Below are positions 1 through 64,000 of a DNA stretch of 64,000 bases, one piece after another (position 1 is the first letter of the stretch; every line of letters begins with the position of its first letter). The stretch spans positions 337,835 to 401,834 of the forward strand of contig BCKC01000011.1 of assembly GCA_001600455.1 (NCBI GenBank). The letters run 5' to 3'. The notes beneath the pieces were generated by a model. The model ran no database searches and was not told the origin of the DNA. It saw only the letters and a program-made list of their open reading frames with translations. The position numbers were made by a program, and so were the translations under genes. This stretch comes from Endocalyx cinctus (lineage: Eukaryota; Ascomycota; Sordariomycetes; Amphisphaeriales; Apiosporaceae).

Positions 1-27
1 ATTTTTTTTATTTGAAGTTGGATGTGT

Positions 28-99
<72 letters not shown>

Positions 100-590
100 A
101 AAGAGGGGGATCGAGCCCTACGATTTTAGTTGGAGACAGGTACGAAAGATACTCAAGTATGTAACTCTTTGCTTATAATGCAGGCTGAGAGGGTGCGGGG
201 TCATGGTAGCAATTCTCTGCCGTATAAGTGAAAATCAATGATCATATTCCTAGTGACCGAAAGTCGCCGGTTAGGATCAAACGCCTGGCAATTACAAAAG
301 TACTTTCCTAAGTCGGATGGGCAATTTGGTCCAAATATAGACATCCATCTTGCCAAAAAAGAGGAACTCCAATCACGCAGGTTTATACGTACTTATATCG
401 GTACGAAAGCAGCATAGTTATATATTACAGCGTATGTTTTATCCTACCATGAGACGTGCCCTTCCGCTGAAACTTTTCTGAGAATTATCTTTACTCTGTC
501 CCTGTTCGTTACTCTCCCCATACTTTTTCCATTACGCTTTCCTACCCATACAAAAAAGAGGAATCATTTTTTTTCCCCTTCAATTCTATT
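1..590. other. 5' flank and promoter of the rhodopsin-like gene
   Basis: No gene seen. It starts with a long T-tract directly followed by an A-tract (described separately). The last 100 bases before the ATG at 591 are pyrimidine-rich, as is common in fungal promoters. Nothing else is recognisable. Confidence 0.5.
31..97. repeat. T38-A29 homopolymer palindrome
   Basis: Thirty-eight T (31-68) run straight into twenty-nine A (69-97), so the tract is self-complementary. Two shorter versions lie at 24106-24124 and 30007-30031. Such tracts exclude nucleosomes; slippage or assembly error in the length is possible. Confidence 0.9.
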
Positions 591-1995
591 ATGGCAGAGC
601 TTGATCCTAATGCTGCTGCTTTGGACCCTCCGGCTGGAATAGAGCAGAACCTTGACAATCCACCAAATCATAACAGTACTGTTATTGCTGTTTATGCAGT
701 AACGATCTCGATCACCTCCATATTTGTCGCTATCCGACTTTATGCGAAATTCGTATTTTTAAAGTATCCGCGAATTGAAGACTGTAGGTACCCCCTTTTC
801 TAACCAAGCGCATGTTAACTTATCTCATGATAACCTAACTTGTTTTTTGTTAATAGATTTTCTAATTCCAACATTTGTATGAACTTCAATTTACTACATC
901 GACTCAATTGCGATGATTTCTTAGAAGATGCTCAATTCGCTGACAATTATACGAAATGTATCTTTTTAGGGTATATATATTGCCCATTGCGTGTTCTGGC
1001 TTTTAATGACCGGAACCACTGGGCATTATGTTCACATGTGGAACTTCCGTGTAGCTGGGCTAGCTCCATTCTATCGTGTTAGTTATTCTCTCATCCCAAA
1101 TCATCCACACTCTAGATATCTCCGTTAACAATTTCCAAAGAATGGCTTCTACGCAACAATCTTCTACGAAGTCGTCATGTTGGCTATAAAGCCTCTTATT
1201 TTGATTGAATGGGTCCATATATTTGCTTCTGCCGGGCCACGCAACGTGTTCAATTGGATGTGTTATGTCGTGGCGACTATCAACATTCTCCTTTACCTCG
1301 CGTCCATCTTGGTAGATGCTGCGTCTTGCACCCCACGAGAATTCTGGTGGGATAAGACAATCCCCAATGGGCACTGCGCTGATACAAAGCTACTTCCAAT
1401 CATAACAGCAGTTCTTAACGTCGCAGTCGACCTGGTCATATTGGTCCTACCCCAAAGAATCATTTGGACATTGCACATGTCCACCAAGAAACGGCTGGGT
1501 GTTTCTGTTGTCTTCTTGGTGGGAATAATGTAAGTCTTGTCTCCGAGAAAGTAAAAGCTTGAGTCACCTTGAAACTAATCCGAAGCTGTGGAATGCAGCT
1601 CTGTCGCTGTGGCCATTGTACGAACCGCCCTCTCCTTTCAATACGCCAGTTCGTGGGATGTCACGTACAACTTCTCCAATGCTGGAATCTTCGGTATCAT
1701 CGAGATGACGTCCGCGATACTCGTCTTCACCGCGCCAACTATTCCAAAGCCGACAGTCTATCTAGCCAAGCAGGCCACCAGCTCTATCGAGCGCCTAATG
1801 AGGTCGAACAGCAGGGACGTGTATTACGCAGGCGGTAGCAAGAACTCGACCACAAATGCTTATCGAGAGATCAATGAGAAAGGTAATTCATTGAACCTTA
1901 TTAAGTTAAGGTCATTGAAAAATAAAAGGTCATTCAGGCCTTCTACAAAACAGGGGGATAACAACGTCGAGATGCCAGAACTAGAGGTCCTTTAG
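591..1995 (+). CDS. Rhodopsin-like (Pth11-type) integral membrane protein
   Basis: Predicted exons: 591-783, 857-876, 970-1077, 1141-1529, 1599-1995. All junctions keep frame and join membrane helices. Family: fungal seven-helix Rhodopsin domain proteins, which resemble the PTH11-like GPCR class but mostly have unknown ligands. Visible: a helix near residues 31-50, the R-I-E-D-Y end of loop 1 across intron 1, a His-Tyr-Val-His-Met-Trp stretch before the third helix, and a conserved N-W-M/C-Y helix pattern in exon 4. The tail is Ser/Lys-rich and cytoplasmic in type. The small second exon (20 nt) and intron 2 are the least certain part, because an in-frame TGA occurs if that intron is retained. 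It flanks a polyketide cluster; a role in it is only guilt by location. Confidence 0.82.
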
Positions 1996-3350
1996 TGATT
2001 TATCTTCAGATGCTGCGATTTTACAATGTTGATCCCCTCAAATTATGTGCTTTAGATCTCGGGATCTTTACACAATGAACTTTGCTTTCTTTTTTTTTTT
2101 TTTTTTTTTTTTTTTTTCCGAGACAGCGCACTATAGTTCAAGCTTTACGTAATTGATCTTTCATGTTACAAAACTTCATATCACCATCAAGTACCGAATG
2201 CCAAGTTTGAATGAAATCTTTCAGTTCATCTAACCTTCTGACATTAATATTTTTTTTTAGTATGTATGGATATGGTACAATTACCTGGGTTTCTAAGTCT
2301 CTCACGTCTCCTACCCGTCAGATGTAGTCAATGAAATGCTCCAAGGAGGTACACCTATGACTTACCATTTTTAGATTCTCTTTCATATAACCAATGCAGT
2401 TATTTATTCATAGCATTGTAATGCATGAGATTCCTTTACATAATTTCCGCTCAGATTATTGAGTAGTATTTTACATATCTATCACATATTTTATAATTGC
2501 GCATATATTACCATCTGTTGGGGGCGTGGGGGGGGGAAGAAGTAAAATTGCCACTTTGCCAAGCTAGTCGAGGCGCACCTGCTGATCTCCACACCAACAA
2601 TATAAGTAGAGATACGTAGCTTCTACAACAATAATAACAAGACAGATAAAATAACAAGCATGTTGCCCACACCTGCAGTTGGTTTTTGGTGACAACATTT
2701 TACTAGATTACCAGATGCTACCTCGCATTTTGAGGTGCATAGTTGTCTACACGATACTTATAACATCCAGCTTTATTGTTCTCTATAATCAGGGTTAGCA
2801 GGGAAGGAGTTGCATCACATTACATACCAACGTTGTAGTTAACATTCCTATTGCCATCTTCTGACTTATAGGTAAACCACACGGTATTTCAGTTTGTACA
2901 TAGTGCTAGATATTGTTGTACTGTACGTACAATGATACCTACCTAGGTACCTGGGTAGTTCGTCATAAAACCGCATGTATGATTTTTTATTAACGCCAAA
3001 GTACCGTGAACCGTATAAAACGGATTCATTGTATTACAAACGGACGGAAACACAAGACATTTGCCGTGCCGATTCTTTTAAGCCATAGAAGGAAGTACAA
3101 AGATAATTATACCAAGCCCAGGGTTATTATGCTTTGGGTGGCTGCTTGATCATAGTCTTTTGTAATTGTTGTATGCAATTATTGAACATATGCATTAGTT
3201 AGCTTTGTGCGTCATATGAGCACAAGAACCTATGTATGCACACGGACATGATTAGCATTCAGTTGATCTTGGAAAGGAAAGTTCTTATTCATTTCATAAT
3301 AATAAAAGTTCTGAGGGGACATGTTTAATTTTTCCTAAAACCTATTTACG
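1996..3350. other. Intergenic, AT-rich
   Basis: No gene seen on either strand. Contains a T-tract at about 2091-2117, a G-run at about 2519-2536 and a tract of short TACCTA/GGTACC repeats near 2936-2960. The 3' part must carry the P450 promoter, but I cannot point to a site. Confidence 0.5.
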
Positions 3351-5124
3351 ATGTCGGACTTGCTTTACGAACATAGTTGCGTTTATGGCCGCTATGGAAC
3401 AATCCAATTCTGCCCCCCCATTGTAGCGTTGAGTCTAGTTTTCACCCTCCTAAGCTTTTTCTACTTTCTACTTGAGCTCATCAAGCCAGTCGGCAAAAAG
3501 CGAGATCGATCAGGCAGGAAGGCAGTTTTACCACCAGGTCCAGCAGGAGTTCCTTTGATTGGGAGCTTATTAAATGTAGCAAGGTCAAAATACGACCATG
3601 ACAACAAGTTTGTAAGTTACAAATTCCTAATTACTGTGGTATTGTAAAAACCTCTTGCAAAATTTAACATTCGTTGCTTGCTTATGTATAGTATCATGCT
3701 CTCACTGGTTACGGAGAGATGGCGACTGTTCATCTAGGTCAGAAGACATTCGTGTACTTGAACTCCCATCGTGTGATATCCGAAATCATAGTGAAGCGAG
3801 CTGTGGCTACAAATACGCGCTTACCTATGCCTGTTGCTAGCGGTATCGTCAGCCGGGGGAAACGTTCGCTGCTTCAGTCGCAGGAATCCTGGGCTGAGCC
3901 GAGGCGGTTGATGCATGCGTTACTAAATGGATCGGCACTGAACCAGTATAAGGCCTGGCAAGAACTCGAGAGTATACAGATGCTGGTCGAATATGTGCTT
4001 GATCCGCAACGCTGGTACCGGCATCACTTCCGGTACTCTACCAGTATGACACATAGGATCGCACTCGGTGAACGACAGCCCATATTTACTAAGGACATGT
4101 TACATTTAGATGAGGTCGTTACTTACTTTCTTGATAGCCTTGGTTCAAGCATCGTTGATTGGTTCCCCATCCTCGACAAACTGCCAATACCCCTGCAACT
4201 TTGGCGGCGTCGGTGGCAGAGACTAGGCAACTGGAATCACGAAGTGTATAAGTCCTGGTGGGACAAAGCCCGGTCAAAAATCGATGAAGGTACCGCACCG
4301 CCTTCATTTGCGCGCGATATTTTGTTGCATCCGGAGTCCAAGCTGGATGATGATGATTCCATGTATATAGCCATGCAATTACTGGAGGCAGGCAGCAATA
4401 CGACAAACGACGCCCTAAACACCCTAATCTTAGCTTCCATGGAACACCCAGAGGCATTTTGTACTGCAAGAGCTGAGATAGATTCGATATGCGGCGTTGG
4501 CGACGGCGCGCGGCTGCCTACACTTGAGGACGAGTCGAGTCTTCCGTATATATGTGCTATGACCAAGGAGGTTCTACGGTGGCGACCCTTGATCAAGCAA
4601 ATGGTTGAACACGCCTCAGACCGCGACATTGACTTTGAAGGATACCATTTTCCTGCGGGCATCGGATTTGTCATCAACATTGTTTCAGTCAGCAGAGAGG
4701 TAGACGACGAAGGCGAGCCAGATGCTTTCAGACCGGAAAGGTGGATCGATGGTCATGAAATGAACATTACACACGGTCTTTGGGCATTCGGTGGAGGTCG
4801 TCGACTATGTGTGGGCTACCGCCTTGCACAGAGGGGCCTATTTATTGCCATTTCTCGTCTGGTACAGTCAATTGATTTCAAAGCGGTATGTCATTTAATT
4901 TAAAAAATAGCACTTTGCTCGATTTATCTTACTTTAGCAAATATGTTTCTAATTGTAAGCAGGCTGGTCCATATGATCCAAGACATATTAATAAAGAAAC
5001 AACCGGAGAACCATTTCCCGTCAAAGCAACGATTCGGGGCATTGAGTACGAACGTCTTATTATTAGCGAAGCAAAGAGATACGGTGTTTTAAACGATGCG
5101 ATTAATGGAAAACATGGTATTTGA
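3351..5124 (+). CDS. Cytochrome P450 monooxygenase
   Basis: Haem-thiolate oxygenase, microsomal class. Predicted exons 3351-3611, 3692-4885, 4963-5124 give 538 residues, a normal length. An N-terminal hydrophobic segment (about residues 24-43) is followed by the Pro-rich hinge P-P-G-P. I-helix motif A-G-S-N-T-T lies near residue 317, ExxR as E-V-L-R near 373, the PERW motif near 436, and the haem loop FGGGRRLCVG with the ligand Cys460. Introns sit between whole codons. It lies 6.6 kb upstream of the HR-PKS on the same strand, so oxidation of the polyketide is the likely job, but the substrate cannot be read. The family number was not assigned. It looks intact. Confidence 0.93.
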
Positions 5125-6745
5125 TTTATAGAAATATCATTGAACATTATATTTTCCTTGCAATGACATTCACGATCCATAGCAACCACCCAGGTTTGGT
5201 TCTCCTGTCTATGGTTGAGGTTTTAGATAACATTACTACTCATTCGCTCTCTAGCGTCCCCGCTCTAATTAAGTCCTGAAAATTCTGAAAGTTTTATTAA
5301 CGAAGTATTTGGAATATGAACCGATACCCATGAAATGGATCTCCAAGCACTGGATATCTCAGATTAATAGTTGACTGGGAGGTACTACATGTAAATCACT
5401 TCCTTAGTTGCAGTCAATCAACAAAGAGGTATTGTACTATCAGCAATATTATGAACTTATCTGGAACAGAAGGAGTTTGTTTCTCTTACAGTAACAGACC
5501 TCGGTTACTATATTGTAGCTCTCTTTTCTCCATATGGGTCCCATCATAGTGTTCTATTGATGTAAGCTCCATGGTACAATTCTATCTAGAAGGTGAAAGT
5601 ACAAAAACTCTATGAATAACTTGTTTATGCCTTGTTTAATAACTGTTCGCCCATACTTCGCTTCCAGATCCACTGGCTGACTGGCTGACTGGCTGACTGG
5701 CTGACTGGCTGACTGGAAGTTCTGGAAAACATTCGTAACATTCTGCCATGCCATAGCTCCGTACAAACTACGAGGGGTTGATCACCTAACCTTTCATTGA
5801 TGCACACAATCTACACCTGTGCTGCATGTTGGTGATGTGGGTGTACGAATCAATTGTTGTACAACCCATCGTTGTAAAATAGAGAATGCACATCTAACCC
5901 TAGTGTATTGCGGATTAAATCTACTCATTGGCTAATTGGATATCAGAAGTACTTGTAAAGCCCACTCACCGCTCCTTTTATTATCAATTTCGTGTAACTT
6001 TAGGGTCGTACTGCAGTTGCATAATTGTAGGGTACTCTAGCCGTCAAAGTAGGTAGGTGGTAGATATAGGTTTAAATTAGGCTTCCATTTTCATTAATGG
6101 CCAATCATAATCAAGGGGCAATTATATAGCGGGGTTTGCTTTGGAAACTCGGGATCTGGATAGAAATCCTTCCTGGCAAGGCTCGGCCCTATCAGTGGAC
6201 ACATATGCCAAGTATATGTAGATGGTACCCGCGATATTTGGGGAATAATGATACTGACAAGGCTTAGCTAGTGGGAATGATCATGAAAACACTCATATAC
6301 GATGATAAGTTGACTTAATTTAAGATATTTGTTGTTGGTATATATTGGGGTGGGCTGATATGCATGCATAAGCGTATCGGGTGCTGGGCCGGTACACTGC
6401 AAGACCACAATATCAACAATTGTGGCAAGACCAGTACTTCTCCACCCTTAAGGGTGTGCACCTACAGGAAACGAGGTTAATTGTAACCTCCCGACAGAAT
6501 TGAGCCTAATTATGTGTGAATCCTATCCATCGAAACCAGATCCCTTCCCTTTTTGGAAAGAATAGTAGTTCATAATGATGTCTTTATTTGTCCTCGTAAG
6601 ATACAATGGATACTTAAGTGTATGACACCTCGGGATTGAATCTTGAATGAGTCAACACTTAATTGTAAGGTACAATTTAATATCATTCGAATAAGATTCA
6701 TATCGTAACACTAGCATCTGACTGTTGCATCAAACATATCTTTTT
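5125..6745. other. Intergenic between P450 and SDR
   Basis: No gene seen. Holds the 8-bp tandem repeat at 5672-5716 and a perfect 14-bp palindrome at 6443-6456 (CACCCTT/AAGGGTG). Short GTAGGTAGGT runs lie near 6050. Confidence 0.5.
5672..5716. repeat. 8-bp tandem repeat, about 5.6 copies
   Basis: Unit ACTGGCTG repeated head to tail with no mismatches over 45 bases. It is non-coding; the frames it opens on the minus strand (a Ser-Gln-Pro-Val repeat) have no support as a gene. Confidence 0.95.
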
Positions 6746-7807
6746 ATGGAGCTTAACGGTTACGCTTTTGTTACAGGTGGTGGTGAGACTCAATGTAAAT
6801 CCCAGTTAACGTGGATACTTTTCTGAGATAACATACTTTTCTTTTCTTTTTAGGAAGTGGTATTGGTAGAGCATGTTGTATCGGCTTCGCAAGAAGTGGC
6901 ACAGCCGGCATATTTATTACCGACATTAACCTTGAGGACGCAAAAAGCACTGCCGAGGAATGCAAGGCCGTTTCCAACAACTCGAACTTTCGGGCTGAGG
7001 CCATTCAAGTTGATGTAACTGTCGAAGAGTCCGTGAAAGGCGCAATGTTCCATCTATCCAAACTCTTCGGTCGAATGGATTATTGTGTCCACAGCGCGGG
7101 GGTAAGATAAATCGACTAAGCATGGATGAGCCCTGCAAGATAATTTCTGTTTTCGTGTTCATTTACATTAACTGATCCTACTTGTGTCCCCAGATCGGCG
7201 TTCAAAATGCCCGAGATATCGCCGATGTTGACATCAACGAATTTGACCGCTTCATGGATGTCAATGTCAAGGGTACATTGGTAGTGACGACCATTGCCTC
7301 CGCCATTATGCGCGCGCAAGACCCCCTGAATATTGATCTCGTATCAGATGGACGTGGTGTGACTCGTGGGGTTATCATCAACCTGGGGTCTGCTGCGTCT
7401 TATATAGCGTCGCCGCAGATCGTTCAGTACACAACATCGAAGCATGCTGTGCTAGGACTCACCAAAAATGCAGGTACGCCTAGATTCACATCTATACTTA
7501 ATAGTTATATTTATGGAACACTGATGAATACTCCTGCGGGCAACTTTTAGCCCTTGACAATGCGAAGCACAATATCAGGGTAAATTGTGTCTGTCCAAGC
7601 TGGGTTGATACACCGATGGTTCAACGTGCCATCGCGACTATTGACGGACTGGAAGCATTTATCAAGAATTCCGTGCCTATGGGTCGTCTTGCTACCGTAG
7701 AAGAAATAGTCGACATTGTTATTTTCCTTAGCAGCAACCGATCAAGTTACTTAACTGGCTGTGGGCTTCTCGTCGACGGGGGTACAACATTAACTGCGGG
7801 TATTTAA
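6746..7807 (+). CDS. Short-chain dehydrogenase/reductase (classical SDR)
   Basis: NAD(P)-dependent oxidoreductase acting on an alcohol or ketone. Exons 6746-6782, 6854-7101, 7194-7473, 7551-7807 give 273 residues, typical of classical SDRs. The first exon is only 37 nt; splicing rebuilds the cofactor motif TGGGSGIG (about residues 10-17). The third-strand motif is HSAG, where NNAG is usual. Catalytic Ser is in the NLGSAAS strand, Tyr174 and Lys178 form YTTSK, and the C-terminal C-P-S-W-V-D-T-P and LLVDGG signatures are present. It stands between the P450 and the cupin, same strand as the HR-PKS, consistent with polyketide tailoring. Substrate unknown. The ATG at 6746 is chosen because it is the only one that precedes the cofactor motif by the usual few residues. 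Confidence 0.93.
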
Positions 7808-8544
7808 GGATCCATTTTGCTAGCTCTCGCACCTTACCATGCATTATCTATCCATATGTACCCTATCAAATCCCTCAGAGGATATGCGGCGTAAAGTGAT
7901 ACACCCCTGAATCCTCTACGCTTAGCTGCAGCAACGGAACCAATTCATTGTGATATGAGAGGCATTAATGCCTAGATTCCAAGCTTCTAACCCATGTTAT
8001 GTATATCCGTGTATCATTCTTGAATGTGATTATCACCGCATTTTTCCTACCACAAGTAGAAGCTCTGCATATGTTCATGCACTTTCTATTTGCCTATAGC
8101 CGATAAATATAGTACCGCTGAAAGATTGATGTACGTTATTTACTCGTCATAGCCTACGATCAATGTTCATATGCAACGAAATTTACATCGATCAAATTGC
8201 ATCAGTGTAATTATTGGGAGCTGTCGTCTTTGCACGATAAGCTAGAACTTTATATAGGACACCCCTTTTACTACAGTCGCTCCAATAGTGCCTCATATCA
8301 TAGAGTTACATTGATAGATTGATTTTAAATGATTATCACGTTTGTCCTTGTCTCATAGTCTTGCCCTATTAATGGCGTCAAGTGAGACCTATCCAGCATC
8401 ACAACAATAAGTGACAATTGTCTTTTATTACTTCTATCTCATCGCTGGCTTGAAGACAGCATATATTCTTCTATTTCTACCTTGCGCAGATTGACCCCCT
8501 CAATTGATTCTCGTATTTTTGTATACTGAAACGACCATTCCGAC
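7808..8544. other. Intergenic between SDR and cupin
   Basis: No gene or repeat seen. The sequence is AT-rich; it must hold the SDR 3' end and the cupin promoter. Confidence 0.5.
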
Positions 8545-9231
8545 ATGGCATCAGAAATTCCAAATGCTGGCTTCGTCAAGGAAGGATTTCCAGCGCCTGG
8601 TTTACGCCTGATCCAGCGTCACGTCACTGGACACAATGATGACGGGAAGGGAGTATTCCTGTCTACAGACGTAGGAGACCATCACCGAATCATGTTTGAT
8701 GGCCGCGCCGTCTCAAACATCATATACTCAACGCAGGTGACCCCGGTAGAACTGAACGGAAACGCTGACATCCGGTTAGCGAAGGAGCACGAGGTCTGTT
8801 GAGCCTCATCAAGTCACTCAAAGCCCCTCACCGAATTCAACACTAATGTCCCTAATTGAAGTTTCTCCTTGACTAACATGAAGAGAAATCATTAGCCCCC
8901 TTTACACTACCACAATGGTAGTGTTGTTCGCATGGTGGACTTCGCACCTGGTGTCGAATCGCCTCTACACCGCGCATTATCAATTGACTATGGTATAGTC
9001 ATTGAAGGCGTATTTGAGCTTGAGCTCGACTCTGGAGAACGGCGTGTTATGCGCGAGGGAGACGTTAGCATTAACCGCGCTTGCGCTCATAAGTGGCATA
9101 ATATCACAGGTGCCGGGACGCTTCCGGGCCGCATGTTATACGTTTTGTTGGACTGCAATGACGTAGTGGTTAACGGTAAAAAACTGGAAGGGTATCTGGG
9201 TGCACTCGAGAAAGATTACGTGGGTCGTTAA
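8545..9231 (+). CDS. Cupin-domain protein (small beta-barrel enzyme candidate)
   Basis: Exons 8545-8793 and 8896-9231 give 194 residues. Intron 8794-8895 starts GTCTGT, a non-standard donor, but it joins two halves of one cupin. The core barrel is clear in exon 2: a metal-type motif region S-P-L-H-R (about residues 104-108), the strand E-G-V-F-E-L-E-L-D-S-G-E, then R-E-G-D-V and A-C-A-H-K-W-H-N with the second-motif histidines. Fungal homologues of this size occur in polyketide clusters and some catalyse isomerisation, cyclisation or decarboxylation, but many are uncharacterised; I cannot choose. It is convergent with the AYR1-like gene and upstream of the HR-PKS. Confidence 0.85.
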
Positions 9232-9798
9232 CCCACATTACGTCAACGTAGATAATAAGTATTGTTGGAATACTGGTAACTAGTAATCATACTATCGTAC
9301 GGCCCACTTAGTGTACTACGTACGCATTAGGTGGTATTACCCCTTCAGGGGTAATATCTCCTAACCGTACGAAATAACAACAATATGCAGTAGATAGATA
9401 ATGTACATTTTCCTTTTCAACAGTACGATTGTACAGAAAGCCAAGTCAACAAGTAGAGATGCAACGAATTGGGCTGCCGGACTAATTACTTAATAAGGCT
9501 GATCAATGGTACTGAGAATATTTACGAATGAAAAATTAAAACATTTCTTCGGCAATAATCAGTGTTCGAAGTAGTTAATGAAAGTCCCTATCTAGCTATC
9601 AAACGTTAGTCCGGCCAGGTTATATCGTAGCTTTTTACCCAAGCGAGTACGTCAAACAGTTTCAGGTTCTTTTAATTTATGTGCCTCTCTCAACTTTGAC
9701 AGATTGAACCAGCTCCAGAAGATTGAATCCTATTTATTTCATGTCAGATAGCTTACTTTCAAATAGGTGGAGTGCATGCGAAGATAGGAGGGGATGGT
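9232..9798. other. Intergenic between convergent cupin and AYR1-like genes
   Basis: Receives the 3' ends of two convergent genes. Contains the 53-bp hairpin at 9319-9371 and a pair of 10-bp inverted copies of GCCGGACTAA at about 9476-9485 and 9606-9615. No gene seen. Confidence 0.5.
9319..9371. repeat. Imperfect inverted repeat, 53 bp
   Basis: Arms CGTAC..TTAGG..TATTACCCC and GGGGTAATA..CCTAA..GTACG close on a TTCA loop at 9344-9347. The inner nine base pairs are perfect. It lies 88 bases past the cupin stop and 428 bases past the convergent AYR1-like stop, so a 3'-end structure or small non-autonomous element are both possible. Confidence 0.75.
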
Positions 9799-11099
9799 CT
9801 ATACCCAAATCGTACGAGGCCCAAAAAGATCACAGAATCTCACTAATGGTGTACTTTTACCGTACCAAAGCCATGCCTTTGGATGCCTCTTGAGAGTTTC
9901 AGTAACCACTCTTTCAGCGTACTTGAAACGACTCGTGGTGTCTACAATGTGAATATCAGTTACCTTGATATCGTGACAAACTAGGTTAAAGAACTTACTA
10001 GGAACCCTGTGAATGTGCTTGTTGAATTCAACGGCCAGTGTGGAGTAATAAGACCCTTTCCTAGTTTAGTATTTGAAAGCGGCGAAAGTGATATTCTAAA
10101 AGCAACAAAATACCTTCTGGCAGTTGTCTATTTACTGCTTGATCTCTTTTTAGGATATTCGTACCGATCTCTCCTGATATAACCTATATTTGGTTAATCC
10201 CTGTGAATATAGTTCTGTCAAGTAATTACATTAACACTAACAGTAATAACCTTAACGCTGAGAAAAGAAAATCAGTTGATATGTCAAATATGGGCGCAAG
10301 TTCTCAATTAACTTACTTCAATGGCTTCATTTCAACCCTCAACGTATTGGACCAATGCTGAATTGCGGCCTTGGTAGCGTTGTATGAAGCTTAAACTTAT
10401 TAATGGAGATAAATCTGAAGTTGTATCTACTTTTCTTACATCCATATATGAAGGGGACAATGCCCCCAACCGAGCCAATATTGACAACTGTCCCGGCTGC
10501 GCGAATGATCATATCATGGAGATGGTGAACCACTCTCATAGGCCCAAACACATTAACGTTGAACATCTTCTCCACCTCGGAAACGTCGGTATCGATAGCT
10601 GTCATCGTGTAACCTATGAATATATTAATACAATTCAGTGATCCCACGCTGGATTTGTGTAAGACTAACATATTCCTCTAGAAAATTATAACATAGAAAT
10701 GCGGATGGTAAGACACAGTTTAAAATCACTTTACATGAGATTCAACATGAATTATAGTCATCATGATACTCACGCATTGTTGACTAGAATATCAAGGTAT
10801 CCGCCTGTCAGCGCAGTCACATTTTGTCGTAAGTTCACGATGGATTCTTCTACTGTGACGTCTAGAAAAAGCCAAGTGATATTCGCCTTGCGAAGATGCT
10901 CGCTCGATTCGGATGGCAGAAGGGTGGCGATTGGGTGTAGCCCTCTACGATAGTATTCCTTGACTAGAGCCTCACCAATACCGCCCTGGCCACATCTGGT
11001 TTTCATTAGCGAATGGTGACAAGTAAGGACTGAGCCATTGATTCATTACCCTGTAATAAGAACAAAACGAGATCTTTTATCTGTTCCGTTGTCATCCAT
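9799..11099 (-). CDS. AYR1-like short-chain reductase (1-acyl-DHAP reductase family), nine exons
   Basis: Read on the minus strand: exons 11099-11050, 10995-10774, 10677-10670, 10613-10440, 10389-10317, 10257-10242, 10183-10114, 10055-9999, 9941-9799; total 813 nt, 270 residues. The third exon is only 8 nt and supplies Gly-Ile of the NNAGI motif. Cofactor motif TGCGQGGIG is rebuilt over intron 1; catalytic Ser is in VVNIGS and Tyr154/Lys158 in YNATK. The T-V-V-N-I-G-S and L-R-V-E signatures are those of the yeast AYR1 family, which reduces acyl-dihydroxyacetone phosphate; fungal cluster copies act on other ketones. It is divergent from the HR-PKS and shares its 610-bp upstream region, so co-regulation is plausible. 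The microexon and the 16-nt exon 6 are inferred from family alignment in my head and are the parts to verify. Confidence 0.83.
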
Positions 11100-11709
11100 T
11101 GTGCGGGGTGTTGTATCGAAGCCTGGTCAATATTATTCAAGACTCGTCGGGTAGTTTCAAGGTGGCCAGTCAGCGTTTCAATACTATAAATTCAAGGGTT
11201 TTCAACCATCATAACCCATACGTACCGACATCAGACTATGATGTAATTAATATAAAACAAAAGGAAGAGCGCAGCTCTGGTGATATAGAACTGAAAACCG
11301 GGTTAAATACTACTATATGTACATTGGGTTGTAGTGAGTAATAAACTTATCACTTGACTGGTTAATGATAGGATGACCCGAGGTGTGAAGATAATTATCG
11401 ACCTGGGTAGCTGTGCCACATGCAGGGGGGATACATAAGTACCTATGTCGATACCGAGGTACATAAGTATGTAGTGTTACTTTTTAGAACTACAATGTAG
11501 TGGGGGTAAAACTGGAATGGTGCTTACAGGTTAAATGTAAACTCCGTATCTAAATAATTAGAATTTGATACCAGATAGGCAGATAAAGAAAAAGACTAAA
11601 GAAATAGTTATTTATTGATTATAAGTAACAAGTTAGACAATCAAACCCGAACACACAAATTAATTTCAAAGGCATCGTTACATACTGTAGTCCTCCACCA
11701 CCCGCAAAG
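11100..11709. promoter_or_regulatory. Divergent promoter region, AYR1-like gene / HR-PKS
   Basis: The 610 bases separate two divergent starts (11099 minus, 11710 plus). Copies of ACATAAGTA occur twice (about 11432 and 11461) with GGTAC runs between them. No factor-binding motif can be named with confidence. Confidence 0.45.
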
Positions 11710-14700
11710 ATGAAACTCAACACCGCTAATGCAGCGCCTGATACGGTCAATAATATTGACTACAAGCCAGGAAAAACAACTGTTCCTGATGGAATTACTC
11801 TCAGTGAATCACATCCTGGTGACGAGAATCCAGTATGCATCATCGGAATGGGTATGTATTATTTTCTTCACTACAAAACGTCTTAGAAGTTGTGAAACTC
11901 CGATACTGACTAATTACAAGGATGTCGTCTTCCTGGGGGCATTCGCTCGCCTTCGGCACTATGGGACTTCATTTCCCAAAACAAGTCCGCGCAAAGGAAA
12001 CTTCCCCAAGATCGCTTCAATATAAATGGGTTTTATGACCCAGATGGCAATGGTAAAAGAGGGACCCTAGCCTGTGATGGCGGCTACTTCTTGGATGAAG
12101 ATGTTCGTCGATTTGACAACAAATTTTTCGGAATCAGTAATGTGGAAGCAACATATAGTAGGTTTTGCAATCTGCTTGTTATTTTTAGCATCTCGTTCTT
12201 CCTTTCACTAATAGTATCATATATTAATCAGTGGACCCACAACAACGAAAGCTGCTTGAAGTGGTTTTCGAATGTCTCGAAAATGCTGGCACCTCAATGA
12301 AAGATGTAAGCGGCTCGAACACAGGCGTATTTGTTGGGAACTTCACGGTAGACTATCAAACGATGCAAATGAGGGACCCAGACTATCTCCACCGTTACAG
12401 TGCAACTGGTCTTGGAACGTCAATCATGTCGAACCGAATCAGCCACGTCTTCAATCTGAACGGACCAAGGTAAGCATGCAAATCTTCCTTGTAACTCATC
12501 TCTTCATCTCATAATTAGCAGCTAAACCAAGGTTTAGTTTCACACTTGATACGGCCTGCTCTTCCACCCTTTACTGTCTTCATTCGGCTGTTAGAGCACT
12601 TCAGGCGAACGATTGCGACGGTGCAATTGTCGCTGGTGCTAATCTTATCACATCACCCGAACAACACCTCGGAACTTCGAAGGCTGGTATCCTATCTCCT
12701 TCCTCGACGTGTCATACTTTTGATGCATCAGCTGATGGGTATGGACGTGCCGAGGGCGTGAACGCTATCTACTTGAAGCGGCTTTCGTCAGCCATCAAAA
12801 ACGGGGACAAGGTACGGGCTGTTATTAGGTCAAGTGCCGTTAACTCGTATGTCAAAAATAAACCCACTGTGAGCCTCAAAGAATTGCTAATAACTTCCTA
12901 TCAAATCTCGCATATCGTAGGAATGGACGCACGCCAGGCATTACATACCCTAGTTCGGATTTTCAAGAAGCAGTAATCCGAAAAGCCTACGCCGACGCAG
13001 GTCTGCGTTTTATTGATACGGATTATATTGAATGTCACGGAACTGGAACTGCCGTTGGGGATCCAGTAGAAATAGCCAGCATCTCTCGATGCTTTTCCCC
13101 GACCGATCGATCGACACCTCTGATACTCGGTGCTGTGAGTGTTTCTCTCGTATCTATCCCTTATGTTTCTACAAGATCTGATTTATAATGCTTAATTTCT
13201 TCTCAAGGTCAAAACAAATTTAGGCCACAGTGAAGCGGCAAGTGGACTCACATCAGTCATCAAAGTAGCCCTTGCATTTGAGAACAACAAAATACCCCCT
13301 GTCCATGGATTGAAGAAACTAAACCCTAAACGTACGAAAACATATCAAATCAAGTTGCTTTTTGTGCATTTACTAACTTCAACTCATAAAGTCGAGCTTC
13401 AATCGAGAGGAATGAGGCTTCTGACGGAAGCCGAGAAGTGGCCAAGATCCATTAAGAGAGCAGGTATTAATTCCTTTGGATATGGAGGCGCCAACGCCCA
13501 CGTTGTCCTAGAATCCATTGAGAGTTATCTTAATGAATCGGAAAGTCTCATATGCAATGGAGAATATCCTTTAGATCTTGAGGAAAACGTACCGCTTGTT
13601 GTTCCCGTGTCCGGCGCGTCTCTATATTCTCTGACAGAACGTCAAGCACAGACGGCGATGGCTTTAAGATGTTGCAATCCGCAGTCCTTAAGAGAATTAT
13701 CTTTTACTCTGAGCAAATGCCGATCCCACTTCCCATTCCGAAGCTTCTTTCTGGCTGGGATTGACGCAGGTCGAAAGTCTCTTTGGTCAGAGATGGAAGC
13801 AAACGTTACTTCTGAGAAAACAACGGTCAATCCATTGCCCGTTGCCTTTATTTTCACAGGACAAGGAGCTCAGTATCCCGGTATGGGAAAAAGTTTGCTA
13901 GAGAACAATCTTATCTTTCGAAATGTGATTCAACAATTGGATGAAACTCTGGAGACACTGCCCGACCTGTATAAACCGTCGTGGACATTGGCGCAGACTA
14001 TCATTCAACCCGCTGAAACCAGTCAAATCAATCAACCTTCTCGCAGTCAGCCAATATGTACTGCCGTGCAAATTGCACTTGTACGAGTGATGGAAAGTTG
14101 GAATATCAAACCAGCCGCTATAATTGGCCACTCTTCGGGAGAAATAGTGGCCGCTTATGTCGCCGGCTTTCTTACTGCAGACCAAGCAATTTTGGTTGCT
14201 TATTTCCGCGGTTATGTGGTCGAGAAGCTTCAAACAAAAGGTTCTATGCTGGCCGTGGGATTCGATGCTGAAACAGGGATGAGAATGATTCAAAATGAAG
14301 AGATGGATACGAAAGTCTGCGTTGCTTGCGTGAACTCACCAGAAAGTGTGACGCTAAGCGGAACCGTGGATACCATTGATCATATATATCATAAATTGCA
14401 GGGTGATGGAATATTTGCTCGAAAGCTACAGACAGGTAATCGAGCATACCACTCATACATGATGCAAGAGATTGGTTCCTTATATGAGGAGTTATTGGGT
14501 CCAATATTCAACAAGAACACCCCAAAGACCAGATTCACCACGCAGTCTGTTGACATGTTTTCATCAGTTCAGCTTCAACGCAACAAAACTATGCAGCTAG
14601 ACACAGATACAAATATGCCCAGATATTGGAAGGATAATCTCGAGAGGCCAGTTGAATTCAGCATTGCTCTTTCGCACCTAGTTTCAAATGGCAAGTACCA

Positions 14701-17700
14701 TTTGGTTGAGATAGGGCCACATTCAGCACTAAAATCACCCATAAAGCAAACTTTGAAAAGTTTCGGATACACTCAGATCCACTACTCGCCAACCCTCATC
14801 AAAGATCAAAATGCAAGCCTTAGTATGCAGAAACTAGCAGGGAGTCTCTTTATGCACGGATATGATCTCAATTGGAACTCTGTCAATAAATTCCCCGAAA
14901 ACCAAATTAAACCATTATTTGAACTACCCCCTTACCCATGGGACTACACCACTGCCATTCTATGGCATGAAACGCGCCTAAGTACTGAACTTCGAGCCAG
15001 AGAATATATTCGTCACGAGCTACTCGGAACGCGGCAAATAGCATGCAACGATATAGATTTCAGTTGGCGTAATATATTACACTTGGAAGAAATACCTTGG
15101 TTATCTGACCATAAGATCGAGGCGCAAATCGTTTTCCCAGCTGCTGGATACTTGGTTATGGCAATGGAAGCTGCATCTCAAGTTTTTGGGCTTTCCAAAG
15201 CAACAACTAGCATACAAGAAAAACAGCAGGGATTCCTCGAGTTTAGTAATGTCAGCATCAACAACGCCCTTGTCATACGTGATCATGGGGATACTGAGTT
15301 ACATACCACATTGGCAGCGAGAAAGTTATCGGCAGTCACAGCATCCCATGAATGGTATGATTTCTGTATTTCATCTTGGACAGATGGATCAGCTATACTT
15401 CACTGCACTGGTGGTATTCGAATGAATTACGATGGTACGGTTGCGAGAGGGATATCACTGGAGCTAGCTACTGATAGTTTTGACTCCTCACCCATGAGCA
15501 GATGGTATGACAGGATGAAAGACGAAGGCCTCGTCTTTGGATTGAATTTTCAGAGGCTCAAGATGGTTTTCACCGACTGGCAGAGGTCCAAAACAGCAGC
15601 AGCATGCACCTTTGACATGGAATCAGCCAGAGCAGGTACCAGGTGCGCCCTGCACGTGACAACCATCGATGCTTGCTTACAAGCCGCGATACTCAGCGAT
15701 TCAGCCGGTATAATTAGAAAGCAGCGAGCTTGGTTACCAATGTTTATATCGAAATGTCAATTGCGCTTCTTGGACGCTATTCGTGCTCCCGGCGATGCTA
15801 TTATTCATGCCCAATCGGAGCGTGAAGGAATTTCCATATTGAATTCGGGCTCCACACTCTATGACAATCTTGGAATACCATTTGTAGACCTTGAAGATTT
15901 GCGTTTTTCGCTATATACCGGCAAAGTCGAGAACAATGGATATCTTCAAGGCCTGTCTCTGGAACGCCAACCATGCTTGCGCATACTCTGGAAACCGGAC
16001 ATTCTTCGGCTATATGCAGGCAGTGAGAATGCATTGAGTTCATATATTAAAAGTTGTGCGAAGAACATTCCAACCCGCGCAGGAGATAATGGATGTATAC
16101 TTGTAGCCGGGACACTAATTCAGCTAGCGGCACACAGGAAACCACAGCTTCGCGTTCTTGAGGTTGGAATCAAACATGTATCACGTGAAGATATGAGTTG
16201 GAAGAATGTTCTTCTAGAATCCAAGATGTGTCCAAGTTATGACTCTTGGAATACCGTGTCTTTCGACGAGGAGGAATTATCACTTTCGGGTGGTAGTGAC
16301 GGTCCATTGGATGTAGTTCTCATTACAACAGTTGGTCTAACTATCCCCTTAGTTCGGTTTTCCCTATTTTCCCCATCCCAAAAGTCTGCTGCTAATATTG
16401 TTTTTATTAATGTAGAGCAAACCTTCAGAATCGGACTGGATACAAGTCCAAAATCAAGTTCTCCCTTTGCTAAGCGAACAGGGAGTAATCATCACACGAA
16501 ATGATGAAACCGCCCTAACAACTCTATCCCAAGCCGGCTTCGCTGTGTTTAAACTGGAAGAAATACTTGTTGCTATGTCACCAATACAGAAAACGATCTC
16601 GGAAAAGCAAGATGTGGTGATCATTGTAAGACTCAACTGAAGTTTACCTTGCTGAGAACCCTGTGCATAATGTTGACATTTAGCAGACACATAAACCATC
16701 ATCTAAGATAAAGTGGCTAGCATCATCTCTTATAACTTACATAAAAGAGACTGCTGGGGTTGATCAAGTAAGCCACCTGGACCTAATTCGAATAGACACT
16801 AGGAATCTCACCAGCGCGACGGTGTGCATTTCCTTGGTAGAGATCGAGTCGGACTTTTTGACCCGAATGGACGATTCAGAAATGAATCTTTTACGTCATA
16901 TCACCAACTCCGTCACGGACATTCTTTGGATAACTGGTCCCAATATGGCAAACCACGCGGACCCTAACACGTCACTGGTGAGCGGGCTCTCTCGGGCTCT
17001 GATGATGGAACAACCAGCACTGCGGTTTTCCGTCATAGCACTTAACTCGATCACAAATTCAATATGCGACATGGAAACGATATGCTTAACCATATGGAAT
17101 GCATCACTACGTCTTCATGATAATGATGATAAAGAGTTTGCTGAAATAGATGGTTTACTCTATATCAGCCGCTTTACCCCTGACCTTGAAGCCAACTCGA
17201 TATTTCGAAGTCGATTATATAATTTGACACGAGAGAACACTCTCGCCAACGCTGAACCAGCTAGGCTAGCCATCCGTAATGTGGGAATCACGAGCACAAT
17301 ACACTTCGAACAGCTTAGCGAACCAACCACCTGTCCGCCACCAGGTTACATAGATATATCTGTATTGGCTGTCGGTCTGAATGCTAAAGACGTATACGTT
17401 CTAGGCGGGCGAACAGGGACCTACAGAGGAACAACTGCTCTGGAATTCAGCGGCTCTGTGATAGCCGTAGGGGACGGCGTCGACTTCCGACCTGGAGATC
17501 GCGTGGTTGTACTGGCGCCAAATCACTTTTCTACAACAGAACGTGTGCCAGCCTGGGCGGCGCATAAAATACTTGAATCTGAATCTTATATTGAAATGGC
17601 AACACTTCTTGTTGCTTACGTTACGGCTCTTTATGCCTTATGCGAGCGGGCCCGACTAAAGCGAGGAGAATCAATTTTAATCCACAGCGGCTCTGGCGGT

Positions 17701-19693
17701 TTTGGGATCGCCGCTATTAGGATCGCGAACTACATCGGCGCCACAGTATACGCCACCGCAGGATCACCTTCGAAACGAGAATTTCTGATCGATAAGCTAG
17801 GCTTACCTGAAACTAATGTGTTTCACTCTCATGATGCCTCATTCGTAGCTGGCGTTAAAACCGCAACGGGTGGGCTTGGTGTAAACGTGGTTATTAATTC
17901 TCTTGTAGGCGATCTGATGCACGCCAGCTGGAACTGCATAGCGAGTTTTGGACGGTTCGTCGAGATTGGGAAACGTGAACTACTGGATGTTGGCAGGTTG
18001 GATATGAGTGTATTTCTACGGAATTCTACATTCACGGCGTTCGACTTGAGCGACCTTTTCTATCACAAAGAACCAATCTATCAAGAAGAACTCTCAAAGT
18101 AAGGTCCCCTTCATTTCTTACTCTTCTTATTTAATTAAGAAAGCATTTCGGTAAATAAGCTCACCTTATGGTGTTACTTGATAATAAACTACTAATATTC
18201 CCTTCGAAATTTCAGTATGTCAAAAACAGTAATTCAAATGTATCGCGAAAAACAAATCGAGCCGGTACCATTTACAACATTCGATATATCAGACGTAGCA
18301 CAAGCCTACCGAGCTTTCTCAGCTAAAGACAGGGTTGGAAAAGTTGTCATTTCCTTGGAAAACAGGTCCAGCATCATTCAAGTAGGAGCTCTCCTATTAC
18401 ACCTATGATCGAGTGTTCCTAACTATTTTCTAGGTTGTACCGTCCAAATACTCGACAAAGTTTGACCCTGAAAAAGTTTACGTACTCATCGGCTGCCTTG
18501 GTGGACTAGGACGAAGTCTGAGTAGGTGGATGCTAATACGGGGTGCTCGCCACTTTGTGTTCCTTGGTCGCTCTGCTTGCGACAATCCGGTTGCTGAAGA
18601 ATTAGTCTCCTGGCTTCGTGGTGCTGGTGCAAGTGTTATCGTTGTACGAGGCGACATTTCAATTCTAGAGGACGCGCAGGCAGCCATAGCTGTCTGCAAA
18701 CCAAGGAAGATAGGCGGCGTTGTACAAGCAGCAATGGGGCTTCACGAGGCCTTGTTTCATAAGATGACAAGTGAAGCTTGGCACAAAGCTGTCCAACCTA
18801 AATGGGCAGGCACTTGGAACTTACATAATGCCTTACAAGGTTGCGAAGATGCGTTAGATTTTTTCTTGCTCACCTCATCCGTATCCGGTAGCGTTGGCAC
18901 GGCAACCGAGAGCAACTATTGTGCTGCAAATGCATTCCTTGATGCATTTGCTCGTTGGCGCAGGCTGCAGAATAAAACTGCCATTTCAGTTGGGTTGGGA
19001 ATGATTTCGGAGGTGGGCTACTTGCATGAAAACCCTGAGATCGAGGCTTTATTATTACGAAGAGGGATTCAACCTCTTAGTGAAGAGGAGTTTCTCCAGG
19101 TTATAGACCTCGCCTTAACCGACCATTCGAACCAGTTGTACGAGCCGACCAAAGACGAGTTACTATCGCCCCACATACTTACCGGACTTGAGCCCTTCAA
19201 AGCCCGCGAACTACAGACCCAAGGCTTCCAACTTAGCCATGCTGTGATACAGGACCCCCGGGCTAGCATGCTAGAAGCTACATTTAGGAATACTAATAAG
19301 ATGGAGGAGCGCAAGCTGGTGGGCAGCTCGAAAATTAACGCGTGCACCACCTCCCCCGTATGGCTGAAATGGTTGCCAGACGGTGTAGCGAATCATATCT
19401 TGGGAGAAGCTGGAGGCGTAGCAACATTGCATGAAGCGGTGCTGGTCCTGGCAAGGAAACAATTCTCCAATTTGATATTAACACCGCAAGATCAAATCGA
19501 CATTCATAGACCACTCCTTGAATTCGGCCTCGATAGTATGGTCGCGGCTGAGTTTCGAACTTGGTTCTGGTCCGTTTTCAAGACGGACATCCCTTTTTTG
19601 GACATATTAAGCCCAAGTAACTCATTGAACTCACTAAGCCGATCTATCTCATCCAAGATGGGTAAAATGAGAGACGAAGATAATAACGATTGA
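11710..19693 (+). CDS. Highly reducing type I polyketide synthase (KS-AT-DH-[MT remnant]-ER-KR-ACP)
   Basis: Iterative synthase that builds a reduced carbon chain from malonyl-CoA. Exons: 11710-11851, 11921-12157, 12232-12469, 12538-12846, 12921-13134, 13208-13331, 13392-16330, 16416-16625, 16684-18098, 18216-18381, 18434-19693; 7254 nt, 2417 residues. KS about 43-460 with Cys213 in DTACSS and His in ECHGTGT and NLGHSEA. AT about 570-880 (GQGAQ, GHSSGE). DH about 960-1270, His in DHKIEA (usual Gly is Ala) and Asp in DACLQ. A short methyltransferase remnant near 1340. ER about 1670-2000 (SGSGGFG). KR about 2010-2220 (GGLGR, SNYCAAN). ACP about 2347-2403, Ser in GLDSM near 2364. No release domain, so a separate enzyme or spontaneous release is needed. 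All catalytic residues except the altered DH glycine and the MT look intact. The 60-nt intron at 13332-13391 is stop-free and in frame, so retention would add 20 residues. Confidence 0.95.
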
Positions 19694-20235
19694 GATCACT
19701 AAGAGTTGACTTGTATTTAATCCTAAGTTCTATTCCTACTAGCCCATCTGGGTTAAAGTTATAAAGAAAATTTTGTAAGGGTTGAGGCTCGGTGTGAGCG
19801 TCAGGCTTGTCATTTTAATGTATCTGTTATTATTGTTGTCACACCCGAAAGTTGCCCTGAGAAATTTCCTTTTGTTGCCGGTCCCCGAGCGTGTGGTTGC
19901 ACTTCATACTACGCTGAACGCGTATTTTACCAGCTGCGGAATATGTCCTTTTATCCATGTGTAACGGTATATTCTAGTCGACGACCTAAGTGAAACTATT
20001 ACCGCTCGTGTAGCTCCAGAATATCTTATATTCTGGAAGTATTAGGCCTTTATTATTATATACTAAACGATGCTATGGACTTATATCAAATTTATATAAG
20101 CCGATAATTGTCTCGCCGATTTACGAATTGGTAATATTAAGTGTTATTTCTAGTTGCCGAAATTATAAATAGCAATTGCCAATATAAAATCTTGAATGTG
20201 TCTAGCCCAACACATCGTTTCATTTGATAATTTCT
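19694..20235. other. Intergenic downstream of HR-PKS
   Basis: No gene seen. AT-rich, with a short inverted repeat around AGAATATCTTATATTCT at about 20019-20036. Confidence 0.5.
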
Positions 20236-20541
20236 TTAAATATAGCAACGTCGGAAGATAATTCGATTTAGAATGCTCCGACCATCCTCCAAGAACATTG
20301 GGGTCACGACAGCGGCGGCAATGGCGAGGGTGTAATATGTTCGTCGTGCAAATGCTTGATATCGCTCATGCCATGGCGGGAGCGGCGCTGTCCCACGCAA
20401 GTATCTGAACGTAGCAACGGCGTAATATAATACAAGCGTAATATAGGCAGAAAAACATGCTTTCCAAATAGCGAAACATTGTTCATGTGTATAGGGTTTG
20501 AGTTGGCAGCTAGATGGGGAGGGAATAGAAGGGTTTGACAT
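20236..20541 (-). CDS. Possible small membrane protein, function unknown
   Basis: Open frame of 101 residues from an ATG at 20541. Two hydrophobic stretches (about residues 28-48 and 69-85) separated by a Pro-rich, positively charged loop. I recognise no family. It overlaps the decayed adenylation-domain start in another frame, so it may be a chance frame or part of a decayed gene. Low confidence. Confidence 0.22.
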   Translation of the reverse strand: MSNPSIPSPSSCQLKPYTHEQCFAIWKACFSAYITLVLYYAVATFRYLRGTAPLPPWHERYQAFARRTYYTLAIAAAVVTPMFLEDGRSILNRIIFRRCYI

Positions 20542-20722
20542 GGTGAGAGAATGTTGACTTGAGCTTGACACTGTACTTAGTCGCTTCAGTATATAGCTCA
20601 CTATACGACATAGTCTCCGGCCCCAAAGAGGAAGCCCCTAGGGGATAGAATAGCAAACTTCCAGGAGTAGTAGAAGCTGCCCTCTCCCTCAATAGATCTT
20701 CAAGGCACAAGTCTGTCTGCAT
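20510..20722 (-). pseudogene. Truncated start of an NRPS-like/acyl-adenylating enzyme
   Basis: From an ATG at 20722 the first about 50 residues read as the N-terminus of a fungal adenylation-domain protein: a Leu-x-x-Leu-Leu-Arg-Glu-Arg-Ala helix, a F-Y-P-L-G segment and the S-Y-S-E-L-Y element that precedes the first A-domain helix. After K-L-K-S the similarity stops and no A-domain core (no TSG..GxPKG motif) follows downstream on the minus strand. I read this as the 5' remnant of a deleted NRPS-like gene. Alternatively it is a very short orphan frame. Confidence 0.38.
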
Positions 20723-22054
20723 TATGATGATATTTCAGAATTTACTAATGTATTTCAACTATGTTATATCTCAGCGCTATCAGACCGTATAGCTCAATGC
20801 GGCTCTACACATGAATCAACAACGACAGTTAAACTCATCAACATCAAACCCTCACTGGGTACGAAAAAAAATTTTTCAACCTTTTCCATCTTTCTCGACC
20901 ATTGAGATGGATAAGTCATTCCATTATCCTAATTTGTACGTTCCGGTAAATTCATTCATAGAAGTCCTGGATTTCCTCTAGTTGAGCTTACACTATCTAA
21001 GTATCAATTATTGATACCATGCCTATATTCCTGGGTTGTATTATGTAGTGTTCAGATGATACGCCTAAAAACTCACATGCCAACTACAAGTTTTCGACTG
21101 ACTTTTACTTTTATCCCATCCACGACAGGGTAACACATTCCTAATTATATTGTTACGCAGAACTTTACCATGCAGTTTGGTCGTGAGATGACTGGACGAT
21201 TTTACTCAAGGCTAAGGAACCTCGTGTTGCAATTGTAAACACTATGATCAAAATAGAAGATATCAGAGAGATAAGACCGTGGAGAAGTGTCGATCCAAAT
21301 CTTCTGAGCAAGCCAGTAATTTAAAATGAATATATTGTAATGCTTAGTTATTCGCTGTTAGTAGGCGAGGTGTGATTGATTCACATAATTTGACCCAAGA
21401 TAAATCAAGACACGTTCGTGAAAGGGACACACATCATTTCAAACATGGTGATTTATTAGACAATATATACTAAAACCCAGAGAGCTGCCATATGCACAGA
21501 ATTGAAATTACACAATATATAACTAGTAATTACTATTGACACTTCGCTCGACCGTCAATGAGCGAGAAATATCGATAAAATTATGTCTTTGGCTTATGAA
21601 TTGATATTGGATTTAACGTACTTTTTCCAGCTGCCCAATAGATGGCAAGGAGTTGGAGCTCCTCCAAATTCTCTTCGCAGCTAGAAATCGGGGTGATCAT
21701 AACCATTATAGGGTAAATATTGCTAATATTGCCAATGCCTTTAGAAATAGACGTCGTATCATACTCCTACTGATGGTTTATATAGATGGTACATGTTTCA
21801 CCCAACCTCGCAGCATAAATACTGGAAGTGGTAGAGTTATAAATTGCTCAAATTTCCAAAAATGTCGATATGCAGCGGGAACATGCATATTCAGCCACCT
21901 ATGCTGCTATGGTAAGACGAAATAATTGGCGGGGCTGACTCCAATATTATAGTGAATGGGAGATATATAAATTGTTGGTATCCATGATATATAATAAATT
22001 GTGCACTTCATAGTTTGGCTTAACTTCGATTTCCCACTCGACTATTTGAATATT
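20723..22054. other. Intergenic upstream of the MFS gene
   Basis: No convincing gene. A 90-codon frame at 21653-21925 has no recognisable features and starts at a non-ATG or weak site. AT-rich. Confidence 0.45.
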
Positions 22055-23991
22055 ATGGGGCTCTGGATCCTAGAACCTAATACTACCGAACTTGTACCCG
22101 GCACCGTTCATCTTCAAAGCGAAGCCGACCTCACTATTAGAAATGCCAGAAACTTAAAGTACGGAACGGGGCGACATGCTGATATCGTACTTGCGCCCCA
22201 ACCATCCAATTCGCCCAATGACCCCCTGAACTGGTCCCAACCCAAGAAATGGCTTACTTCTATCTTCCTGAGTATCGGCTCCGGCATGATGGCTGGCACA
22301 CATAACTTCATCAATCCAGCCAATGCACAGCTCGCGAAAATCTTCCACACCGATATAGAAACGATATCGAGGAGTGTCAGTTTTATCTTGCTGGCCCTTG
22401 GCTTTAGTGCAGTCGTGTCTAGCCCAGCGGCCCGGATTTGGGGGAAGAGGCCCATTAGTGAGTGACCATTATTATCTCAAATCTTCTTAGCCGCGTTAGT
22501 CCCACTAATCGTCTCCCATCATTCTAGTTATCTTTGGAAATTTTCTCGCTCTGATTGGCTATATCATCCTTGTCTCCAAGCCTGGAAATGTTACATACTT
22601 GTACGTCGGGCGTGCAATCCACGGTTTAGGAATTGCTCCTTTGGAGTACCTGGTATCTTCCAGCGTTGGGGATCTGTTCTTCGTCCATGAACGTGGCGTG
22701 CACTTAGGGATATGGCATTACGCACTATCTGGCGGCAATGCGATTGGACAAATCATCGGAACACAGATACTGGCCGACCGAGGATGGTTATGGCCATTCT
22801 ATGGAACGTAAGGGCACACAGATTTTAATTTGTTTAGATCCGCCATCGCTAACAAAGAATTTAAAAACAGAATTATTGCGTACTCTGTATACACGATCAT
22901 ATTCTTTTTCGCATGTCCAGAGACAACTTATAATCGAGCGCATCGACTGGACATCGATATAGAAGAAGAAGTGGAAAGAAGCAACGGGGAAGAAGGGTCT
23001 TTCTCGTGTAAAGTCCCTGATACCAAAGGCGTAACTGAAAAATTTCCTACAGGGGTCCAAAAACCTTCCCCTGAAAATGATCTGGAAAATTCTGAAGCTG
23101 AAAGCGAGAAGAAACATACCTACCTTCAGGGCTTAAAGGTGTACAATGGCCGATTTAGCGATGAGTCGATTGTTCGAGCCTTGACCACTCCCTGGGCAGC
23201 ATACATGCTTCCAGCCGTCACTTGGGCAACTTTCTCGTACGGCTCTTCGGTCGCCTTCGCGGTAGCTTTCTCAGTCGCTCTGGCGCAGATTTTCACCAAG
23301 CCGCCATACAATCTCACGACTTCGCAGGTTGGACTATCCGTTTTCTCTTCCTTCGTAGGAGCCACCTTAGGAAGCATCCTTCCAGGTCCTTTGTGTGACT
23401 GGCTAGTCAAGTATCTATCAAAGAAGAATAGTGGTGTGTACGAACCTGAATTTCGGCTCGTGCTATCCGTGCCATCCTTGATTCTTGGTCTCGTAGGCTT
23501 TTGGGGATTCGGTCTGTCCCTCGACGCCGGTTCGCCGTTCATCGTCCCCGTATTCTTCTACGGCCTTTCGGTTTTTGCCGGGTCTATCAACTCGCTCGTC
23601 TCAAATGCCTACTTGCTAGACTGCCACCGAGCACAAGCGCAGGATGGCTACGCGGCTCTAACGATCGGTCGTGGTGTATACACATTTGCACTAACGTTGG
23701 TAATCAACGGATGGCTATCAAGAGACGGCAATAAGGTCGTTTTCTTTTGGATAGGCTTCCTCCACGGCCTTAGCTGCATCATAGCTATCATTTTATACTT
23801 CTTCGGAAAAAAGGTATGTTCCCATAATTATTATTTTCTCTTTTTTTTTTTTTTTTTACTGAAGTGTGTTACCATAAGCCATTATAATAATTTATTTGCT
23901 GAAACATATACAGATTAGATATTCTGTGTCAAAGAGTCCTTTCATTCAGAATAGACTTGCAAAGCGATACAGTGGCCAAGTTAACACCTAG
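22055..23991 (+). CDS. Major facilitator superfamily transporter
   Basis: Exons 22055-22457, 22528-22807, 22871-23813, 23914-23991 give 567 residues. Typical fungal drug:H+ antiporter-like/sugar-like MFS carrier of the plasma membrane. Visible: N-terminal cytoplasmic part ending in D-P-L-N-W-S, a helix at about 93-110, the loop motif G-K-R-P-I-I between helices 2 and 3, G-R-A-I-H-G-L-G in helix 4, the P-E-T-T-Y-N-R motif after helix 6, then a long acidic central loop (about residues 250-310) and six further helices. The start at 22055 is preferred over one 54 bases upstream because the M-G-L-W-I-L-E opening is normal for the family. Position after the HR-PKS suggests export of its product. 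Intron 3 has a T17 tract. The D-P-L-N-W motif is common to many such carriers and does not tell the substrate. Confidence 0.92.
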
Positions 23992-24535
23992 TGCGCAGCA
24001 CTGTGTTACTCCACTGCCCCTAATTGTTCGGTTAGTTCATCATATCATTATTCTATGCCAGTCGCATTTATGAACAAGAATTTTGATCGCTTTGTTCTTT
24101 CTTTCTTTTTTTTTAAAAAAAAAAGAATAAGATATATTTATTATTGTTATTAAATCAAAGCATGTGCGCTTTTTAGGGCGGAAGCGTCATGTCTTTGCTT
24201 ATATTCCACTCCACCCCAGGGGCTTTACATTCGAATAGATTTTCTTTCTATCCGTTCACAGTCTTATGGACATCATCGCCTCTCCTTAACTGGCTTGGGT
24301 TCGACTCACACATACTCTTCAAGTCTGAGAACCCTGTAGTTGAGGTCTTTAGATACTCATCCTTCGATGAGGCTGTCTAAGAGGGTGCAGGCTGGAAGCT
24401 TTCTTATCCCATTGAGTTCTAGCTCTAAATTCCTCGTTGTTTATCTTCTCTGAATTTATATCCTGGGGTGGGTCGTGGATCATGGGATTAGTTCTAGAGG
24501 TAACTGTTCGAATAAATGGTCAGGCATGAGACATA
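23992..24535. other. Intergenic between convergent MFS and orphan membrane genes
   Basis: No gene seen. A T9-A10 palindrome lies at 24106-24124. Confidence 0.5.
24106..24124. repeat. T9-A10 homopolymer palindrome
   Basis: Same design as the tracts at 31-97 and 30007-30031. It lies between two convergent genes. Confidence 0.85.
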
Positions 24536-26202
24536 CTAGCCTTCAAGTTCGGGGTACTTACAGATGGCTAAGTAAATATATCTGTAAAGTACAGGTGCCC
24601 ATACAAATAGTGATATTACTTGCCCAAGAGACCAGCCAACATATATATTTGGCGCATAAGTATCCTCAGTGGTATTTGTAAAGGTGTCGCCATTTATCGA
24701 CTGTCTAGTCAAATAAAACAATCCGATGAAAATGTGTACAGTAGCTGCTGCTGCTATAGCTTCAAGGACGAGAAAGATGACCGATGGACTGTATCCCATT
24801 ACTTGCTTTATCGACGGCCATTTTCTGTCGTTTAAAAGAATAGATCCTAGTGATTTTGCCTGTTTCGGATTTCCTGAAATCTCATCACACCATGTGAAGA
24901 TACCGCTGAGTACTTTTTCAACGATTGGGATGAAGGTGGCGAAGATCACAAAAGGAAAGTAGTTACCATCATTGTCCGTCGTTCCATCACCTCCACCAGC
25001 TCTTTTTTCAGTTAAGCAATATGTCATAAGAGATGGTTTGTTATAGCACTCTGCTATGTTCGATAACCCAGAAAACCCTTCGAGAATGCTATTTTCTGTT
25101 TGTCGAGTCAAAGTGACTTTGTTTGCCAAGGCGAAATACACAGATAGATTACATAGTATCAGAAGGTACCAAGAGTGACTTTGTATCCGACGTGTGCGTA
25201 ACTGGAGGAGAATGACTGGAAAGATCCCATTGAGGAGGAGGCGATCTAAGATAAGGGAATTGTTATAGGTCTGCTGTAAAGTAACCTCACCCCTGAACGA
25301 TGGGCTTTGGCTAGCGGAGATCCACGTGGCTAGTTGGATGGCGATGACGAAGAAACACTGAGTTTCTTGAAAGTTTATGACCGCACCTAGAAATACTAAG
25401 TTTTTTCGAGAAGATCGTATCAAGTTGCGCAGACTTCTCGCTTTATTCCATGCTCCAAGTATCGATCCTTCGCACTTTTGACATGAGAATACTGCGAAGA
25501 AAAAAAGGTCAAGGGGAAAGATCAGAACTAGCCAAAATAAAATTGAGGCAGCGCATTGGATCATGTAGCATAGTAGCACCTATAAGATGGCTTGTCAGTA
25601 CAGGCAAAAGAAAAGGATAAGACAATACTGACTCCCGGCCCCGCAAGGTCCACGTTAGTGTCTTGCCTCGCATTGGAACAAAACTTGGAAATTTCGTCTG
25701 CAAGATCAAATACAGATGCTCTCCCATCTCCAATATCAATCAATTTTTCTTTTACCGGTAGCGCACAAGTTCCAGACTCTCCGGTGCTGCAAGATGCTGC
25801 AGCGCAATAAGCCAGATCCTTGATAAGCTGAGTACCATTGAGAAACTTCGCATCTTCAAGCTCAAACGATGGATTCGTGGGTTCGACTTTATATGTATAG
25901 TTTGAGTTACTATCACCTTCGGTGATCACTTGGACTATGCCGAGGGTGAGGCAGTTCCCGATATTATATATCGATTGGAAGAGCTCCGTACGGTTTATGC
26001 ACGATTCTAGGCAGTCATAGGTCCCATCCCCGAGAAAGCATCCGTATCCAGAGAGAGTCACTAGTGCATCTGGTGCATCGCTTCTCCCGGAAACATCGAT
26101 TGCCACATCAACTGAATGCTGCACGGCTCTTTGAAGGGTGTAAAGAGCGTGAGATGTGGTAAATGAGGCATTCGGCGTTATGGGGTCAAATATTTGAACC
26201 AT
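24536..26202 (-). CDS. Orphan multi-pass membrane protein with Cys-rich extracellular N-terminal domain
   Basis: Exons 26202-25633 and 25579-24536 (minus strand) give 537 residues. I recognise no named family. Exon 1 (190 residues) has no clear signal peptide but carries about ten cysteines and several N-x-S/T sites, typical of an extracellular domain. Exon 2 holds about six or seven hydrophobic helices (e.g. residues 191-215, 240-260, 290-310, 425-445, 470-490, 510-530) with a Cys-Asn loop between. Such proteins are common at the edges of fungal clusters without known role. Intron 25580-25632 is 53 nt, phase 0. The gene is convergent with the MFS gene. Confidence 0.7.
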
Positions 26203-28749
26203 GATGATAATTGTAGGAAAATACCGTGATTCAATTCTACATTATTCAGGTCTAATACAAGATATAAATAATTTAATTTGGGATAGGACTGGAAAGACTT
26301 CATCTAGGTATTTCGTTAAAAATCTCAGAATACTACCCCTGAGTATGCCTATTGCCGTGTACAGTTTATTTTTGGAAAGGAGGAATAGGTGGCTTAGTCT
26401 CAAGTTCTCCAATGAACTCACGAGAAAGGATACGTCACAGATGGTGTAGGACGAAGAGGTTCAGCTTCAAGCTCAGAAGGATTTGAACTGTTGATTAGGC
26501 TCCATATCGCGATAAATTTGAACAAAGAGACATTGTCAGAAATGATAGGTGGGTAGGGAGGAGGTAACCCTATACTTTGGAGAACTTCAATTCTATTCGT
26601 GGGAATTATACCGAACGCGAACGCGATAGGGTGACTACGCGATAGGTGGGTGGTGGCAGAAGGTTTTATCGTAAAGAACATAGTTAAATAAAAAAATAAA
26701 TAAATAACTTAATTAATTAATCACTTTCGGGTGTCGTGTCGCACCCCGCTCTTGACCGCCGCCCCCACCCCTCTGGTAGTGTAGCTGTGTAGGCAATTAA
26801 TTTAGCGTCCAGACTCCCTAGCGTCGTAGCTATCCATACCACTGTTGTAGCTGAGTCTGCAGTAATTTACAGGGTACCTTTCTACCACAATAGTATTGGC
26901 TGATTGGCAAATTTCTCTTTTTTCAAAATCAGCGTAACATTGTAGGCACTCAGTCCCCCAGCTCCCTTCGGCAAATCAAAGCCTGCCTAACGAGGTTGCG
27001 AGGCACACAGAATGTAGAATTGTTTACGGTACCTATCCTGAATTTTAATCAACATACCCTTCGACCTAGGTCATGACTGGTGTGTCATGATATCAAAATA
27101 CATTTTTCTCTCTTGCGCTCTCTCTTTTTTTTTTCTCACCCTGTCAGTATTGGGTATAAAAATTATGCATACAAAACTTTAGATCAGCAACGAAGAAAAG
27201 TGGCAGAAACGGATAAATTCCCGTTACTAGTCTTGAGAACAGGTAACGTCCAGTTTCGAATGATCACCCCACAAAGCTAGGTGGACCATACTAATTACTG
27301 GAACTCTACTAAATGCTGGATTCGTTCGAAGAAGCCAGATTCGACAGAAGATAGGCTCAAGCTCTCCTCCAATTTAAACCAAGATGCGACGAATAAAAGA
27401 AGACCGGACCAATTCATCACATGTTACCGTGTAACAGCTTTCCGATCTAGCTGTTATCTCCCAGGCATTATCCGCATACGAGTCGCAATACACTTATTAG
27501 AAGGCTCGCAGATTACTTCGGGCTTTGTTACGCCAGGTGTAATTTTACTGCAATGTCTTGGATGTCGTCGTTCAACAGTACCCTCGACAGTACCCTAGAT
27601 CTATATCGGTTGCTTGGGATGCGATGGAATTTCTTTTTACGCCAAAGACGTCTTTTATCCCAAGTTTTTAAGTTGGCACAACAGCCGCCTCTTAACTCTT
27701 TGTCGGTCACCTAGAAAGAAGGATATATCTGCAGTAGTTGATCCATGCTCTAACGTCATTTTTTCAATCTTTATTATAGGACACGGTCCCAGTGGCCACG
27801 CCCACGCTTTGATAGAAACCTGCCCGAAAGCATTTCCCATTTACGAAAGACAAGCTAAGATTATATAGTTTCTCGGGTACAAAGAAAGAGGGAATAATTC
27901 TGGAAACGAATGGTTCCAGTCAGGTGTTTATATGTTTTATTATATAATAGCATAAGTTTATAGATACTAGTTCGATAAGGTGCTTTAACGGCTTACTTGA
28001 AATTACCTACCGGTTAGCCTAAGCAGAGCATATCTATATAAAAGAGAGGTTCAGCTATATAAATAAAATAAAAGTTTAGGAATCAATAAAGTAATTTTAG
28101 GCTCTTGAATTATGCGATTATTTCCCTCCTATGCTCCGTCTACATAACTATGTTATCCCTGACTCCAACTTAACCCCTTTTTATATAATCTTGCGGAATT
28201 CATTAGGCTTCTACTTAGTGGTTGCCTATTTCTTTATATTACTGGGCACTCGGTGCGTCAAAGACAAGTTAAAACATCAGACGAGTTAAGAACTACATAG
28301 ATTAGGGGGCCTTAGTATTAAGCTGACTCGGTATATCTGTGTTCGCGTGCCTACAAAATACAAAGGCTTTTGACTATTCCAAATTGATTTAAACTACTAT
28401 CTTGACCCAACTTTGAGACACCAGGGCCATAGAGTTTCAAGAAGCTATATATCGCAGAATTAAGGCGCCCTGAGGAATTGAAACCCCCTTTTAATTATCA
28501 GGAGACTCCTGTGTGCACCTAATAGTCATATCGTTGCAACCAGTTCTTAGCCTGTCCATAATATTTTCCTTAGGAGGCCTTTTACGTTGATATGATGCAA
28601 CAATACAGGAGACAAAGCTTATTAGGAATAACAAATAAAACGTTGAAGAAAGAAGTTGTATGTATTATGAATTGGGCGTGATTCTGGACGGTTCCGAATA
28701 TTTCTGCGTTGCATACTATAGAAACAAAAGTTAATCACGAATATAACAG

Positions 28750-29570
28750 TCAGAGAAGCATGCGACTTTGAGTTAATATGGTCTTTAGTGCTGCCGTCCG
28801 CCGATATTTCTGACCTGCTTTGAGCTCCATTGTCGTATTTACCGCCCGATATACTGTAAAAGAATACAAAGATGCTGGGGCAGATAACACTGAACCATGC
28901 CCTCTATCACTCATCCTAATATCAATTTTCTAAGAGGTGGATCTCAATCCATCATTACCGTCGACGTGGAAGGGAGCCCCCAACACTAATTCAAGAGCTC
29001 GGGAGGTTTGACGGGGTTGTAAACTAATCTAGTGGCACAGGCTGCTAGAGGAATGACACTCGAAAGAAAATCGGATGGTAACATCAATCGAAGTTTTATT
29101 CCAAGCGTTATATCCATTTCCGTCGATAAAGTGTGTTTCGCTTGATATAGCCTTTGCTAGATACCAATTCTCGTTGGTGATGATACCTTAAAGTGACATC
29201 AGATTGGAGGGTATTCTAATTTCGTCATGGAACTGGATTATATTGGCAATTGAATAACGTTTGAAGTACTGTAAATGTCTTTTACCTTGGAGCCCAGCAG
29301 ACGGAATAAACGCAGATCGGACCGTCGCGTCTCATGTCGGTCGTATTATCCAGAGCACTAGCGGCCGAATCTACTCGAGGTTGCCCCTGAGCTGTTATTG
29401 ACGCTGCCCTATAAATATTTTAGATTGCTGAGCGACGATGAGCAGTTGGCTTTCAAAAAAGGAAAAAAAAAAAAAAAAACGTCTTGGAACAGGCTTGGAA
29501 CCACTGGACCAATTCTTCTCAGAGCTTCCAATTCAATGACTTGATATTTCCACGTCATATCTTGCATATT
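28750..29570 (-). pseudogene. Possible decayed gene, family unknown
   Basis: On the minus strand, one frame from about 29268 down to 28750 reads through about 170 codons with only three or four stops and amino-acid composition that looks coding. Two neighbouring open stretches (29410-29285 and 29567-29481) look coding in other frames. Two stops (TAA at 29190-29188, TAG at 29031-29029) could come from CAA/CAG by C-to-T change, as expected from repeat-induced point mutation. I recognise no family. The low stop count could still be chance. Confidence 0.22.
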
Positions 29571-30006
29571 TCAAACGTGGATTCCAGTGAACTGTGACAG
29601 GGTATCGAAGTTTATACTAATCGAGTATAAGACAGTCGATCAAGTCTGATTCTCGGAATAGCTAATGCATATTATGGTCGGGGAATCTTTTCCCATCAAA
29701 ACAACAGAGCCTTGTGAGTGTTTGCGGGTAAGGGGTAGGTAAGAAGGAAACTTGATAAAAAAAATAACATCTGTTACTGACTTGAGATCACGTATTCTGT
29801 CATGTATTGATATTTAATTGCAGGCAAAGCTTTACAAAAAGAAAAACTTTTATGTACTTTACTATGTTTCATCGCTTTTAGCTGTGACGCTTCTCTTTTG
29901 CTTATGGGTAATGTTATTCTCCCACGCTTCAAATGAAAGGAGGTATATGCTAATTACGGTGGAATATCCGAGTAACATGCCCTATTAACGAATAGGTATA
30001 AGAATC

Positions 30007-30031
30007 TTTTTTTTTTTTTTTAAAAAAAAAA
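30007..30031. repeat. T15-A10 homopolymer palindrome
   Basis: Fifteen T followed directly by ten A; third example in the window. Confidence 0.85.
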
Positions 30032-30945
30032 GAAAGCGAAAAACATAGCTTTTACTAAAGCATGTACAGAAATAATATAGATAATTATTTTAAGATTATC
30101 AATCCATGGAAAATAATGTAGAACGATAAATTACCATGAGGTAGTATAACTTGGTAATTAATGACAGTGTAGAGTGGTATGTTGTACTAACAAACAACCC
30201 AACTAAATGTACCGGTACTTATAATTGTACCAAGATTTACGAGGCTTCTGGGTTTTGGATTACGAATATTATTTCTCGGTATTACATACTCTGATCGTAA
30301 AGTTTCAAAAAGTATATATTTTCTTTCTGGAAATCCCACGAATTATAGGTAAATACCATAAGTCCTATGTTGGAATTATCCGTAAACCAATATAACATTG
30401 ATGCAACATTGGCTTAATGTGCACCTGGAATCTGAATAGTGCTGGTACAAGTAGGTACATGCGTAACTATTAAATACATATTAGCGTTATATGTATTTTT
30501 ATTTTATTTCATTTCATTTCATTTTAATTTAAAAACAGATAAATAAATAAATAAATAAAATCAAAAATTTACTAAAAAAAAAAAAAAAGAATTCCTATCA
30601 CGTTTGTGCCTAAACACTCCTGAAATAATTATTATGATTGAGTAGGCAGCATAAGTACGCTTAATGAGAATAAAAACTAGCGTAAAATCGCCCCTTACCG
30701 CTTACTTACTGCTTAACTTGTCATACCATAGACAAGAATCTACCCAAAGAAGTTTTCACTATCTTTACGACACAACCCGCTCTACATACGCACAAAACAC
30801 CATCTCACATTGACTGGTATCCAACTACTATCCAAGATCTTATTGTCCTCAGACTCGATCGAGAAGATTCCTCACCATTGTTACTGTACACAAAACAAAT
30901 ATAATATTACCTATCATAGTCCCAACACAATAGAACATCCCAACA

Positions 30946-32049
30946 ATGTCCGCCAACGCTAGCAACCAAGCCGAAAGCCGCCACCAGGCACCAAAAAGAT
31001 TCTGGTGCGATATTGGAAACTGTAACGCGGGCTTTACGAGAGAAGATAGCCTCGCTATTCACAAGAAAGATGTGCACAACATCACAAGCCAATTTGTCTG
31101 TCATGAGCAAGGCTGCCGTCGAAGAGGTCGCGGCTACAAGAGTCAGCAGACTCTTGAAAACCACCAGAAGTCAAAGCACCCAGAGATGTTCCAGGCAGCC
31201 AATGCCGCCGGTGGTGGACCTTCTGGTGCCCAGGCCCAGGTAGCTGTCCCTGCAGACCCGACTCCGACCCCCGCAGACGACCAGCATGATTCGCCTCCCG
31301 TCGCCGGAGACTCCTCCTCTGTCGCCGCTGACGCCGACCAACATGATTCGCCTGCTGTCTCGGCTTCGGCTGCCGCCCCGGCCCCTACCCCTACCCGAGC
31401 CCAGGACCGTCCTGCCGGTGCCAAAGATCCCGGAACCAAGGATCCGTTTGTGATTGCATCTGGGGAGGAAGGAGGTCCTGGTACCAAGGTATACGAGGAT
31501 AATCTCCGAGCAATGGGCCAGGCCGCACTGGACAGATTGAACGACCAGGAAAAGTTGTCGATGAAGCTCCGGCAGAAGCGGAGGCTGGCCGACAAGAGGG
31601 CAAAACAGGCGGCGAACTTGACAAAGAAGGCCAAGGAGGAGTCGGAACAGGCACTCAAGATGACGGAGCTGTTTAATGAGACGACCAAGCAGCCTGGCCA
31701 GAGGGCCGAGCAGTCCGCAACGATGGGGGATCTGGCTGTACAGTTAGCCAGAAACGCAGCCGAGACGACGAAGCGAGCCAACAACAAGTGGGAGCAGATT
31801 GCTGCGCTGTCGGAGCAGATTACGGCGTTAGAACAGGCGACCGTGAACGCCGGGGGCAGTCTGCGTACTGCCGTGGTGCGCAAGAATAGATATGTCGATT
31901 GGAATGCAGGCAAGCTCGAGGAGCGTGCCGAAGAAGATAAAGAAGAAGGCGAGGGAGAAGACGAAGAAGAAGAAGAAGAAGATGATGATGATGAGGAAGA
32001 AGAGGAAGGTGAGGGAGATGAAGACGATGCCATGGAGATCGACGGTTGA
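30946..32049 (+). CDS. C2H2-like zinc-finger protein with acidic tail
   Basis: Single exon, 367 residues. Two Cys/His units: C-x4-C with H-x4-H at about residues 24-46 (starting F-W-C-D-I-G), and C-x4-C with H-x4-H at about 54-83. Then a Pro/Ala/Asp-rich disordered segment (90-165), a charged helix/coiled coil (about 185-305; many Lys, Ala, Glu) and a Glu/Asp run (about 325-360). Fungal proteins of this layout are thought to be nuclear and DNA- or chromatin-associated; the function is unknown. Distance from both clusters (more than 7 kb) argues against a cluster-specific regulator. It is the only candidate transcription-type protein in the window. Confidence 0.72.
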   Translation: MSANASNQAESRHQAPKRFWCDIGNCNAGFTREDSLAIHKKDVHNITSQFVCHEQGCRRRGRGYKSQQTLENHQKSKHPEMFQAANAAGGGPSGAQAQVAVPADPTPTPADDQHDSPPVAGDSSSVAADADQHDSPAVSASAAAPAPTPTRAQDRPAGAKDPGTKDPFVIASGEEGGPGTKVYEDNLRAMGQAALDRLNDQEKLSMKLRQKRRLADKRAKQAANLTKKAKEESEQALKMTELFNETTKQPGQRAEQSATMGDLAVQLARNAAETTKRANNKWEQIAALSEQITALEQATVNAGGSLRTAVVRKNRYVDWNAGKLEERAEEDKEEGEGEDEEEEEEDDDDEEEEEGEGDEDDAMEIDG

Positions 32050-34373
32050 AGAATGGCCCGTTCTCAATTATCACACAATAGGTGATGGAACGTTGTTTGT
32101 TAGTATAAATAAGTTACTTTAGAACTTTTGAAATTGAAAAAGTTCACATGGGAATAAGCAAATGTTTGATTGAAACACGGTTTAAAGGATTTCTAACTCT
32201 AATGTCTTTTAAGAAAAGAGAAAAAAAAGCTTTTCTTATACAATGGAAGCTTACACTGTGAAACAATACACTAAGCCATGTATTTTGTATATAGTATCTA
32301 TACAAGTGTAGTATAAGAATAGCCCGGGGTGATCACACAATGTTTATTACGTTATAGTAATTGTTAGGTCTTAAGACGAATCTGATTCATCAAAGCATCC
32401 CGTTGAGTCGAAACTACATATTGTCATTTATTTTAATCATGCACGACTTTCTCTATATATATTATGCCGTGCCATTTGTGGACTTAAGTAAAAAGAACCT
32501 ATCTCGGCGAACGGGTGATTAGTTATACACCGATTTTCGGCCCCGGGATGACCCATAATATCCGGCTCGCTTAAGGGTGGGGGCGAGTTTAATTCAATGA
32601 CTGGCCGGACTTAGCGCATAAGTTCGGAGACTAAAATAACTACACCCGGTGTTTTGACCGTTTTAGTCACAGTTGTCATACTGTGGTGGTAAATCCATAT
32701 ATCTAGTCATGGGTAAAAAGCCGTGAGAATCAAAACAGGATGATCTTTGCAGTGGGACAACAGAAGTACGCTTCGTGGATTACATCTAAAGATCGTCACA
32801 ATTGACATGAACTCATGGAAGTGGGAAAATTTGATTGATTAATCTTCTTTTAGAAGAAGAAGAAAAAGAAAAACCTAGCTACGTATCCATGTACTTAGCT
32901 ATCCCTGCTAACGAGAAACCCATTGTAACAACAATAATACACGATCGAGCAACTAGCATCACCAGGTATATTCCCAAACAATTCAGATAATTCAAGATAC
33001 AGGGATATATCAGCACCATTGGATGCCCGGTCATCAGGAAAACGGCATTAAAATATAAGAAGTTTCGTTTCCTAAGACCTCAAAGACACCAAGGTCAATG
33101 ATGAATCTACTCAATCTCACACTCCAGTGTCTTTATTTCCTGTTGATAAATTCCCAATACTCAGTAGCTCATTTCCTACCGCAGCCAATTTATTACGCTA
33201 CTACTACGTTCAATTTAGTACTTCATTTCCAGATAGTACAATAATCGATAGGTTCTCATACTGAATTGCAATTGGACAACAACTTGGTCTGGCTTGTTTT
33301 TAAAGGGATATCATGGGCTTGCGAGTAGAAAGCGAAATCTCGCAGGCCTTGTGCGACATTCAGACCATGGTGGTAGAAGTATTGGGTGTATTTTTATTCT
33401 GATCAGAAATGTAGACATTATTTTATCGATTTTACTCAGTTGAAGTCAATTTGAAACCTTGCCTCTCTCGAAATATTCGTATTAATATATAATTAGATTC
33501 TCGGAAACCGGATAGATAGCCACAGACAAAATAGGCCTGATTACATTGTAAAGCGAATGGTAAACTGTTCAGCAACAATAAAGATGCGCATGGACTACCT
33601 GTTAGGCAGACTGATTAGATAATATCCCTCACGAGTACTTTTCCCCCTCTCCAGCTTTGTATGGTTAGTAGCATCTACTCTTCTTCGCGAAATTCATTTT
33701 ATTGCTGTAATTAAATTACAATTATACCACCTTGGTTGCTAATCTTTTTTATATCCTAGGAGATGTTATAAAAAATCTGTTTGTTTTTACGATGAGGGAT
33801 ATTCTGCAATCCTTCAAATTCTGCGAAAACTTTTCTGGAAGTATCCTGCATCATTATCCCCCCGCCTTTACTTTTTATCATCGGCGGTGCTTTGGTCTGG
33901 ATTAGAAAAAGAATTGCTGACAAGGAGTATAATTCTTTTTTACCTATTGTTTTACTACCAGGCTTAATTTATGATAATAAAGTTCTGTCTGCGAATTTAT
34001 TAAGACTTCTGGGAAACAAAACTCGCTTCTGCCTTGCCGACTACTAATCTCATGCTAGGAGACAAATGTTGCCTCCTAGAACTCAAACAAAGAATAACAC
34101 AGCACTTTTTCGAAATACGACCATGGATTTCAGCGAGGACAATTTCATTGTTTACGAACATGCTATATTGATGAATATTTTCATCTATATATATCTCTCT
34201 ACATTCCGCCCTTCAAGCCAACTCCAGTTCGAAACAACGTAGCAACACATTAACATCAACAAAATCAGAACCCTCACCGGCCCAAAGATCTCACATTGCA
34301 CAAAAAAGGACGTTCTAGCCGACAAAAAACCCCTTTAGCATCAATATATCATCTCACGTTGAGAGCATCCAAT
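32050..34373. other. Intergenic, AT-rich
   Basis: No gene seen. A GC-richer patch at 32510-32650 (GGCCCCGGGATGACCC, then CCGGCTCGC) stands out from the surroundings and may be an old transposon end or CpG relic; no ORF or terminal repeat pair found. Confidence 0.45.
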
Positions 34374-35018
34374 ATGAGTATTAATCAGTCTATTGCCTTC
34401 AACGAGGAGAGTCGCACCTTTATCGAGGCTCGACAGAAATGCGCCGAAGCCTGTAAAGCATTTACCAACGTCTCCGAGAGAGCTACATATAGCAAAAAAG
34501 TCGAGCTATGGCGCAAGATAATCGATCCGCAATCCAAGCGCAACATCGACGTATGTCCCATCATTAAGAGCTCCATTTCGATGGAATATGGGCTTCGTGT
34601 CAAGATTCACTCCACTACCTCCATCGACCAAAATCTCATCATCCTGGACACCCCTGGAGCCAATATTGAAATTGGAGAATTTGTTAAGATCGGACCAAAC
34701 GTGGTTATTGATGGAAAATCGCACTCCCTGAACCCTTCTGAGCGATTGAAGTATTACCTGACCATCGCAAAACCCGTCGTGATCTGTAATTATGTCTCCA
34801 TCGGTTCAGGCGCCTATATTGGGCCTGGTGTTACCATTGGAGAAGGGGCTTTCATCGCACCCCTGTCTGTAGTGACTGAGGATGTCGCCCCACGCACTCT
34901 TGTCGCCGGAAACCCAGCCAAGGAGATCCGAGGTCGTCTTGAACGAGAAGAGATGCTGCCCGGAAATGTGGTCAGACAGGTTCAGACTGTCGATGAGGCC
35001 TTGCTATTCAACCCCTGA
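34374..35018 (+). CDS. Maltose O-acetyltransferase-like hexapeptide acetyltransferase
   Basis: Intronless, 214 residues from ATG 34374 (an in-frame upstream extension exists but lacks similarity). Left-handed beta-helix acyltransferase of the nodulation NodL/maltose acetyltransferase type: N-terminal helical Maa-like region (about 10-55), then repeated [I/V]-G-x-x-[A/V/I]-x-[I/L] hexapeptides (about 100-180), with a catalytic His expected in D-G-K-S-H-S-L (near 123) and the C-terminal A-G-N-P-A-K motif (about 180-185). Uses acetyl-CoA to acetylate a sugar or similar hydroxyl. Cytosolic, trimeric in the family. Not obviously linked to a cluster. Confidence 0.88.
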   Translation: MSINQSIAFNEESRTFIEARQKCAEACKAFTNVSERATYSKKVELWRKIIDPQSKRNIDVCPIIKSSISMEYGLRVKIHSTTSIDQNLIILDTPGANIEIGEFVKIGPNVVIDGKSHSLNPSERLKYYLTIAKPVVICNYVSIGSGAYIGPGVTIGEGAFIAPLSVVTEDVAPRTLVAGNPAKEIRGRLEREEMLPGNVVRQVQTVDEALLFNP

Positions 35019-36094
35019 AAGCTCATGTGAGAAGTATCTAATTCTGGAGCTTTGCTTCTTTCTCTTCCATGTTTTGATCCCTAATTAATATACTTTATTA
35101 TAGATTAATTTTTTCCGGTTCTCAACGTGATAGGTTTAAAGAAACTCTGTACTATCGAGGAGGAACTTGTATTGGCAATCTAGTGAGACAAACTTTCTTT
35201 GATTGGTAACTATGAAGTCACTAATATAGTGAAATGCAAATGATTGATGATGCACGAAGTCAAGAGAAGGGACTAGGCAAATGATTATTACTATCTGATC
35301 ACTCTCTAGTCACCAAAGAATTTTTCGACAGCAATCTGGCCCCTAATTACTGTTCTCACTCTTCCTTATGTGTGTTTTCAATGTTTCGACGGCAGAACAA
35401 CTGGGAGGTATAAATCTAAACCGAAAATATTTTGAATGATGGACACCTAATCAATACCTTGTATATGACTTAAGAATAAAGTAGCCGATTTTTCCACCTA
35501 TTCTCTCTGAACCTCCGTCAATTGTCCCAACTAAGATTTCTTGATGGCATGACACCTACGAGCTAGACATCACGAGTAGAATGTATAGAGTTTATTCAAG
35601 GTGTGAAATAAATCAGATCATCATTAAACGCTTATCGTAAGCGCAATTACATAGGTAATTGAAGACATTCGGATCGTGTTGAGATAGTTTTTGATAAGAG
35701 TCTTGACTCCAATTTTTCTCTCGGAGATCCGAGATTGCAGTACAAACCCCACTCCAAGCCGACTTCGGCACATTTCATGCGACGGCATTGTTATCGATCG
35801 ACAGGAGAATTCTACTTATCTACATACTCCTGGCTTTATCAATAACCTGTTTCAAGGTTGTAGTCTAAACTGCAACGCACACTGATTAGTAGCAGAAACT
35901 ATATGAAACATTGATTCCAGTGCGAGATTGAGGACATAATTTACCAAAAATTCCAAACACGCCATATACAGGCCAATTCAGCAGAGCGTGAGCTTATATA
36001 CTAACACTCTAGTCTTAATACAGACTTTACAGTCTCAAGGAAGGGTTTGTGCAACGAGCGGGCACATATAAATACATCCAGAGATTCGCGCACA
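35019..36094. other. Intergenic
   Basis: Nothing supported. A 64-codon frame at 35691-35885 has no features. Confidence 0.5.
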
Positions 36095-38037
36095 ATGTCG
36101 CTCGTCTCCCTGTCCACGTCTTCGTCAGCAAACGCCGCAATCAATCCTGATGCCCTAGATACCGTTTTATCAAAGGCAGCGCTGCGATTATCGGAACCCC
36201 AAAAGCGCGACTTCACTACACTGCTCTCGAGCCTCGAGGCCGGCATCGCGGCTCTGTCCGACGAAAAATCCATCATCCCCGTACCGGACCAGAATGTTTA
36301 TCCCAGGAGTGGCGTATACATTCCGGTGCCCGATGACAACCCGTTAAACGCATGGGCTACGAGATTTACGGCTAAGAAAGCGGGGGAGGGGAAGGGGTTA
36401 AAGTTGGAAAGCAAGACTGTCGCTCTGAAGGATAACATGGCGTTTGCGGGCGTGAGGTGTACTAATGGAACTGGTATGAAGGTTGATGAAAAGAAAGGGG
36501 AATGGGTGCCGGAAGTGGATGCCACTATCGCCACGTGGATTTTAGATGCGGGCGCTACGATTACGGGGAAGTCGGGTACGTTGGTATTATCTCTTTTTTT
36601 TTTTTTTTTTTTCTGGTCGGCTTCAAACCTACGTTTTCGATGGTGCGACGCGATCTACTACTCTACGAATACCAAAGGCGCTTCTAACATAAATCTATGA
36701 AACACGTTAATAGCCTGTGAAAACGCGTGCTTAGAAGGCATGTCGGCAACGTCCGTCACCGGCGCCGTGCACAACCCTTGGGCTCGAGGCTACAGCGCGG
36801 GCGGCTCGAGTTCCGGATCCGCTGCTCTAGTAGCCAACGGCGACGTAGACTTGGCCATCGGCTGCGATCAGGGAGGCAGTATCCGCATTCCCGCAAGCTC
36901 GTGCGGAATTGTCGGTCTGAAACCGACTTGGGGTTTGGTCCCGTACACGGGCATACTTAGCCTCGAAGCGACCATCGATCACGCGGGTCCCATGGCCAGG
37001 ACGGTCCGGGACTGCGCACAATTTCTCGAGGTCATCGCCGGCAGCGACGGATGGGACGACAGGCAGCCTCCTTTCGGGCTTGAGCGAGACGGGAGCGAGA
37101 AACTGAATTTCGTAGCCCCGATCGACGCCGTCGTGGCCAAAGAGGCCGGGAAGATGCTGGAAGGCGTCAAGATCGGCGTTTTGACGGAGGGCTTTGCGAT
37201 CTCGAACCAAGATCCCAACGTCGTGGCTTGTGTTCGGGCCGCCGTGGGCAAGTTTTCCGAGCTCGGCGCGGCCAAGGTAGCCGACGTCTCGGTGCCGCTA
37301 CACAAAGATGCGCCGCTGGTATGGATGTGTGCTCTTCCGCTTGCCGGGGTGAAAGAGGCGCTTTTCGGCGATACGCATGGGCGTAAACAGTTCTACATGA
37401 CGGACCGAATGGCCGGCGGTTTGGACCAGGGAAGCGGCCTCACGCAGTCTCAATTCGATGCTCTTGGACCCGGAGCCAGAAATATGTATATGGGATATCT
37501 CTGGGTGCAGGAGAAATTTGGTCCGAAGCTTCATGGAAAGTCTATGAACTTGCTGAAGGCTATTAGCGTGAGTGACTGACTTATCATTCGTACTTAGGAG
37601 TACTGACGGTGGGACATAGGATGCATACGATAATGCGTTGAAAGAATACGATGTCCTCGTTATGCCAACGTTACCCTACGCAGCTCCTCGTTTACCCGAG
37701 GAAGGTTGGGAGGCCGACGGACAGCTGAATTTCATGAGTCGGACAACGGGTCTGATTGCCAACACTTGCCCATTTAATAGTAAGTCATTTCCGTTTTTTT
37801 ATGCTTTTTTTTTAATCAAAACGAAGCGAGGAAATCGAGGAGTCTTTAATGACACTACATTTACCAGATTCTGGGCATCCTGCCCTATCTTTACCCGTGG
37901 GTCTTGTCCCTGCTAAAGAAGACCCATCAGTGAAATTGCCTGTCGGCCTACAGATTGTGGGACGAAAGTACTCTGATGTAGACTGTATCAAAGTCGCAGC
38001 AGCTTGGGAGAAGGCGTTTGATTGGAAGAAGCTCTAA
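36095..38037 (+). CDS. Amidase (amidase-signature family)
   Basis: Exons 36095-36575, 36714-37567, 37620-37779, 37868-38037 give 554 residues. Hydrolyses amides with a Ser-cisSer-Lys triad: Lys112 in A-L-K-D-N, cis-Ser in the G-G-S-S-S-G-S run (about 190-196), nucleophile Ser in G-G-S-I-R-I-P. The signature continues to G-L-K-P-T-W-G. Start at ATG 36095 is favoured; a further in-frame upstream stretch lacks ATG. Intron 1 contains T19. Introns are phase 1, 0 and 1. The sequence looks intact; substrate (for example a nitrile-pathway amide) cannot be chosen. High GC compared with the flanks. Confidence 0.93.
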
Positions 38038-38999
38038 TTAAATTAGAAAATCTAGGTAAATAGCAAGTAATTAATCGCAACGTTTATTTGCTATTTTCTA
38101 CCGTCTTTTTCTTCGATTTTATCCTAAGTTAGGGGTTTTCACTATTATACTACATTAAGAAATTATCATGGCAACTTTGAAGAGTTCTCCACATCAGATA
38201 ATCTATAAATGTGCCTTTAGCGAATAAATGATTATAGAAATTGATATCTTAGCTATTTACGTATAACTATCCATTGTTTTACTGGGAGGTGGATTATGAT
38301 TCATGTCAATAGCATATTTTTGAACATTTGCAGGCTGAAGTAGTAGTCTTACCTCTAGCTCGAGGTCCTGGACCTTGGTGAAGTTGGGGTCAACCTAGGC
38401 GCTAGGGAACAAGACCAGACACTTGTGAGGCGATGCTGAATGGATATGACGAGACGGTGTTCAGGAAAGATGTTACGCATGAATAAATTAGAAAATAATT
38501 ACCATCAGCCCTTATTAATTGTTAAAGAATTCTGTCATAATTAACGACGTATGAAGTCAGACAGTCAGGATAAGCTGACAGGCAGGTAACAACCGCATAG
38601 CCAAGCTACATAGCGTAATGATTAGCGCTGGGTATTACACTTGTACCCCTACGTACATGTAACCTTTTTTTTTCGACTGCAGGTTTACACGCTGCATTGC
38701 AGCAAAACCTGACAGGCTGACAGGGTTCTTACTGATTGTTGTTGGTAGCATCTCCACAGCGACCTCTCAGTGACAATATTGGCTGCTTTCGATTTTGTTA
38801 CTACTTTTTTTTTTTTTTTTTCAAGTACTTCCAACAAAATAAATAAATAATCAGGGGACAAGACGCCCAATACATCAAGAATTAATATTTTTAAATAATC
38901 TAGAGTTCAATCTCAAAAGTCACAGCTGTATTTCCTGGGGAAGTCAGTTTGCGAGTAGAGACACATTAGGCCAGCTTTTCGTACATTTTATTCGCAGTC
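38038..38999. other. Intergenic between amidase and epoxide hydrolase
   Basis: No gene seen; homopolymer T run near 38806-38821. Direct tandem pieces of GACAGGCTGACAGG (about 38710-38722) only. Confidence 0.5.
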
Positions 39000-40341
39000 A
39001 TGGGTGACATCTCACCGTATCAGATATCCGTGTCAGATTCGGCGATCTCCAATCTCAAGACTAAACTTTCGCTAACGAAGTTCCCACGCGAAACATCATT
39101 CTCCAGCGAATGGAAATTTGGGGCGCCGCTGGATGAAATTAAACGACTCGCAAATTTCTGGTCGGAGAAATACGATTGGAGGAAAGCTGAAGCTAAACTC
39201 AACAGGCTCCCACAATTTACCACCGCGTTATCGATACAGGGACATGAAGACTCCCTCAAGATTCATTTCGTCCACCAGGAGAGCAAAAGTCCGAACAGTA
39301 TTCCTCTCCTATTCTGCCATGGCTGTACGTATACACCCATTCAAAACTAAGATGGCACGTTTTCGGCTAACAGATTCTATAAGGGGCTGGTAGCTTCAAC
39401 GAGGTCAGCAAGCTCTTGCCTATCTTGACGGATGATGCGGACGAGTCCCAGCCAACTTTCCATGTTGTCGCCCCATCGTTACCCAATTGTGGCTTCTCGG
39501 AAAAGACTACAAAAGCATATTTCGGGATCGCGCAGTACGCGGAAGTGTGTCATAAGCTGATGCTACGGCTCGGCTACGAGAAGTATGGTAAGTGTGATTC
39601 TTCCTATATTTTGACTATTATCCCTTTTCTACCAAGTGACTTAACATAATTTCGCATCTAGTCACGCAAGGCGGCGATTGGGGATTCCTCATAACTCGAG
39701 CCATGAGTGTATTATACCCAGGTCACGTTCTTGCTTCCCACCTCAACTTCATAATGTCGCTACCTCCGTCGCCTTTGTCCACTCCACTTCTGGTATTGCA
39801 ATACATCGCTGGACTGTACACTCCAGGCGAAAAGGCGGGACTTAAAAGAACGCAGTGGTACCAATCCGAAGGGTCAGCGTACGGCTTGCTCCAAAGCAGT
39901 AAGCCGCACACGGTTGGCTTTGCGCTCGCGGATAGTCCCGTGGCATTACTCGCTTGGATCTACGAGAAGTTACACGATTGGACGGACAACTATCCATGGA
40001 CCGATGAAGAAATACTCACGTGGACGAGCATTTACTACTTCAGCGACGCAGGTGCCGAAGCTAGCATCGGCCTTTACTACGACATCCAACATCCCGACCC
40101 GGCCGTGGAGAAGACCATGTCTATGAACGCGTTGATGAGATGGATTCCGACGCCTCTAGGATTATCTTATTTTCCCATGGATGTCATTGTTCTTCCAAGT
40201 TCTTGGGGTAAGACAATAGGGCCTGTGATCTACGAGAAGAGGCACGATGAAGGGGGCCATTTTGCAGCCTATGAAAAACCGCAGCTACTAGCCAAGGATT
40301 TAAGGAAAACAGTGATTCAGGCCCGGATTAATTTGACATAA
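39000..40341 (+). CDS. Epoxide hydrolase (EHN-domain alpha/beta hydrolase)
   Basis: Exons 39000-39324, 39384-39587, 39662-40341 give 402 residues. Hydrolyses epoxides to diols. N-terminal EHN helical region (residues 1-100), oxyanion motif H-G-W-A-G-S rebuilt over intron 1, nucleophile Asp182 in the strand motif G-G-D-W-G, lid Tyr in E-G-S-A-Y-G, and catalytic His376 in G-G-H-F-A. No signal peptide or membrane anchor: cytosolic, unlike the mammalian microsomal form. Introns phase 1 and 1. It is adjacent to the amidase and 1.3 kb before the LYS2-like gene, in the same strand; whether it belongs to the cluster is open. Confidence 0.93.
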
Positions 40342-41670
40342 AGTTGATCAAGGGTTTGAGGTGCACATACGTCCTTAAATAAGGCAGAGGTAGTAAGCTC
40401 AACTGTTTGGCTCCTATAGAGCGCAAGTAGTTGTTATTTATTGCACGAAGATCATCCCGCTCACCACTGGAAATATTACCTGCATCACAACCTAATTACT
40501 AAGTTCGCGCTCAGGGGTACAGTTTCCTCTAAGCCCATACAACCACCGGGGAGATCGGCCACCCCATAGCATAGAATAATTGTAAGTCAGCCGGTCCAGT
40601 GATCATACATTTTATGGGTTTTGTTATTCTGTATTTCTATTTCCATACTTCATATCAACTACCGGTAATCTCCTGACAAGGGCCAAGATGTCCTATTCCG
40701 TATCCAATGAGCATGATTCAAAGAAGCTTAGCAGATGCCTCTCCGCTTTTCCTTGAGCTATACCCCCCTTTTGGTCTTTTCCTTTCGTTTCCTTTGAAGA
40801 GTAAATAAATAGTTAATAAGAGATTGCTACTTGTTCCGTCCATCAATCGTCCGTGATAGCCTTTAAAATGGAATATCGGTTCTCCAAAGAACTTGCTTGA
40901 CTAATTACTCCATCTCGTTTTCTACATATCTCAACAATAAGACCAAGATATAGTGGTGGGTATACTAAAAATATAAAATATAGTGGTGAATGCATTATTT
41001 ATGAGCTTATCGATAATTAAATAAAACCCTATTAAAAAGTAAAACATTAATTATTATATGTATACTCCGTCTATATATATATATATATTCACTAAGTTAA
41101 GTTATTCATTAAACGGGAGGTGAGCTTGCAGCCCACAGAACATCCCGAGTTTACAATTTTTACTATGTTACACGAAAAAGATAAGATAAGAAAACGACAG
41201 GGGTTTTTAAAGATGATTCCGTAGAGGCGTGTAGAAGACCCTTCGTAAACTCAGGCACTCAGGCATAAATACTCCGTACGGCGTGTCAGCGTGTGATAAT
41301 CTTATACACAGGGCGTACGCACGAGGGCCAATGGAGAAATTCTTTAAGTGACTCCTCAGCTCCTCTGGTTTTTAGTAGCTGGGGCTAATCTGAATATGAA
41401 TTAGTAACGGGATATTTCTTGACCGCTTTCCTTTTTCAAGTAATCATCTAAAAATGCCCCTCCCGAAATTCGGAGCAACTGACGCATTCCGGCAGAAAAA
41501 ATAAAATAAAAATAAAATAAAACAAAAAAACTTTCAAAAAGCTCCTAGTTCTTGGGGCAGCTCTCCCGAGATACCAATTAATATACTTCACCCGTCACCA
41601 ATTAATCACTGATATCACTTTAAATTGTTGGATATTCAAGATAAATTGCCAAGAAATAATTGCCACCACT
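40342..41670. other. Intergenic upstream of the LYS2-like gene
   Basis: No gene seen. TATATATATATATATA near 41075 and A-rich tracts near 41505-41525. The region directly upstream of 41671 does not encode the missing N-terminal part of a LYS2 protein in any frame that I can see. Confidence 0.55.
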
Positions 41671-44600
41671 ATGGTCGAGCTACCCGACCCCACGAGTGAC
41701 CTCGACTGGAGCGGCTACATCGGCGCAATCCACGAGCACTTTTACAAGAATGCTCTCGCACACCCTTCCCGGGCTTGTGTCACGGAGACCAAGAGCTCGA
41801 CGTAAGACAGCCAGCTAGCTGCCTTGTGAAAAAAAAAAAAAAAAACACTTCTAGCTCCCGCTGCTGACTTCCATTCAGGTCACCGACAAGAACCTTCGAC
41901 TATCGCCAAATATCCGAGGCTGCCAACACAATCGCTAATCATCTTCACGATGCTGGCATCACAAACGGAGATGTGGTCATGATCTTCGCGAACAGAACCG
42001 TAGAGCTGATCTGCGCGTTTATGGGCGTTTTGGTGCGACCTGCCATACCTGTTTCAATTGAACTTGACTGACCGAGATTTGCAGGCTGCCGGAGCTACCG
42101 TCACAGTCCTGGACCCGCTGTACCCCCCGCAAAGGCAGCAGGGTAGGCATGAATTGCCTCATTCTTGCTGAAGCAGTTCGACTAACGGGTGATAGTCTAC
42201 ATCGAATCGTCCCAACCTAAGGCCATGATTTCGATCGGCAAGACCATCGACGAAAATGGGTTCGTTCGTTCCGTGCCTGTGTTATCGCAAATAAGCCCCA
42301 ACTTCCTTCTCCTACCAATCACCGCCAGATCTCAACAATTCTCCTTGCTAATATTGTCATTTTCAGCCCTCTTGCTCCTCTCGTACAAAAATATGTCGAC
42401 GAAGAATTATCTCTCAAGACCCAGATTCCCGAGCTCCGCATGAGTGACGACGGTATCCTATTCGGCGGAAAGAAGGATGACGTTGATATATTCGACGCGG
42501 TGCGGTCCAAAGCCTCATCTCCCCCCGACGTTCTTGTCGGCCCAGACTCCGTCAGTGTCATGTCTTTCACTTCCGGATCAGAGGGAAGGCCCAAGTGCGT
42601 GTTAGGGCGTCATTACAGCTTAGCAAAATACATCCCCTGGATGGCGGAGCGCTTCAACCTCTCAGCAGATTCGAAGTTCGCTTGTCTTAGTGGAATTGCC
42701 CATGATCCCATTCAGCGAGGTAAGGCTTGTCAGTATCGGAATGTTCCTGCCTCAACTTACATCTTTACACAGACATTTTCACACCTTTGTTCCTCGGTGC
42801 TCATCTATTGATCCCGGCCAAGGAGGACATTGCCCACGAGAAGCTGAGCGAGTGGATGCGAGAATGGTCGCCGACCGTTACGCATTTAACACCTGCCATG
42901 GGAAATGTACTTGTGGCAGCGTCTAGCACCAAGTTTCCCGCTCTCCGGCATGTCTTCTTTGTCGGCGATGTTCTCACCACTCGCGATTGCAAGGCCCTTC
43001 GGCAGTTGGCGCCAGCATGCCGCATCGTGAATATGTACGGAACCACCGAGACGAGTGAGTAGTCCTGAATCGACTCTGCGAATGAGAATAACTAACAGTT
43101 ATACCGTAGGTCGAGCGGTTTCTTATTTTGAAATTCTTTCGGCGGAAGAGGATCCCGCTGCTCTCGACTCGCTTGGGGACACCATTCCCGCGGGTTGGGG
43201 TATGCAGAACGTTCAAGTTCTTGTCGTATCTCAGGAGGATCACAGCAAGATGTGCGGCGTTGGAGAAGTTGGAGAGCTGATGATAAGAGCAGCTGGGCTT
43301 TCGGCTGGTTACCTCAACGACCCCGAGAAGAACAAGGAGAAGTTTCTCGATAACTGGTTTGTCGATAACAACAAGTGGGTTGAGGCTGACAAGGCCAAAG
43401 ACAAGGGTGAGCCATGGCGCGCCTTCTTCAACGGAGTTCGTGACAGGGTCTATAGAACGGGAGACCTTGGCCAGTATCTTCCCTCGGGAGCCGTACGCGT
43501 ATCTGGCCGAATCGACTCTCAAGTCAAAATTCGCGGTTTCCGGATTGAGCTCAACGAAATCGATGCTCATTTAAGTGGCTGCCCCCTGGTACAAGATTGC
43601 AAGACGCTTGTGAGGAGGGATGCCCACGAGGAACCCAAACTTGTCAGCTATATTGTCCCTGACATGGCAGAGTGGAAGCGCTGGTTGGACGCCAATAATC
43701 AGGAAGACGTTCAGGACGAGGGTATTGCGATAGGGCCTGCCGTCGTTTACCTCAAGAAGTTTCGTGCCCTTCAAGCAGTTGTTCGTGACCACCTTAAGCA
43801 TCGTCTTGCGTCGCATTCGATACCCTCAGTTTTTATTATGCTACAGAAATTACCCCTCAACCCGAACGGCAAGGTGGACTCCCCGAATCTGCCCTTTCCC
43901 GATACAACTGAAATAATGGAAGAGACCTCGGAAGAGGATCTAAAGAGCTGGGAGGCCCTATCCGAGACAGAAAAAGCCATTGCCTCGCTCTGGTCAACTC
44001 TTATCCCAGGTCTCAATGCCAAGACGCTCAGGTATGTGATGAAAGTATTCGACGCCTTTTTACAGATGAACAGAAAGCTGATCTAAGCATAGACCCGAGT
44101 CGGACTTTTTCGACTACGGTGGGCACAGCTTACTCGCCCAGCAAATGTTGCTGTCTCTTCGGAAGGAGTTGAATGCTGATATTCTTATTGGCGTTCTTTA
44201 CTCCAATGCGACACTGCGGGGTCTGAGCAGCCAGGTTGACCATCTCCGCAGTGGCCAGGCCGTCGAAGAAAAGAAGGAAACCGAATCAATATACGCTAAA
44301 TCATTGGATGAGTTGGTGAAGACCTTGGACGAAAAGTACCAGACGGCAGATCCAGATTCCCTGAGCCCGTCAAGCGGTGCCACGTTCTTCCTTACTGGTG
44401 CTACAGGTTTCTTGGGCGCGTACCTAGTCAAGGAAATCTTGGAGAGGAAGAACACCAAGCTCATTGCTCACATCCGTGGAGCGAAAGATACTGCTTTTGC
44501 TAAGGAGCGCCTAGTAACGTCCCTTAAGGGTTATCTACTGTGGCAGGACTCATGGGAAGATAGAATCTCGTGTGTTCTTGGCGACCTATCCAAACCTCGC

Positions 44601-45641
44601 CTTGGACTTGATGATGCTAGTTGGAAGCACATCGCCGAAACAGCCGATGTTGTGGTACACAATGGTGCTTACGTCCACTGGATTGCCCGATACGAGCAGA
44701 TGCTGCGCAGTAACGTACTATCCGTTATTGATGCAATGAAGCTCTGTAATGAGGGCAAGCCTAAGCTTTTCTCCTTCGTTTCGTCCACTTCGACTCTAGA
44801 TACCGATTACTACTATAACCTCTCAAGGGACCAGGTCGCCATCGGTCGCGGCGCGGTGCTTGAGTCAGACGATATGGAGGGCAGCCGTTATGGTCTTGGC
44901 ACTGGTTACGGCCAAACCAAGTGGGTTTCCGAGCAACTGGCTCGCGAAGCTGGGAAGCGTGGTCTCCGTGGCTCTGTTGTCCGACCAGGATACATCCTCG
45001 GTGGTCGCAGTGGTGTTTGCAACACGGATGATTTCTTAATCAGGCTCTGCAAGGGCTGTGTTCAGTTGGGTGCTAGGCCACGTATCATCAATACTGTTAA
45101 CGCCATCCCGGTTGACCACGTCGCCAAGGTCGTCATTGCCTCGGCCCTGAACCCCCTGCCCGGAGTAAACGTCTGCCACGTCACCGCACACCCGAGACTG
45201 CGCATGAGCGAGTTCCTCTCGGCGCTAAACTACTACGGCTACGACGTTCCTGAAGTCGACTATGAAGAGTGGAAGACGCAGCTCGAGCAGTTCGTCTTAG
45301 CGGGTTCGGTTGAGAAGGATCAGGAGCAGAGTGCACTCATGCCGTTATTCCACATGGCCACGTCCGATCTGCCCTCAACAACGCGCGCCCCTGAACTAGA
45401 CGATAGGAACGCCATGGCCGTCCTTAAAGGCGACGCTGATCGATGGACGGGCGTTGACGATAGCGCTGGCGAGGGCGTGACGCGCGAGGATATTGGAAGG
45501 TATCTGAGATTTTTGGCGACGATCAAGTTCTTACCTTTCCCGACCAGTCGGGGACGCGAGCTGCCGCCCATCTCAGCCGATATTGCACAGGCTCAAGTAC
45601 AGTGGGGTGTAGGTGGTCGTGGTGGAACCACTTCATCGTAA
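41671..45641 (+). CDS. LYS2-like alpha-aminoadipate reductase (A-T-R), lacking the usual N-terminal region
   Basis: Exons 41671-41801, 41879-42032, 42085-42142, 42196-42259, 42367-42719, 42773-43054, 43110-44031, 44093-45641; 3513 nt, 1170 residues. The enzyme family activates L-2-aminoadipate with ATP, loads it on a carrier and reduces it with NADPH to the semialdehyde. A domain about 1-600: T-S-G-S-E-G-R-P-K core, A-H-D-P-I-Q-R and G-T-T-E-T-S; the G-V-L-G-R-H motif is C-V-L-G-R-H here. T domain Ser667 in G-G-H-S. R domain from about 745: G-A-T-G-F-L-G cofactor motif and Tyr927/Lys931 in Y-G-Q-T-K. LYS2 proteins are usually about 1400 residues with about 200 extra N-terminal residues, so this one begins directly at the A domain. 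It stands in the SwnK neighbourhood and is likely a cluster paralogue, though it could be the genome's only copy. Confidence 0.93.
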
Positions 45642-47228
45642 CACTCCCCGCGGTGGACGTGATGATATTTGACGAGATTTTGAAATTAAAAAAAAAACCT
45701 TCAGAGGGAGACGTATATAAAAGTTATCTATTTTTATTTTCTATGCATATATATCGGGATGGATGATTTATAGGCGTCAAAAAAAACTTAGGAATAGATT
45801 AGGGATGAAGCCAAGGTAGTCTATACGCAGCGAGTTTTAGCAGCTTATGTGTGACGGTGCTCTTGAACTGCTCTAACTCCTCCTCCTCCTCCTCCTCCAC
45901 GCTGAAGCTTCACACCGCGTTACTGAAGTCTACAGTATACACCTAATCCCCAATTCATGGCCTATTTAAAGGGCATGGTGTAATTCACAGGGCATTTATA
46001 GGGCATATAGCTACTAAGCATGCTACAACTTACGGCGAGCAAATTGATCTTAAGTTAATGGCTGGCAGTGCCAGCTGTAAAAAGTAATGGCAATAGTAGA
46101 CCTCATCTGAAAATACTACCTACTTTACAGTTTTATAGTTTCCGGACAAATCAATGAAGCCCGCATATACTTAATAAGTATGTTATGTAGAGTCAAATGT
46201 ATTGAAACCCTTAAAGTATGCATCTTCTTTTCTCCCTTTGATTGATAATTCATCTCCTTTCAACATTCAAATTTACCTAAGCTTGACCCTTGCGAGTAGT
46301 CTCTCTTGTTTGGTTACCTCGCCACGTCTCATGCTCCCATCCAAGAGTAACGATGCATTTTCCTTCGCCGATAATACCTCTTACTGGGTATTCCTGATCG
46401 GAATATTGTTTTCCGAAATCCCACGTTTCGAAGGGCAACCTGGATTGGAGGGGACTTTGAGCTTCGTCCTGCCGCATGTAATATAACAATCCTTCACTAC
46501 TACATACCACGACGTGTATAATCTTGCACTTCATAAGCCCACTTTTACGTGTACTAAGACGATTTTGATGTATTAATCGAGTGTTTAATTTGCACCTTCG
46601 TTCTCGGGACCGATATACTTCAAAGAGGATGGGCAATGATATTCTGAAAATGGAGATCAACATACATGGGTAAGTCAGCATAAAGAATCTTTACTGTGTA
46701 GTAGAAGCTGTCATTCCAGCCCCTGATAGTTAATTATTGCGACGACGCTAACCGTATGGACCTCCGACATTCTCATTCGCCAAGCTTCTTGGTCAGAAAT
46801 GTATTCAGCGCAAAATCGGTAACCCAAAAAAGAATAGGAAATGCTAGACTAATTTCCTTGGATGTGTAACAAGGATAAGAGTTCTTTAAGCTTGGCTATA
46901 CATGGGGTATTGACCCCGCTTCGTACAGGCAACTGAAGCTACCCTGACCAGGTTTGACAGCTACTACTGTACTTTCAGTCAAGATGCTGACGAACCAAAC
47001 GTGACGCAAAGGAATAAACGAATGGTGCATCGTGTATGACTGCTCGCATAGTTTATTTGAGTAGGACTCTTAAGATTTCCTGAAGGATTGAACAAGTTCA
47101 ACCGAAGGCTCAATAAGTTCCAACGTGTGAACTTTGATATAAAAAATCGTACATGGTAATTAGTGAGTACGTAGAATCATATAGTTTCCATAATAGAATT
47201 TCACAACTATTATACCGCTATCTAAAAT
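45642..47228. other. Intergenic
   Basis: No gene supported. (CTC)n microsatellite at about 45876-45899. A minus-strand 134-codon frame at 46277-46681 was considered and rejected. Confidence 0.5.
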
Positions 47229-48680
47229 ATGATTTCCAAAGAGAGTGTTAGATGTCACCCTACGTGGACCCAAACCGGTTCAGACACGTATACCCAACCG
47301 TATGGCTTTCAAGAGGTCCTCTACAATGCGATATCAGTTCCACCCGGCTCACCCGGGCTTTTCCTAATAGGCACAGCCGTCACCTTTCGCTATGTACCTT
47401 CTAATCCGGATTCCAAGAAAGAGCCCTCTCAAGACCTTGTGCATCTGCTCCGCCGTGCATGGCTGCAACTGCGACAGAAATATCCAGGATTAGCCGCTGA
47501 GAACCTAAAGCATGGAAAAGTCTATAGATCACCATCGTCGGCCGCCGAGCTAGAGGCATGGCTTAGCTCCACATTCATCGTAAAGCCTGGAATGTCAGTT
47601 TCGGAGTACTGGAGAACCTTAGTCAAGACAAGGCAGATGACTATGATCTATTTTCCCGATACGCACGAGTTGTTCCTGCAAGGGGAGCATCACATTCTAG
47701 ACGGGAGAGGTCTCATGAACTTCTGGGATCGTTACTTCAAGGCGCTCACCTCTCCCTTGAAGATAGTGGACCTCATGGTGACGGACGGGTCGGAAGCCTC
47801 ACGTCTCCCCCCTCGGTCCGACGACCTCCTCGATACAGCGGAGAAAGCACCGGGTCGCGGAGAGAAGCGCGCGCAAGAAATCCTCGCCCCGCTCTCCGCC
47901 ATGACCTCGCCGATCAACATGCCCGTAGCCAACGCCCTCGCGCCCTGGTCTCGCGAGAACGAGTTCGTCGAGACCAAGATCGACGCGCGAGACGCGTCTC
48001 CGATCTTCGCCGCCTGCAAAGCGCAGGGTCTCAGCGCCACGGCCGCCTGGCACGCCGCCATCGTCCTCGCGACGCGCGAGATCCAAAAAGCAGCTAAAGA
48101 CGTCCCCGTCGGTACGGAATTCGCGACGTTTGGAAACTTCGATCTCCGGCGATATTTCCCCGCGCCGGACGAGACCTCGCCGCCGGACGCGTACTCCCTG
48201 AGTAACCACCACGCCGTCCTACCTCACGTGACGAGGCCCGACGGCAAGACCTTCGCCGAGATATCGCGCGAGCTGGCCGGCTTTTACAGGCAGGACCTGC
48301 CCGAGGCGGATCCGGAGGTGTGGAGCGCGCTGGGGCCCATGATCCGCTCGATGGTGCCCGAGTTCACGCGGGCGCAGCTCGAGGAGACGACGCCGGCGAT
48401 ATCGAGCTTGGGCGCCGTCGATAATTTCATCGGCTCGTCTTACGCCGACGCCGACGGGAAGGGGGCTTGGCAGATCGAGGACGTGTGGTTTTCGGATACG
48501 GTCACGGGGCCGTGGATGGAGTGTTTTATGTGGACGTGGCATGGGCGGTTGTCTTTGACTACGTGCTACAATCCAGCTTATTATACGCGCTCGGGGGTCA
48601 CCGAGTTTAATAAGCTGACGCTGAAGAAGTTGATGGATGGTCTAGGGATTGCGGAAGGGCTGTCGAAGCCTAAGCTCTGA
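47229..48680 (+). CDS. Acyltransferase / condensation-fold protein (Tri3-like or related)
   Basis: Single exon, 483 residues, no signal peptide. The H-H-I-L-D-G motif (H154-x3-D158) is the catalytic HxxxD of CoA-dependent acyltransferases and NRPS condensation domains, and spacing and length fit a stand-alone two-lobe enzyme such as the trichothecene 15-O-acetyltransferase type. A second-lobe D-F-G-W-G type motif is not obvious; W-x-S-x-T (W-F-S-D-T) near 425 may correspond to it. GC content is clearly above the neighbouring intergenic DNA. It is followed tail to tail by the PhyH-like gene (101 bases between stops). A role as an acylating or acyl-removing tailoring step in the SwnK-type cluster is inference. 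Confidence 0.8.
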   Translation: MISKESVRCHPTWTQTGSDTYTQPYGFQEVLYNAISVPPGSPGLFLIGTAVTFRYVPSNPDSKKEPSQDLVHLLRRAWLQLRQKYPGLAAENLKHGKVYRSPSSAAELEAWLSSTFIVKPGMSVSEYWRTLVKTRQMTMIYFPDTHELFLQGEHHILDGRGLMNFWDRYFKALTSPLKIVDLMVTDGSEASRLPPRSDDLLDTAEKAPGRGEKRAQEILAPLSAMTSPINMPVANALAPWSRENEFVETKIDARDASPIFAACKAQGLSATAAWHAAIVLATREIQKAAKDVPVGTEFATFGNFDLRRYFPAPDETSPPDAYSLSNHHAVLPHVTRPDGKTFAEISRELAGFYRQDLPEADPEVWSALGPMIRSMVPEFTRAQLEETTPAISSLGAVDNFIGSSYADADGKGAWQIEDVWFSDTVTGPWMECFMWTWHGRLSLTTCYNPAYYTRSGVTEFNKLTLKKLMDGLGIAEGLSKPKL

Positions 48681-48781
48681 TTTGAAATGTAGTAAATCTC
48701 AGGTCTTGTAAAAATAAGAAATCTATCCGAATAAAAAAACATCAATTTTATGCATTAAAAACTTTTCATACATTGAAACTT
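48681..48781. other. Short 3' gap between convergent genes
   Basis: 101 bases between the stops of the acyltransferase (+) and the PhyH-like gene (-); A/T-rich, likely shared 3' end region. No structure seen. Confidence 0.6.
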
Positions 48782-49639
48782 CTAACAGTAAACCTCCTCA
48801 GCTTCAGCGTAATTTCGTTTCCAGACCCCCGGACTATCTTTCAAAAATTGTGACCGGAACCCAACCATACGCTGACCCCGCGGCGTAAGCGTCTTAGCTA
48901 CCTCTTTATCCAAAATGAACGGATACGCCTCTTCGGGGGTGAGATACGAGCACTGGAAAACCAGAGTTATGGCCCTCCTCGTAGAGTCTTTCGTCCTATT
49001 CTCACCCCCACCATGAACGACTTTTCCGGAAATGAAGCAAGCGTCGCCGGGATCCATCTCCGCGGCGATACTATCCTCAGGCTTGCCGTTCTCCTCCAGA
49101 TTCGCCCACCTGTGGCTCCCGGGGATGACCCTCGTCGCCCCGTTCTCGTCGCGGAACTCGGACAAGGCCACGACGAAGTTGACGCTGGCCTCGGGCGCGT
49201 CCGGCCCGCAGTGCGTGAAGATGGGGAACTGCCACTGGTCGCGATGGAGCGGCTGCGCCGCGCTGGAGGGCCCGATGTCGATCACCTGGGCCGAGTTCAT
49301 CCAGTACCCGCCCGCGTCCTCGAGGTAGATGGCTTCGCAGACCTCGTGGATCAGCTCGCTCTCCAAGATCTCGTGGCGGAAGGTCGAGCTCAGGGCGACC
49401 ACGCCGTTTAAGCGCTTGGTGTTGTAACCGAAGAAGTCCTTGACCCACTCTTCGGCGTGGTTGGAGCCGACGCCTAGCTTGTCGATGGAAGGTTGAACTT
49501 CTTCGTTTAGACGACGGACTTGGTCTTTGGTGAAGAGACCCTTGATAATGACGGCACCATCCTCGCGAACGGCTTTGAGTACGGCATCGCGGCCTTGGGA
49601 GGCTTCGATACGCTGTAGCTTGGGTGCAGCTGGAGACAT
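48782..49639 (-). CDS. Phytanoyl-CoA dioxygenase-family Fe(II)/2-oxoglutarate oxygenase (SwnH-type candidate)
   Basis: Single exon, 285 residues. Double-stranded beta-helix oxygenase: metal-binding H132-R-D134 in P-L-H-R-D, distal His209 in G-K-V-V-H-G-G, and a 2-oxoglutarate-binding Arg in S-T-R-R-A (221/222). Such enzymes hydroxylate unactivated carbons with O2 and 2-oxoglutarate. In described swainsonine clusters, two enzymes of this family (SwnH1, SwnH2) hydroxylate the indolizidine ring; one homologue is visible here. I cannot say which of the two it matches. It lies 616 bases from the NmrA-like gene on the same strand. Confidence 0.9.
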   Translation of the reverse strand: MSPAAPKLQRIEASQGRDAVLKAVREDGAVIIKGLFTKDQVRRLNEEVQPSIDKLGVGSNHAEEWVKDFFGYNTKRLNGVVALSSTFRHEILESELIHEVCEAIYLEDAGGYWMNSAQVIDIGPSSAAQPLHRDQWQFPIFTHCGPDAPEASVNFVVALSEFRDENGATRVIPGSHRWANLEENGKPEDSIAAEMDPGDACFISGKVVHGGGENRTKDSTRRAITLVFQCSYLTPEEAYPFILDKEVAKTLTPRGQRMVGFRSQFLKDSPGVWKRNYAEAEEVYC

Positions 49640-50255
49640 GGTGGTAGGAGGATAGGAACGAAAAAAAGTGGTTCTTGATATGAGTTATTGGTAATACGAA
49701 AAAGCAAATCATATGCGGATCATGTTGACTCGCTCCCACCGCCATTGTCTAGAGAACGAAATTTATATCACTCATACATGGATTGACAGCCATGAATCAA
49801 GACTTGGGTGTGCGATAGTCTATCATGCATTCCCCACCAAAATCATGTCATCCCACGTATATATCTCGGCACCTGTAAATTTCGTATACTGCACTGTGCC
49901 ACATGAACGCTTGCGAGCATCGTAACTGCCGGAGTATCGCAGCCGGAGGAGTGAGAATGAGTCATCCTGTTCGCCAATCTCGGCACCGAGTCCACTTCAC
50001 CTGCGGTCTGTATCCTCGTACGATAAATGGGTACTTTGTGAAACTATCGAGATCCGCCGGACCTCGAGGGTGTGGATGAGCCTCGTATGGATATACACTA
50101 TGATCTACTAAGTGCATTAATGTATGTACGTGTATAGCAAACAAGCTGACAGGAGCTTGGCTGACAGGCACTAGCTTTCTAAAACCCTGCCGTCACCCCT
50201 GCCCTTGTCCCCGGTCATAACCCCTGCATATGCACTTCCCATTTACGTGCTGACA
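49640..50255. other. Intergenic between PhyH-like and NmrA-like genes
   Basis: No gene supported. Contains the PhyH-like promoter (minus strand, reading left from about 49640) and the NmrA-like 3' end. Confidence 0.5.
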
Positions 50256-51301
50256 TCAGCCCGCTTTCCATCCTTCCTCAATCACATCCTCGATCTTTTT
50301 CGGCGCAGGGACCTTTCCCTCGAAGGTCTTGACCAGGTCTAGGTATCCACCCAGCTGCTCCAGATCATACGCGCCAAGAGCGACGCCAGCCTCGAGATCA
50401 GCAATAAGCGCTCGCAGCGCCTCGGCCCCTAGACGGAACTCCTTCGCGATCTCCACGTTGGTTGGGAGATCCGCGACGGTCTCGTGCTTGAGCAGGTTTT
50501 CGACCGGCTGATAACGCACGTCGAGCTTGCGACCCAAACTCTTCTCGATCAGCCCGACGAGCTCGTTTAGCGTCACGGTGCTGACCGAGGTCCTCATGAT
50601 CCGCGGCCACGCGTCCAGCTCGAGCGCCAGCGCTATGTACCGCGCGACGTCGGTCGTGAACGTCATGCTCATCTTCGCTTCCCCGTCTCCCGGCAGGACC
50701 GCCTGCCCGTTCGCCGGGTCGACGAAGAAGCAGAGCTGGCGAAGGCTGCTTTCCACGCGGGGCAGGCCGAAGTAGTCCATGAACATGCCCGGGTAGATGT
50801 ACGTGTACTCGAGCGTCGTGGTTTTCTCCAAGGCTCGCCTGCCGATCTGGTGATACTTCTTCTCTGGGTACGGGAGCACGTCATCGCCGACGTCGTACTC
50901 GACGTTAAACTCAGAAGGGATGAATCGCCGAACGCAACCGCAATTGTCAGCAGCGCGGATAAGACGCACTTGTGAGTCGGATACGGAGTCATTATCCATG
51001 ATAAAGGTGCATATGACGATACTGACGTTATGTTCCTGCAGCTGTTGCACCAAGGAATCTTCCGAGGCGTAATCCGTCTGGATGACAGGCAGGTAACTTT
51101 TGCCGGTCCATGGCGAGACGCGACTGGGGAGCTGCTCTGGAACCTGCATTTCGAACGTAAGCAGGAATAAGGACGTGCATGGATTATCTCACTTACCTTT
51201 CTTGACATGCTATAAACCTCATACTTCCCAGTCGCTAGCAGAGCATCTACGACCAGAGCCCCGATATTTCCGAGGCCACCAGCGACTGCAACAACTGCCA
51301 T
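50256..51301 (-). CDS. NmrA-like / isoflavone-reductase-like NAD(P)H oxidoreductase (SwnN/SwnR type)
   Basis: Exons 51301-51197 and 51143-50256 (minus strand) give 330 residues. NmrA/PCBER atypical SDR: glycine-rich G-G-L-G-N-I-G (about residues 8-14), no classical YxxxK at the usual place but Lys in the active-site region Y-P-E-K-K-Y-H, and a P-S-E-F-N-V motif typical of the PCBER/isoflavone reductase group. Family members reduce imines, enones or enol ethers with NADPH. Two such reductases (SwnN and SwnR) belong to known swainsonine clusters; I cannot tell which one this is. It is divergent from the hybrid synthase gene with 1165 bases between starts, sharing its control region. Confidence 0.9.
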
Positions 51302-52466
51302 GACGTATAAGAATTCCAAAAAGAGTACAGTTTATGCGAGTTAGTCTCTGACGCCGTCACGCCTGTGGGACTTCTTGTGTGTTGGATAAATATTTTTCCA
51401 ACCGGGTCTGTTTGGGGCTGTGGTAGGTAAGGTCGGTAATGTTCCTAGTTTCTATCGAACAACAGCTTCTAAGGCCTAGGAGTATAATGATACGTGCCGT
51501 TGAAAACTGATTGGGAATTAATGGGATCTAATAACTATCCAAGATATGCCCTTGTTAGCTGACTGACTTTGTCAGCAGGGGTGTAGTCACGGAAGTCACG
51601 TGTAAACCGGAGTGAATATGATAAGTTACTTGTTTGGCGGTTATAAGGCGGTAATGAAAAAAGAAAAGAACCCCGTCTCCGGCTAAAGTATGTTCCAAAC
51701 ACTATAAATATGCTTATATTTCGTATAGCCCGTTTCGTCACCTCGCTTAGCCCTATAGTGTCACGAGTGTCGTAGGATGCTGCAACGTAATGCCAAGATA
51801 TTCGGCTCCGTCTTGATCCATTTGTCTCCTTTTTTTCTTATTTGGGAAGTTTGGCTCATTGACCCAAACTAATCATCTTATATACCCTGCGGATTGTATC
51901 ACTATATTCTACCTACCTTAAAAGATAGCTTATAACAGTGAGGTAGTATTACTATATACGTATGCGTGTTGACTTAACTAAGCTCTACTGTGCAGTTCGT
52001 ATAATATATATACGAATTCTGCTCAAGTAAGCAGGCGTATGCTCTAGTCAGGGTTCCAGACTTGGAAGAGAACAGTCGTTATGTAATTATTCCGTAGGCA
52101 TATTAGAGCGTAAAAGTGGGTTGACGAGGTAAAATCAATTAGAAATTTCGGCGTAGACACAGTACAACGGACGGAGTAATGCATGAAAAGGTCATTTACT
52201 TATCTCTAATTATTTCTCAAAGTACTTTTTATGTTGTAGTCCCGAGGGTGCCCCACCAAAAAAGAAAGGGAGGAGACGATATTCCACAATAGGTCGGACC
52301 CGTAGGATACGGACTTCTCGAGTAAGCTCCCTAAATGTGCCGTATAAAATTCTATAGAAAGAGGAACAAGTCGTGACGAAGGTGGCAGGAGTGTAAGAGG
52401 TTGAAGTGCCATCTATCATCTCATATTATTCTCATCTTGGAGAAGCAGTATCTACTACCAGAAAAT
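51302..52466. promoter_or_regulatory. Divergent promoter region, NmrA-like reductase / hybrid synthase
   Basis: 1165 bases between two divergent starts (51301 minus, 52467 plus). AT-rich with TATATATACG-like stretches near 51955 and 52005, and CGTAAA/GGTAC repeats. No specific site identified. The arrangement argues for joint regulation of reductase and synthase. Confidence 0.5.
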
Positions 52467-55400
52467 ATGATGTTTAACTCGAATAGAGACTCTCATACTC
52501 AATTCAATGAAACTGATGATCCAACAACACTGGGGTTATGTCTTCATGAGCTTTTGGAAAATGTCACGGAGAACTACCTAGATACAAAGGCCGCCTTGAT
52601 CTGTCACGACACGGAACTCACCTTTGGAGGGTTGAACAGACTGGCTAATCGTATTGCTAGAGGTCTCCTACAGCGCGGGATCTCGAATGGCGATGTCGTA
52701 GGTGTGGCTTCAGACCGCTCCGTCGAGCTCGTCGCAGTGTTGCTGGGGGTATGGAAGGCGGGTGCGATATATGTACCCATTGACCCAGATTTCCCCGCGG
52801 GGAGAATAAATCAAATGATGGACGATGCCCATCCAAAATTATTCATCACCAATGATAGCGCCAAAGAGGCGTTCTTTTCATGGAGAGATATATCCTTAGG
52901 TGTTGCAGAGGTGCTACACGATATCGATGTTTCCAATGACAGCGGCGACCTCAAAATAAAGGTCCGGAGCGACGACTTGGCGTACATAATGTATACGTCC
53001 GGTTCTACAGGAAGGCCCAAGGGTGTCGAGGTCAGCCATGGAAGTGTCTCAAATCTATTATTATCACTGAAGAAGGACCCGGGATGCAGCGAATCCGATA
53101 CGCTGTTGGCCATCACCACCATCTCTTTCGACATGGCGATCCCGGAAATATTTCTCCCACTTCTTTCCGGTGCCACAGCCATTATCGCACAGAAGAACGA
53201 AGTAAAAGATCCTTCGGCCTTAGTCAGACTAATGGAACGTCATAAGGTCACCATAATGCAAGGAACGCCCGCAATATGGCAGATGCTATTAGATTCAGGT
53301 TGGCGAGGGCAGCCGCGGCTCCAGAAGATCTTCTGTGGTGGAGAAGCACTATCACGGACTCTGGCTGATCGCTTACTGGAGTGTGGTGACATGATGTGGA
53401 ATATGTACGGACCGACCGAGGCGACGGTGTATGGGAGCATATGGAAAGTGCGCAATGGTGAAGACATACTTATTGGAAGACCTCTTTCAAATGGCCGTCT
53501 TTACGTCTTAGATACAAATATGTCGCCTGTACCATTCGGTTCTCCCGGAGAGTTATACATTGGGGGCGCTGGTGTTGCGCGTGGTTATCGCAATAATAGC
53601 GAACTTACCCGTACTCGGTTCTTGGATAACCTCTTTCATGCCGGCTCGATGTATCGGACCGGTGATCTTGCTTGTTTTCAGGAGTCTGGAGAACTGAGCT
53701 TGATGGGTCGTATAGACGGACAGGTAAAAATTCGGGGTTACCGTATTGAGCTAGGCGACATCGAAGCTGCTATTATGAAGCACGAGGATGTTTCCGGAGC
53801 AGTTGTTATTTCCCGAGATGATCGACTGGTAGCCTACTGCATAAAAAGAATAAGAACAGAGAAAAGCGAGGCCAACTTACCTATGATGCTAAATCATATA
53901 CTACGTCCCTGGTTAACTGAACGACTTCCCGCTTACATGGTACCGACATTCTTTGTTGAAATGGAAGTTTTCCCTATCACTGTAAACGGCAAGATTGATC
54001 GCAAAGCACTCCCAGATCCAGCCACGACAATCCATATTACTGCTGATATGAGACCTTCGACTGAGTTGGAAGGCGAGATACTTACAATTTGGTCGAAAGT
54101 TCTTGGGCATGACCGTATTGGTGTCGATGATAATTTCTTTGAGATTGGAGGTGACTCCGCTCGAGTTATCCGAGTACAGCATGAGCTTGAGAGAATGCTT
54201 GGCTGGCCGGTTTTATCACCGAAGTTATTTGAACACTATACGGTCAAATCCTTAGCGGCCTATTTAAGTATTCCTCATGGTGCATCTGACAAAGCTCCAC
54301 AACCTAGGGGATATCCCGTGAATAACACCGAAGATATAGCCATTATTTCCATGGCCTGTCGGCTTCCCGGCGGAATCAGTACTCCCGATGATTTTTGGGA
54401 ACTACTTGACCGAGGAGGCGACGCAATAACTGATATGCCGAAAGACCGCTGGGACGTTGATTCACTATACGATGCCAAGCCAGAGGTCAAAGGGAAATCG
54501 TATTGTCGACGAGGTGGCTTCCTTTCCTCTATCAATTCGTTTGATACATCATTCTTCGGTATATCTCCAAGGGAGGCCCAAGCACTAGATCCCGCGCAGT
54601 ACATGATGCTGGAGACTTGCTGGGAAGGGTTTGAGCGTGCAGGTTGCACTATGGATCAGTTACGGGGTAGTCAAACTGGCGTGTTTATCGGTACCAGCAA
54701 TATCCTATCTCACCAGGGTCTAAATCCAAACGCTGTTCACTTTTTAGATGAGCTAGATGGATACACTGTAACAGGGTCGGCTGGTGGGACCATGTCCGGG
54801 CGTATTTCATATCAACTGGGACTAGAGGGGCCGACGATGACAATAGACACTGCTTGCTCCTCGTCTCTCGTCACAACTCACCTGGCTTGCACTGCCTTGC
54901 GCCAGGGAGAATGCGACATGGCCATATCCGGTGGCATTACTCTTATGATGAATCCCGGTCTACATGTTGAATTTAGCCGACAACAGGGCATGTCTCCAGA
55001 TGGACGCTGTCGGGCGTTCGATGCCAACACTGAAGGGACTGGGTGGTCGGAGGGCTCAGTCGTGGTCGTCTTGAAACGGCTATCGGAAGCTCAGCGCGAT
55101 GGTGATCAAATACACGGCGTAATACGGGGCACTGCTGTCAACCATGCTGGCCGCAGCGCTAGTTTAACCACACCCCGTGGCCCTGCTCAACAGCGTCTCA
55201 TTAGTACGGCGCTGGCAGCGGCCAGGTTAGAACCTCAAGATATTGACTATGTTGAAGCTCACGGAACTGGCACTAAATTGGGCGACCCAATTGAAGCTAC
55301 GGCACTGGCTGAAGTGTTTGGTCCCAGTCGTGTCGATACTGAACCGCTATATATCGGTGCGGCTAAGTCTAATATTGGTCACACCCAAGCTGCTGCCGGT

Positions 55401-58400
55401 CTTGTAGGCCTACTAAAAGTGGTGCTATCTATGCAGCATGAAACATTGCCAGAAAGTTTACATATAGTCAAGCCTACTTCAGCAGTCGATTGGAAGGCAG
55501 CTAATTTACTACCAGTGATGAGTAAGAGGTCATGGGTGGCTCGAGAGACTCGGGTGCGTCGGGCTGGCGTCAGTGCCTTCGGGATTGGCGGCACAAATGC
55601 CCATGTCGTCATTGAAGAGCCACCAAAACAGATCCCAGTTGGAAAAAGTACGGAAACAGAAGTTCGAGCGCCGAGAATGATACCTTTCCTGTTGTCAGGT
55701 AACACTGAAAAATCATTACGTCTTCAAGCCAAAAAGCTTCATCAGCACATCCACGATACTGTTAATCAACAAAACCTTGGAGACATTGCATATTCTCTGG
55801 CCACCACTCGAAGTCACCTCCGTAAGAGGTTGGTGTTGATGGCCAGAGACAATAATGAACTTTTGCAGAAACTTGAATCAATTAGTCAGTCGGATCACTT
55901 TGAAGTGGCTCCTGCTGACTGTGGCGAAGCGCCAAAGCTAGCGATACTCTTTAGTGGTCAAGGCAGCCAGTGGCCAGGTATGGGCAAGGATATATGCGAC
56001 TCCTTCCCAGTCTTTCGCGAAAAGTTATGCGAGATCGCAGACGAGTTCACAGAGCTGGAAATACCGTTACTCGACGTGATGTGGGCGGAGCCAGATAGCA
56101 CGCTCGCTGCATATTTGAATCGAACAGATTATGCACAGCCGGCTCTTTTTGCTTTAGAAGTAGCTTTATGGCATATGTGGCAGAGCTGGGGCGTAAAGCC
56201 AGAGTTCGTCCTTGGCCACAGCCTAGGTGAGCTTGTGGCAGCTCATGTCGCGGGTATACTGGATCTGCATGATGCCTCCCGACTAGTTGCGGCTCGTGGT
56301 CGAATGATGCAAGCACAGTCTAGCGATAGCAGAATGATATCACTTGAGGCAAATCCGGCAGAGGTATCAGCTATCATTGAACAGTTCGGTTATGGTGATA
56401 AAGTCGATATTGCTCTATATAACACCCCAATGCAGACAGTGATATCTGGCGATGATCACCCTAGCCAGATGATAGAGAGTTATTTTGCTGAACAAGGCCG
56501 CAAGACTAAGACAGTGGTGATTGGGCATGCCTTCCATTCCCGCCATATGGATGGAATGCTAGCGGGTTTCCAAGACGTAGCCGAAACCATAAGATATAAC
56601 CCTCCTCAATTGTCAATCATCAGCAGTCTAGAGGGTACCATAGCCACAGCAGGACAGCTAGAAAAAGCCGATTATTGGGTTAAGCAGGCACGTGAGCCTG
56701 TTCGATTCTATGACAGCGTTCAGACATTAGCACGCCACGGGACCAACATCTTCCTTGAGCTGGGACCTAGCCAAGTGCTCTGTGGCATGGGAGCTGCAAG
56801 CCTAGTGGATAATGATAAAACAAAGTCTAACGTCTGGCTGACATCTCTCAGTCCGCACCAGAAAGACTCCTCAACTATTCAACGTAGTCTCGCAGATCTG
56901 CATGCACGGCATGTGCATATTAATTGGTCTACCCATTTCAGCCCGTTGGTTTATAAGCGGGTAGAATTGCCGACTTATGCCTTTCAACGAGACTTTCTTC
57001 AATCTCTCAACTGGCGTCGAAGTTATGCTACAAGAAGCGCCGACGAGACTGATGGTTGTGTCCCATCGGTGAGCTCAGCCGAGTCTCAGTTCGAAATAGT
57101 TTGGCATCCAGTGAAGGCGCATAGTATATGCCGAAGTAGGGCTTGGGGTATATTACATCTTGACTATGATGATGGGACGTGGTCAAACAATGTGAAGGAC
57201 ATCCTATCAAGAAATGGTATTCGAGTAGTTCAAATCGAAACTCTCGCGGATGCCGATAGTCTAGATGGAGTGCTATGTTTATGGGATTCGGATGTCGATG
57301 TTACATCGCAGACTCAGGGTACGCTAACGAGAGCATTGAGACTTCTGCAGATAGCAGCCCAAATTGGATTGATGAAGCCACTTGTATGGGCGACTCACCG
57401 TAGCATAGGTGTCAGTATTGAGTACAGCGACGCCACTATTAAGCCTGGATCTGCCCCATTGTGGGGTCTTATGCGAACTGCTAGGAACGAGCATCCGGAA
57501 TTGCAGCTGCGCTTGGTCGACTTGGACGACGAGGCAGACACCTGCGTTTTCTCGGCACTAATACTTAACGACGAACCTGAATGCGCTGTACGAAAGGGCG
57601 AAGTCCTTGTCCCGCGAATGCAGCGAATCGACTCGACGGTGAAGTCAACTGCAGCAGAAAGGATCATAAGACCAGATGGCGCAGTACTAATAACAGGTGG
57701 ACTTGGCAATCTTGGAGCACGTGTGGCTCGGTGGCTAGTTACAGAACACGAAATCCGTGATTTGATTTTGACTTCACGTCGCGGTATGGAAACCCCGGGC
57801 GCGGAGGCACTAGTCGCTGAACTTTCTAAGCTTGGGGCCAAGGTCATAGTGATGGCCACCGACATAGAGAATCCGAAAAACATCGAGCCAATCATGGCAT
57901 TATTCAACCAATCTCGCCCTCTGCGAGGTGTAATCCATGCTGCGGGCGTTGTAGACTCTGGAATTTTGTCGACCATGACAGCGGATAAGTGTGCGACGAC
58001 TCTTGCACCTAAGGTTTATGGTGCTTGGGCTCTACACCAATCAACGCAGAATATGGATTTAGATGTATTCATGATGTTTTCTTCCATATCAGGTGTTTTA
58101 GGAATGCCAGGGCTTGCCAACTACGCCGCAGCGAATGTCTTCCTCGATGCTCTGGCCCATTTACGCCGAGGGCGTGGTTTGCCGGCCACGTCAATCGCGT
58201 ATGGTACTTGGGCAGGTGACGGCATGGCATCTAGACTCAGCAGAGCAACTCAGTCTCATCTCAGCAACTATGGCCTTAAGCCTCTAGCTCCTGATATCGG
58301 ATTGGAAATATTGAAAGAGGCCGTAGGAAGTACTCGTCCGATGACTGTGGCGGCTGTCCTTGATTTAGCACGAGTTCAGCGTTACTTCGAAGAACAAGGA

Positions 58401-59999
58401 GTTATACCGCCTTTGCTTTCTTCACTATTAACTCGGGACAACGCGCAGGACTCTGATAGTTGGAATCTTCACAAGACATTAACTGAGGCTGATCCAAGGC
58501 AGCACGAAGATCTTGTAATAAATATGGTCCGGGGGGTAGTCGCTAAAGCACTGGGCTATACCAATTCTCTCGAGGTGGATATACATCGCCCTTTACAAGA
58601 CATCGGAATTGACTCCTTGACCGCGGTCCAAATGCGAAATCATTTGGCAACATTAACGGGCTTGACGCTATCTGTCAATGTCGTCCTATTACATCCAAAT
58701 CTGAAGGCTCTGAGTGAGTCGCTAGTGTCTCGGCTGCGAGACACAGATGTATCATCATCCACAACCGCCGCATCCAGCAGTGAGACTACTGCCACAACTG
58801 CAATTGACTCGCCTAGTTTGAACATGATGGCGGTGAGAAAGGGTTGTCTAGACAATAGTTTTGTGTTCGACAATGTGACACGGAACCCAAGTGCATGTAC
58901 CAGCCCTCCAATCTCCGTCTTCCTGACAGGCGCTACAGGTTTCGTCGGCGCCTTCATTTTGTATGAGCTGCTTAAGCAGGGCATAAAGACATATTGTCTT
59001 GTACGTGCTAATTCTACAGACGAAGGGCGACAACGGGTAGTGGGCAGCCTGGAGGAGTATGGCCTCTGGGAGTCCCGGTTTTCATCCCTAATTGAACCAA
59101 TAGCGGGTGATGTTTCACAACGCTTCTTAGGTTTGACGGAAGAGGTATTCGACTATTTAGCGGATCGAGTCGATGCTGTCTGTCATTCTGCGGCTCTAGT
59201 CGATTGGATGCGACCACTAGAAGATTATGTCGGCCCTAATATCGTTAGCACCCATGAGATATTGCGCCTGGCTTCTCGTGGCCGCGGCAAAGCAGTTCAT
59301 CTAGTGTCCACTATTTCGACGTTGCCCAAGCATATGGGGTTAGATCTTACTGAGGAGGATCAGGAGTATGGTTATGGAACATCGAAATATATGGCCGAAA
59401 GGATGGTAGCAGCAGCTCGGTGGCGTGGTGCCCGAGCATCCTCGTACCGCTTACCGTTCGTTGCTGCCTCAACCAAGACTGGACACTTCCGTCTCGACCG
59501 CGGTGATTTCTTACACAACTTGATAACGGGATGCCTTGAGATGGGGGCGTTCCCGTCCATAGAGGATGAAATGTCCTATGTGCTACCAGTCGACTACCTG
59601 AGTCAAACTATCGTAGCCATAATGACACGAGACTTTCATCAACTAGGACGCGACTTTGACTTTCTAAACTCTCGTGCACCAAGCTGGAGAAAATTCTTTA
59701 AATGGATGGATAAGGACGACAGGGTCAGGAATACGTTAACTTTTGGTGAATGGAAGAAGCAAGCACTGGAACATGCTGCTGCCTACCCAAACAGCCCTTT
59801 GGCTCGTATTGCGGCGGTTTTCGATGGCTACACGGACGCGACAGCGCCTGGCATGCTCAGAGGCCTTTCTGTTGGAGAAAACGTTTTGGGCGGGAAAGAA
59901 TATCCAGCGCTGCCGATTGACGAGAAATTTGCGGAGGTATATCTGAGCCGAATTGACGCCGCTATTGACGCCGCTAAGGATCCGAGAGACGGGGAGTGA
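52467..59999 (+). CDS. swnK: SwnK-type NRPS-PKS hybrid (A-T-KS-AT-KR-T-R)
   Basis: Single intron-free exon; 2510 residues from ATG 52467 (52470 is also possible). Domain order: A about 30-510 (T-S-G-S-T-G-R-P-K-G at about 173), T with Ser564 in G-G-D-S, KS about 620-1050 with Cys797 in D-T-A-C-S-S, AT about 1155-1510 with Ser1252 in G-H-S-L-G-E, KR about 1735-1930 (G-G-L-G-N-L-G; Y-A-A-A-N), T with Ser2050 in G-I-D-S, and terminal R from about 2150 (G-A-T-G-F-V-G) to 2490. There is no condensation, dehydratase or enoyl reductase domain. This exact order is that of SwnK, the swainsonine synthetase, in which L-pipecolate is loaded, extended once with malonyl-CoA, optionally reduced, released by NADPH-dependent reduction and closes to an indolizidine. 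The adenylation specificity code was not extracted, so the starter is family inference. All active residues look intact. Confidence 0.9.
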   Translation: MMFNSNRDSHTQFNETDDPTTLGLCLHELLENVTENYLDTKAALICHDTELTFGGLNRLANRIARGLLQRGISNGDVVGVASDRSVELVAVLLGVWKAGAIYVPIDPDFPAGRINQMMDDAHPKLFITNDSAKEAFFSWRDISLGVAEVLHDIDVSNDSGDLKIKVRSDDLAYIMYTSGSTGRPKGVEVSHGSVSNLLLSLKKDPGCSESDTLLAITTISFDMAIPEIFLPLLSGATAIIAQKNEVKDPSALVRLMERHKVTIMQGTPAIWQMLLDSGWRGQPRLQKIFCGGEALSRTLADRLLECGDMMWNMYGPTEATVYGSIWKVRNGEDILIGRPLSNGRLYVLDTNMSPVPFGSPGELYIGGAGVARGYRNNSELTRTRFLDNLFHAGSMYRTGDLACFQESGELSLMGRIDGQVKIRGYRIELGDIEAAIMKHEDVSGAVVISRDDRLVAYCIKRIRTEKSEANLPMMLNHILRPWLTERLPAYMVPTFFVEMEVFPITVNGKIDRKALPDPATTIHITADMRPSTELEGEILTIWSKVLGHDRIGVDDNFFEIGGDSARVIRVQHELERMLGWPVLSPKLFEHYTVKSLAAYLSIPHGASDKAPQPRGYPVNNTEDIAIISMACRLPGGISTPDDFWELLDRGGDAITDMPKDRWDVDSLYDAKPEVKGKSYCRRGGFLSSINSFDTSFFGISPREAQALDPAQYMMLETCWEGFERAGCTMDQLRGSQTGVFIGTSNILSHQGLNPNAVHFLDELDGYTVTGSAGGTMSGRISYQLGLEGPTMTIDTACSSSLVTTHLACTALRQGECDMAISGGITLMMNPGLHVEFSRQQGMSPDGRCRAFDANTEGTGWSEGSVVVVLKRLSEAQRDGDQIHGVIRGTAVNHAGRSASLTTPRGPAQQRLISTALAAARLEPQDIDYVEAHGTGTKLGDPIEATALAEVFGPSRVDTEPLYIGAAKSNIGHTQAAAGLVGLLKVVLSMQHETLPESLHIVKPTSAVDWKAANLLPVMSKRSWVARETRVRRAGVSAFGIGGTNAHVVIEEPPKQIPVGKSTETEVRAPRMIPFLLSGNTEKSLRLQAKKLHQHIHDTVNQQNLGDIAYSLATTRSHLRKRLVLMARDNNELLQKLESISQSDHFEVAPADCGEAPKLAILFSGQGSQWPGMGKDICDSFPVFREKLCEIADEFTELEIPLLDVMWAEPDSTLAAYLNRTDYAQPALFALEVALWHMWQSWGVKPEFVLGHSLGELVAAHVAGILDLHDASRLVAARGRMMQAQSSDSRMISLEANPAEVSAIIEQFGYGDKVDIALYNTPMQTVISGDDHPSQMIESYFAEQGRKTKTVVIGHAFHSRHMDGMLAGFQDVAETIRYNPPQLSIISSLEGTIATAGQLEKADYWVKQAREPVRFYDSVQTLARHGTNIFLELGPSQVLCGMGAASLVDNDKTKSNVWLTSLSPHQKDSSTIQRSLADLHARHVHINWSTHFSPLVYKRVELPTYAFQRDFLQSLNWRRSYATRSADETDGCVPSVSSAESQFEIVWHPVKAHSICRSRAWGILHLDYDDGTWSNNVKDILSRNGIRVVQIETLADADSLDGVLCLWDSDVDVTSQTQGTLTRALRLLQIAAQIGLMKPLVWATHRSIGVSIEYSDATIKPGSAPLWGLMRTARNEHPELQLRLVDLDDEADTCVFSALILNDEPECAVRKGEVLVPRMQRIDSTVKSTAAERIIRPDGAVLITGGLGNLGARVARWLVTEHEIRDLILTSRRGMETPGAEALVAELSKLGAKVIVMATDIENPKNIEPIMALFNQSRPLRGVIHAAGVVDSGILSTMTADKCATTLAPKVYGAWALHQSTQNMDLDVFMMFSSISGVLGMPGLANYAAANVFLDALAHLRRGRGLPATSIAYGTWAGDGMASRLSRATQSHLSNYGLKPLAPDIGLEILKEAVGSTRPMTVAAVLDLARVQRYFEEQGVIPPLLSSLLTRDNAQDSDSWNLHKTLTEADPRQHEDLVINMVRGVVAKALGYTNSLEVDIHRPLQDIGIDSLTAVQMRNHLATLTGLTLSVNVVLLHPNLKALSESLVSRLRDTDVSSSTTAASSSETTATTAIDSPSLNMMAVRKGCLDNSFVFDNVTRNPSACTSPPISVFLTGATGFVGAFILYELLKQGIKTYCLVRANSTDEGRQRVVGSLEEYGLWESRFSSLIEPIAGDVSQRFLGLTEEVFDYLADRVDAVCHSAALVDWMRPLEDYVGPNIVSTHEILRLASRGRGKAVHLVSTISTLPKHMGLDLTEEDQEYGYGTSKYMAERMVAAARWRGARASSYRLPFVAASTKTGHFRLDRGDFLHNLITGCLEMGAFPSIEDEMSYVLPVDYLSQTIVAIMTRDFHQLGRDFDFLNSRAPSWRKFFKWMDKDDRVRNTLTFGEWKKQALEHAAAYPNSPLARIAAVFDGYTDATAPGMLRGLSVGENVLGGKEYPALPIDEKFAEVYLSRIDAAIDAAKDPRDGE

Positions 60000-61125
60000 A
60001 AGAGCTCAAAAAATTGAATTGATGAGGTATGAATATTGACAGCTTTCGTCGTGTTCAAAGAAAACAAAAAAAAATACGGAGTGTGTACGATTTATTTTAC
60101 TCAGTTGAAATAAGGAAATTCGGGTGGAGAGAGACAAGAAGGGATCCATGAATAAAATACCTAAGCTACTAGGTACTCTAAGTATATCACTAGGTTCTAT
60201 AGGCGTTGTTATCGCTGTATCGTAGCGTCTTGTTTTAGGCATGACCCCACTGTAACTTCAGGGGCCTAACCTGCGCGTGGCTGGCTGGCGGGCTAGGTAA
60301 TAGTAGAAGAAGTAGTGAAAGGATATAAGAGAGACCCCCTGTAGGACTTTTTTTTTTTTTTTTTTTTAGCACTATAGTCTCCTGTATTAGGGCTTTCCTA
60401 TGTTCAAACCCCCAAATGCTCCAATAGCTGCTGGAAGACGGAAATGATTTCTCAACCATCGTGATGAATCGGTCTAAAAGGTGGCATCATTGATGTCTAA
60501 GTTATGTGTAAAGACCGATGAACAATAAATTATCCATGGAAACTTAAAGAGTGTTCCTAGACTGTCAGTAGTCAGTACTTTCTATCACCATGCGAGCAAC
60601 AGTTTCATTAACGATCTCCTATTCATACACGCCCTTCTGCATAACCCCACCATCTCTCTTCTCAACGACCATTCCTTATCAGATTGTAAAGTTGTATTTG
60701 TAGACTTAGATGTACTTCCTTTATCAGGGATCATGTAATTCATGGTAAATTTCGTACAAAACTTGAGCCGATTCTAGTGCTGCGAAGCGTATCTTTGGCT
60801 ATGTGAGGCCCTAAGTCCTCTCTTTTCCGTTATCTGACATCCAACAGCTAGGGCGCTTCCAGCGAGGCCTTAAGTGTAACTGAAGCAGTCGTGATATGCT
60901 CCGCATTTAAGCAGATATGTGCGCTGTTTTATCGTGGAGGGAAAAAGGTGAAGTATCAATAACATTATGAATTGGCACTAGAACCGCCGATAGTATTTAG
61001 GTGTGGTCGCATCTTTGGTGACGCAGGCAGCGTTAATTATAAATCAAAAATCTCAATTTACTAGTTTCTTTTTCGATAGAACCACCCGAGCTAACTCAGG
61101 CATGAAAAGTTAACGTGTCACTTAT
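60000..61125. other. Intergenic between convergent hybrid and oxidase genes
   Basis: No gene seen. T-tract at 60349-60367. Region holds the 3' ends of both genes. Confidence 0.5.
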
Positions 61126-63560
61126 CTATTGACTAATTAGTTCCTCACTAAGTGTCTCGTACGATGAATTTCTTCCAAACGCAATTAACCACCTGGCAAT
61201 GCGGTCAGCAATAGCCATCGTAGTAATCATAGGGTTAACACCGCTTGCGGAAGGGAACACGCTCGCATCCGCCACATAGAGATTTTCTGCTTCCCACACC
61301 TTGCCACGGTCATCCACGACGCCATCTTCCGGACGTGCACTCATTCGACATGAGCCCATTTGGTGTGCGCAGCTAAAGAAATTTCCAGCTGGATTCATAT
61401 CGTCGGCCTCTAACTTTTGAAGCCACGTTACGAAGTCCTTGTCTTCCAACGTCCGGTCTTCCACAGGCCTATTATCACACTTGAAAGACGGCGCATTCAG
61501 CACGAAGGGAAACAGCTCGACTGCACCCTGGAGATAACAGAGCTTCGCGATCGCGGCCAAGCCTGAAACGATATGTCCACGGTCAAACTTAGAAGGTGAA
61601 TATGAAATAGCGGGACGCCCGTTATCTGGATCGGGTTGCACGCTTCCCGGGTCGCGGTCTCTAGCGATGGCAATGAACGAATTCAATTGCCTGAACTGTA
61701 GAGCATCAACCTTGTATTGCAGGGCGCTGTGCCACGGAATAGTAAACGCTGTCATATGAGGCTGGTCCCTTTAGTATTGATTAGTTCTGAGTATATGGGA
61801 CAATTGCGGTGCTTACCACGCAAGCCGATGTTTCGATCTTAACACCATGCCCCTTTCCATCGAGATTTTCAAATTCTGATACAACACTTGTTAAGATGCT
61901 ACCTACGAATAGTTTAAGTAGTTAGTTTTCTGTACTTTCATCTAGTAATAACGGTTTCTGGCTCACCTTCCCATGCACGGATCTCGCGGTCGAATGCAGC
62001 GACGAAGTTACCAGAGGGATGCATATGAAGATTCTTGCCGATATGTGGACTCTATTTTAAGTTTCGAGATATTAGTTTTTTTTTTTTAGTCAATCGCCAG
62101 GTTAATATTTCCACTTACTTTCAAGTCACTTCTCATCAGTAAGAGAGGAGTGTTCAGAGCCCCACAGGCCACGATAACATTCTTTGCTTGTATCTTAACT
62201 TGTCTCCGTATGCGCTTGTTTTCGAAGGCATACGGATTTTCTTCAGCGCCCCGGGAGGTCCAAGTACCAAGGATACCTGTTGCGTGCATTGGAAGCTGGC
62301 TTTCAAACAGAATCTCGGATACGTCGAGACCTTCGATAAATTTTGCACCAGCCTTACCAGCAGCTGGTAACCAACTCACAGCCGGGCCCTGTTTCTCACT
62401 GGCGCGACATCCGAAACCACAGTGCCCACAAGAATGCTCATGACCGCCAGAGTTTTGAGGACATGAGTATCCTTTCCACCCCAACTTCTCGCACCCATCG
62501 ACTAGGACTCGGTTTCGATGAGTATGGCGGATGTTAGTGGCACTCACCCCCATGAAGTCTGAAACGCGGTCTAGTGATTCTTGATACTCTTTCGTAGTAA
62601 AGAAGGACAATCCTGCTCTTGCCCATTCATCTCTCACGAAGGCTTGGGTTTGAAGGCTTGCCCCCCAATTTATAGTGCCGCCTCCTCCCCAGCAACTTCC
62701 GGCTAGGATAGTTGTAGCCCCATCCATGCTTTGGAGTCCTTTTTCGTATAGTATATCTGCATTCTCAACAGCTATGGGAAGCAGGTGAGGCGGTAAGTAA
62801 TAACCCTTGTCAACTACAATGACACGAACACCAGCCTCAGCAAGAGTTTTGGCGCACACAGCACCCCCACAACCAGAACCGACAATGACTACGTCGGTCT
62901 CTATGGTAGCAACTTCCGGAGAATCATGAAAGGTCATAAAATTGAAATCTATGACTGATCCTGGCTCGCAACTCTTATTCTCAGCTACGTTGTAATCGCT
63001 AAGTTCTAACCAAAGTTGGTCAGACTGTGACCAGCCGAGCTTGGACATGAGAAGGAATGACCTAGATAAAGCAGCCCATAGCGGGAGCCAACCATTGAGC
63101 CATGATTTGATAATTGCCTCTCGGGTCTGAACGGGTTGTTTGTCAAACGGAGACAAGTACCATGTCATTATTAGACTTCCAAGCCGTGTTCTGACTGACT
63201 AGTAAGTATTATCAGAATGATTAGAAAGATTAGGCGGGGCCTTACGAACCCTAGGAAGCTTAAAAGACTGCCCAATTTTCCTCTCGATCCGGGCGACAGA
63301 TTCTGTATGGTCTGTTCGATAATGGACTTAAACTTCTGATTTTCCAAAGGCTTGGCGCCGAGATAGTCACGGAATTGCGCTATAGTCGGTGGATGCTCCA
63401 TTCGGGTTTGAAGTGTTTTATAGGCCTGCTGAAATTCATTTGTGGATATAACCACCTGACTGCCGACTGTACCTGATTGAGGTGAGTCGGCGACTATGAT
63501 AGAAGGAACAGCAGCCTCAAGCAATGCGAACAGAACACTCCACTGCTTCTCGGTGAACAT
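61126..63560 (-). CDS. Long-chain alcohol oxidase (FAO family, GMC oxidoreductase)
   Basis: Exons (minus strand) 63560-63246, 63198-62119, 62051-61967, 61902-61817, 61761-61126 give 733 residues, normal for FAO1-like enzymes. FAD-binding motif V-I-V-G-S-G-C-G-G about residue 200; C-terminal signatures H-Q-M-G-S-C-R-M and A-D-A-S-V-F-P-S-A-S-G-V-N-P-M. Oxidises fatty alcohols to aldehydes with O2, giving H2O2; in yeasts such enzymes work in omega-oxidation at peroxisomes or ER. No obvious C-terminal SKL signal (ends I-S-Q). Placed next to the hybrid synthase, convergent with it; a role with alkaloid or lipid tailoring cannot be read. Acceptor 63199 of intron 1 is chosen by frame and conserved sequence. 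Confidence 0.92.
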
Positions 63561-64000
63561 CTTGTTGCAAGAAGAATAATATTGACTTGGTGCTTTAAGG
63601 AAGCTAAGAATCGGTTGCTTTTGAATTTAGTCGCAGTATGTGATGGGGAATTCTCGAATAACTAGAGAGAGAAAAAGGAAACGTGAATAAGTAAGCGTAT
63701 ATTAACAATGATATTGAGAATTGAGTGATCATTTTAGAAAAAATTGACAGTCGACTGCCCCTCTTCAGTAATCAATATGGAAGTATGGAACTAGGAATAA
63801 CTTCAAAATAACTGCATAAAGAATGTTATGGATAAGAAGTGGGGGTTGTTGCTTTTAGTCTTGGCTGAATGGGTTACTGATTGTGGTAGGTAAAGTAAGG
63901 AGTTGTCAGACCGACCTGGACAGTTCAACACGACATGTAACTTCAGAAGTAATTCGGTTACAACTTACAAGGCCACCCAAAACAAACGAATTAAGAACTT
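63561..64000. other. Right edge, promoter of the alcohol oxidase
   Basis: No gene seen. Minus-strand promoter of the oxidase lies here. Confidence 0.5.

What the first reader, a model, noticed from the sequence alone, without database searches (positions are those of the whole stretch)
48782..59999. Swainsonine-type (SWN-like) cluster core: SwnK-type hybrid with NmrA-like reductase and PhyH-family oxygenase
Seen: a single-exon A-T-KS-AT-KR-T-R synthase, a divergent NmrA-type reductase and a 2-oxoglutarate oxygenase of the PhyH family, all within 11 kb. Known: this architecture and these partner families are those of described SWN clusters, which make the indolizidine swainsonine from lysine via pipecolate. 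Inference: this region makes swainsonine or a related indolizidine. The host's identity is not shown.
Basis: partly seen in the sequence, partly recalled or inferred. Interest (0 to 1): 0.9.

Follow-up and report, generated by a model that had tools for sequence, protein, structure and literature searches.

The report
SwnK-paralogue cluster, probably not swainsonine
This fungal gene cluster is built like the one that makes the livestock poison swainsonine, but its genes belong to a separate, still uncharacterised branch, so it probably makes a different small nitrogen-containing compound.

Summary
In detail: a single-exon A-T-KS-AT-KR-T-R synthase, an NmrA-type reductase and a PhyH-family oxygenase lie at 48782-59999. 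The SWN assignment fails its own tests. The synthase is 54.7-57.1% identical to 31 SwnK-clade proteins, which are 71% or more identical to each other. It lies outside their clade (uniting it with SwnK is rejected, AU p 0.0057). It lacks the one-residue A-domain gap present in 31 of 31 SwnK-clade sequences and 0 of 59 in its own clade. The PhyH resembles EasH (199 bits) more than SwnH1 (78) or SwnH2 (65). The trio is instead a conserved cassette: sequential locus tags in three species, and an NmrA or PhyH relative on a contig of equal length for 40 of 56 clade members against 0 of 29 SwnK-clade members. It is probably the product-unknown 'SwnK-like1' type noted in 2021. Neighbours include a Tri3-like acyltransferase and the only LYS2 detected in the genome. 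Best reading: a reductively released, N-cyclised, oxidised, perhaps O-acylated small alkaloid. Swainsonine is unlikely; an indolizidine is unproven.

The parts
52467..59999 (+). SwnK-paralogue NRPS-PKS hybrid, A-T-KS-AT-KR-T-R, about 2510 aa, single exon
   Evidence: Pfam domains, intact core motifs, clade outside SwnK, homologues
51197..51301 (-). NmrA-like reductase, exon 1
   Evidence: reading of the sequence and splice model
50256..51143 (-). NmrA-like reductase, exon 2 (330 aa in all)
   Evidence: PF05368 57.2 bits, homologues, splice model
48782..49639 (-). PhyH-family Fe(II)/2-oxoglutarate oxygenase of the EasH/AusE/AsqJ group, 285 aa
   Evidence: PF05721, PDB sequence matches, model and structural matches, conserved H132, D134, H209
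47229..48680 (+). Tri3-like O-acyltransferase with HxxxDG motif, 483 aa; probable but unproven cluster member
   Evidence: no Pfam hit over cut-off; motif; low-confidence model whose best PDB match is TRI3
41671..45641 (+). LYS2, alpha-aminoadipate reductase, eight exons; only copy detected in the genome; neighbour, probably housekeeping
   Evidence: TIGR03443 1538.8 bits against cut-off 1030.1; own-genome searches
61126..63560 (-). GMC oxidoreductase in several pieces; flanking gene, membership unknown
   Evidence: PF00732 and PF05199

Best explanation
This is a three-gene cassette of a SwnK-paralogue clade, probably the 'SwnK-like1' type of the literature, with a local acyltransferase. Shown by sequence: domain order, intact catalytic motifs, clade placement, conservation of the trio. 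Inferred: the A domain loads one amino acid on T1; KS-AT adds one malonyl unit; KR reduces the beta-keto group; the terminal R domain releases the chain as an aldehyde, which the free amine attacks to give a cyclic imine or iminium; the NmrA enzyme reduces it; the PhyH enzyme oxidises a C-H bond; in this genome the Tri3-like enzyme may cap a hydroxyl with an acyl group. The starter is unresolved: a small amino acid such as glycine or alanine, or a cyclic one such as pipecolate. The product is therefore more likely a non-swainsonine small alkaloid (hydroxypyrrolidine, or a different indolizidine or pyrrolizidine) than swainsonine.
For: Synthase 54.7-57.1% identical to 31 SwnK-clade proteins that share 71.2-95.8% among themselves. 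SwnK clade one side of a branch (SH-aLRT 100) and the window protein in another 26-row clade (SH-aLRT 100) of a 50-row tree; uniting it with SwnK rejected, p-AU 0.0057. A-domain gap in 31 of 31 SwnK-clade and 0 of 59 clade rows. One trio-clade member, P0107, has the glycine-type code DILQLGMVWK and an NmrA and a PhyH relative on a contig of the same length. Trio conserved by sequential locus tags PFICI_07789-07791, Uu.00g082070-082090, E0L32_010788-010786; same-length contig for 40 of 56. PhyH nearest EasH. No second synthase of the type found in the genome. The malonyl-type AT motif HAFH and the KR and R motifs are present (the reading of HAFH as malonyl-type is recalled).
Against: 57 of 59 clade members share Tyr at code position 331 and 53 of 59 Met at 236 with SwnK, so a SwnK-like substrate is not excluded. 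LYS2, which can feed pipecolate formation, lies next door. A shared contig length is only a proxy for linkage, and 16 of 56 clade members show none in the capped lists. No product has been measured.
Confidence: 0.68

Rival explanations
1. A divergent but true SWN cluster that makes swainsonine.
For: Same domain order, NmrA and PhyH partner families; A code shares D, M, Q, G, Y, K with the SwnK clade.
Against: Clade and AU test; identity at the paralogue level given by Cook et al. (53-55%, orthologues over 70%); PhyH not SwnH-like; a single oxygenase and NmrA reductase at the locus; conserved pairing with a different PhyH subfamily across the clade.
Confidence: 0.04
2. A pipecolate-derived indolizidine other than swainsonine, O-acylated by the Tri3-like enzyme, in the manner of slaframine (1-acetoxy-6-aminooctahydroindolizine), with LYS2 next door supplying piperideine-6-carboxylate.
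For: Tri3-like acyltransferase 101 bp from the PhyH gene; LYS2 1.6 kb further on; lysine-pathway route to pipecolate from the literature (passages of PMC9854754); S. leguminicola has two SwnK paralogues proposed for slaframine (passages of PMC5473758).
Against: No aminotransferase recognised among the genes examined at the locus; LYS2 is the only copy detected, so it must serve lysine synthesis; the S. leguminicola paralogue held here (P0068) carries a glycine-type code and lies in another clade; acyltransferase conservation was not tested.
Confidence: 0.22
3. The trio is a unit but the acyltransferase, LYS2 and GMC genes are unrelated neighbours.
For: Only synthase, NmrA and PhyH were tested and found conserved together.
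Against: The acyltransferase ends 101 bp from the PhyH stop, and its family is common in such clusters (recalled).
Confidence: 0.4

Closest known systems
SWN cluster of Metarhizium robertsii and others (SwnK, SwnH1, SwnH2, SwnN, SwnR)
   Same: A-T-KS-AT-KR-T-R hybrid, NmrA-type and PhyH-type partners
   Different: Synthase in another clade at 54.7-57.1% identity; PhyH EasH-like; one oxygenase and one NmrA reductase; no A-domain gap
SwnK-like1 subclade of Marssonina coronaria paper (PMC7864672, passages)
   Same: SwnK architecture; homologues described as SwnN and SwnH in the flanking region; no product known
   Different: Membership not directly testable: the paper's tree and table were not available; here the PhyH is not closest to SwnH, and an acyltransferase adjoins
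SwnK paralogue of Slafractonia leguminicola (P0068, 'SwnK-like protein 1')
   Same: Same architecture, 57.9% identity
   Different: Other clade, glycine-type code DILQLGMVWK
NPS7/PKS24 hybrid of Cochliobolus and its bacterial-origin family (PMC3226686, passages)
   Same: Same fungal NRPS-PKS family, related to bacterial hybrids
   Different: No gene-cluster partners described in the passages seen
EasH, AusE, PrhA, AsqJ, FtmOx1 oxygenases
   Different: Those act in ergot, meroterpenoid, quinolone and fumitremorgin pathways (recalled), not with a SwnK-type synthase

Membership tests
SWN (swainsonine) cluster | Synthase is a SwnK orthologue | tested here: not met
   54.7-57.1% against 71.2-95.8% within the clade; trees; AU p 0.0057
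SWN (swainsonine) cluster | SwnK-type A-domain pocket (code with one-residue gap) | tested here: not met
   Gap in 31 of 31 SwnK-clade, 0 of 59 rows of the window's clade; code DMPQFGMVYK
SWN (swainsonine) cluster | swnH2, reported in every SwnK-bearing fungus of a 36-organism survey | tested here: not met
   Only PhyH gene at the locus scores EasH 199, SwnH2 65 bits. Of 11 other PhyH matches in the genome, 3 were compared with the PDB and none was SwnH-like
SWN (swainsonine) cluster | swnH1 | tested here: not met
   As above, SwnH1 78 bits; not present at the locus; 8 of 11 other genome matches not compared
SWN (swainsonine) cluster | swnN and swnR reductases | tested here: inconclusive
   One NmrA-type gene present; no SwnN or SwnR sequence was held for comparison; the genome has many other PF05368 matches
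SWN (swainsonine) cluster | Swainsonine is made | not testable with these tools
   needs LC-MS
SwnK-like1 cassette (PMC7864672) | SwnK architecture outside the SwnK clade | tested here: met
SwnK-like1 cassette (PMC7864672) | NmrA and PhyH genes beside the synthase | tested here: met
   window genes; conserved in relatives
SwnK-like1 cassette (PMC7864672) | Placement within that paper's subclade | tested here: inconclusive
   The paper's sequences and tree were not available (only passages seen)
Slaframine-type pathway | O-acetyltransferase | tested here: inconclusive
   Tri3-like fold match from a model with mean pLDDT 54.4; acyl donor unknown
Slaframine-type pathway | Aminotransferase for the 6-amino group | tested here: inconclusive
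   None recognised among the ORFs scanned, but not every ORF was scanned with profiles
LYS2 (alpha-aminoadipate reductase) | TIGR03443 over its cut-off | tested here: met
   1538.8 bits against 1030.1; profile positions 221-1389, so the first 220 are missing
EasH-type Fe/2OG oxygenase | HxD...H iron ligands and EasH-like sequence | tested here: met
   H132, D134, H209 invariant in 24 sequences; best PDB match EasH

The most novel reading that the evidence does not exclude
The trio defines a widespread fungal pathway to a small, polar alkaloid from a small amino acid such as glycine or alanine plus one malonyl unit: a hydroxypyrroline or hydroxypyrrolidine scaffold made by the same assembly logic as swainsonine, here further O-acylated. 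SwnK would then be one late, pipecolate-adapted offshoot of a family whose bacterial and several fungal members carry glycine-type codes.
Probability: 0.3. Interest if true: 0.6.

Novelty: new member of a known kind. Interest (0 to 1): 0.32.

Why it matters
Annotation by architecture alone would call this a swainsonine cluster, a claim with feed-safety weight. Sequence evidence puts it in a separate clade. If the starter differs from pipecolate, the family offers a direct test of how the A-domain pocket was re-tuned, and points to a small alkaloid shared by many Sordariomycetes that ordinary screening may miss.

Tried and rejected
LYS2 as a dedicated second copy supplying pipecolate: rejected, because own-genome searches found no other LYS2; the next best match, on C5, is an A-T-R-SDR protein at 29% identity. 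These searches score only the best candidates (40 of 79 and 15 of 72).

A bacterial source of the whole cassette: not supported. Of 34 bacterial loci with a PhyH relative, none had an NmrA match and none a synthase match beyond weak AMP-ligase similarity at 22-27% identity.

Published substrates for the clade's codes: one search of six code strings found no paper; a search of glycine codes found one, read in passages. SwnH1 and SwnH2 do not appear among the 50 rows of the structural comparison, which says nothing by itself. A Pfam call for the acyltransferase gave only sub-threshold PapA_C and AATase. A search of the GMC piece against the PDB was uninformative.

Not in print: characterised products of this clade were looked for only, in an open-licence library; subscription papers, among them Luo et al. 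2020, were not seen.

Full report
Observation. The window lies in an unnamed 44.8-Mb, 15-contig genome at C11:337835-401834. The three genes of the finding are real and full-length. The synthase has A, T, KS, AT, KR, T and R domains in one exon, with the core motifs intact.

Is the synthase SwnK? A search of a large protein collection scored 7977 candidates and listed 120. Proteins named as SwnK or from Metarhizium and Xylaria hypoxylon came out at 54-57% identity; the best hit was 69%, from Pseudomassariella vexata (Amphisphaeriales). Of the 120, 115 homologues plus the window protein were aligned (two-thousand-residue proteins plus 3 of the long bacterial ones; the other long bacterial ones were dropped). 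In a FastTree tree the smallest clade with five reference SwnKs holds 31 rows and excludes the window protein. The window protein sits in a group of 59 rows; the split has support 1.0 in the unrooted tree, the 0.265 printed after re-rooting being a misplaced label. A 50-row IQ-TREE tree (quick search, LG+G4, SH-aLRT only) gives the SwnK rows one branch at 100 and a 26-row clade with the window protein at 100; 17 of 47 inner branches are weak. Uniting the window protein with SwnK costs 141 log-likelihood units, p-AU 0.0057. Identity to the 31 SwnK-clade rows is 54.7-57.1%; their own pairwise range is 71.2-95.8%. Cook et al. report over 70% among SwnK orthologues and 53.1-55.4% for the S. leguminicola paralogues (PMC5473758, passages).

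Starter. The ten-residue code, placed by motif positions that I recalled, reads DMPQFGMVYK. The SwnK clade reads DMLQIGV-YK (28) or DMLQLGV-YK (3), with a one-residue gap in 31 of 31. In the window's clade 0 of 59 have the gap; 8 other sequences outside both clades do. The bacterial rows and S. leguminicola P0068 read DILQLGMVWK, one residue from the glycine code DILQLGMIWK of a survey (PMC12283262, passages). One member of the window's own clade, P0107, carries DILQLGMVWK and has an NmrA and a PhyH relative on a contig of the same length. Against this, the clade mostly shares Met236 and Tyr331 with SwnK (53 and 57 of 59). The window code matches SwnK and the glycine type at six positions each. 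I leave the starter open.

Conservation. Locus tags run in sequence for synthase, NmrA and PhyH in Pestalotiopsis fici (PFICI_07789, 07790, 07791), Anthostomella pinea (Uu.00g082070, 080, 090) and Thyridium curvatum (E0L32_010788, 787, 786), and for two of the three in Endocarpon pusillum, Truncatella angustata, Stachybotrys chartarum, Monosporascus sp. GIB2 and, with one tag between, Madurella fahalii. As a wider proxy I matched contig lengths across the three capped lists. Of 56 clade members with a length, 36 matched an NmrA, 23 a PhyH, 19 both, 40 either. Of 29 SwnK-clade members none matched; of 25 others none matched an NmrA and 3 a PhyH. The lists hold 120 rows each and were ranked by likeness to the window's own proteins, so the zero for SwnK shows divergence of the partners, not their absence.

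Neighbours. The acyltransferase has no Pfam match over cut-off but has an HxxxDG motif; a low-confidence model (pLDDT 54.4, 4 sequences) matches TRI3 15-O-acetyltransferase best (E 1e-15, TM 0.50). LYS2 scores 1538.8 bits. No other was detected in the genome, so it should be the housekeeping gene. Its closeness may be chance.

Literature. The M. coronaria paper describes SwnK-like1 and SwnK-like2 subclades without experimental support, with SwnN and SwnH homologues flanking SwnK-like1 (PMC7864672, passages). Our trio fits that remark. SWN-like clusters have also been reported in Xylariales without swainsonine in extracts (PMC8403587, passages). The SWN survey gives swnK and swnH2 in all 36 organisms (PMC9030584, parts 1-2 of 6).

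Verdict. SWN-like in chemistry, not a SWN cluster by descent; product unknown. The finding is a useful correction and a member of a conserved but uncharacterised cassette.

Noticed in passing
41671-45641: An eight-exon LYS2, the only one detected in the genome, lies 1.6 kb from the acyltransferase; its match starts at profile position 221, so the first 220 positions of the model are missing.
   Followed up: partly
11914-19693: Pieces of a highly reducing-type polyketide synthase (KS, AT, DH, then enoylreductase-, KR- and carrier-like ORFs by eye), with a P450 at 3692-4903: a separate cluster.
   Followed up: no
G000:C4:692169-702619 (L050, L037): Another PhyH gene, a paralogue of the Tri3-like acyltransferase and KS-AT matches with stops inside lie within about 10 kb, perhaps another cluster.
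   Followed up: no
P0004 and P0001: The synthase of the lichen fungus Endocarpon pusillum (Eurotiomycetes) is 86.4% identical to that of Pseudomassariella vexata (Sordariomycetes), with an adjacent NmrA tag; horizontal transfer or contamination.
   Followed up: partly
L063-L096: Actinobacterial and Burkholderia loci encode PhyH relatives at 46-52% identity without synthase or NmrA partners.
   Followed up: partly
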